IMG/VR virus record: IMGVR_UViG_3300003690_003363
Coordinates: 1-39,975 of that record
Source: a virus
DNA: 39,975 nt
Reading direction: 5' to 3' (one strand)
The position numbers were made by a program, and so were the translations under genes. This document shows positions 1 to 39,975 of this stretch, one piece after another. Position 1 is the stretch's first letter. The number at the start of each line of letters is the position of its first letter. Under the pieces are notes generated by a model, which had not been told where the DNA came from, did not search any database, and worked only from the letters and a program-made list of their open reading frames with translations.

Positions 1-3000
1 ATAGGCAACCTTCGTGATGCGACTCCCGTCGGTTATCATGGGCCAGTCGCATGCCATGCCGGCTTTAATTGAATTATAAAGAATGCCCGGAGCAAAAAGC
101 GGTTGCAAAACTGGGCGCAATAAACCTGGGCCCGGGCCGAGCGGTGTGTTAGTGGTGTACTCGGGGTCAAGAGAACCACTGGCTCTTAGCGAGTTCCCAT
201 AAGACCTACTAAACTGTGATACAAGCTGAAGTGTGCGGTCTGCCGGATAGAAACCCTTATATGGATTAAACTTAAGAACAGCATGACACGTTAGTTTGAA
301 TTCTTTTGCTTGTAAATCTGACATCTGGCGGATGTCCAAGAACTTCTCCATGAAATCAGAGTTTGAAAAGTCTTTATAGAAATTAACTTGTTTGCTATCA
401 AACTCTGTGCCAGGTATTGAGAAATCATTAAAATCGTCGACGTCGCCTTTAAGATAATCTTCTATTCTCTCGCTAATTCTGTATTCAGGCACAACAGAGT
501 ATCCGCGGGCCCTATACTTGAGATCTGTTTCTTTAAATTTATCGTAATCGCCATACCATGGTTTTGATGCGGCTGTTACAAAACTTAGCGCTTTTACGCC
601 GTCGGTGGCTATTGTTCCAGAGAAATATCCAGCAGTTTCTGGTGCATCCCACCAGGCCTCTCCGGCACCTAAGCTCGCGGTAGCGAAGCCGCCGAGGGAG
701 AGGCCGCCGCGCTCGCTTAAGTCCTGTACAGAACATGAAGGATTGGAGAAGTTTGGAGAATTAATAGAAAGAGGCGAAAGTAATGTATGCTTTCTGGCAT
801 ACAAGGCCGCCGGAGACAATGAATTTATAACATGTGTCCGTAAGAGCGACCCGCTAAGTAGGCCGCCGTCCTCGGCATTTGAACTAGTTTGATGGAACCA
901 GCCGTATGTATTTTGCAACTCGCCTGCTACACCGCCAGGATTTCTCGCGATGTTCCCGCTGCCACCAAATCTGCCGTCCACTGCGGCTCCTGTCACTGCT
1001 GCTCCGCCACCGCGTAATGCGCCGAGTGATAACTTGATTCCGAAGGTTCCAGTAAGGTTGAGAATACACGACGCACTCTTTCGGGTTAAGAAGCCCCGGG
1101 GCGCGTCTAATGGCCAAGAGCTAGCACTTAGAGTTGGATTGCCGTCCGGCAACATGCCAACAAGGCCCAACGAATTTGAATAAATTGTTTTACTACCAAG
1201 TTCTATACGACCAGCTAACGAATCTCTCCACATTAAGTTGTCGTAATTAAGCCTGAATGAAGATGTTGGTGAGAACTCATTCTTTAACGAAGGAAAGAGG
1301 CTTTCTTTATAGTGGATCCAGTTTAATGTGATGCCTGACATATCTTTTAGAGCAACCAATTGCTCAAATGGTGTAATCTCGCCCTTAAGATAAGTTGGTA
1401 TATCAAAATGGTCATCCAGCGATCTGCTGTTAAAGTAGATGAATTCATTATTATATGATGTCTTTAGTGTTGCATTTGCTGTCTTAATAATGCGCTCGCT
1501 CTTTACAATCTGTTCTGTTTCATAATCAAAGTTAACAATCACAGGAAGGCCCCTAACTGAAACAGGCCTAAGATCAAATTCTTGTGGAATATGTGGGGTC
1601 TTATATACGATACACAGTTTGTTGTTCTTTCTTTGATTTCGCAAGATTGGATGATCGCCTTGGTGTGATTGTTGGAATGTACCCCAACCATAAACATTTC
1701 CGCGGTGGAACATCAGCGCGTTAAATAAAGCACCGGAGCCTTCAAAGTTGACGCCAGTTACAAAGGTTGAGTTTCTTGCCACCGTTAAATCATTGGAACC
1801 AACTGTGTTTGTTGATGCGTCGATGCTTTCATAAATATTGGTATTTATTCCAACCAAGTCGGTTGGCACAAAGCTAGTACCGGCAGAAGACTGCGGAGAA
1901 CCAAACAGGCGGTGAGAGGCGGCCGTAGAACCAAAGTCACTAGCACTTACGAACGAGAAGAAAGGCTCGAAGCCACCAACAGAACTAGAATACATTCCTT
2001 CTAGTGTGCCAATCGTTGGCATAAATCCGGAATATCTTAAATCTGTGGAATGTTTCGTGGCGCCGGTAATCCATGCGTACTGCTTATCAGATCTGGGAAT
2101 CTGGTGTTGGACAAAGAAATTGTCGTATAATGAAGAGGAGATAACTGTACCGGTAGATGATGTGCCGGTCAGGCGCATGCGGGGAATTCCGTTTCTATGA
2201 ACCTTGTGATACCCAGGTAACTGATCATATGAGGCGCCCGGGCCGTTTGTGGCATATGTATCACCAGTAACCCACAAGGAGTCGCGACCAAAGCGAGCCG
2301 TGTGGCGCGCGAGGTGCGAACGGAGGCCGTAGTCTTTGCTGTGTATGTCCGCTACGCGGATACCGGGACCACCGGAGCCTGTTGCTTCTGAAACGGAGCC
2401 AGAGGGGCCTTGAGAGGGCTTAATGATACTTAAGTTGCGGTAATTGGTAGCGTTATACACTGAGAACTCATTCGCTCTAATATTACGATATCCAGCAGGA
2501 CTTACTTCTAGGCCCCCAGGATTAGAAAACTTAGAAACAATAACCGATGATTGTGACGGAGAGGCGTTCAAATAACTTATTGAATAAGGTGACATGAACT
2601 CAAAGTGACCGTCGCTGTCTCGATGGATGTCCAAAAATGTTCGTGTAACCGATGCACTAATTGCTGTGTCTTGGAAGGCCTCGGTTGGAAGAGTTGGCTG
2701 ATTTTTTATAAACTGTCGTGGGTTGCTCGTGGCACCGACCGTATGTACAACTTCATAGTTATGTCGATAGTTTCCGAGGATCGTTGAACCGGTCCTCATG
2801 TGGATGTTTTTAAAGACATATGGAGTCTTGGCTACATGGTCTCTATAATAAACTGCTTTCTGTGAGGCGGTCATCGGATATGGACGTTCGCCGATAGCAT
2901 TCGCTTCTGGCCATGGATAGTCTGGACCAACCATTCCGATAGCGCCGGCGCCGGTACCTGCACCACAATCTCCAAGCACGATCTTCCAGGCTTCTGGACG

Positions 3001-6000
3001 ATTTGTGTAGTGATCTAAATTGTTGGTAGTGTTTTTGTTAGCGTCATATTTGTTTAATGGAACGTGACGCGATTGGTGGCCACCAGCTGCATATTCAGAC
3101 CATGGACCCTGCATTGGGCGTTCCATGTCATCTCCATATACATCATTATGAAGGTTGGTGATTTCAACACTGGCTGTGACTCTTTCAAGAACGTCTTTGT
3201 TGTGTCCAGACCGGACAGACGAACTCATGATGTTGAATGGGAACGAGAATGTCGACTTTGTGGTAGTATAACCAACACCGTCTTCGAAATCGCGCCCAGA
3301 TTCTACTTTGATAACGCGCTTGACTTTTGCGCCTGGATTGTTTTTAATACGATCTTGCTGTTCTAACTCTTGTATTTGTACAAGATCTTGAATTTTTCCT
3401 AACAAAACATTCCTAGGAACAAAAACTGAACCCAAGTGGCTACTGTCTGTATTAACGGGGCCCGCGGGTTGCAGAGCATTAAACGTATATTCAAGGCTCT
3501 TCCTGCCATCGAAGTTAACACCACCCTTAATATTTTTAACTATTTTGGCATCAAAAACATATGTATCGGAGGTCTGTGAACTCTGGTTAGCATTATAGTG
3601 ATAACGTGTGCCATCCTTTGTTGAAAAGGTTGGCATACTTCTGCTCAAGTAAGGACGCGACCACATAACATTTTTAATTGTTTGCCGTTGGCTGTCGACA
3701 GTTGCATCTCCAGAAGTTATTTCAACAGCATCTGTTTCTGCTCGGCGCTGCCAATATTCCTTTTTAACATTGGTAGGACGAGGAGACTCTGGCGGAGGAG
3801 GATGTGCAACCTCCCAATCAAACCATGTCAGTCCTCCTTTAAGCGCGCCCTCTGGAAGCGGCGTATAATTTTGAAATGTCGGAAACTGTGTTTTATATTT
3901 GTGTCTTTCTAAAGCGTGGCTCTCGACAACATTATATATATCTGGTATAAAATTAGCAGACGCGGGAACAAGTTGGCCAATTATTATTGATATGGCATCA
4001 TCAAACCATTTATAATATTCTGTAAATTTTTCAACAGTTTGAACATCTTGAACTCTATCGAAATATATCTTTCTTAAATATTCAAGTGATTTGTATCTTT
4101 CTCGATACCGGTTAACCGGCTGTCCTATCAAGTTGTGGAAGTCTATTGCGCCGGCAAAGAAGTCTAATATTTCCTCAGTAACAGATCCGTATAAGCTCTT
4201 TTCAATAGTGTAAACATAGTTAGGAACCTGTTCAACCAAACCAAATATTTTATCGTCATCGGTTAAAACCTGAACCTGATCAGACGCAACAACCTGTTCA
4301 GGATCAATAAACTTAAAATAGTTAGTATTAACACTATTCACTACATCGGTGGCGCTGCCTGAAAAACCGACACCCTTACCACTGTGTAAGTGGGAGCCAA
4401 TGTCTGCCATCCAGCCGAAATGGCTTCTAAAATCTGCGGATCCTGAACTTAGATCTGTAACATAGAATTCGCCGGCGGCGTTGGAGGACGTTACGTTTCC
4501 AAAGTACCAGTTGAGCGCTAGCGTATTAAAGTTAAATGTATTTACGGACCCGGAGTCTATCGGAGATGGACTTTCATATGAGCCGGAAATACCATAGTTT
4601 TCTCCGTCAAATAGGTGCTGATCCAACGATGTGTCGCCAATATATTTCGTCCAATACTTGAGTGACGACACCAGCACATCTGATTTGTGTATGTTGGAAC
4701 CGGTTATGTTTGTGTTGCGCGCACCGCAATACATTCTTTTGGCATGCTTTAAAATATTTTTACCAACTTCTTTTGTTACAGAGCCGGTTGCCACAAAAGA
4801 ATTCTGTATGACCCCTAAATTATTATTGACGCCCCTAAAAATGACATCGTATGTAGAATATGAAGAGTATCCGGTGGTGTAGGCGGCCCCTCCAAGGCCG
4901 GCAGGCCCCTGAAGAAGATCGGTAAACGAACTACTAGGTTTAATTCTAACTGACAAATTCCAGCTACTATCATCATATACATCAAAGAAAGCGCTACTAG
5001 TAAGAGTTGGGAATGGATGGGGGCCAACCGAAGACGTTAATTTAAAATATACATTCTTGGAGTATTCTGTATCTCTTATTGCATATACCTGGAAGTTGGC
5101 ATAATCCTCTCCATCTGTGGGTGCACTCCATGTTAGGAATGCTGTGTCAGACGTCGACGCGGTATTAACCGTTTGCATTCCGAAGACGGACACGTCTTTA
5201 AAACTGCGGTCAAATGTGTCCAAGCCTCTAATAAACTTTGGAAAGACAACTGATGTCTCAGCGGTGAAGCCATATCGATCTTCTTTACCTTCCTCACCTG
5301 AGCCGGCTATATAGCCCCTAGTCGAGCCAGTGTGTGGATCAGCGTACTGATGAACAACCGCATCAGTTGCATACGTGCTATTGAAGTTGGCATATTTTTC
5401 ATTCTTTCGAGTTTGTTTAAGGTTGCTCTTTAGCTCGAACTGTTGATTGTTTGAATAAACTCTATACGAAACCAGACTATCATCAAGGTTGAAACACCTT
5501 AGAACGTTTCTGATTGCTTTCTCGGTGCCCTTTGCCTTATAAATCTTGGCAAGGTTGTTATACAAGTTAGAATAAATCAGATCTTTTGCTTGCTTAAGAT
5601 CACCTTCAAAGAACTTGTTGTCGGTTCTGTTTTTAAATTTCTCTAAAATCGTTGCATCAATAAAGACCTCGGGCATATAAAGCCCCAAAGATTGAGGCAG
5701 GTGTTGTGAAAATGGCAGCGGCTCGTGGGATGCACTAACATAATTTGCATGCTTAAACGTCGGCAGAGCAGATATCTGCAAATATAATGTATCGAAGTAG
5801 GCTCCCAAAATATGACAAATTCTATCTAAATCGGTCTCGTCGCTTATTTCTGCATCTAACGTTAGCCATGCTGGAACCAAATTTCGTACCAGAGCACTGT
5901 TTTGAGAATCGTGGTAAGAGCCAGATTTAAGGAGCGACGTTTTCAAGGCGCTTACACTCGGGTGTTCTGGATATATAATAGGATCTTCGTATTCTTTTAT

Positions 6001-7401
6001 GGCAGCTGATGCTGACAATATAGCAGATCCGGTGTTTCTAGATGTGCTGGTATAGCCGGTCCAAGTACCATTGCATATACGACCACCGTAATCCAGCACA
6101 ACACTATCGATAGAAGTAACACCTGTGTTGCCCTCGTTGAACTTGTAGTACATGCCCAACTCTGTGTTTGATATGTCTGTATTAACGCCGCCTCTAATTT
6201 GATCGAACCAGTTCTTACCGATTTGTCCGCCGTCGCGGGCAACCTTCCAAAACCTAAATTCATCTATTGAACCACTTAATTTTCCTGCGCCGATAAAGTT
6301 TGTTGGTGCTTCTGGCGCCGCGCCAGAAGGTGCTGTGAGGAGGGCGCCAATACGACCGACCATATTCTTTGTTTGCAACTCGTTTAATGTTATGCCAGAA
6401 TATGTGTTTGTAGCATTATGATAGCCATTGACATATAGCTCAGCAACAAAGTCGCTGCCGGTGTTTTGCAGCACAAATGCATAGTGAGCCCAATCGCCCA
6501 AGGCTGTATCCGCTATGCTCTGACCAATTGAAGACGTGATTATAGACTGTGCGGAGGCGCTCAAGGTGCCTGATTGTGCAGTAATTAGAAACGGGGTGTC
6601 TGGGCCAGCGGCTGAGGGCTGCAGCCCCAGGGCGTGACTGGAGGTTAACTCTATTGTAAGGCGCGCATAGTCTGTACTTCCGGTGGCTTCATTGTTCCAC
6701 ATGTCGAATACGACTTGCCTACCTGTAAGATTCTGGGCCAAAGAGCCTGTCTTAAGCCAAAATTCTACTGTTACGCCGGCGTCAAAGTCACTCTTTAGGT
6801 TTGATTCGCGTGTGCCTTGTCCATAATCGCTTCTAAGTCCGGCGGTATCATAGATGGCCTGATCATATATGTTGTTGGTCTGGAACTTACTAGATAGCGG
6901 ATTTGGCTCCATGTCTTTGAGGTCAGTGAGGTCACTGGATACATTGGGGCCACCATAAAATGTTATGTATTCCGTTGTAGATGGCAGCCCATATCCGCCG
7001 CCATTACTTGAAGATTCCGCCGAGCTTGATGCTACTGTGCTCCAACCGTCGACACTGAGGGTTGCATATCCGGTCCGTCGAGGGTACAGATTGTTAAAAA
7101 TATATTTGTCAATCGATAGGGACTTGTTATAAAATGCATTAAGCTCTGCGTCAGAGCCATCATATGGATAAAAATCCAATATTCTTTCAATTGATGACTT
7201 GTAATACAAATAGGCAGAGCCAAATTTAGCAAAGGATCCCGGTTCAGTATAATCAACCTGCGGCAAAAACGAATCTTGCTTAGTCTTTAACTGTTGCAAG
7301 TTTCTAGAAGATTCGATTTCTTTAAATGCCGTCTTCTGTTCTTGATCGGTTAAATATTGTCTTGTTTTGTCGGTTGAATCAAAAAGTTTCTTAATACTCA
7401 T
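1..7401 (-). CDS. Giant LamG-domain virion protein, C-terminus beyond left edge
   Basis: The frame beginning with ATG at 7401 has no stop before position 1, so at least 2467 codons are present and the protein is partial. The start overlaps the stop of the upstream gene by 11 nt. Translation shows a ConA-like/laminin-G-type domain at about residues 170-420: beta-rich, with the motifs VEFWLKTG and later GSIDEFRFW and MYYKFNEG, as in LamG_3 domains. A short fibronectin-like stretch lies near residues 745-790. The rest is Ser/Thr/Gly/Tyr-rich and I do not recognise it. LamG domains bind glycans in many extracellular proteins, and its place downstream of gp25 and gp6 suggests a baseplate-linked or fibre-type virion protein, possibly for receptor contact. 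The partial ORF is certain; the virion role is inferred from neighbours. It fills the whole left 7.4 kb, and the short ORFs in other frames there are shadows. Confidence 0.85.
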   Translation of the reverse strand, partial: MSIKKLFDSTDKTRQYLTDQEQKTAFKEIESSRNLQQLKTKQDSFLPQVDYTEPGSFAKFGSAYLYYKSSIERILDFYPYDGSDAELNAFYNKSLSIDKYIFNNLYPRRTGYATLSVDGWSTVASSSAESSSNGGGYGLPSTTEYITFYGGPNVSSDLTDLKDMEPNPLSSKFQTNNIYDQAIYDTAGLRSDYGQGTRESNLKSDFDAGVTVEFWLKTGSLAQNLTGRQVVFDMWNNEATGSTDYARLTIELTSSHALGLQPSAAGPDTPFLITAQSGTLSASAQSIITSSIGQSIADTALGDWAHYAFVLQNTGSDFVAELYVNGYHNATNTYSGITLNELQTKNMVGRIGALLTAPSGAAPEAPTNFIGAGKLSGSIDEFRFWKVARDGGQIGKNWFDQIRGGVNTDISNTELGMYYKFNEGNTGVTSIDSVVLDYGGRICNGTWTGYTSTSRNTGSAILSASAAIKEYEDPIIYPEHPSVSALKTSLLKSGSYHDSQNSALVRNLVPAWLTLDAEISDETDLDRICHILGAYFDTLYLQISALPTFKHANYVSASHEPLPFSQHLPQSLGLYMPEVFIDATILEKFKNRTDNKFFEGDLKQAKDLIYSNLYNNLAKIYKAKGTEKAIRNVLRCFNLDDSLVSYRVYSNNQQFELKSNLKQTRKNEKYANFNSTYATDAVVHQYADPHTGSTRGYIAGSGEEGKEDRYGFTAETSVVFPKFIRGLDTFDRSFKDVSVFGMQTVNTASTSDTAFLTWSAPTDGEDYANFQVYAIRDTEYSKNVYFKLTSSVGPHPFPTLTSSAFFDVYDDSSWNLSVRIKPSSSFTDLLQGPAGLGGAAYTTGYSSYSTYDVIFRGVNNNLGVIQNSFVATGSVTKEVGKNILKHAKRMYCGARNTNITGSNIHKSDVLVSSLKYWTKYIGDTSLDQHLFDGENYGISGSYESPSPIDSGSVNTFNFNTLALNWYFGNVTSSNAAGEFYVTDLSSGSADFRSHFGWMADIGSHLHSGKGVGFSGSATDVVNSVNTNYFKFIDPEQVVASDQVQVLTDDDKIFGLVEQVPNYVYTIEKSLYGSVTEEILDFFAGAIDFHNLIGQPVNRYRERYKSLEYLRKIYFDRVQDVQTVEKFTEYYKWFDDAISIIIGQLVPASANFIPDIYNVVESHALERHKYKTQFPTFQNYTPLPEGALKGGLTWFDWEVAHPPPPESPRPTNVKKEYWQRRAETDAVEITSGDATVDSQRQTIKNVMWSRPYLSRSMPTFSTKDGTRYHYNANQSSQTSDTYVFDAKIVKNIKGGVNFDGRKSLEYTFNALQPAGPVNTDSSHLGSVFVPRNVLLGKIQDLVQIQELEQQDRIKNNPGAKVKRVIKVESGRDFEDGVGYTTTKSTFSFPFNIMSSSVRSGHNKDVLERVTASVEITNLHNDVYGDDMERPMQGPWSEYAAGGHQSRHVPLNKYDANKNTTNNLDHYTNRPEAWKIVLGDCGAGTGAGAIGMVGPDYPWPEANAIGERPYPMTASQKAVYYRDHVAKTPYVFKNIHMRTGSTILGNYRHNYEVVHTVGATSNPRQFIKNQPTLPTEAFQDTAISASVTRTFLDIHRDSDGHFEFMSPYSISYLNASPSQSSVIVSKFSNPGGLEVSPAGYRNIRANEFSVYNATNYRNLSIIKPSQGPSGSVSEATGSGGPGIRVADIHSKDYGLRSHLARHTARFGRDSLWVTGDTYATNGPGASYDQLPGYHKVHRNGIPRMRLTGTSSTGTVISSSLYDNFFVQHQIPRSDKQYAWITGATKHSTDLRYSGFMPTIGTLEGMYSSSVGGFEPFFSFVSASDFGSTAASHRLFGSPQSSAGTSFVPTDLVGINTNIYESIDASTNTVGSNDLTVARNSTFVTGVNFEGSGALFNALMFHRGNVYGWGTFQQSHQGDHPILRNQRKNNKLCIVYKTPHIPQEFDLRPVSVRGLPVIVNFDYETEQIVKSERIIKTANATLKTSYNNEFIYFNSRSLDDHFDIPTYLKGEITPFEQLVALKDMSGITLNWIHYKESLFPSLKNEFSPTSSFRLNYDNLMWRDSLAGRIELGSKTIYSNSLGLVGMLPDGNPTLSASSWPLDAPRGFLTRKSASCILNLTGTFGIKLSLGALRGGGAAVTGAAVDGRFGGSGNIARNPGGVAGELQNTYGWFHQTSSNAEDGGLLSGSLLRTHVINSLSPAALYARKHTLLSPLSINSPNFSNPSCSVQDLSERGGLSLGGFATASLGAGEAWWDAPETAGYFSGTIATDGVKALSFVTAASKPWYGDYDKFKETDLKYRARGYSVVPEYRISERIEDYLKGDVDDFNDFSIPGTEFDSKQVNFYKDFSNSDFMEKFLDIRQMSDLQAKEFKLTCHAVLKFNPYKGFYPADRTLQLVSQFSRSYGNSLRASGSLDPEYTTNTPLGPGPGLLRPVLQPLFAPGILYNSIKAGMACDWPMITDGSRITKVAY

Positions 7402-9028
7402 CGTCTGCTACTCTAAACTTGAAGGCCTTATCTTGCTCGGTCCACGTAAGCAACTCTGGATCATAGAAAGCGAACTTAAGCGCATATTCGTATCCTCCTT
7501 CAAGCATGCTCAGGTCTAAGTCAAAATAATTTCCAGACTTATCAAAAGATAAGCCGCTATAGTTGTTGCTACTTGTTCCGTGTGGGATTGCCTCTAGCGC
7601 GTCTAAGGTTCGAAAAACACGATAGGAGGCACTAACTATTGATGTAGACGGCACAGTCGTATTAGCCTTTGTATATACGGTGGGATTCCAATTTTTATTT
7701 CGAACAAACAGTTTAAAACGAGCAGTCTCTTTTGGTGTATACCTGTTCTTTAAATTTGTTATGTTGATAAAATATCTGGGAGTGCGAACATGGCTAAGGA
7801 ACGAATTTGCTGACCCTGTTGTGATCGGTATTATGGAACCCGTGGCGAACTCTGTGGCTTCTGTGTCGCGAGTGACTCCGCCCGGTTGTTCGGTCGAACC
7901 ACTCCACCACACATCATAAAGCGTTTTAATGGGGTCGGTTGAGGCTGTAAGACCTAATGAGGCGGAATACACGCCGGTTTCTACATAACCGCCGGTGATT
8001 GCATATTTGTTATTGTACAGTGTAAGTTTGGAGCCTGAAGGCGCGATATTGCCAGAAGAACCTGAATATAAGCTCACCATAATAGAGCCGGTCGTGCCAA
8101 TAGCAGGAATGTTTCTCAGGCGACCTCGCACATAGTTGTATAGATATAGTGTGTTTAGGCTGTCTTCTGCAAGACCGAGAGAGCTGCTATAATAAAAACC
8201 ACCTCTATCGTCTCTCTTAGTTGAGTCCCAACGAGCCTCAATCATAGGTCGTCTATAATAATATTGAGTCGTTCTTGAGAAAAATCTCTTGATATAATAA
8301 GATGCTTCGACACCACCAGTATTAGGTAGGATGCCTCCGGTTTGTATTGAGGAGTCGTAATACGTCTCGTAAGAAGACGATAGCATTACCCCAACGCCAT
8401 AATTGCCTATGTCTCCAGCAATCCAATGCTCTACGAGTCCAGTAATATCAATTTCTAAGTCTTCTAAACCAGTAGAAAAGTCTTGCCTATACATTGGTGG
8501 TTTGCCGGCAGGCGAGCTACCTGTTGGGTACGACCAGTGACTAGAAGCGGTCAAATAATCTCCACCATAATCAGTCCAAGCGGCCCTCCCCGAAGCAGAC
8601 ATCCAGTTAGAACCAGTAAAGCCTTGTGTTCTATCTTTATAGGTTATAACATCTAAACCAGAACCTTCCTGCCAAGATCGCGATACCGCATGTACAGATA
8701 ATGTATAACTTTCAGGGACTGGTTCGGTATGCTGAGCATTAAACATTCTTAAATAAAAATTTACGCTCCCAGAAGCTGGAACACTACCTGCTGACCGGTC
8801 TGAAGAAATTTTGGTAACTGGAAACTTAATTATGGCGCGGGACAGTTCCTGAGAACCAAGGGTAGTGTCGGTCTTCCGCGGATTACGACCCCATATAGAA
8901 AAAATTTGCATGACGTCGGACGCGCCCATGTTTGAGCCCGTTGCCCGGGTCGTCGAGGATCCCAAACTCGGGGCAAAAGTGTTTGTAATAGTGTTGTCAG
9001 CACTGCCGGTATATCTCTTTAAACCCAT
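7391..9028 (-). CDS. Fibre/adhesin-like virion protein (DNRLRE-like N-terminal region)
   Basis: 545 aa. The N-terminal half is Ser/Thr/Gly-rich beta sequence. It contains a region (about residues 60-230) resembling DNRLRE/CBM-like beta-sandwich domains: an 'IIKFPVTKI' strand, then 'YLRMFNAQ', 'YTLSVHAVSRSW' and a following Trp/Gly-rich loop, ending in 'DLEIDITGLVEHWIAG'. The latter is a typical closing strand plus helix of these domains. The C-terminal third is another beta-rich segment ending with 'EYALKFAFYDPE'. No catalytic motif is evident. The start overlaps the gp6 stop by one base, and the stop overlaps the giant LamG ORF, so the three are probably translationally coupled. The likely role is a baseplate-attached tail protein or fibre connector, inferred from context; the domain match is by eye only. 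Confidence 0.6.
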   Translation of the reverse strand: MGLKRYTGSADNTITNTFAPSLGSSTTRATGSNMGASDVMQIFSIWGRNPRKTDTTLGSQELSRAIIKFPVTKISSDRSAGSVPASGSVNFYLRMFNAQHTEPVPESYTLSVHAVSRSWQEGSGLDVITYKDRTQGFTGSNWMSASGRAAWTDYGGDYLTASSHWSYPTGSSPAGKPPMYRQDFSTGLEDLEIDITGLVEHWIAGDIGNYGVGVMLSSSYETYYDSSIQTGGILPNTGGVEASYYIKRFFSRTTQYYYRRPMIEARWDSTKRDDRGGFYYSSSLGLAEDSLNTLYLYNYVRGRLRNIPAIGTTGSIMVSLYSGSSGNIAPSGSKLTLYNNKYAITGGYVETGVYSASLGLTASTDPIKTLYDVWWSGSTEQPGGVTRDTEATEFATGSIIPITTGSANSFLSHVRTPRYFINITNLKNRYTPKETARFKLFVRNKNWNPTVYTKANTTVPSTSIVSASYRVFRTLDALEAIPHGTSSNNYSGLSFDKSGNYFDLDLSMLEGGYEYALKFAFYDPELLTWTEQDKAFKFRVADDEY

Positions 9029-10824
9029 TACCTAACCTTCCCTATAATGTCTACCTCTGGATATTTTAACTCTAAGATTGCATTGTTTGGAACAACTATA
9101 TATGATCCGTCAGCAGACAAATTGTCGTTAATGTCAATTGCTGCGGATGAGTAATTCCCTGACTGTTTGCTGACAACTTTAACCCTGGTAACGTCTAAGA
9201 CGCTGTCGACCTCTTTTAATACTTCATAAATTTGACTAATATATAGTGGCTCTCCAATAAAGAACGGTTGTATGAAATGCTCTTTTAGCGCCTCAATACA
9301 GTCATCTAATGCTGTATATTTTTCTGACGCCATTTTTGGTTTTATAATAAATTCAATACCAAAATTAAGAACGTATGGGTCCAATATGTCAATAGTATCA
9401 TTGATCATTCTATAATTGTTTATCCAAGTTTTTAAATTGTTTTTAATTGTTATGTTCGCTGCGATCAGTTTTCCATTGGCATTCTCCGAAAGCACATACA
9501 TATTTAAATTTCTTTTTTGAGAATCAGCATCTCTTTGTACCGATACGCGCTTAATAGCGCCAAATTTAGAATGCATTCTATATGCCAAGCTTTCATAATC
9601 AGCTTGTGTTACTGCCCTGTTCTGTGTTGGAAATGTATCAAAAATTCTTTGTTTTATTTCGCCAGTAGACGGGTAAGTAACCGATCCCACAATTGGCTCT
9701 TCATTGGTAACTTCCAAGGACTCTATTATTGCATTAACACTTAAGCTGCTCAAGTCTTGTCGGTTCACAAACTCGAAGTTACTAGCGCCAACGGCGTCCA
9801 GGGCCCCTACTGACAAATTTGAATTTGTAGGATTCGTTGTTCTAAAAGTGATTGTTAACGTGGTATTTGTGGGCACGATTCCAAATGACTCATTCTGTGA
9901 TAATCTTGTTGGATCAAAAGATAGATCGGTTACATAGTTCTTACCAAAAACGTTGATCGCCACACTTTGTGGGTTGGCCACGATATCAGAATCGCCAGCT
10001 TTTCCACTTCCAAACTGCAGGGTAACCTGATCTAAGGAATGTTCGACAATATACTTTCTAGATACCAAAAATGGTTTTATAAGCGATGGGACGTTATCGT
10101 CTTTAAAACTAGGATTTGTTATCTCCTTAAAAATCATATCTTGGGCCAAGTAATCAACTTCGAAGTACTTGTTTCCTTCCGAATCAAATACAGAGATAAT
10201 CTCTGAAACATTTGGTGTGGAGAGAGTTGTTCTATAAAATCTCTCGAAGGAGCCAACTTTTATTGTTTCTTGAGAAAAAATACCAGATACAACATTTCCA
10301 TAGGCCTTCACAGCATAATGTGTGGGGGCGCCAGTAGAAGAATCAACCCTTGCGGCAACAGTTAAGTTTCTAGGGTCAGCAAAATCAATATTTTCTGTCA
10401 GAATAAACTGTGTTCCAGTTTGAGAACTGAAAGAAGTACCTCTTTTTAAAACCGGCAAATAATCTGCATTGGCGCCTAAGCCGGCGTTAGAAGAAGGGAC
10501 TAGAATAAATAAAGCAACCTGACCATAGGTTGATTCGCGACCGGTGAATTTATAACCCAGTGCACGGCCATGGCGAACCACATTAGTAAACTGAAATGCC
10601 GTATCTAAAAACGATTCATTAACATTATAATCCAGATAGAAAGAAAGCTGATCACCAATGTACGCAACGGCATCAAGCATTAACGCGCCAAAAGATGCCT
10701 CGCTAAAGTCTTGGAAAGTATCCGGATAAAATCTCTCTGCTATGTCCGTTAAGTCATCGCGAATTGTTTCGAAATCACGATGAGTATAATCAATCGGCAT
10801 TATTTTTTTCTGTTGTTTTGGCAT
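9028..10824 (-). CDS. gp6: Baseplate wedge protein, gp6/J-like
   Basis: 598 aa. The N-terminus has the hallmark pattern of T4 gp6 / baseplate J proteins: 'PIDYTHRDFETIRDDL', then 'RFYPDTFQDFSEASFGAL' and 'YIGDQLSFYLDYNVNESFL' (about residues 10-75), followed by a long beta-rich middle. In the C-terminal third comes the conserved 'NRAVTQADYESLAYRM' segment (about residues 395-415), typical of the family. gp6-type proteins form the inner wedge ring that dimerises around the hub and drives sheath contraction. The gene follows gp25 with a 16-nt gap and an AAGGA ribosome-binding site. The length is close to T4 gp6. The assignment as a contractile-tail wedge protein is secure at family level. Confidence 0.9.
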   Translation of the reverse strand: MPKQQKKIMPIDYTHRDFETIRDDLTDIAERFYPDTFQDFSEASFGALMLDAVAYIGDQLSFYLDYNVNESFLDTAFQFTNVVRHGRALGYKFTGRESTYGQVALFILVPSSNAGLGANADYLPVLKRGTSFSSQTGTQFILTENIDFADPRNLTVAARVDSSTGAPTHYAVKAYGNVVSGIFSQETIKVGSFERFYRTTLSTPNVSEIISVFDSEGNKYFEVDYLAQDMIFKEITNPSFKDDNVPSLIKPFLVSRKYIVEHSLDQVTLQFGSGKAGDSDIVANPQSVAINVFGKNYVTDLSFDPTRLSQNESFGIVPTNTTLTITFRTTNPTNSNLSVGALDAVGASNFEFVNRQDLSSLSVNAIIESLEVTNEEPIVGSVTYPSTGEIKQRIFDTFPTQNRAVTQADYESLAYRMHSKFGAIKRVSVQRDADSQKRNLNMYVLSENANGKLIAANITIKNNLKTWINNYRMINDTIDILDPYVLNFGIEFIIKPKMASEKYTALDDCIEALKEHFIQPFFIGEPLYISQIYEVLKEVDSVLDVTRVKVVSKQSGNYSSAAIDINDNLSADGSYIVVPNNAILELKYPEVDIIGKVR

Positions 10825-10840
10825 TCAAAAATTCCTTACT

Positions 10841-11209
10841 TTAAATAGTGAACTCTAACAAATCTCCAACATTTAAGGTTGGAATGGAGTACTCGATACT
10901 TACACTAAGTTTGTTAATGTCAATATCTTCAACAATAAAATTAATTTCTTTAATTTTTATTACAGGCAAATATACAGAGGCCTGTTCGATTATTTTAGTT
11001 TCAATATCATCAAACGTGCTCTGCGTAAAGGAGGAAAAAAGATAGGAGTAAAGGCCGACACCAAAGCTTGGTTCCATAACTCTTTCTCCGCGATTGGTCA
11101 ATAAAAGCATTTTGAAGTTCTGCTTTATAAGTGTCCGAAAATCTTTAATCATGGCAAAGCCATCGCCACTATCCCTGGTAATCGGTAATTTAAGCGCCAA
11201 TGAAGCCAT
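10841..11209 (-). CDS. gp25: Baseplate wedge protein, gp25/GPW family
   Basis: 122 aa, usual for the GPW/gp25 family. The diagnostic block 'LLLTNRGERVMEPSFGVGL' lies at about residues 35-53, followed by 'LFSSFTQSTFDDIETKI', as in T4 gp25 and P2 gpW. These proteins form the part of the wedge that starts sheath polymerisation on the baseplate. A good Shine-Dalgarno (GAGGA, 7 nt before ATG) supports the start at 11209. It sits immediately upstream of gp6, the same order as in T4-type baseplate operons. This gene and gp6 are the main evidence that the phage has a contractile tail. Confidence 0.92.
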   Translation of the reverse strand: MASLALKLPITRDSGDGFAMIKDFRTLIKQNFKMLLLTNRGERVMEPSFGVGLYSYLFSSFTQSTFDDIETKIIEQASVYLPVIKIKEINFIVEDIDINKLSVSIEYSIPTLNVGDLLEFTI

Positions 11210-11230
11210 TTTTAGTCCTCACTATAAATA

Positions 11231-11791
11231 CTATGAATCTTTCTTTTTGCACATTTCGCCGTGTTCATTAAACGGATTAGATTTCAATCGACTTGTTTGC
11301 CACCACGGTAAAATGGCCTTAGAAGGATCTAATTTAAATCTTTCTTTCATTTGTTGCACCATTTCTTTGGTAATATTGCCCAATTCTTCGTCGGCGCCTC
11401 CAAAGTCGCGTGATCTATAGTGTACGCGGAAAAGCCTCTTAATCGCGGCTGCAGAATGTCTTAGCGTTCTCTTGTCCCAATGATCCCAATTCATGTGGCT
11501 AAGGAAAGCGCCCTTGTTGACATTTCGATCTCCTTCGGCGGCCCAGCCAGGTGTATATTTTAGATTTGCGCCATTGACAACTGTCACTTTCTCCGTGCCA
11601 TCGCCGACGAACCACGAGTCTCGCGTGACGAGAATCTCGCCCAGGTCAAGTTCAGCATATGTTCCAGGCTTTCGTTCGGGGTTCTCGGGATCCCACTCAA
11701 TCTTGTGGAACATGGATCCGAACATGGCGCCTTCTTCCGCTGTTACTTCGCCGATAGATTGCATAAAGCCCATGTCTTGATAAATGGCCAT
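11231..11791 (-). CDS. Unknown virion-associated protein between the 2159-aa protein and gp25
   Basis: 186 aa, not recognised. It is mixed alpha/beta with 'YAELDLGEILVTRDSWFVG' at about residues 44-62. A basic aromatic stretch 'RLFRVHYRSRDFGGADEELG' follows near 119-138, and the end is Lys-rich. Its 5' end overlaps the end of the 2159-aa ORF by 95 nt, far more than anywhere else in the window. An alternative ATG at 11725 (residue 23) has AGAAGG 5 nt upstream and would cut the overlap to 29 nt. Position between the giant tail protein and gp25 suggests a baseplate component such as a gp53-like wedge partner, but no sequence feature proves this. Confidence 0.55.
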   Translation of the reverse strand: MAIYQDMGFMQSIGEVTAEEGAMFGSMFHKIEWDPENPERKPGTYAELDLGEILVTRDSWFVGDGTEKVTVVNGANLKYTPGWAAEGDRNVNKGAFLSHMNWDHWDKRTLRHSAAAIKRLFRVHYRSRDFGGADEELGNITKEMVQQMKERFKLDPSKAILPWWQTSRLKSNPFNEHGEMCKKKDS

Positions 11792-14700
11792 TATTGATAT
11801 GATCTTCTTTAAGTTTTGCTAGCAAACAGTATAAAATTTTGCTATTTGGTTCAATACCGGTGAATGCGCTGACTGGAATATCTAAAGCATCTATTTCTAT
11901 GTTTACTATTTCTTTCTCCGTGCCAGCGAATACCATTCCAAATGATAAGCCGTATCTCACACCTAGCTCTCCCGTAATACCAACCTCAACACCTTCATCA
12001 TTTATTGACAATTGCATCGTCCCAGGAAAATGTTGTGAGATAACGCCGCTACCCCGTGCTTTCACGTCTGTAACGCCGTCGGCCATATTTTTGCGGGTGC
12101 TATTAACCTTAATATATTTATACATATAAAATGGCCGGGCGGTGGTCGTAGAGGCCCGTTCGCCGTCAGGTATATCTCCAAGTGGATCAAACGTGGTTTC
12201 ATAAATCTTCTTGCCGGTTTCTTCATCTGGCGAGCCCGTATCTATCACTTTTTCAACGCCGATGATCACCTTATTTGCGAATGGCCTTAACAACTCCTGT
12301 GCTTCATCAGAGTGGTATTCTCCGACCGTATACGTTAAACTTCCATCTTGTTCATCTATACTAGCATGATAATATCCAGCATAAATGCTTCCATCTGACA
12401 ATGAAAATTCATTACCATCTGTGTAAAATGGACCTGGCCACTCCCAACCAAGGCCGGCAGGATCTGGCTCCTCTTCTGTTGGGAGGCCGACGACACTCTC
12501 AACTATGGTGCCGTCTAAATTAAGTTCATTGCTCCCCAGGGCTGTAAACTCCGTCATATAGTAATAATCTAAATCATATACATCGGGAGACATATCAAAA
12601 CTTTCGATATTCTTTATAAACTTGTCCCCCATGAACTCCAACTGCTCGTTAACAAGTTCTTTAAGAACAAGTTTTGCATCTTCCTGAGTTCTGTACACTG
12701 CTTCCAAATTTCTGCTTTCTCTATAGCTCTTTAGAGTCTCAAATATTCCAGCTTCTCCACCGTATTTGGCAGCCACCAATTCATCAATAAAAGGATAATC
12801 ATATGATTGTTGATAGTTATTTAGCCTATCTAGCGCATCACTCACATGTTTCGGAACATCCTCTTCATTAATATCGCCACTGTCGACTCGGCGCCCATAT
12901 GTTTGCACTGCCTGCTCCAAAAACGCATACCAAAACTCATTATCTGAGAACGGACTCCAAAGACTGGTCGAATCTCTAAAGTCTTGTTCCATGGTTTCTA
13001 TAATATAAGAAGAATATATGTTGCTATAATTATCCGGGAACTTGGGAGCGAATTTGGTAAATATTGGCAAGCCCTTCATAAAATGTACGCTAGCATACAC
13101 TCTAATGGCCGCTATGATAATTCCCTCAATTGTTGCCTTAGAAAGTCTGTGTAAAATTCTATTGTACGGTACTTCAACAACACAATCTGGATCTCCTCTG
13201 AGGCGGTCATCCTCTGGTATATTTGGATATATTTCGTTTATCTTTGCGGATATCTCGTTAAAGTCTACGGCGTCGGTTTGCGATGGATCGCAGGGACTCA
13301 GTTCTGGAAACATAACTTCAACCAGGCCGGCCCAGCCAACTGATTTTCGAGGCTTAACATATATCGGCGGCTGCATGTAAGAGCCCCCATATTGAGTTGG
13401 GTTAAGGAAGAAGACCCTTGTCTTTTCGGGATGTGTGCCGGCTTGTTCGTTTACATATTGATTTCTGCTTACGCCCATTATTCCGTCATCTTCACTAACT
13501 GGGCGATCCGGGAGTATCCGCTCTCCTTCTGAATCATAATCTTTGACCGTTTTTTCAGAGTATAGGTCACCGGTCTTCGAGTCCAGATAATCAAAGTCAG
13601 TTATGTCCAGATCATCGAACGTCATTCCATATTCCCAAGCTTTTGTATTGTTGCCTATTTCTTTGGCCACCTTCACGAATTGTTCTTTCATAAAGGAGTC
13701 GTACTTTTCCTTAATTTGTGATTTGCTTAGTGTGGTTCCAAATAGATCATATAGCATATTAATTTGCGGTGCAAACGGGGTTTGTTTCACAAAGCTTTGA
13801 CTTAAGTTTGGAAAATGTTCCATTGATAGATATTCGCCCTTATCTGGGTCCGGGTCATACAAAGAATCTAAACCATTATCAACCGCCATGAACTCATATT
13901 TTCTTGAACGGATTTCCTTGACTTCTAAGGCGCTATCGAAGCTCACACTCATGCCTTTAGCCTCTTTGGGATTTGGTTGATGATATGCATCAAAGGGTGG
14001 GCGGTTTGGACGGGCTGCCTCATTAAAGAACTCGGTAAGATAAATTCTTGTGTTATCATCGGGCCTATTAACATATGAGCCTTTTACAGGGCCTTCCATC
14101 ATATCGGAAATGTATGCATTTACTCTAAACTTATAGCTCCAGGCGGACTTTCCTCCATTTAAGCCCAGGCGATGCCCCTTCGCATTATCTTTGAATTCAA
14201 GTGCTATGTCTGGATCATCCTTCCGTGGCAACTTTATGAACCATAGGTTTTCTTCACTCCAATCTGGTGCCGTCTTTACGTTGTACCCCATGTCAGGCAC
14301 GTCTGTTAGTTCTACATCAGAAGTGGTAAAGAGGCTATCGAATCCAAGACTGGCAAAGCTGACTGGCCACTTCTTTGTGCGGCGCGGAATGTTTGTGCTA
14401 CTAAATTCCATGCTGTCTCTAAGATCTTGAGAAATATCTCCCAAAAGCAATCTATCATCTATAGGCTGCTGCGCGGCGGATTTATATTGATACATCAGCC
14501 ACTCAGCAACATATTGGGGGTATGCACCGCGTTGCGACCGGAGGCTTGCTACATTTGAGCCCATCGCGTCTTCGATGTCATCCTTATTGGTCGAGTCCAA
14601 GCTGGTGTCTGTGTTCAAATAAAAGTCTACATAGTTTGAGTCGCTGGCCACATCCACTTGATGTCTTGTGAACGGATTACCAACAGTATCAGACAAAATC

Positions 14701-17700
14701 ATGTTTAAGAAGCCCCACGAAGAGTCGACGCCGCCGGCGAGGAAGCTTAGGAAACCTCCAGAACCCAACATATCTCGTGCATAGGCCTGCTGCATTTTTT
14801 TCATTTCGCCTTCTACCATGGTGGCTGCAGTGGCCGCAATGTCTTCTGGCTCATATGGCATAAGACCATTATTACAGCCAGGATCTGATATCATTGGTGG
14901 CATCTGATCCATGAGTGTCGGGCCAATTCCTCTTTGCATTAAACTGGTAACATCATCTAAATCTTCTAGCATTGTTCCACGCCAGTTATCAAACATTTGA
15001 TCACATTGTTCAGGGGTGGCTCGGCCTTCTAACAATGTACACCTTAGATCCTTAAAAGCGTCCAGTTGGTCAGGGGTTGCACAAAGAGTTGGGTTTGCCG
15101 GCATTTCATCGGCTTGAGCACCAAGCGTCTCAAGAGCTATTGCCATTTCGTCTCTCATTTGTACAGGGGCCAAGAAGCCAATATTTTTGAAAAAGCTACC
15201 AATAGCGCGCTGGTTCGGGAGTGCATCGCGGTACTCTGGGAAGCCGTTTTCAACAATTTGATCTGCAATTTGCAGGAATGTTTCTGAAGGGTTCCCCAAA
15301 ACTGCAGACGTCATCTCGGCCTGGGTGGCGGCCGATGATAGATCTTCCGCAAACGTAAGCGCCCTGTCAGGGTTTGCAAGTGCTTGGCCGCCAACACCCA
15401 AGTCAGCGATTAATTGTACAACCGTATTTTCTACTTCTTGAGTGGGGGTATCTGGTCCACAAATTGAGTCTCTAATAATGTTTGTTAAAGTGTTGGTGCC
15501 GGCTATTAATGAAGGCAGTGAAGCAGCGATTTGTCCAGTGATCTCTAATGCCTTACAGATAGCTTTACCAACAAGTTCACACACCTTGACTATAAGTAAT
15601 ATCAGATATTTAAATATCAGTTCATTAAGTTTCTTTTTGAGATAATCAAATACTGCTTTCCAGGGGTCCAGTAGAAGCGGCCACCACCACGTAGGCCAAT
15701 CAAGTCTAGGTATTACAATTTCAGCGTTGTTCCTGCAAAATGGAAGCGTAATGCTTTTTATAAAATCATTAATACCGGGATTAAATAATGGAGGTCTGGG
15801 GCAGTCGATTGATGTGATAAAAAATGCTATAATCTGGGCGCCTGGAAAATCATTTAGTTTATCCAACAATGCTAGATAGTTATCTGAATATTCTTCTAGT
15901 AGTGCAAGGATGTAAGCTTGAAAAATTTTGCTTGAATCTAGATTTTCTTTTGCCGCTTTTGCAGGGTCTAATTTTTGTGCAAGGGTTCTTCTGGTCTCGG
16001 CGCCTCCACGACTTTCTTGTTGCATTTCCATTGTTGATGGCTGGCCGGGCGGGACCGGGACTTCGTTGCCCAACCCATTATTGTATGTGCGCTGTCTTTC
16101 AACCAATTCTTGATCTTCCCATGGCCTAGCAATTGAGAATCTGCCAAAAAACCTTTCCCCTCTCATCGATTCTGATTTGGCGCCGGCATATACACCCTCG
16201 CGCTGGGTGGTGGACTGTCCAACTCCACCCGCGGTTCCGGCCGCGGCGCCGGGGCTGTACTCAACGCCACTTGCTTCGCCGGTATCCGGGCCCTCCAGTT
16301 CTGGATCTTGAACATCTGTGTATGGATTCACGAATCCTTCTAGCGTTTTTCCTTCTTCCAGGTTTTTTCTAACCATCGCATCAAGTTTTGCTTGTTTTTC
16401 GGGAGGCAAACCAACAAATAATTTTCCGAAATTTTCATATGTCATTGAAGAAAGCGCATTTTTTAACATTATAGAAAGAGCATCTTCTAGAGAGATCCCC
16501 TTAGTTAAACATTCGATTGCCGACATTAGAAGATCGAATAGCCCGCAAACCTTAATTCTTTCAAAATTAAATCGCCAGATATCGTCCATCGCTTCTCCTA
16601 TGGTCGCGTTATCCCGGGTGGACAACATTCGCAAACAAAAATGAGCAAATACCTGATCACGGGGATCGATCTTCTTGTGGGCTTTCATTATTGCAGCGCC
16701 AACCATGGTATTTTTTTTGTCAGACTTTTTTTCTTGTGGTTTCTTTGGGGGGGCTGGCTTCTTGGGGCCGGCCTGTTGGCCGCCGCCTGGGCCTGTTGGA
16801 CCTTCACCCGGGGGGGCAGCGCCCTCGGCTTGGCCCTGCTCGTCTTCATCTTCTTTAACTTTTTCTTTCTCATGCTGACAAAGCCTAGAATGAAATTCAT
16901 ACGCGATGCCGTCGCCAATACTAAACATATCATCTAAGATGTCTTGTCCAAATTGCTTTGCTTCATCAGCCAAAGCATTTGCAATACATGTAGTAACGCC
17001 TTGTGCTCCTTCTTCCGGCATTATTTGGCCGGCGCCCGGGCCGACTACATGAATCTTAGGATACGTATATTTTAGAGCCATGTCAAGCCATGGCTGTTCT
17101 GTCCGGGCAGATAGTTCGCTGGCTATTTCCTCCATTTTCATAAAGTATGCAACAGCTGTTGGATCTCGCCAGCCCGGTTGAGTAGACAGTGAATCAAGCC
17201 TATCCTTTCCAAACTCCACTGGCAATTCATTGCACCTATCAGTCCAAACTCTTATTTTTTTAAGTTTGTATTCACCTGTTACTGTGAATTCTATATGTTC
17301 GACATTTTGATTGAAGAAACCCCAGGTACCCGTATTTGGTATGTTCATGCCCTGATCATTAAGCCAACTATCTAGCTCTAATTGTAAAACGCTTAATTGG
17401 CCGTGCATATCGAATGGGCCGGCATCGCCGTAATCATCTAGATTGAATATTTTTCCTGTTTTAGAAAATATCAAATTAGAACTTTCCAACATTCTAAAAA
17501 CTCTTAGATATCTACTCCACAAATGAAGGCCTTTTCGTACTGTTATCTGACTTAACACCAGATCTCCAGTAGCGTATTTAGCAGTTGTATCTCCTTGTTC
17601 TGCCTCTTCAGAAGTATCTACGGGTGGTGCATCTGGTAAATCTTCAAGTACGCTGTATTCAACTGAATATAATAACTGTACATATGAGCCCGGGTTTGGC

Positions 17701-18176
17701 GCCAAATAATATTCTGATTTTTCCATGGCACTTTTGATTTTTTGGATCGATTCCGGTGATGTGTCTTTTCCTTTCCAATTCAAAAGCGCACGGATGGCGC
17801 CTTTTCTTGGCTCTCCTTTACGATGGGAAACAGTTTGTAGCCAATCTGAATTTAACGATCCGCCAACATTGTTATCCCATTCATCGGCATAGTGTTGCCA
17901 TATCGCGTCTAATTTTTCGGCGGCCTCTCGCTTTGTTATATCATCGTAGTAACCAAAATGTTTTTCTTTAGTTAAATATGAAATTTGATACACACACAGT
18001 TTTTCATTCAAAAAAGGTTGAGACTGGTTTCTGGTCTTCCAGTCTGGAACAATGGCATTTGGATTCGGAGAACACGGAAGACAAGTGTTTGCTCTCGGTA
18101 TTGCATCGTCTGGACACGCATCTGGTAGCATATCTCCGTTTTTGTCTTGCCATTTTAAAAATATTGATTCAGCCAT
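11697..18176 (-). CDS. 2159-aa virion structural protein, unknown fold
   Basis: Very large ORF with SD-like GGGA 9 nt before the ATG at 18176. Visible parts are: an N-terminal mixed domain with Cys-Pro-rich start; a low-complexity acidic then Pro/Gly/Lys-rich linker at about residues 439-491; a Trp-rich element (about 829-834) followed by a strongly hydrophobic helical stretch (about 849-880); and a long alpha/beta C-terminal half. Near residue 2005 there is a repeat-like 'DGSIYAGYYHASID' element. No catalytic signature is evident. It lies between the spike-like paralogue block and gp25/gp6, so a baseplate or tail-tube-associated role is likely. Giant proteins of unknown fold are common in tail modules of large aquatic myoviruses. 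The last ~30 residues are Arg/His-rich and look like an off-frame read of the next gene. Confidence 0.7.
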   Translation of the reverse strand: MAESIFLKWQDKNGDMLPDACPDDAIPRANTCLPCSPNPNAIVPDWKTRNQSQPFLNEKLCVYQISYLTKEKHFGYYDDITKREAAEKLDAIWQHYADEWDNNVGGSLNSDWLQTVSHRKGEPRKGAIRALLNWKGKDTSPESIQKIKSAMEKSEYYLAPNPGSYVQLLYSVEYSVLEDLPDAPPVDTSEEAEQGDTTAKYATGDLVLSQITVRKGLHLWSRYLRVFRMLESSNLIFSKTGKIFNLDDYGDAGPFDMHGQLSVLQLELDSWLNDQGMNIPNTGTWGFFNQNVEHIEFTVTGEYKLKKIRVWTDRCNELPVEFGKDRLDSLSTQPGWRDPTAVAYFMKMEEIASELSARTEQPWLDMALKYTYPKIHVVGPGAGQIMPEEGAQGVTTCIANALADEAKQFGQDILDDMFSIGDGIAYEFHSRLCQHEKEKVKEDEDEQGQAEGAAPPGEGPTGPGGGQQAGPKKPAPPKKPQEKKSDKKNTMVGAAIMKAHKKIDPRDQVFAHFCLRMLSTRDNATIGEAMDDIWRFNFERIKVCGLFDLLMSAIECLTKGISLEDALSIMLKNALSSMTYENFGKLFVGLPPEKQAKLDAMVRKNLEEGKTLEGFVNPYTDVQDPELEGPDTGEASGVEYSPGAAAGTAGGVGQSTTQREGVYAGAKSESMRGERFFGRFSIARPWEDQELVERQRTYNNGLGNEVPVPPGQPSTMEMQQESRGGAETRRTLAQKLDPAKAAKENLDSSKIFQAYILALLEEYSDNYLALLDKLNDFPGAQIIAFFITSIDCPRPPLFNPGINDFIKSITLPFCRNNAEIVIPRLDWPTWWWPLLLDPWKAVFDYLKKKLNELIFKYLILLIVKVCELVGKAICKALEITGQIAASLPSLIAGTNTLTNIIRDSICGPDTPTQEVENTVVQLIADLGVGGQALANPDRALTFAEDLSSAATQAEMTSAVLGNPSETFLQIADQIVENGFPEYRDALPNQRAIGSFFKNIGFLAPVQMRDEMAIALETLGAQADEMPANPTLCATPDQLDAFKDLRCTLLEGRATPEQCDQMFDNWRGTMLEDLDDVTSLMQRGIGPTLMDQMPPMISDPGCNNGLMPYEPEDIAATAATMVEGEMKKMQQAYARDMLGSGGFLSFLAGGVDSSWGFLNMILSDTVGNPFTRHQVDVASDSNYVDFYLNTDTSLDSTNKDDIEDAMGSNVASLRSQRGAYPQYVAEWLMYQYKSAAQQPIDDRLLLGDISQDLRDSMEFSSTNIPRRTKKWPVSFASLGFDSLFTTSDVELTDVPDMGYNVKTAPDWSEENLWFIKLPRKDDPDIALEFKDNAKGHRLGLNGGKSAWSYKFRVNAYISDMMEGPVKGSYVNRPDDNTRIYLTEFFNEAARPNRPPFDAYHQPNPKEAKGMSVSFDSALEVKEIRSRKYEFMAVDNGLDSLYDPDPDKGEYLSMEHFPNLSQSFVKQTPFAPQINMLYDLFGTTLSKSQIKEKYDSFMKEQFVKVAKEIGNNTKAWEYGMTFDDLDITDFDYLDSKTGDLYSEKTVKDYDSEGERILPDRPVSEDDGIMGVSRNQYVNEQAGTHPEKTRVFFLNPTQYGGSYMQPPIYVKPRKSVGWAGLVEVMFPELSPCDPSQTDAVDFNEISAKINEIYPNIPEDDRLRGDPDCVVEVPYNRILHRLSKATIEGIIIAAIRVYASVHFMKGLPIFTKFAPKFPDNYSNIYSSYIIETMEQDFRDSTSLWSPFSDNEFWYAFLEQAVQTYGRRVDSGDINEEDVPKHVSDALDRLNNYQQSYDYPFIDELVAAKYGGEAGIFETLKSYRESRNLEAVYRTQEDAKLVLKELVNEQLEFMGDKFIKNIESFDMSPDVYDLDYYYMTEFTALGSNELNLDGTIVESVVGLPTEEEPDPAGLGWEWPGPFYTDGNEFSLSDGSIYAGYYHASIDEQDGSLTYTVGEYHSDEAQELLRPFANKVIIGVEKVIDTGSPDEETGKKIYETTFDPLGDIPDGERASTTTARPFYMYKYIKVNSTRKNMADGVTDVKARGSGVISQHFPGTMQLSINDEGVEVGITGELGVRYGLSFGMVFAGTEKEIVNIEIDALDIPVSAFTGIEPNSKILYCLLAKLKEDHINNGHLSRHGLYAIYRRSNSGRRRHVRIHVPQD

Positions 18177-18187
18177 TTGTTGTTTCC

Positions 18188-19309
18188 CTAATTTGTTTTA
18201 ACATTTCTGCTCCATATGCATTTGGCCCCGGCTGGGCTTAAATAATTTATTCGCCATGTGTTTAAATTTCCTCGAAGATGATACATAGATATGTTTCCTC
18301 GTAAAATAGTTCCTAGCGCGTTCTTGGCGGTAATGGCGCTGAGCGTTAGAGGGTGTATCAGTCCTATGGCGATGGCCAACTCAATATGAGCTTGGGCTAC
18401 AGCGTTACAAGCACCCAAAGTGCTGCCTACAATATCAGCTAATTCTTGAAAAGCATCTCTTGTATTATAACCCATCGCAATGCCCTGTAATCCCGGGATC
18501 GACTCTTTGCGCCCATCCATACGCATCAGCTTTCGATCTGTAATTTTATTACCTGCAATAAATTCGATTGCAGGTGCAGGCTGAACTATCTTTCCGCCGT
18601 GAGAGGTTGGTTCACCGGCGGTCCAGCCTTCGACACCCTGGGCCGGCCCCGAGACTATTTTAACTGATTCTCGTCCTATAATTCTTACGGCGTCGGCTTT
18701 TATGCCCACTGCTGAGCGCGCAATCGATTGTGGGGCAACGCCGCGGACGAGCCCAAAGTAACGATCAATATCGGCTAATTGAGAAATATAAACGCGTGCT
18801 GCGTCTGCTGCAAAATCATTATTAATCCATGACGGAACTTCTGGTCCCTTTCCCTCTCTGGCGGAAGCTAAGCGTCCGACAACAAGGTCAATAGAAGCTG
18901 CCTTGTCGGCGCCCCAGGCGCCGTAACCAGACCGAACCGACTCTGGCCTATCAGTTCCCAAAACAATATACGCACCCATGCTGGTGATAATTTTTTCATT
19001 TTGGGCTTTTAGATAAACAATGCCACCACCCGAATCAGCAATTTTATCGGATTTAAGCATTGAATGAAAAAGACCGCTCTTCGGTGGAAGCTTTGACGCT
19101 CGGGTGAGGTTTGGGTCTAGGGCGCGGCCCGGGCCTTCACGCGTAACGCCGGCGGCGGCGCGTTGTGCAGCAATCTCTTCCGGCGTATCTTTATCTGAGG
19201 TCGCTTCGATGACAGACTGCTCTTGCTGATCTGCCGCGGCGCGGTGTTTCGCAATTTCTTCATCAGAGGGGCCGTGAAGCGGCAGCTTTTTATCATTTCC
19301 TGTTCCCAT
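18188..19309 (-). CDS. Unknown structural protein, 373 aa
   Basis: Starts at ATG 19309 with a strong AGGAG ribosome-binding site. The first 65 residues are charged and Ala-rich and carry a short repeat, EEIAKHRAAA (residues 17-26) and EEIAAQRAAA (44-53), probably helical. The body contains 'GIVYLKAQNEKIITSMGAYIVLG' (split pattern of beta strands), 'SVRSGYGAWGADKAASIDLVVG' and 'GIKADAVRIIGRESVKIVSG', a beta-helix-like run. The C-terminal third is helical with small residues. I do not recognise a named family. Similar strand-rich sequences occur in phage baseplate/spike-associated proteins. It follows the three spike-like paralogues after a 72-bp AT-rich gap and precedes the 2159-aa protein, so a virion role is inferred from context. 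Confidence 0.55.
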   Translation of the reverse strand: MGTGNDKKLPLHGPSDEEIAKHRAAADQQEQSVIEATSDKDTPEEIAAQRAAAGVTREGPGRALDPNLTRASKLPPKSGLFHSMLKSDKIADSGGGIVYLKAQNEKIITSMGAYIVLGTDRPESVRSGYGAWGADKAASIDLVVGRLASAREGKGPEVPSWINNDFAADAARVYISQLADIDRYFGLVRGVAPQSIARSAVGIKADAVRIIGRESVKIVSGPAQGVEGWTAGEPTSHGGKIVQPAPAIEFIAGNKITDRKLMRMDGRKESIPGLQGIAMGYNTRDAFQELADIVGSTLGACNAVAQAHIELAIAIGLIHPLTLSAITAKNALGTILRGNISMYHLRGNLNTWRINYLSPAGAKCIWSRNVKTN

Positions 19310-19381
19310 GTATACTCCTGATAGTAAATATTATAGTTTATAATTATTACTTGTTTAAATTATTAGGTTTTTTTTTACTCT
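19310..19381 (-). promoter_or_regulatory. AT-rich leader with possible late-type promoter
   Basis: This is the longest non-coding gap in the window (72 bp), almost entirely A/T. Read on the minus strand it contains TATAAAC followed closely by TATAAT (plus-strand 19330-19335), about 20-30 nt upstream of the AGGAG site of the 373-aa gene. No convincing -35 box is present. T4-type late promoters need only a TATAAATA-like box read by a gp55 sigma, and a gp55-like gene is encoded nearby, so a weak late promoter is possible. An A-run lies at the upstream end. No hairpin terminator was seen. Confidence 0.3.
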
Positions 19382-20824
19382 TTATGCACTGTAGAAGTCC
19401 TTGTCTTGCACGTGCCACCACCACTTCTTTCCACCTTCGAGGTCTTTGCCGGATGCTAGGTCTTTTGATTCTACTTCGTTCCAGTCATCACCTACCCAAT
19501 ACCAATTGATTCCCCGATCTGCTTCAGTATAGGTGGGCGGCGTGCCAGTCTGCGTGGTTGTTTGTGCGATGCCGGCCCCAGTGATGCCTATAACTTCTAC
19601 ATTATCTGCAAAATCTACTGGCCAACTTTTTGACGATGCTTTAGACGTGCCATGAGTTGCTGTCTTTGTATAATTTTTATAAAAATGATTATAACATTTG
19701 TTGAATAGGCCCTTTTTCTTGGTTCTGTCTGCCGCGGTTCCTGCTGCCCAGTGTATATAATCTTTGTCAGCAGAGGCTTTAAAAGTGTTGGTTTTCGAAC
19801 TCCAACCATAGGGTGTTAGTAACACGTCATCCATATCAGCAATTGGCTTAAGTTTAGCATTTATACAATCACTACCGTCTGGCATCTGATGTTTGCAAGG
19901 CTGTTTCTTGGCAGCATCTAAAAAAAACTTAATATCAGCTGCGAATCCATATTGGTGATTTGAATAACACGGAGCTTCTGGCTTGAGGGCGCCGGTGCAG
20001 GTCGGGAACACATATAATACCCATTGGTGTTTTGGGCTTCGACGTATAGAATTTATTTGTGCTGTCAGGCCGGCAGCCTTTGCTCTCTCAATAAATCTCT
20101 GAACCCGTGGTTGAACAGATGCGTCTAACGCACCTAAAGTTTTTGTAATTCTAAAATATGATGGTATATCGTGAACTTCGAATGTGCCGTCGGCGCGCTT
20201 GATTTTACATTGGCGCGGTTTAGTCATCTGGCCACTAGTGTTGGATATTATATTTGATGCTACTGCTGCTGCTTGGGCGCGCACGGGAGGGCCGCCCCAC
20301 CCGCCAGCCAGACTAACAAGAGAAAAACATTCCGTGCCGGCAGTGGCGCCGGGCTCTTCATTGCTAGTAAGACTTAAAAACCTTCCGTATTCAAGATTAT
20401 ACGTCTGATCTGATTGTTCTAATTCAATAAGTACTATATCTCCTCGCGAAACATTGGCAATTTCAATGACATTTGTACTTATAAAGGTGGTGTGCATAGC
20501 AATAATTCTATATGCCTCATTATCATTTGCTAAAAACGATGGATCACAGGGATCTGGCAAAAAAGAGTGTGGTGAATTTTCTCCCATAATGCGCGCTTTA
20601 AAAGCATATCGTGTTCCGCCATCATTACCGGTGGCGCCGCCGTCGATGGCCATGGCTTCATTAGAAGACAATGGAAACATATCAGTGAGGGCGCGCGCAG
20701 CAAATACAGTCTTGGCACCATAAGAATTACTTTGCATAGCCTTACGAAAAGCTTTACCAAATAGATCTATAGATTCTATATCATCCGTAAATGTTGTCCA
20801 GTCATATAATTCTCTATTTGACAT
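19382..20824 (-). CDS. Spike-like paralogue 1 with M15 peptidase domain
   Basis: 480 aa. Residues 1-180 form the module shared with the next two genes: ELYDWTTFTDD start, RALTDMFPLSSNEAMA, FKARIMGENSPHSFLPDPC and NLEYGRF, plausibly an OB-type baseplate/spike fold. Residues about 205-375 match M15 peptidases (D-Ala-D-Ala carboxypeptidase/VanY/L-Ala-D-Glu type): S288-N-H290...G293...D297 fits SxHxxGxAxD, and 'YIHWA' supplies H358. These would be the three zinc ligands of a peptidoglycan peptide-cleaving enzyme. The C-terminal ~85 residues are a separate Trp-rich tail. A virion-borne murein hydrolase that opens the cell wall at DNA entry is the natural reading. Zinc-ligand assignment is by motif; the virion location is inferred. 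Confidence 0.8.
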   Translation of the reverse strand: MSNRELYDWTTFTDDIESIDLFGKAFRKAMQSNSYGAKTVFAARALTDMFPLSSNEAMAIDGGATGNDGGTRYAFKARIMGENSPHSFLPDPCDPSFLANDNEAYRIIAMHTTFISTNVIEIANVSRGDIVLIELEQSDQTYNLEYGRFLSLTSNEEPGATAGTECFSLVSLAGGWGGPPVRAQAAAVASNIISNTSGQMTKPRQCKIKRADGTFEVHDIPSYFRITKTLGALDASVQPRVQRFIERAKAAGLTAQINSIRRSPKHQWVLYVFPTCTGALKPEAPCYSNHQYGFAADIKFFLDAAKKQPCKHQMPDGSDCINAKLKPIADMDDVLLTPYGWSSKTNTFKASADKDYIHWAAGTAADRTKKKGLFNKCYNHFYKNYTKTATHGTSKASSKSWPVDFADNVEVIGITGAGIAQTTTQTGTPPTYTEADRGINWYWVGDDWNEVESKDLASGKDLEGGKKWWWHVQDKDFYSA

Positions 20825-20846
20825 TGATTGTTCTCTTTATGTGTGA

Positions 20847-22040
20847 TTAACAAATATTACCTAGTAAAGTGTAATAATCGCTCGGATACGTGCCCAGGGC
20901 ATCGCCTTTTTCTTTACCGGCAGATCTCATTCTCTGTGCGCGAGTCAAACCTATCAAGTGAGAGGCAGCTATCATACCCGCCACGTCTTTCGGGTTGCTG
21001 AGATCGATTAAATTTCTTTTCTTAAGCCACAAGAATCTTGCGTTTGTGTAAGATTTCATAGCCTTATCTTGCACCCCGCCTTTGTTGGCTAACCATTCTG
21101 CTTTTGAGCCGGCACCTCGGCCGGAATTCCAATTCGAGTTATCGTCTACAAAGGCCCCTACTTTTGATTTACAACTAGATGATTGCGATTTACACGCACC
21201 AAGAGAAGTAATATCTTTTATAACACCATAGTCTTTTAACGCCTCAACACCAAACTGCCATTTTCCCATATAATGCCACTTGTTTGTCTCAGAGTATTTA
21301 CCGCCAGACTCTCTATCTCCCAGCACCTTCTTGTATTTTTCCCACAAAACAGTTCCAAAATAGGCCTCAACATCTTTAGCTGATGCATCTGCAGGTTGAC
21401 AGGTGGCCACTAGTGCGTGTTTTATGCTGTTAAAATTGATGGTTCTCTCTGAGCCATCCCCCGTAGGGACATGAGTAGTCGCAAACCCAGTGCCGGTCGC
21501 TGGAGGGCCTCCCCATTTTCCCATAAGGCCTATAAGACTGGCACATGCAGCTTCTTGTGTTGGTGATGGCTCTTCATGAGCGCTAATAGTTATAAATCTG
21601 CCATATTCTAAATTATATGAATGGTCGCTTCTATCTACTTCTACAACAACAATGTCTCCACGTGTCACATTTTCGCCGGAATCTGCAGAGAGACTTATAA
21701 AGGTGGTGTGCATGGCAATAATTCTATATGTTTCGCTGGTGTTTGCTAGAAATCCAGGCTCACAGGGGTTTGGGAGAAATGAGTGGGGAGAGTCATCTCC
21801 TATTATTCTTCCTTTGAACGCCCAGCGCGTGCTACCATCATTACCGGTGGCACCCCCATCGAGAGCCATGACTTCATTAGAGGACAGTGGAAACATATCA
21901 GTGAGTGCGCGTGCTTTGAAGCGTGTTTTTCCTGCATATACATCGCCGGCTAAACTTTTTCGCAAAGAGAACCCAAAAACATCTATGGATTCTATTGCGT
22001 CAGTGAACATTGACCAATCGAATATTTCTCTGTTCGACAT
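20847..22040 (-). CDS. Spike-like paralogue 2 with lytic transglycosylase-like domain
   Basis: 397 aa. Residues 1-180 repeat the shared N-terminal module (EIFDWSMFTDA start, FKGRIIGDDSPHSFLPNPC, NLEYGRF). From about residue 200 the sequence becomes a lysozyme-like fold: 'GDRESGGKYSETNKWHYMGKWQFG' (split motif, residues 241-264) has the catalytic Glu (E244) followed by the Ser-Gly-Gly and YxGxxQFG pattern of soluble lytic transglycosylases. The predicted action is cleavage of peptidoglycan glycan strands. Cys282 and Cys290 are close together in a loop. It has an AAGGAG site before the ATG at 22040 and is 26 nt from the preceding gene. Family identity is by motif, so a goose-type lysozyme relative is not excluded. 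Confidence 0.75.
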   Translation of the reverse strand: MSNREIFDWSMFTDAIESIDVFGFSLRKSLAGDVYAGKTRFKARALTDMFPLSSNEVMALDGGATGNDGSTRWAFKGRIIGDDSPHSFLPNPCEPGFLANTSETYRIIAMHTTFISLSADSGENVTRGDIVVVEVDRSDHSYNLEYGRFITISAHEEPSPTQEAACASLIGLMGKWGGPPATGTGFATTHVPTGDGSERTINFNSIKHALVATCQPADASAKDVEAYFGTVLWEKYKKVLGDRESGGKYSETNKWHYMGKWQFGVEALKDYGVIKDITSLGACKSQSSSCKSKVGAFVDDNSNWNSGRGAGSKAEWLANKGGVQDKAMKSYTNARFLWLKKRNLIDLSNPKDVAGMIAASHLIGLTRAQRMRSAGKEKGDALGTYPSDYYTLLGNIC

Positions 22041-22066
22041 TAAAATCTCCTTTTTGCTATCATCTC

Positions 22067-23368
22067 TTATGGTTTATACATCCAATTGTATAATCTCCAG
22101 TTAAGGCCACCGGTTTTTGCGTGGGCCTGGGCCTCTGCGTCAGGGTTTCCGTGATAATCTGTTGTCATTTTCCAGGCGCCTCCAAATTTCTTTGTATATC
22201 TAAATAGGTCTCCATGATCGAGAGATGAGTCCTGGGAGAGTTTCCACTTTACACCTATTGCTCCGGTACGATCAACGCCGTGTGTACAGTGAAAATATGT
22301 GTTGCCGCCTCTTAAAGAATTTTCAATTCGTCGCCATTCCGCTGCATTTGGTACTTTGACTTTATTCATAGTTACTTGGTACCATTCCATGTCCAAACTT
22401 TCTGCCCAAAGCTGCTCGCAGGGCTTCTTACCACCCTGGCCGGCACAACCAATACTATCATCTTTAATACCACATTTGCCTCTTCCTCCTTTTGATCTCA
22501 CAGCTGCGTCTGCCGCCAAACTAATAATTGTTTTGAGTCCAAATGTGTCACGCATGACTTGCAATTGCGCTTTGCTGGTTATTGTGGCGCCGCGGTAATT
22601 ACCGTTTCCGGGCGTAATCTCGGCAAAACGATCTGGTGGTGCTGCAATTCCGGTCTTGGCGAACTGTGCTTCTCCTTGGCAATTTTCATTTTCGCAAAAG
22701 CCTCGCCGGCCGTCCGGGCACGGAGGTGTTGCTGTGCCGTCCACAAAAGGCGCCAAAGTTTGTATTTTGCCGTCCCAAGTAGAAGTAGAAGCTCCGTCGC
22801 CCAACTGGCTGCCAACTGTGAACGGCTTGTGCGTTATTGCGCCGAAAAGACTTACTAAAGCTGCACATTCGCTCGCGGATCCAGGGGACGGATCTTCTAC
22901 ACTAATTAGTTCTTCAAAGGTGCCATATTCTAAATTATAGGACTGGTCGGCTCTTTCTAATTTAACCAGAACAACATCCCCTCTTGTAACTGGCGTTGCT
23001 TTTGATGTTGATGGGCTTAAAAAAGTAGTGTGCAACGAAATAACTCTATATGTCTGCTGCAGATCTGCAGCCCAGGTTGGATCACACGGGTTGGGAAGAA
23101 ATGAATGTGGTGAATTCTCTCCCATAATACGTGCCTTAAATGCCATACGCGGCTCTGAGCCACCGGCGGCATTGGTTGCACCTCCATCAATTGCCATGGC
23201 CTCATTAGAAGACAATTCATATGAATCTGTAATAGCCCTAGCTTTAAAAACAGTAGGATCACTATACCTCTCGTCGGCCAGACCCCATCTAATTAGGTTC
23301 CCAACTAAACTTAAAGATTCTTCATCATCTGTAAACGTTGTCCAATCGTATAATTCATTATTGGCCAC
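22067..23368 (-). CDS. Spike-like paralogue 3 with PTP/dual-specificity phosphatase-like domain
   Basis: 433 aa. The start is GTG at 23368, 9 nt after a GGAG, overlapping the previous stop by 11 nt; the resulting MANNELYDWTTFTDD start aligns with its two paralogues. Residues 1-180 are the shared module. After a Cys-rich linker (about 217-230) comes a domain with 'YRGATITSKAQL', 'FGLKTIISLAAD' and H360-C361-THGVD-R367-TG, which fits the HCx5R(S/T) P-loop of cysteine-based phosphatases, plus the helix that normally follows it. The known chemistry is phosphate-ester hydrolysis through a cysteinyl-phosphate. Its substrate here is unknown: a host phosphoprotein, an inositol phosphate or a phosphorylated cell-surface polymer are options. 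The motif is seen; the activity and virion location are inferred. Confidence 0.7.
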   Translation of the reverse strand: MANNELYDWTTFTDDEESLSLVGNLIRWGLADERYSDPTVFKARAITDSYELSSNEAMAIDGGATNAAGGSEPRMAFKARIMGENSPHSFLPNPCDPTWAADLQQTYRVISLHTTFLSPSTSKATPVTRGDVVLVKLERADQSYNLEYGTFEELISVEDPSPGSASECAALVSLFGAITHKPFTVGSQLGDGASTSTWDGKIQTLAPFVDGTATPPCPDGRRGFCENENCQGEAQFAKTGIAAPPDRFAEITPGNGNYRGATITSKAQLQVMRDTFGLKTIISLAADAAVRSKGGRGKCGIKDDSIGCAGQGGKKPCEQLWAESLDMEWYQVTMNKVKVPNAAEWRRIENSLRGGNTYFHCTHGVDRTGAIGVKWKLSQDSSLDHGDLFRYTKKFGGAWKMTTDYHGNPDAEAQAHAKTGGLNWRLYNWMYKP

Positions 23369-23666
23369 CTTCGGGTTCTCCAGATACTTGAATCATATCA
23401 AAAAGTTGATTCTTGTCTTCGTCAGAAAGATCGATGGATACGTTTTGATTTTTTTGTTGTAGCGCTATCAGTTTAACTAGCTGCTCATTTGATCGCTGCA
23501 TTGTTTCAACGTGCTTGGCTGCGACTGGGCTTAGACTTCTGTTTTGCTCAGCATCCATTGCAATTTGATTTGCAATTTCGTTCAAAAATTCTTGGGCTGA
23601 CCTTCTGTCGTTTCGGATATTCTCTAAAGCTTCGTCGATTAAGCCGCTTAAATTATTCTTCTTCAT
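23358..23666 (-). CDS. Small helical protein downstream of the sigma factor
   Basis: 102 aa starting at ATG 23666, which overlaps the sigma-like stop as ATGA and has GGAG 6 nt upstream; a longer start at 23684 is less likely. The sequence is almost wholly helical and charged, with 'LIDEALENIRNDRRSAQEFL' near the start, a possible coiled coil (about residues 45-80) and an acidic C-terminus. I do not recognise a family. Coupling to the sigma-like gene upstream and to the first spike-like paralogue downstream suggests a small regulator or a chaperone for the tail protein, but nothing in the sequence decides this. Confidence 0.6.
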   Translation of the reverse strand: MKKNNLSGLIDEALENIRNDRRSAQEFLNEIANQIAMDAEQNRSLSPVAAKHVETMQRSNEQLVKLIALQQKNQNVSIDLSDEDKNQLFDMIQVSGEPEGGQ

Positions 23667-24373
23667 AAAGCTCCGTTTTCCCAATTTTGTCTAAAGAATG
23701 AATATTTCTTTCTAAACTTCTTAAGAGAATTCACAATCTGTTTTGTATTCAGCCCTGTGATTTCTCTCAGGTATAGATAAATAGCTTTCTTATTAAAAAT
23801 CTCGATGTCCTCCTTTGATTCGAAAAGCACAATAATTGCTTTATATACTTTTAAATCGTTTTCTTTCATCTGGGATGTGTCCCATGATTTTATTTCTTTA
23901 TAAAACCGATCCCAAAACTCTTCTTCTTCTCGGTTGGATAGATATGATTCGTTTGTCGACAGATATTCTTCTTCGTATGATTTAGATATGTTGTCGTAAT
24001 CAATTTCGCGACGGTTTCTCTTTTGTTGTTTTTTAACTTTATGAATAAACCAGTTCTTTGTAATCACCGAAAAATATGAAAACGCCTTCGAACCTTTTGA
24101 TGGGTCGAACTTGTCCAAAATGGTCATCAACCATATCTTACATTCGTCTCGCAAATAATCAATATTTGGTAAATTTGTAAACTTGTAAGTAAAGACGATT
24201 TTATCAACCATTTCATTAAACGCTGGTTGAATCCATTTAATATACAATTCTGTTCGTTCACGCTTACAGCTTGTGTTAGAATAACGAATTATTGCATTTT
24301 CATGGTCTTTCGTAAAGTAATGATTTTTTTTACGCCTCTTTACTGGCGTTGGTTTCCGTTTCAATATTGTCAA
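23663..24373 (-). CDS. gp55: RNA polymerase sigma factor, T4 gp55-like (late)
   Basis: 236 aa. Residues about 70-120 carry a sigma region-2-like block: 'LRDECKIWLMTILDKFDPSKG' (split) then 'SYFSVITKNWFIHKVKKQQKR', the core RNAP-binding and promoter-melting helices typical of gp55-type sigma factors. The C-terminal half is acidic, then helical with a basic end ('QIVNSLKKFRKKYSFFRQNW'). In T4, gp55 directs host RNA polymerase to late promoters. No ATG is available near the start: TTG 24373 or TTG 24364 are the candidates, with an AGAAGAAG stretch placed better for the second. The 5' end overlaps the preceding gene by 44 nt (35 nt with the second start). Family assignment is strong by pattern; a late-gene role is by analogy. 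Confidence 0.75.
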   Translation of the reverse strand: MTILKRKPTPVKRRKKNHYFTKDHENAIIRYSNTSCKRERTELYIKWIQPAFNEMVDKIVFTYKFTNLPNIDYLRDECKIWLMTILDKFDPSKGSKAFSYFSVITKNWFIHKVKKQQKRNRREIDYDNISKSYEEEYLSTNESYLSNREEEEFWDRFYKEIKSWDTSQMKENDLKVYKAIIVLFESKEDIEIFNKKAIYLYLREITGLNTKQIVNSLKKFRKKYSFFRQNWENGAL

Positions 24374-24662
24374 CTTCTTCTTCCGTTAGTGTATATATGT
24401 GCTCAAATGTTTCTAATTGTTCATTAAAAGAGACCGCATGCTTCAATAAACTCTCAAGCGTTTGATCTCCATAAAACATCTCAAGTTCGTATACTTGATT
24501 AAGATGTTCAGCAAATGAATCAATCATTTGTTGCAAGTCCCACAATTCATCTGCTATAGCAAGAAGGCGCACCACTACGGCGCGAGCGTAGATAAAGAGG
24601 CCAACGTTTAATATAGTCGACACAGTTAAGATTGCAAAAAGCACTATTTCAAGTCTTGTCAT
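24330..24662 (-). CDS. Small single-pass membrane protein, unknown
   Basis: 110 aa. Residues about 5-30 ('EIVLFAILTVSTILNVGLFI') form one clear transmembrane helix or signal anchor, followed by a basic 'YARAVVVRLL'. The rest is a helical cytoplasmic-type domain with 'IDSFAEHLNQVYELEMFYGD' and a Glu-rich end. I have the impression of comparable proteins in T4-like marine phages, as hypothetical ORFs near replication or transcription genes; no function is established. The start overlaps the zinc-ribbon gene by 14 nt and the stop overlaps the sigma gene by 44 nt, so it is part of a tightly coupled small-gene run. Confidence 0.65.
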   Translation of the reverse strand: MTRLEIVLFAILTVSTILNVGLFIYARAVVVRLLAIADELWDLQQMIDSFAEHLNQVYELEMFYGDQTLESLLKHAVSFNEQLETFEHIYTLTEEEVDNIETETNASKEA

Positions 24663-24915
24663 ATTTTTTTTCTTTCATTTCCTTTTTTTGTTTTTTTAGA
24701 ATTTCACGATTTTCTTCTATCTTTTCATTTGTCAAGTCGCCCGTTTGCTGCTCTTCTTCTTGATCGTTGAGCCCTTGTACAATAGGGACGCTTAATAATT
24801 TATGTAAACTGTTCTTTTCTCCGCAGACAGAACAATCTGTTGCCTTTTCTTTAAGGCTATGAAGAATTATAGATATGCGGGTGCACTTTCCGCATTCATA
24901 GCGATATCTTGGCAT
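24649..24915 (-). CDS. FmdB-type zinc-ribbon protein
   Basis: 88 aa. The start MPRYRYEC with C8-x2-C11 and C28-x2-C31 is the classic FmdB/CxxC zinc ribbon, which opens with a short MPxYxYxC strand. After residue 50 the protein becomes a highly charged Glu/Lys/Gln-rich tail, probably disordered or coiled. FmdB-type ribbons are common in small bacterial and phage proteins; the founding member was described as a formamidase regulator, but in phages the role is unknown (nucleic-acid or protein binding is likely). It sits 3 nt from the upstream gene. Confidence 0.75.
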   Translation of the reverse strand: MPRYRYECGKCTRISIILHSLKEKATDCSVCGEKNSLHKLLSVPIVQGLNDQEEEQQTGDLTNEKIEENREILKKQKKEMKEKKYDKT

Positions 24916-24918
24916 ACG

Positions 24919-25128
24919 CTACTGCTCTGCTAGAGCTTTTAATTCTTCTTCGGTTACTTTTTCATTGTTAGATACTCGCACAGTTGGCGGGTTCTTAACA
25001 ACTAAGCCGTCTTTGCCACCATCTTCTAACTTGAATCCTTTCAAAACAGGTACAATATCTGTCTGAGTCATCAAAGATTCCTGTAGTGCCAGCATGATGG
25101 CGCCCAGTGCTTGGTTTGATAAATGCAT
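24919..25128 (-). CDS. Small conserved-looking phage protein, 69 aa
   Basis: Starts with ATG 25128 preceded by AAGGAG at good spacing. The N-terminus is a short amphipathic helix ('NQALGAIMLALQESLM'), the middle has 'IVPVLKGFKLE' and the end is 'VTEEELKALAEQ', another helix. No known domain. The strong ribosome-binding site, its fit in the operon and its ordinary codon use make it a likely real gene. Confidence 0.6.
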   Translation of the reverse strand: MHLSNQALGAIMLALQESLMTQTDIVPVLKGFKLEDGGKDGLVVKNPPTVRVSNNEKVTEEELKALAEQ

Positions 25129-25139
25129 TTTTTCTCCTT

Positions 25140-25337
25140 TTATATTTTTTCTAGGCGTTCGCTGCCTAGAGACAAAATGTCTTCGTGTTCAGTTCTGTAT
25201 ACCTCGTATACAGAATATATATTTTTTTCATATTCATGTTCTTTTATTCCCATTATTATGCCTAGGCCTGCATCTATTACAATATAGTCATCATATACGT
25301 CCTGCCACTTAACAAGATCGCCTATTTTGTGATTCAT
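25140..25337 (-). CDS. Small SH3/KOW-like beta protein, 65 aa
   Basis: Begins [13 protein letters not shown], where a G-D-x-V-x-W opening and alternating beta strands ('[14 protein letters not shown]', 'YSVYEVYR') resemble small SH3-like or KOW-like barrels often found in phage genomes as hypothetical proteins. Its ATG overlaps the gmd stop as ATGA, so it is translationally coupled to the end of the glycan operon although it is unlikely to be a sugar enzyme. Function unknown. Confidence 0.6.
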
Positions 25338-26305
25338 TTGGTGAATGCCTTTAGATCTTCATCATACATCATTTTTGCCAATTCTTTAAATTTTACCTTT
25401 GGCTCCCAACCTAGTTTGTTTTTTGCCTTGGTCGCATCTCCTAATAAAAGTGGAACTTCATGTGGCCTAAATAGTCGCTCATCAATTTCAACATGATCAT
25501 CTATGTTTAAACCAGCATATATAAATACTTCCTCTAAAAATTCTCTTACGGTATGTGTCTCGCCTGTGGCTATTACATAGTCATCTGGAATCTCTTGCTG
25601 CAGCATGAGCCACATGACTTCCACATAATCGCCCGCAAAGCCCCAGTCTCTTTTTGCATCCAGATTCCCAAGGTATAACTTATCTTGTAAACCCAAGTTA
25701 ATCTTAGCTGCAGCCTGAGTAATCTTGCGTGTCACAAACGTTTCGCCGCGGCGCGGGGACTCATGGTTAAAAAGGATTCCACTAGAAATATGCATATCGT
25801 AGCTTTCGCGGTAATTTCTGCATACGTTGTGGGCGAACACCTTTGCACAGGCATACGGACTTGCCGGCATCAAACGTGTTGTTTCGCTTTGTGGGTGGTC
25901 CGGGTTGTCTCCAAACATCTCTGATGACGATGCTTGATATATCTTGGTATTCGGACAAATGTTTCTAACTGCTTCTAACAGCTTTAAAGTACCCATGGCA
26001 ACAATATCGGCTGTTTCCTCTGGGGTTTCGAAAGAAACTCTGACGTGTGACTGGGCAGCCAAATTATAAATTTCATCTGGTTCGTATTCAAGCAACAACC
26101 TATATATTGCTCCAGAGTCAGTCATGTTGCCATAACGAAGCTCAAAGTTTGGGTTGCTAAATATGTGGTCGATCCTGCCAGTGGATATTGTAGATGTCCT
26201 TCTTTTGACTCCTACAACTTTATATCCTTTTTCTAATAATAATTCGGCCAAATAAGAGCCGTCTTGTCCAGTTACTCCTGTAACTAACGCTGTTTTATTC
26301 GCCAT
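25334..26305 (-). CDS. gmd: GDP-mannose 4,6-dehydratase
   Basis: 323 aa from ATG 26305, which has GAGG upstream and overlaps the fcl stop by 11 nt; an upstream extension to 26374 would overlap fcl further and lies outside the domain. The enzyme converts GDP-D-mannose to GDP-4-keto-6-deoxy-D-mannose with bound NADP. Motifs are G10-x2-G13-x2-G16 (Rossmann), 'NLAAQSHV', the S-S-S-E catalytic stretch (126-129) and Y151-x3-K155. '[11 protein letters not shown]' and '[14 protein letters not shown]' are typical of GMD rather than RmlB. It is slightly shorter than bacterial GMD (345-370 aa). It is the last sugar gene of the block and pairs with fcl immediately upstream. Confidence 0.93.
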
Positions 26306-27206
26306 TGGTGCCTCTGTTTTCTTCGTACCATTCGTATGCCTTTTTAACACCCTCAGCAAACGGGGTAAATTCAAAATCGCCGATCAGGTTTAACAAATAT
26401 TCATTGCTGCCGTCTTTTCTAAACTGGCCGTCCAACTTATCATTAAACTTTATTTGAACGTCTTTATCGAGCTGTTCTCTTAATGTGTTGATCATATCTA
26501 ATATCGAAAAGTTCTCGTGCGGGCTAACAATTACAGGAACGTCGCTATGATGCTTCTCTAGTAATATTGGAATTATTTTTGCCAGATCGTCCACATATAT
26601 TTCTTGTCTTAGTGTCTTGCCTGTTCCCCAAAATTCTAAAATATCTCTGTCGGATGCCTCGTAAAACTTTCTAATCAGCGCCGGAACAAAATGGGAACTA
26701 TCGTAATCAAAGTTGTCCTCTGGGCCATAAATATTAGATGGACAGAATGTGGAGTAATCAAGTCCATATTGTTTTCTATATGAATTTATTTGAATATATA
26801 AAGAGCGCTTAGAATAACCATAGGAAAGGTTGGTCTTTTCCGGTGGGCCAGATAAAATATCCTTTTCGATCAGCGGATACTCCTGCGCCACACCCGGAAA
26901 CGTGCACGTGCTTAAAGCGGCCAATATTCTTTTAACACCGTGAAGGTATCCTTGGTGAACAACATTTGTATTAATCATTGTATTTAAATAATAAAACTCA
27001 GCGGGCCTTGAATTATTTGCCTTAATCCCCCCAACCTTGCCAGCCATATGTATAACGGCATCGGGCTGTAACTCTTGATACATTCTTTTGCAGTCTTCAG
27101 TTGAGACCAGATTATAATCTTTTGATGACAAATATGTCCAGCCTGGCTTTATCTTTGCTAGCCTCTTGCCAACAAACCCTGTACCTCCCGTGACGACAAC
27201 TTTCAT
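26295..27206 (-). CDS. fcl: GDP-L-fucose synthase (epimerase/reductase)
   Basis: 303 aa. It converts the GMD product to GDP-L-fucose by 3,5-epimerisation and NADPH reduction. It shows G7-G-T-G10-F-V-G13, '[21 protein letters not shown]' (split signature of Fcl/WcaG), S99-T-C101 and Y129-x3-K133, and '[12 protein letters not shown]' before the substrate-binding 'FVPALIRKF'. The start overlaps the methyltransferase stop as ATGA. With gmd directly downstream it forms the two-step GDP-fucose route. It could instead serve a variant GDP-deoxyhexose if the neighbouring methyltransferase acts on the keto intermediate. Confidence 0.92.
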
Positions 27207-28486
27207 AATTTTGTCTCTCCGTCTTTATGGACGACATGTGGATACGGCATTGGAAAAAGCAATTTGCCGCCATTTAAAATGTATTCTTTTTCTCTGGCTA
27301 CAATCTCGCTTTTAAAATACCATGGCAAGACAAGCATATAGCTGGGGTTTAGTTCTCGCGCGCGTTCTTCTGAAATTAGCTCTATATCGGTGCCGAGGGT
27401 TTTTAACCCAACTTTTTCAGGGTTACGCTCGCTTATATATGGAATAGTCTCTTTTCCAATTCCAAATAATTGCAAAAGCATATTTCCCTTTGTTGAGGCG
27501 CCTAGGCCGAGAACAGTGTTCCCGTTTTTAAGTTCAGCACCAATAGTGTTCTTAATTTTATTTTTTAAGCTTAAAATCTCTTCGTGAAAATCGATGTATG
27601 TTTCCTTATCAAATAAATTCATTTGCTTTTCAATATCTATTAGTTCTTTAAAGCCATCGGTCTTTTCAATTTTGCGGTCAAGATGCGTGATCATAACGCG
27701 GACGCTTCCTCCATTAACATTATTTTCAGCAGCATCAAAAATTTCTAACCCATTTTGTTTCATTACGTAATTCAATGTATGCAGAGAATAATACTCCAAA
27801 TGCTCATTACAAATATCATAAAAGTTTATATTCTTCAACATTAAGGGCAAGTAACTTAACTGAATACACCATACTCCTTCTTCATGGAGCAGCGTCTTAA
27901 CATCAACTACAAAACTATTTGGATCATCTAGGTCATAAAACATTGCACAAGAAGTGAAAATCTTAACCTTCTTGTCTTTTAGTATATCATTTAATACATC
28001 TTGTGAAAAATAGTTATTAACAATTTTAATGCTTGGTTCCACACCCTCCCAAGAAATGTTTTGGGCTGGCTCGACCCCAATCCGCATTAAACCAGAAGGA
28101 AAATATCCAATCATTGTGCAATCGTTTGCACCAATATCAACCACAACATCGTTGTCTTCTAAGTGTACTCTTTCTACAACATCATCAACAACATTTCTCA
28201 AATCTTTACGCATCGTATCACTTACAGAAGAGCGATAAAAATATTCACGATACAAGTAATCAGGCTCTACGGTTTCCTTAAGCTGCAACAATCCGCATGC
28301 ATCGGCATTGTTGCTTCTGTCGCATAGTACAAGGGTTTGTGGCACTCGTATATCTGCTAGGGGATTATTTTCGTTGGTCTTAACAAATGTGGGCGATAGA
28401 TATTGCTCTTCGATGCTCACCACCGCGGTTAAATCCGCGGAGCCGCACACTCTACAGTGTTGAATATTCTTGTACACTTTTCTCAT
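27203..28486 (-). CDS. Zinc-binding SAM-dependent sugar C-methyltransferase-like protein
   Basis: 427 aa with the three-part layout of NDP-hexose C-methyltransferases (TylCIII/TcaB9-like). The N-terminal zinc domain has C11-x2-C14 and C55...C64. The central class I SAM domain has 'VVDIGAND' at 115-122. The signature 'NEHLEYYSL' lies at 227-235 and 'NGGSVRVMI' soon after. The C-terminal domain has 'VLGLGASTKGN' and 'YISERNPEKVG', usual in this family. Such enzymes methylate a keto-sugar nucleotide carbon. Being coupled to fcl and gmd, a GDP-4-keto-6-deoxy sugar is the likely substrate, but this is inference. GGGG lies upstream of the ATG, and the gene is one base from the cupin stop. Confidence 0.85.
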   Translation of the reverse strand: MRKVYKNIQHCRVCGSADLTAVVSIEEQYLSPTFVKTNENNPLADIRVPQTLVLCDRSNNADACGLLQLKETVEPDYLYREYFYRSSVSDTMRKDLRNVVDDVVERVHLEDNDVVVDIGANDCTMIGYFPSGLMRIGVEPAQNISWEGVEPSIKIVNNYFSQDVLNDILKDKKVKIFTSCAMFYDLDDPNSFVVDVKTLLHEEGVWCIQLSYLPLMLKNINFYDICNEHLEYYSLHTLNYVMKQNGLEIFDAAENNVNGGSVRVMITHLDRKIEKTDGFKELIDIEKQMNLFDKETYIDFHEEILSLKNKIKNTIGAELKNGNTVLGLGASTKGNMLLQLFGIGKETIPYISERNPEKVGLKTLGTDIELISEERARELNPSYMLVLPWYFKSEIVAREKEYILNGGKLLFPMPYPHVVHKDGETKL

Positions 28487-28888
28487 TTAATCCCCTTTTA
28501 AAATCCTATAACTATCACTATCAAAATGTTGCGTTGAAAATTCAAACAACTCTGAGTCTTCTAGGGCAACCATTTGATGGCGAAGTCCTCGGTATACATG
28601 AAAATTTTCTCCAGGGCTCAATATTTTCTGTTTGGCCTTTGATATATCACTTCCATCTGAATAATATATCATCATTTTTCCCGACTGTAAATAAAAAACT
28701 TCGTCCTTAAGCACATGGTAATGCCACGAACATCGCTTGCCCGCGTCAAAATATAGCAACTTGCCACAATATTCGGGTTTGTTTACAATCCACTTTTCGT
28801 GTCCCCACCCTTTTTTAACATAGTTCATCGAAAGATGAATTTCGCTGTTATCTCCTCTACCAGACACTCTTTCCACCATCGATGACAA
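28487..28888 (-). CDS. Cupin-domain protein
   Basis: About 133 aa if begun at TTG 28888 (GGAG 6 nt upstream), or 113 aa from ATG 28828. The second start begins exactly at the domain (NYVKKGWGHE), so the true start is uncertain. The cupin core is visible: 'SWHYHVLKDEVFYLQSGKMM' (motif 1: H-x-H, E, G) and 'GENFHVYRGLRHQMVALED' (motif 2: H). This is the pattern of small single-domain metal-binding cupins of the mannose-6-phosphate isomerase-like or sugar-isomerase type. Role: probably isomerising or shaping a sugar intermediate in the glycan block. Overlaps the SDR stop by 32 nt if the long start is used. Confidence 0.75.
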   Translation of the reverse strand: MSSMVERVSGRGDNSEIHLSMNYVKKGWGHEKWIVNKPEYCGKLLYFDAGKRCSWHYHVLKDEVFYLQSGKMMIYYSDGSDISKAKQKILSPGENFHVYRGLRHQMVALEDSELFEFSTQHFDSDSYRILKGD

Positions 28889-29675
28889 GATTTTCTCCAG
28901 TCATATAACTGCTAGCATCAGAACAAAGGAATACAATGGCGCCCTTATATTCATCAATGTGTGACATGCGATTCATTGGAATGATATTAGTAAGCTTTTC
29001 AACAAATTCTTCTGGGTGATCATTGTAAACTGCTGTTGGGCTTAGGCAATTGACGCGAATGCCGCGTGTTGCAAAATAAACCGCAAGGTATTTGGTCATC
29101 CCGACAATTGCCCACTTCGCCGCAGAATAGGTTATGGGCTTAACACTCTGTTGATCCTCAGCAAGACCCTCTTTGCGATATAAGCGCTGGTCAGGGGCAA
29201 TTACACCCAAATCAGAGGCTATATTGAGGATTACACCCCCACCGGAATGAAGCATCTTATTTGCAACTGCTTGAGAGCAATAGAATGTCCCATTAAGCGC
29301 AGCGTCAAGTCCCTCTTGCCAGTAATCGGGTGTCATAGTCTCAAATCGACTATCAGGCGTGAGGCCGGCATCCTTTTTGACTTTAGGGTCTTTTGCGGCA
29401 TTATTAATCAAGACATCAATTCTATCAATCTTGTCAACTACCGTTCTGATCGATTCGGGATTGGTCACATCCATGTGATACACGGTGGCACACTTTTTGC
29501 CATATTTCTCATTCAAAAGGGCGGCCTTTTGCCGGACCCTATCCTCGTGATGATCTGTGATTATCACAGAGGCGCCATGCTCGATGACCGCCTCTGCGTG
29601 TTTTGGACCGAGCAAACCGCCGGCGCCGGTAATAAGAACTACCTTCCCTGATAGATCAAATACATTATGACTCAT
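28857..29675 (-). CDS. Short-chain dehydrogenase/reductase (PtmA-like)
   Basis: 272 aa classical SDR: cofactor motif TGAGGLLG (16-23), 'NNAA' (91-94), catalytic S154 in 'NIASDLGV' and Y183-x3-K187. The insertion 'LYRKEGLAEDQQSVKP' before the catalytic Tyr is typical of SDRs found in nonulosonate and flagellin-glycan clusters (PtmA-type), which fits the nearby NeuB and NeuA. It probably oxidises or reduces a sugar or sugar-acid precursor with NAD(P). A strong AAAGGAG site supports ATG 29675, which overlaps the previous stop by 11 nt. The exact substrate is unknown. Confidence 0.85.
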   Translation of the reverse strand: MSHNVFDLSGKVVLITGAGGLLGPKHAEAVIEHGASVIITDHHEDRVRQKAALLNEKYGKKCATVYHMDVTNPESIRTVVDKIDRIDVLINNAAKDPKVKKDAGLTPDSRFETMTPDYWQEGLDAALNGTFYCSQAVANKMLHSGGGVILNIASDLGVIAPDQRLYRKEGLAEDQQSVKPITYSAAKWAIVGMTKYLAVYFATRGIRVNCLSPTAVYNDHPEEFVEKLTNIIPMNRMSHIDEYKGAIVFLCSDASSYMTGENLVIDGGKSVW

Positions 29676-30429
29676 TATATATCTCCTTTAATAAATTAGC
29701 ATGTTGTTGTATTGTGTCTGTTTCGTCACCGTGGGTCCCTCTTGCAGTCTGCAACGAATAGGGGCCCCCATAGTCATGAAATTTTAACTGTTTAAATATT
29801 TTTACAAAATCGGTGTCACCAGACATTGGATATACAGTTTGAGCATCAAACGTTCTGTCTTTTAGGTGTACGTTGTTTATCCTGTCGTGCAGTGCATCGA
29901 TATATCTTTGATGATCTATGCGACACGTGGTAATATTGCCGGTATCGTATGTGACCCGGTAATTGTCAGACATATATATAATATCACATAATTTATCTTT
30001 GTCAAGTTCTGCTTCAAAAGAAAACAACAAGTCTGGATACTGATCGGTTATTTTAATAATATTATTACAAAACTCTTTTCTGGTTTGATCATTTTCCATG
30101 CTACTGTCTTCCAAAAGAGGAATTGTTATACAATTAACTTGATTTCTTATGGCTGCATTGCAGATCGGCTTTAAATTGTGTTCTAGAAACCGCATATATT
30201 TAATATTTTCATTTACAAGATTATCAGCACAAACAGAACTTATCGGGTAAGAAACCAAATCCTCATAAAAAAAAGGATTTAAACTAAATGACTTGTTTGT
30301 AATAATCCATTCTATGTGAAACAAATTAATTGTGGATAGCAACGCAAACTCACGCCTCCAATTATCAGGACACTCCTGAAAGCCTTCTATTGGCGGAGAT
30401 AGTCTCCCTTGTATAATTCCTAATTTCAT
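29665..30429 (-). CDS. TIM-barrel sugar isomerase/AP-endonuclease-2-like protein
   Basis: 254 aa. 'KLGIIQGRLSPP' at the start and the pattern E139, D162 (YDTGN), H188 (NVHLKDR) match the xylose-isomerase-like/AP endonuclease 2 TIM barrel (sugar phosphate isomerase/epimerase family). The usual final acidic ligand is replaced by 'LQTARG' with Q227, so the metal site may differ. Similar proteins occur beside NeuB in environmental glycan clusters. It probably isomerises or epimerises a sugar precursor. The ATG overlaps the VOC stop as ATGA with GAGGA upstream. Confidence 0.75.
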   Translation of the reverse strand: MKLGIIQGRLSPPIEGFQECPDNWRREFALLSTINLFHIEWIITNKSFSLNPFFYEDLVSYPISSVCADNLVNENIKYMRFLEHNLKPICNAAIRNQVNCITIPLLEDSSMENDQTRKEFCNNIIKITDQYPDLLFSFEAELDKDKLCDIIYMSDNYRVTYDTGNITTCRIDHQRYIDALHDRINNVHLKDRTFDAQTVYPMSGDTDFVKIFKQLKFHDYGGPYSLQTARGTHGDETDTIQQHANLLKEIYNES

Positions 30430-30854
30430 CTGTATTCCTCTACCAATTCTATAAATGTTCCATCAGGATCCTTACAAAACGTTACCTTTGCTCGACCATC
30501 GGGTGAGAATTGAGGAGCACAGTTAAACGTAATACCGGCACTTTTCATTACATTATATAAATCATCTAAATTTTTAATTGTTAGCGCTATGTGCGAACAC
30601 CCAATATCATTAATTTGGCTATTATTCTTTTTTTGAGGATGAGACATAAAATACAAAAGCTCAATCATAGATTCGTTTTCAGAAGCCATCTTTACAGTCC
30701 TAATTTTAACATCTTTCATGGAACAATAATTATCAATATATGGGCCGGTCTCGACCATATCTTTCTGTATCTCAAATCCAAAATATTCTCTATAAAAATT
30801 AATCGATCTCTCGATATCTGTGACAACAATACCTGCGTGTCTTAATTTAGACAT
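30426..30854 (-). CDS. VOC/glyoxalase-family protein
   Basis: 142 aa, two beta-alpha-beta-beta-beta halves of the vicinal-oxygen-chelate fold. Expected metal ligands are visible as H6, E65, H88 and E136. 'KDPDGTFIELVEE' is the standard closing motif. Members include glyoxalase I, methylmalonyl-CoA epimerase and antibiotic-resistance proteins. Here it is embedded in a sugar-biosynthesis operon, so a sugar-related epimerase or isomerase role is plausible but unproven. GGAG lies 6 nt upstream of ATG; overlap with the previous gene is 8 nt. Confidence 0.8.
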   Translation of the reverse strand: MSKLRHAGIVVTDIERSINFYREYFGFEIQKDMVETGPYIDNYCSMKDVKIRTVKMASENESMIELLYFMSHPQKKNNSQINDIGCSHIALTIKNLDDLYNVMKSAGITFNCAPQFSPDGRAKVTFCKDPDGTFIELVEEYR

Positions 30855-31809
30855 CTTTTACTCCGCTAAATATCAGAGCGCCGCCGGCCATATTTTCGTT
30901 AATAAGCTGTTCATACTCAAGCTCTACTTTTTTATAAAAATTATTGATCTTATCAGACAAAGAGTCGTTATTTTTTATGACATCGCCAACAAAAGCCTTC
31001 TCAGCTGTGACCATGGGCCTGTTGTTTTGGTGCCAGAAAACATGGTTAAAAAAGGAGTAGTCTAAGAAACTCTCCACATGACCATCAAAGCCGGCCAATT
31101 CACAGAGATCCAATATCGACTTTGATGTAAAATAGTTAATGTGTGCCTTATGATAATAAAAATTCTTATACCCATTACATTGATAGCTAGTCAGCAAAAC
31201 ATCATTATGATTTGGCACCGCTATTACAAGTCTGCCGCCGGGCTTTAAAAGGCTATAGCATTTTTTTAAAAACTGGCCCGGAGACGGGACATGTTCGACT
31301 ACATCAAATGCTACAATAATATCATAAAAGCCTTTCTCTAATTGCACCTTATCGAAAACTGAGTTGAATACTTTGGCATCCGAGCAGTTGCTCTCAACAA
31401 ACTGTGCATCTTCTTTATTCGGTTCTACCACGTGACACTCATTTACGCCAAACTCACACACCTTGGAGGCAATTCCGCCGAAAGAGCCACCAATTTCTAG
31501 ATACTTACTGTCTTTCGTTAAAAACTTTTTGAATAACTCAAATTGCCTGGTGTTCAAAGAATCATACAATCTTAGATGTTCTTCACATTCTTGCTTCTTG
31601 CCGTCACTATTGGAGCTAAACTCCTGGCGATACTGTTCTTCATAGAAACTTTCGCCCACCCAAACGCTATTGTCAAGGACTCCGTGGCCAGATGGGCCAT
31701 GGACCCAAAAATTTACATGTCGGCCGTCTCTTAATATTACTTGTTTTTGGTAAAAGTCTTTGGAATTATATTCGCTAAAACCGATTTTATTTAAAGTTGA
31801 CTCATCCAT
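30847..31809 (-). CDS. SAM-dependent methyltransferase
   Basis: 320 aa. A 100-residue N-terminal region of unknown type precedes a class I methyltransferase domain with motif I 'LEIGGSFG' (104-111), motif II region 'YDIIVAFDVVEHV' (162-174) and 'LLKPGGRLVIAVPN'. It is a Methyltransf_23/11-type enzyme. Likely acts on a sugar or sugar-acid in this operon; the substrate cannot be read from the sequence. Coupled to the aminotransferase by an 8-nt overlap, with AAGGAG upstream of ATG 31809. Confidence 0.85.
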   Translation of the reverse strand: MDESTLNKIGFSEYNSKDFYQKQVILRDGRHVNFWVHGPSGHGVLDNSVWVGESFYEEQYRQEFSSNSDGKKQECEEHLRLYDSLNTRQFELFKKFLTKDSKYLEIGGSFGGIASKVCEFGVNECHVVEPNKEDAQFVESNCSDAKVFNSVFDKVQLEKGFYDIIVAFDVVEHVPSPGQFLKKCYSLLKPGGRLVIAVPNHNDVLLTSYQCNGYKNFYYHKAHINYFTSKSILDLCELAGFDGHVESFLDYSFFNHVFWHQNNRPMVTAEKAFVGDVIKNNDSLSDKINNFYKKVELEYEQLINENMAGGALIFSGVKDV

Positions 31810-33049
31810 TATAGCTCCTTATCGCATTCCTTATAACTTCCATAGACTCCACGATCGCAGACTCTGAAATGGTAAGAGGGGGGCCTAACTTAACAGACTC
31901 TCTTTTTGTCCAGACTGTAAGAACTCCCTCTTTCACACATTTATCTGTGACATAGTTTCCCATATCGCTGTCTTTCACAATTATGGCAGATACCATTCCT
32001 CTTACGTTTACTGTTTCTACTCCTTCTTCTTTCTCTATCTCTTTATTCAGCTTTTCAAACAGTCGTGTGCGGCGCTTGAAGTCTTCTTGAAAGGACTCAT
32101 CGGTTAGGAACTCAAGGTTTGCCAAACCGGCGGCACAACACAAAGAGTTTCCAGCATGTGTGCTGCTCAAATTAGCCTTTATATCAATATCAATTATGTC
32201 GCTGGTGCTCAGTACCGCTGAAAGCGGAAGCGAGGATGTTAAGCCCTTACCAACTGTGATGATATCGGGCTCGTAATCTCCATAAGTCATATATCCATAC
32301 AGCGTGCCCATTCTATAAAAGCCTGATTGTACCTCATCGAAGCAAAACAAAATATTGTTTTCCTTTGCTGTCTTGTATAGCTTGTCAATATATTTTTGAG
32401 GATAGAATAAAGCTCCCCACCCTTGGTAGGTTTCTAAGAAAAACGCGGCAATCTCATCTAATGGTGGAAGCTTATCGATATCCAACTCTTCACCATCTTC
32501 AGGAAAAGACAAAAAACAAATATCATCATCCACCACATTGCTCCAAGCAGTGCTAGTGGGTGTTCCACCTATCAGGTCTGAACCAAGTACGCGGCCGTGG
32601 TAGCTGCCCTCAAAAGTGATAATGTACTTTTTGTTGTTTTTCTTGGCCCATAGTTTTATTAAACGATAAGCCGCATCGGTTGCTTCACTCCCAGAGTTCA
32701 ATAATACGGCTTTTTCAAAGTGAGAAGGCGAAATTTGTAACAGTTTTTCAAGAAAATCGACCCTTATGTCTGTATTATACTGATAACCGAAGGTTAAATC
32801 TGCATCAATTTGATCTTTTATGGCCTGATTAATTTTAGGATTGGAGTGACCAGCATTGGTAACAAAGATGCCAGAGGTCATATCAATCCATTTATTGCCC
32901 TGGTCATCATATACAGAAAAGTCTTTTGCCTTGTGCCACTTTACTGGCATCTCGCATATCGAATTCGGTTCGTATTTGTGCTTTATTTCTCGATATTTTT
33001 CTACATCAAATTCAAAATTGGTAGTGTTTCTGTGTTTTGTTTTAACCAT
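31802..33049 (-). CDS. Class III PLP aminotransferase / aminomutase-like
   Basis: 415 aa, close to the normal 420-450 aa. Shows 'LLNSGSEATDAAYRL' (116-130), 'FEGSYHGR', 'FDEVQSG' (237-243) and the PLP lysine K268 in 'VGKGLTSSLPLSAVL'. These are class III aminotransferase marks shared by glutamate-1-semialdehyde aminomutase and ornithine/GABA-type enzymes. In nonulosonate or capsule clusters such enzymes often aminate a sugar or keto-acid. It overlaps the NeuA stop by 8 nt with GAGG upstream. Family secure, substrate unknown. Confidence 0.88.
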   Translation of the reverse strand: MVKTKHRNTTNFEFDVEKYREIKHKYEPNSICEMPVKWHKAKDFSVYDDQGNKWIDMTSGIFVTNAGHSNPKINQAIKDQIDADLTFGYQYNTDIRVDFLEKLLQISPSHFEKAVLLNSGSEATDAAYRLIKLWAKKNNKKYIITFEGSYHGRVLGSDLIGGTPTSTAWSNVVDDDICFLSFPEDGEELDIDKLPPLDEIAAFFLETYQGWGALFYPQKYIDKLYKTAKENNILFCFDEVQSGFYRMGTLYGYMTYGDYEPDIITVGKGLTSSLPLSAVLSTSDIIDIDIKANLSSTHAGNSLCCAAGLANLEFLTDESFQEDFKRRTRLFEKLNKEIEKEEGVETVNVRGMVSAIIVKDSDMGNYVTDKCVKEGVLTVWTKRESVKLGPPLTISESAIVESMEVIRNAIRSYNG

Positions 33050-33731
33050 AGATTGCCTCTATTATTTTAAAATCGTCTATTGTGTCTACTTCATGGGCAA
33101 AGGGGGTGATAAATGCTAGCATCTTAGTGCCGTGCAGCGCTGTATCTTGCATAAAATGTTTTGGTCTAATGATATCTATGCAACCATTTGGCTGATATGT
33201 TTTTGGCAGCCTTTGTCGTTGCCAATTATAATAATCTCCCTTGTACTCATCATTAAACAGTCCCTCCCAGTATTCACCAGTCTTCTTAAAAGACTTGTAC
33301 GCTGTCTCGGGTGCCTCATGTGCAGAACGCAAACCTGTACATTCTGGATTATCTGTGAAATATTCAACTGCCTGATCTATTATGCGTGGCTGAACCATGG
33401 GTGTGGTCGCTCTTAAGTGTATTATATCATCATGATCACTTAAGTATTCCACAGCATGTCGCATAACATCGATATCTAATGCATTATCGGTCGCATATTT
33501 TGTTGGTCTTTGAATTATTGTTGCTCCATATTTTTTTGCTGTTTCGGCTATTTCTTGATCGTCTGTTGAAACATATATTTCTGATACATATTTCGACTCT
33601 TGAGCCGCTCGAATAGGGTACGCGATCAAGGGTAAGCCGTTTAACACACGTATATTTTTTCTTGGCACACCCTTACTCCCGCCGCGAGCAGGAATAATTA
33701 CTTTAAATCTCTTATCATCTGAACTGCTCAT
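33042..33731 (-). CDS. neuA: CMP-nonulosonate (sialic-acid-type) synthetase
   Basis: 229 aa, usual for the family. 'IPARGGSKGVPRKN' (13-26) is the nucleotide-binding signature of CMP-NeuAc/CMP-legionaminate/CMP-Kdo-type cytidylyltransferases, followed by 'YVSTDDQEIAETAKKYGA' and 'LRATTPMVQPRII'. It activates a nonulosonic acid with CTP to its CMP-sugar. It lies 8 nt after neuB, so the pair makes and activates one sugar. Whether the sugar is neuraminate, legionaminate or another is not decided by the motif. Confidence 0.88.
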   Translation of the reverse strand: MSSSDDKRFKVIIPARGGSKGVPRKNIRVLNGLPLIAYPIRAAQESKYVSEIYVSTDDQEIAETAKKYGATIIQRPTKYATDNALDIDVMRHAVEYLSDHDDIIHLRATTPMVQPRIIDQAVEYFTDNPECTGLRSAHEAPETAYKSFKKTGEYWEGLFNDEYKGDYYNWQRQRLPKTYQPNGCIDIIRPKHFMQDTALHGTKMLAFITPFAHEVDTIDDFKIIEAIYG

Positions 33732-33739
33732 AATTTTTA

Positions 33740-34573
33740 CTATAGAATATCAGATACCGCTCTTAGTTTTTTCTCGATTGGCAGTTCAGTTTCGTAAACT
33801 TTCTTAACTCCATCGCCCAGCATGCTTTCCATAGTTCTTATGCCATCTAAAAGAGTACAATAATTTTCGATAGATGCTACCTGATCGGAACCATACAGCG
33901 TGCGATCCTTGGTAATGTGGAACTCTATACATTCGGCGCCTAATGCCACTGCTCCCACACACGCATCGTGTCCATTATAGTGATTAGAAAAACCAATTTT
34001 GATTTTTGGATACCTCTCTTTAAGTGTTATGATATGCTTTAGATTAACTTCTTCGGGCGCTGTTGGATAAGTACTTGTGCAGGCCAAAATATATTCGACG
34101 TTGGTAAGCAGGGCTGCAGCAGCTCCTATTTGTTCTGTGGAACACATTCCTGTTGATAGAATCACGGGCTTGTTTGTCTCGTTAAGGCGACTTAAGAAGG
34201 CTCTGTTGGTAGCCAAAGCAGAAGCAACTTTGTGATAATCAACTTCTATGTGCTTCTCAATTAAATCGACGCTTTTTAAGTCCCAACAAGAAACAATGAA
34301 ATCTAGTTTCATCTTTTTTGTAAACCTGTGGAGTTCTTTGTATTGCTCGATGCTAAACTCAAGTCCCTCTTTTTGCTCTCGGTTTGCGGAGCCCCACGGA
34401 CTTTCTCGTGGGCGGTCTAAATCTTCTTTGTTGTAAACTTCGTCAACTGTTCTTTTTTGAAACTTAACCGCATCGCATCCTGACTTGTATGCTCCCACGA
34501 TCAGTTCTTTGGCCAAATTAATATCACCGTTATGGTTGATACCTATTTCGGCAATTATATATGTTTTACCCAT
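33740..34573 (-). CDS. neuB: NeuB-type nonulosonate synthase lacking C-terminal domain
   Basis: 277 aa. The NeuB TIM-barrel core is complete: 'IAEIGINHNGD' (7-17), 'DAVKFQKR', 'KVASAL', 'ILSTGMCS', 'IGFSNHYNGHDACVGAVALG' (193-212) and 'IEFHIT'. The reaction is condensation of a hexosamine with phosphoenolpyruvate. The typical ~70-residue antifreeze-like SAF domain that closes the active site of the partner subunit in ~345-aa NeuB is absent; the protein stops soon after the barrel at 'KKLRAVSDIL'. The next ORF does not supply it. AGGAG upstream of ATG 34573 supports the start. Confidence 0.85.
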   Translation of the reverse strand: MGKTYIIAEIGINHNGDINLAKELIVGAYKSGCDAVKFQKRTVDEVYNKEDLDRPRESPWGSANREQKEGLEFSIEQYKELHRFTKKMKLDFIVSCWDLKSVDLIEKHIEVDYHKVASALATNRAFLSRLNETNKPVILSTGMCSTEQIGAAAALLTNVEYILACTSTYPTAPEEVNLKHIITLKERYPKIKIGFSNHYNGHDACVGAVALGAECIEFHITKDRTLYGSDQVASIENYCTLLDGIRTMESMLGDGVKKVYETELPIEKKLRAVSDIL

Positions 34574-34581
34574 TTTATCTC

Positions 34582-35403
34582 CTATGCTATTATTTTTGGT
34601 AAGCCATTTACTTCATGAGACAAATTGTTTATTCTAATAGATCTAGAATTTGCAATTGTACATAAGTATCTTAAATCACTAATAATTTGACTTCTCTCGC
34701 GAGGGTTATCAAAGGCATCTACTCCAGACTTAGAGTGGTCCTCTGCTATTGGTTCGTAATTATAGCCGGCATGTGTCATGCCTGTGCTTTCTAGGGATTT
34801 TTTATACGACATGTCAAATCCTGTAACATCTACTGTGTTACATCCTAACCACAGAGCAAACGCAATCATGTGATTGGTGATCGTGTTACAGTGAGTATAA
34901 ATTTTGTTACACTCATATTTTGCGGCCAGCATGTTTTGAAATATCCTATGCTCCCATTGCCATGCGTGCACCAAATCCATTTTGTCTTTTGCTTTCGCAA
35001 TTTTCAACAGCTGCACAAACTCGCCCTTTCTCGGAATTGTAACAAAAGTATTAATGTTTTTATCTAAACAAATTTCAAAGGGTGTTTTGAGATGATCATA
35101 AGAATTGGCTGCGCACCAAAAATCTGGTGTGAAATCGTCGAAAAAATCAGTTATCTTATGAAAATCATTACATGTAATCTTTACGTGCGAACGATATTTT
35201 TCTTTATCAATATCTAAAAGGGATGGGCCGTGGCCCATAACCAAGGCTTGTTTATCCTTATGCTTGTCTTTTAACTGTAAGAGTCTCTCAAACCCTTCAA
35301 GCATATGCTCGCGGAAAGACTCTTCATCTGTGATGAGAGGTTCTATGTTGTCGACCACGGTCTTTAGGGTGACGTTTTTAATAAAGTTTCTAATAGCTTC
35401 CAT
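34582..35403 (-). CDS. DUF115 / GT42-like (sialyltransferase-like) protein
   Basis: 273 aa. 'VMGHGPSLLDID' (55-66), C78-N-D80, 'ITNHMIAFALWLGCNTVDV' and 'TGFDMSY' (175-200), then 'HSK' with H223, follow the order of landmarks of the DUF115/MptE-like fold. That fold includes flagellin-modifying Maf proteins and resembles GT42 sialyltransferases (Cst-II-type: GNGPSL, ALGYKEIYLSG and HSK motifs). Sitting directly between an NDP-sugar gene and neuB, it is a good candidate to transfer the CMP-nonulosonate. The motif comparison is by memory and eye, and an enzymatic role remains inferred. Confidence 0.65.
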   Translation of the reverse strand: MEAIRNFIKNVTLKTVVDNIEPLITDEESFREHMLEGFERLLQLKDKHKDKQALVMGHGPSLLDIDKEKYRSHVKITCNDFHKITDFFDDFTPDFWCAANSYDHLKTPFEICLDKNINTFVTIPRKGEFVQLLKIAKAKDKMDLVHAWQWEHRIFQNMLAAKYECNKIYTHCNTITNHMIAFALWLGCNTVDVTGFDMSYKKSLESTGMTHAGYNYEPIAEDHSKSGVDAFDNPRERSQIISDLRYLCTIANSRSIRINNLSHEVNGLPKIIA

Positions 35404-35406
35404 AAC

Positions 35407-36357
35407 TTACCAAATGAATTTATCCTTGCAATATTGTACAATAGGAACCATCTCGTTGTCAAACACTTTTTGTGGTTTCCAACCCAAAGCTCGTAATTTA
35501 TCATCATTCAATGCGTAGCGCACATCTTGGCCTTCTCGTTGGGCATTAAGGTCTACATGTTGTTCCCAATTATTGAGAGTACCGTAAAAGGCTTTAATAA
35601 TTTTCTTAACAGTATCAATGTTTGTTTGTTCAAAACCGCCGGCAACATTATAAATTTCATTTACTTTTCCAGATTCAATTATTGCTATAATAGCTTCAGC
35701 AGTATCGGCGGCATGCAACCAATTGCGTATTGGTGTGCCCTGATTATGAAGATGAATTTTCTTTCCTCTCATGAGGTTTTTGACAGCCAGTGGGATTAAC
35801 TTTTCCGGGTATTGACCAATTCCGTAGTTGTTGGTCGGTCGTAAAATAATATACTTAATATCATATGTTCTGGCCCACGCATTGATCAACATATCGCCAG
35901 CCGCCTTTGCGGCCGAATACGGATTGCTGGGCTTGAGCAAGTCTTTCTCTGTGTGTGCACCAGAATCTATATCTCCATATACCTCATCGGTGCTTACATG
36001 AAAAAACACAGGCCTTTCATTGCAATTTATTGGTTTAAACCTAACAAGATCCAACAAGTTCTTAACGCCTAGTATATTACTATCAATAAAATCATCACTA
36101 TTGATGATGCTATTCCCAACATGTGATTCGGCCGCAAAATTAATTATGTAATCGCAGTCATATAACTTCTTGAGATTTTTAATATCTTTCCTCTCAAAAG
36201 TAAAATTAGGATATTCATTGAACTCATCCAACAATTTTGGGTTGGCTGCATATGTTATTTTGTCTACACCACGAACAATCCATCCCTTTTTAAGAGTCAG
36301 TCTGGTAGCATATGCCCCCATAAAGCCGAGGCAACCTGTGATGTATACTATTTTCAT
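35407..36357 (-). CDS. NDP-glucose 4,6-dehydratase (RmlB-like)
   Basis: 316 aa from ATG 36357, immediately after the RfbH stop. A longer start at 36381 would add eight residues outside the Rossmann fold and is less likely. G8-x2-G11-x2-G14, 'NFAAESHVGNS', the T-D-E catalytic triad in 'STDEVYG' (122-128), and Y147-x3-K151 match dTDP-glucose 4,6-dehydratase. 'RNWLHAADTAEAI' and 'EGQDVRYALNDDKLRALGW' also fit RmlB. The product would be NDP-4-keto-6-deoxyglucose, the substrate type expected by the RfbH homologue upstream. Nucleotide preference (dTDP vs CDP) is not settled by sequence. Confidence 0.85.
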   Translation of the reverse strand: MKIVYITGCLGFMGAYATRLTLKKGWIVRGVDKITYAANPKLLDEFNEYPNFTFERKDIKNLKKLYDCDYIINFAAESHVGNSIINSDDFIDSNILGVKNLLDLVRFKPINCNERPVFFHVSTDEVYGDIDSGAHTEKDLLKPSNPYSAAKAAGDMLINAWARTYDIKYIILRPTNNYGIGQYPEKLIPLAVKNLMRGKKIHLHNQGTPIRNWLHAADTAEAIIAIIESGKVNEIYNVAGGFEQTNIDTVKKIIKAFYGTLNNWEQHVDLNAQREGQDVRYALNDDKLRALGWKPQKVFDNEMVPIVQYCKDKFIW

Positions 36358-36358
36358 T

Positions 36359-37696
36359 TCACACTTTTGCGAAAAACTCATTCACTGTTTTTTCTATGTA
36401 CTTTAGCTTTTCTTCTGTTAGGCCAACATATGTTCCCAAAAAGAAGGAGTTGGTTGTCACCAACTGAGCATTAGGGAAGGTTTTGTTCATATCTCCATAT
36501 TCGTCTGCCATATGAATATAGCCAGGATGCGCAAGAATATTGCCGGAGAAGTAAGAACGCGTTTGAATCTTCGCAGCTTCTAAATGTTTCACGATATCAA
36601 AGCGCGAAAATGGAGCATCTTCCTTAATTGTCAGCAAAAATGCGAACCAACAGGGGTCAGCGTGTTCCGTTGCGACGGGCATGTGAAAGTATTGCTCATA
36701 AGGCGCAAATATGGCCCCTAGCTTGGCCCAGTTCTCTCTACGGGCAGCATCTAGCATCGGAAGCTTCTCAAGCTGCTGTAGGCCCATTGCAGCCTGCAGA
36801 TCAAGGGGTTTTAAATTGTATCCGATTTCGTCAAAAACATATCGATGGTCGTAGACCGCTTCGGGGTGTCCTGGGAGCCAATTTTTAAACCTCATGCCGC
36901 ATGCTGTGCCGCCGGTGACATTTCCTGGCTTCATAGAGTTGCAGTAGCAGGCGCGCCCCCAGTCACGCATGCTCGCGAGAATGGTTCTTGTCTTCTGACT
37001 GTTTGTCGCGACAAAACCACCTTCTCCCATCGTCATATGGTGTGCTGGAAAGAACGAGCATGTGGACATATCGCCATAGGAGCCTAACTTCTTGCCGTTG
37101 TAATATGAGCCCAAAGCATCACAAGTATCTTCCAAAAAAACCAAATCATATTTTTCAACAAGGGCCATCAAGCGGTCCATGTCGGGCGGGTTGCCAAGCA
37201 CATGAGCAAACATAATGCCACGAATGTCTGGATCCTTCTCTAAAAGCTCTTCCACCTTATCAAGGTCCAAGTTAACACTTGGTAGTTCAACGTCTACAAA
37301 TACGGGAACGAGATTGTGCTGAATAAGTGGGTTAATAGTTGTCGGAAAACAAACTACTGGTGTGATAATTTTGTCGCCGTCTTTTAAGCGCTTGGAGAAA
37401 CGTCGTGACTTGGTAGCGGCAACCATTAACAGATTGGCCGAGCTACCGGAGTTTGTTAACGCGCCGAACAATTTGCCCAAGTGCGTTGGAAACCTTATCT
37501 CAAAATCTCTACCGTTCTTTCCGAATATCATCCAGCCATCTAATATTTGCTTGACGGCAACTAGATACTCTTTTTCATCAAAGGTAGGGCCCGAATAAGA
37601 AACCCAATCTTCACCAGCGGTCCAACTCTCTTGTCCGTGTTTATGGTGAATATATTCTTCGACTAAATTTAAAATTTCACTTAACTTCTCATCCAT
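36359..37696 (-). CDS. rfbH: RfbH/E1-type NDP-4-keto-6-deoxyhexose 3-dehydratase
   Basis: 445 aa, DegT/AHBA fold. The usual PLP lysine is replaced by His: 'SFFPAHHMTMGEGG' carries H219-H220, the pattern of E1 (CDP-6-deoxy-4-hexulose 3-dehydratase, RfbH/AscC) and of ColD. The conserved E1 region 'DWGRACYC' with C250, C252, then C266, plus C192, supplies candidate ligands for the 2Fe-2S cluster that marks E1, and 'IGYNLKPLDLQAAMGLQQLEKLP' (split) matches the RfbH family. The reaction removes the C3 hydroxyl on the way to 3,6-dideoxyhexoses and normally needs a reductase (E3), which is not seen here. ATG 37696 has a GAGGG site and a promoter upstream. Confidence 0.85.
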   Translation of the reverse strand: MDEKLSEILNLVEEYIHHKHGQESWTAGEDWVSYSGPTFDEKEYLVAVKQILDGWMIFGKNGRDFEIRFPTHLGKLFGALTNSGSSANLLMVAATKSRRFSKRLKDGDKIITPVVCFPTTINPLIQHNLVPVFVDVELPSVNLDLDKVEELLEKDPDIRGIMFAHVLGNPPDMDRLMALVEKYDLVFLEDTCDALGSYYNGKKLGSYGDMSTCSFFPAHHMTMGEGGFVATNSQKTRTILASMRDWGRACYCNSMKPGNVTGGTACGMRFKNWLPGHPEAVYDHRYVFDEIGYNLKPLDLQAAMGLQQLEKLPMLDAARRENWAKLGAIFAPYEQYFHMPVATEHADPCWFAFLLTIKEDAPFSRFDIVKHLEAAKIQTRSYFSGNILAHPGYIHMADEYGDMNKTFPNAQLVTTNSFFLGTYVGLTEEKLKYIEKTVNEFFAKV

Positions 37697-37719
37697 GCGT
37701 CCCTCTGCATATATGTATT

Positions 37720-37748
37720 AATATAACACACATTGAACGTGTAGTCAA
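37720..37748 (-). promoter_or_regulatory. Sigma70-like promoter for the glycan operon
   Basis: On the minus strand: TTGACT (-35, plus 37743-37748), a 17-nt spacer, TATATT (-10, plus 37720-37725). Each box is 5 of 6 to consensus. The start of transcription would fall close to 37713, giving a leader of about 17 nt that contains the GAGGG site of the RfbH-like gene. It separates the Fe-S block from the glycan block and is the best promoter in the window. Confidence 0.6.
37728..37742. promoter_or_regulatory. 15-bp dyad in promoter spacer (possible operator)
   Basis: The spacer of the promoter contains ACACATTGAACGTGT (plus strand), an imperfect palindrome of form ACACnTTnAAnGTGT centred on one base. 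Its location between -35 and -10 is where repressors commonly bind. No matching second copy was seen and no cognate regulator is evident in the window, so operator function is a suggestion. Confidence 0.35.
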
Positions 37749-37760
37749 TGGTGTATTTGT

Positions 37761-38087
37761 TTAAATTGTAAATGACTCCCCGCAACTACAAGACCGTTTT
37801 GCGAGCGGATTATTAAAACAAAATCCCGAACTCATTAGAGTATCGATATAATCTATTTCTGTTCCATTTAAAAACAAATATGATTTTCTATCAATACAGA
37901 CTTTTATATCACCAAAATCAAAAACTTTGTCATCCTTGTCAGGCGCAAATACCAGATCATAATGATAAGAAAAACCTGAGCATCCGCCGGACTTTAAGGC
38001 GGCCCTAAAATATGCATCAGGCGTTTGTCTTTTGTTCTTAATGCTAGCTATTTTTTTTTTAGCATTTTCAGTCATTGTTATTGGCAT
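37761..38087 (-). CDS. A-type Fe-S carrier 2 (IscA/SufA/ErpA-like)
   Basis: 108 aa from ATG 38087, which has AGGA 8 nt upstream; a longer start at 38120 lies in the nifU gene. C36 in 'SGGCSGFSY' and C100, C102 in 'RSCSCGESF' are the three cluster-binding cysteines of A-type carriers. The closing motif is CSCG in place of the common CGCG. It is clearly different from the first A-type protein (39082) and not a recent duplicate. It presumably receives 2Fe-2S or 4Fe-4S from the scaffold and passes it to clients. Confidence 0.88.
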   Translation of the reverse strand: MPITMTENAKKKIASIKNKRQTPDAYFRAALKSGGCSGFSYHYDLVFAPDKDDKVFDFGDIKVCIDRKSYLFLNGTEIDYIDTLMSSGFCFNNPLAKRSCSCGESFTI

Positions 38088-38097
38088 CTGACATTCC

Positions 38098-38364
38098 TTA
38101 AATATAGTATGGATTTTCACCCATTAGATGATCGGTAACATCCTCAATTTCTCCAATATCCGGTAACACCTCTCTGAAGAGTCTTTCGACTCCGAGCATC
38201 ATCGTTAATTTTGATGATGCGCAGCCATGGCATCCTCCGCCCATATTCAGTTTTAAAGATTTGTGCTCTTCATCAAAATCATGAATTGAAATATAACCAC
38301 CGTGCATTGCTAGCCCAGGATTAATATCCTCATCAATAATCTTTTGTATATCACTTCTCTTCAT
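38098..38364 (-). CDS. NifU C-terminal-domain (Nfu-like) Fe-S protein
   Basis: 88 aa from ATG 38364, in a 14-nt overlap with iscU and with GGGAAAAG upstream; the 101-aa version from 38403 extends further into iscU. Contains 'GGGCHGCASSKLTMMLGVE' with C45-x2-C48, the cluster-binding pair of the NifU/NfuA thioredoxin-like domain. Nfu proteins dimerise through this pair to hold a 4Fe-4S cluster for transfer. It ends 10 nt before the second A-type gene. Confidence 0.88.
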   Translation of the reverse strand: MKRSDIQKIIDEDINPGLAMHGGYISIHDFDEEHKSLKLNMGGGCHGCASSKLTMMLGVERLFREVLPDIGEIEDVTDHLMGENPYYI

Positions 38365-38737
38365 TTTTCTTTTCCCAATCACGAATGGCGGCTTTGATTG
38401 CATCTTCAGCCAATACTGAACAGTGAATCTTCACTGGCGGCAAGGACAGTTCTTCCGCAATATTAGAATTTGAAATACTCATTGCATATTCAATTGACTT
38501 TCCTTTTACCATGGTGGTGATTAAAGAACTTGATGCTATAGCAGAGCCGCATCCGAAAGTTTTGAATTTGGCATCCTCGATAACGCCGTCATCATTAATT
38601 TTAAGCTGCAGTTTCATTACATCTCCGCATGCGGGGGCACCCACCATGCCGGTGCCTACTGCGGGATCCAACTTATCCATGCTACCCACGTTTCGTGGGT
38701 TTTCCATGTGATCAAGTACTTTTTCTGAATATGCCAT
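38351..38737 (-). CDS. iscU: Fe-S scaffold protein
   Basis: 128 aa, the same size as cellular IscU. C37, D39 ('ACGD'), C63 ('FGCGSAIASSS'), H105 and C106 ('LPPVKIHCSVLAE') are all present at the canonical positions, so the scaffold should be functional. The 'LPPVK' loop is the HscA chaperone recognition motif, which suggests that it could work with the host HscA. Builds 2Fe-2S from iron and sulfide provided by a cysteine desulfurase; none is encoded in the window. ATG directly follows the stop of the first A-type gene. Confidence 0.93.
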   Translation of the reverse strand: MAYSEKVLDHMENPRNVGSMDKLDPAVGTGMVGAPACGDVMKLQLKINDDGVIEDAKFKTFGCGSAIASSSLITTMVKGKSIEYAMSISNSNIAEELSLPPVKIHCSVLAEDAIKAAIRDWEKKNEEK

Positions 38738-39082
38738 TTACTTAGCCTCCGAATTTGATGGACAAACTTCTTGTTCTGAAAAGGAAGCGCCACATCCGCA
38801 AGTGTTTGCGGCTTTCTGATTACTAAACTTAAACCCAGCGCTCATATTTGATTCTTCGTAATGTATGACTGTGTGCGACAGCATTTCTGCGCTGTTTTTA
38901 TCTAGACAAACTTTAATGTTTCCAAACTCCACAACAATATCGCTTTCTCTTTGGTCTTCTTCGATGACCATAGAATATGAATACCCCGAACAGCCGCCGG
39001 CGTTAACCCCAACACGAACAACATCGTTGTCTTCGATAGCAGACTCAAGCTTTTCAATTGCTTCTTTAGTAAAATTAATCAT
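38738..39082 (-). CDS. iscA: A-type Fe-S carrier 1 (IscA-like)
   Basis: 114 aa. C31 ('NAGGCSGYSY'), C95 and C97 ('TCGCGASF') are the canonical ligands. The C-terminus is extended by about 13 residues containing one more Cys. It follows the radical SAM gene by 8 nt and joins iscU with no gap. Delivers clusters from the scaffold to client proteins, for which the radical SAM protein and RfbH-like dehydratase are local candidates. Confidence 0.92.
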   Translation of the reverse strand: MINFTKEAIEKLESAIEDNDVVRVGVNAGGCSGYSYSMVIEEDQRESDIVVEFGNIKVCLDKNSAEMLSHTVIHYEESNMSAGFKFSNQKAANTCGCGASFSEQEVCPSNSEAK

Positions 39083-39090
39083 TTCTGTTG

Positions 39091-39975
39091 TTATGCTCCC
39101 GTATCATCAACGAAGTTAAAGTCTTTGAGGTTCTTGCCTTTTAGAGTAATACTGGGCGCGTTCTTCCATGTATCAACCTCGCGGCCGGTACCAGAGCCTT
39201 TCTTGACGTCGCCCATATTTGACCGGTCCAAGAAATCATCTTCGGTGAAAACCTTATCATACGGCACTGGAACTTCTGAATCTCCATAAGTCTTTGAAAT
39301 AACATTCTCAATGAATCCTTTATCGACTCCGCAAATACATGGCATGTTCTTTTTAGGATCAAACCATTTGATATTCAGGCCGCGGTTAATAATATCGGCG
39401 AGCGGCTCATCGAAGAAGTTTCCAAGAGATACATGTTGGTAGGGGCACGGCATGACATCTCCATATCGTGAGATGGGAACCATTCTCTTAACAGCAATAC
39501 ACCCGATATCTCTACCATAAGAAGGTGTCATGTGCGTAAAAATATCATACTCTTCTTCAAACTTTTGCAGAATTGCGCCTTCCTTTTCGGTCATCATAGC
39601 GTCTGTTTCACCCTCATAAGCACCTACGGGCTTCGCGTATACAATATATGTACCGACTTCTTTCTCTTTGGCGAAGTCCAAGAACTGAACCCACTCATCT
39701 GTATAGATTCTATCTTTCCAAATAACCGTGGAAAGAATCAGGTGGAGGCCAGCGTCTTTGCATGCGTCAATGGCGCGCATAGCTTTGTCAAAAGCACCCG
39801 GCTTGCGCCTAAACGTATCGTGAGCCTCGGCGGTGATTCCATCCAAACTTAGTTGAACTTTATCAATTCCAATCTTCTTGAGATGAACTGCTCTTTTGTA
39901 GTCTAGGAACCATCCATTTGAATCGGTAACCAAGTAGAACTTAGACGGATCGATAGCCTCTACAAGTTCGTCATA
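39091..39975 (-). CDS. Radical SAM/SPASM-like protein, N-terminus beyond right edge
   Basis: 295 codons are visible and the frame remains open at the right edge, so the gene is partial and its CX3CX2C radical SAM motif must lie outside. The visible part has the mid-barrel 'VQLSLDGITAEAHDTFRRKPG' (split) and 'AIDACKDAGLHLILSTVIWK', typical of radical SAM barrels. A C-terminal SPASM-like Cys set follows: 'IGCIAVKR', 'GDVMPCPYQHVSLGNF' and 'MPCICG'. Such enzymes carry extra 4Fe-4S clusters and often modify peptides, proteins or sugars. A TTG at 39933 is not the start. Directly precedes the Fe-S assembly genes. Confidence 0.8.
   Translation of the reverse strand, partial: YDELVEAIDPSKFYLVTDSNGWFLDYKRAVHLKKIGIDKVQLSLDGITAEAHDTFRRKPGAFDKAMRAIDACKDAGLHLILSTVIWKDRIYTDEWVQFLDFAKEKEVGTYIVYAKPVGAYEGETDAMMTEKEGAILQKFEEEYDIFTHMTPSYGRDIGCIAVKRMVPISRYGDVMPCPYQHVSLGNFFDEPLADIINRGLNIKWFDPKKNMPCICGVDKGFIENVISKTYGDSEVPVPYDKVFTEDDFLDRSNMGDVKKGSGTGREVDTWKNAPSITLKGKNLKDFNFVDDTGA

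Follow-up and report, generated by a model that had tools for sequence, protein, structure and literature searches.

The window, meaning the whole stretch of viral DNA analysed here, comprised 39,975 nucleotides of the IMG/VR record IMGVR_UViG_3300003690_003363. The gene under study was the first of three neighbouring paralogues, referred to below as slots 1 to 3 of a putative tail-hub set (Table 1). The gene order was as follows: a gp55-like sigma factor, a small gene, the three hub genes, a 373-aa protein, a very large protein, gp25 and gp6. The placement of the sigma factor also agreed with isolates that had the same gene order, and the small gene had the same position as those at L029 2907-3257 and L030 3541-3936 (handles of this kind denote related loci). 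The gene for the 373-aa protein was the conserved next gene in all related contigs, and the gp6-like protein matched phages Mel-JY01 and immuto with 98% coverage. Two overlapping reading frames of the window (11231-11791, 186 aa, and 11697-18176, 2159 aa) corresponded to a single 2347-aa reading frame in L058 (10155-17198); the frame break near their junction was either real or an assembly error. The window also contained nonulosonic (sialic-type) acid genes at 33042-36381, namely NeuB and a CMP-sugar cytidylyltransferase beside sugar dehydratase genes, and a Radical SAM / SPASM domain protein within the phage sugar cluster (39091-39933). NeuB, a cytidylyltransferase and a GT29 sialyltransferase (E 1.1e-33) were likewise phage-borne in L024 (1032-4401).

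Table 1. Features of the putative hub locus and its surroundings in the window.
Feature	Position	Strand	Remark
Slot 1 hub protein, 433 aa, OB-like N-module and PTP domain	22067..23368	-	GTG start
N-module, residues 1-180, common to the two downstream genes, predicted OB fold	22829..23368	-	
Cys-phosphatase domain (PTP/DSP fold), residues ~226-433	22070..22693	-	
P-loop signature HCTHGVDRTG, residues 360-369 (C361, D366, R367)	22262..22291	-	
Slot 2 hub paralogue, 397 aa, N-module and lysozyme-like domain	20847..22040	-	phrog_27932, E 4.5e-13
Slot 3 hub paralogue, 480 aa, N-module and VanY-like (M15) carboxypeptidase domain	19382..20824	-	VanY, E 0.014
Probable separate spike protein, 373 aa, without OB domain	18188..19309	-	synteny and sequence pattern
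gp55-like late sigma factor, bounds the hub cluster upstream	23663..24373	-	phrog_234, E 1.7e-4
Small gene between sigma factor and hub genes	23358..23684	-	position only
gp25-like baseplate wedge protein	10841..11209	-	Pfam GPW_gp25, E 1.5e-11
gp6-like baseplate wedge protein	9028..10824	-	phrog_219, E 4.4e-17

According to the original prediction, the slot 1 gene fused a cysteine-phosphatase-like domain to a spike- or baseplate-like module that was shared with sister genes for cell-wall hydrolases. This description was supported by fold, conservation and synteny. The reading frame ran on the minus strand, which that prediction had left unstated. The common part extended over residues about 1-185, was 50% and 57% identical to its counterparts in slots 2 and 3, respectively, and was joined to the phosphatase domain by a linker. 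Both sisters did carry wall hydrolase domains, lysozyme-like in slot 2 and VanY-like in slot 3, and the VanY match was stronger in the slot 3 orthologue of L008 (E 2.5e-5). When predicted alone, the N-module gave a five-stranded model with a mean pLDDT of 64 (strands at residues 40-45, 73-79, 112-116, 130-138 and 141-154). Its best structural matches were OB-fold proteins (IF1/eIF1A, RNase II), and the P1 baseplate chain 9vzk_q was also among the matches (Z 5.9). Since the best Z was only 6.3, the OB assignment was suggestive and not a proof. Among predicted viral proteins, the top match of the N-module was an M23B peptidase from an uncultured marine virus (E 1.7e-5).

The location beside baseplate genes and the sigma factor gp55 was that of a gp5-type hub. 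Because of the OB prediction and the site between the gp55-like sigma factor and the probable spike, beside gp25 and gp6, the N-module was most likely a gp5-type hub module. T4 gp5 consists of a tail hub OB domain, a lysozyme and a beta-helix spike. Similar to it, the slot 1 protein would place an OB-type module before an envelope-degrading enzyme, at a hub position with the gp25 and gp6 baseplate genes nearby. In contrast to gp5, no beta-helix spike was present in the same chain, which ended after the enzyme; the spike was apparently encoded by a separate gene, and three paralogues carried three unrelated enzymes, one of them a phosphatase. Moreover, no sequence similarity was detectable between gp5 and the hub proteins described here. 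The 373-aa protein was the probable spike that had split off from the hub, as judged from synteny and sequence pattern, although profile comparison gave no proof.

The phosphatase domain of the window protein scored below the gathering cut-offs of the Pfam PTP families (14.7 bits versus 22.2 for Y_phosphatase3, PF13350), and therefore sequence alone was insufficient to assign this protein. Nevertheless, Y_phosphatase3 produced weak matches to all 9 members of the PTP-relative alignment (best E 1.7e-5), and the relatives were matched by the DSPc, PTP-NADK, Tc-R-P and Y_phosphatase3 models with E down to about 1e-5. The structure prediction that had been proposed as a check of the fold yielded a PTP fold. 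Namely, an AlphaFold2 model built with 23 related sequences had pLDDT of about 77-93 across most of the PTP core, and its top Foldseek matches were all PTP-superfamily structures (E 1.3e-5). A VIA-align comparison with DUSP23/VHZ gave Z 14.5 and an rmsd of 2.3 A over 137 residues, followed by PFA-DSP1, Siw14 and PTPMT1 as close structural matches. The motif HC361THGVDR367TG was present with C361 and R367 numbered correctly, and a chance HCx5R match was ruled out by fold and conservation. When the alignment profile was compared with solved structures, it found PTPs, and the best of them was TpbA, the periplasmic dual-specificity phosphatase of P. aeruginosa (PMC4409338). The P-loop of TpbA (HCKHGNNR) resembled that of the hub protein (HCTHGVDR), and the fold was the same. 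However, TpbA is a stand-alone secreted enzyme with the loop general acid Asp105 (PMC4409338), whereas the hub PTP had the P-loop residue Asp366 instead. Taken at this level, we consider it very probable that the PTP domain is real and catalytically intact, although activity itself has not been shown.

Profiles of the N-module and of the PTP domain were required to reach relatives of the window protein, since IMG/VR scans with the full-length and C-terminal parts as single sequences found nothing. By tblastn, neither the PTP protein, nor the N-module, nor two PTP relatives had a relative among 50,697 phage records, and the N-module had no match among the PHROG profiles. The signature HC[AT]HG[AV]DRTG was kept in 13 of 13 distinct relatives with C, D and R invariant. 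Thus, the alignment left intact the two residues, C361 and R367, whose loss among homologues would have refuted the phosphatase assignment. This count was partly biased since one search for relatives used a pattern containing HC. On the other hand, the motif played no part in the recovery of L004, L005, L008, L036 and L050, which came up by way of the N-module or the adjacent spike gene. They nevertheless retained C, D and R, and their conservation was unbiased for this reason.

The canonical WPD/IPD general-acid loop had no conserved Asp (the window protein reads VTMNKVKVPN there). However, D366, at position 6 of the P-loop, was invariant, as in the P-loops of MptpB and the myotubularins. The Asp at this position is the general acid in myotubularins and was reported likewise for MptpB (PMC3091653). 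Given this precedent and the invariance of Asp366, a phospho-enzyme mechanism through Cys361, with Asp366 as the likely general acid, can be inferred by analogy, without activity data. Therefore, the missing loop Asp made a canonical DSP less likely but not a working phosphatase. The likeness to MptpB-like ALP phosphatases and myotubularins consisted of the P-loop Asp (HCxxGxDR) and the lack of a canonical WPD-loop Asp; whole-domain similarity to the hub PTP was weak, and phosphoinositide substrates should not be assumed for a marine bacterium.

To place the gene among its relatives, 80 loci were collected with the 373-aa spike-like protein as the anchor. Once near-duplicates had been removed, the interval from the sigma factor to the spike gene contained one N-module gene in 38, two in 5 and three in 5 of the related marine contigs. 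No extra N-module copies were present elsewhere in ten whole records that were checked, including single-copy records of 195 and 203 kb. A tree of 71 N-modules required five changes to the multi-copy state, at least 4 of them forced by well-supported branches. On this tree, multi-copy hub sets arose about 4-5 times. Slots 1, 2 and 3 each grouped across four triple-copy phages (two label changes, the minimum), and the slots are accordingly taken, from their grouping, to be orthologous across triple-copy phages. In each of the sets the N-modules were 49-91% identical, and the C-terminal parts lacked similarity in 18 of 18 pairs. VanY occupied slot 3 in the window and L008 and slot 1 in L007; as far as the comparison of genes can tell, enzymes move between slots.

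Several individual sets deserve mention. L100 (6243-8951) had two hub genes with 91% identical N-modules and unrelated enzymes, the second being an M23 peptidase. As read from this comparison, the gene was duplicated recently and an enzyme was then swapped. In L082 (148-816), a 222-aa paralogue had the OB-like module without an enzyme domain and was followed by a VanY-type paralogue. In L059 (2302-4110), a 602-aa hub paralogue adjoined the PTP hub gene; its long C-terminal part had no significant known domain and, by eye, a hydrophobic stretch. The single-copy hub of L016 (2451-3899) had a C-terminal domain that matched uncharacterised proteins of crAss-like/Bacteroides phages at about 25-33% identity. 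The slot 1 gene had a GTG start in all triple-copy sets (window, L055, L057, L058, L013), and the slot 1 genes of these sets were preceded by a similar upstream stretch (GGAGAA...GAAG). It was possible that both features served to control the subunit ratio.

The phosphatase was the first gene of the set in the window, L004/L005, L008, L024, L036 and L050. L036 was the same contig as L059 and started at a contig edge, and thus an earlier gene could not be excluded there. A PTP domain was found in 5 of 10 multi-copy and in 0 of 38 single-copy contigs (Fisher p 1.5e-4). The contigs were not phylogenetically independent, and this p overstated the association because there were only few independent origins. 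Where a domain was recognised in single-copy hubs, it was a VanY/M15, amidase, M23, muramidase or SLT domain, that is, wall hydrolases only. In a tree of the PTP domains, the hub PTPs fell into two subfamilies. One joined the window and L008 to a Myxococcota protein (L028); the second placed L004/L005 and L024 among other phage proteins. Since the N-module of L004 grouped with that of the window while its PTP belonged to the other subfamily, the phosphatase had been swapped or gained more than once. On the N-module tree, its recruitment as the first gene took place independently in two or more multi-copy lineages. Such a distribution would be expected of an accessory enzyme that depends on an accompanying wall hydrolase. 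When cellular relatives were sought more widely in the phylum of L028, just four additional weak matches appeared, without a clue to the substrate. The N-terminal part of L028 looked FHA-like by eye, but it had no Pfam match and no claim is made.

In the textbook view, phage tail hubs are homotrimers with one wall-cutting enzyme, and T4 gp5 is such a homotrimer. If, as we infer, the OB modules form a trimer at the spike base in the manner of gp5, the three slot-specific paralogues would form a mixed trimer bearing three different enzymes; there were no data on its composition. Mixed trimers were supported by the slot-conserved paralogues and their different enzymes, by the enzyme-less paralogue of L082 and by the fact that the phosphatase never occurred without another hub gene. 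The other option was that each paralogue formed its own homotrimer, giving alternative hubs with one enzyme type per virion. Besides the gp5 precedent, it was favoured by the native VgrG1 and VgrG2 of one type VI secretion system, which form no heterotrimers (PMC4924876). However, such homotrimers would include virions with a phosphatase and no wall hydrolase, and yet the phosphatase was never found in a single-copy hub. They also left unexplained why slot identity was kept across four phages while the enzymes differed, and why an OB-only paralogue existed. Evolved VgrG spikes resemble the hub set in being gp5-like trimers with variable C-terminal effector domains and several paralogues per cell, whereas the set described here belongs to a phage virion and is tandem and slot-conserved. 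Mixing of VgrG paralogues has not been generally shown. Two-copy sets were compatible with separate homotrimers as well as with mixed trimers, but they fitted poorly to a strict 1:1:1 trimer. Together with the absence of VgrG1-VgrG2 mixing, they called for caution. Thus, separate homotrimers seemed unlikely but could not be set aside, and a mixed-trimer hub had about an even chance. The stricter proposal of an obligate hetero-trimer, with slot-specific OB subunits and three enzymes, in which the phosphatase strips envelope phosphate so that the spike and hydrolases can pass, remained tentative, and we would not rely on it.

In T4-type hubs, the periplasm is where the enzyme is delivered. By analogy, the phosphatase would enter the host envelope upon penetration along with the wall hydrolases and would remove phosphate there. 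This phosphate would most likely come from a lipid, LPS or polysaccharide of the envelope, or else from a phosphoprotein in the periplasm. We also considered that the phosphatase leaves the hub and acts on phosphoproteins or phospho-metabolites of the host cytoplasm. Capsid-targeting sequences (CTS) of T4 have been described (PMC3012670). CTS-like motifs ending in [LI]xE were found at the start of PTP relatives from the same family in the phage-like contigs L020 (7092-8522), L022 (7920-8534) and L023 (7146-8513), which would mean head packaging and injection; a second gene of L022 also started with MLKSFIQFINE. In addition, L018 matched the polymorphic-toxin DSP model Tc-R-P (E 4.5e-5). However, the tags were confined to relatives that were not hub proteins, and a search for them in the window and its close relatives found none. 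Moreover, the T4 hub enzyme acts in the periplasm, L019 and L028 had membrane-anchor-like segments by eye, and the nearest solved relative, TpbA, is periplasmic (PMC4409338). A cytoplasmic role was therefore quite unlikely, and an envelope or periplasmic target was somewhat favoured, without data on the substrate.

The three genes might also be a separate set of baseplate-attached decorations and not the hub itself. Such decorations would agree with the lack of any sequence match of the N-module to gp5 or a PHROG and with the hhalign comparisons to isolates, which were not significant either for the N-module against the hub genes or for the 373-aa protein against the spikes. On the other hand, in every bounded locus the genes were flanked by the sigma factor and the spike-like gene, the N-module was predicted to have an OB fold, recognised copies held wall hydrolases, and records of 195-203 kb had one copy each. 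Flavobacterium phage immuto and Microcystis phage Mel-JY01, which have related sigma and gp6 genes, showed the same order of gp55-like sigma factor, small gene, hub, gp25-like gene and gp6. At the hub place they had one gene that looked like OB plus spike. In contrast to the window, this single gene had no enzyme in the chain, and Mel-JY01 had a separate chitinase-like gene. Decorations were thus very unlikely, and it was highly probable, from position and architecture and without proteomics, that the slot 1 protein is a hub subunit in the virion. Finally, a phospho-ligand-binding adhesin, that is, a PTP without catalysis, had in its favour the absence of a conserved Asp in the canonical loop and the frequency of binding domains at tail tips, but it was barely tenable given the invariant nucleophile Cys, P-loop Asp and Arg, the enzymes in nearly all neighbouring slots, and the replacement of the loop Asp by the P-loop Asp in MptpB and myotubularins (PMC3091653).

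Overall, we considered the virus to be a T4-like marine myovirus with three paralogous tail-hub subunits, among them this protein with a phosphatase that acts on the envelope (probability roughly 0.6, in the absence of data on activity, virion or structure). Its role was best read as that of an accessory phosphatase directed at the envelope, carried together with peptidoglycan hydrolases on a hub that is probably a mixed trimer, for which there were no activity data. Our search of the literature, with partial coverage, revealed no tyrosine-phosphatase domain in any phage tail protein and no report of a phosphatase in a phage hub. The recurrent architecture is real as a variant of the gp5-type tail hub in which one of several enzymes is an intact phosphatase, although its activity was not shown. 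The hub gene was duplicated several times, the copies held different positions, the enzymes were swapped freely, and the phosphatase was one recurrent addition. The phosphatase and its two sisters with different wall-cutting enzymes suggest that the tail tip bears three kinds of enzyme rather than one enzyme in triplicate. If confirmed, such hubs would be a natural modular platform for multi-enzyme penetration, the building of hub asymmetry would become directly testable, and the phosphatase would point to a phosphorylated envelope barrier in marine bacteria.
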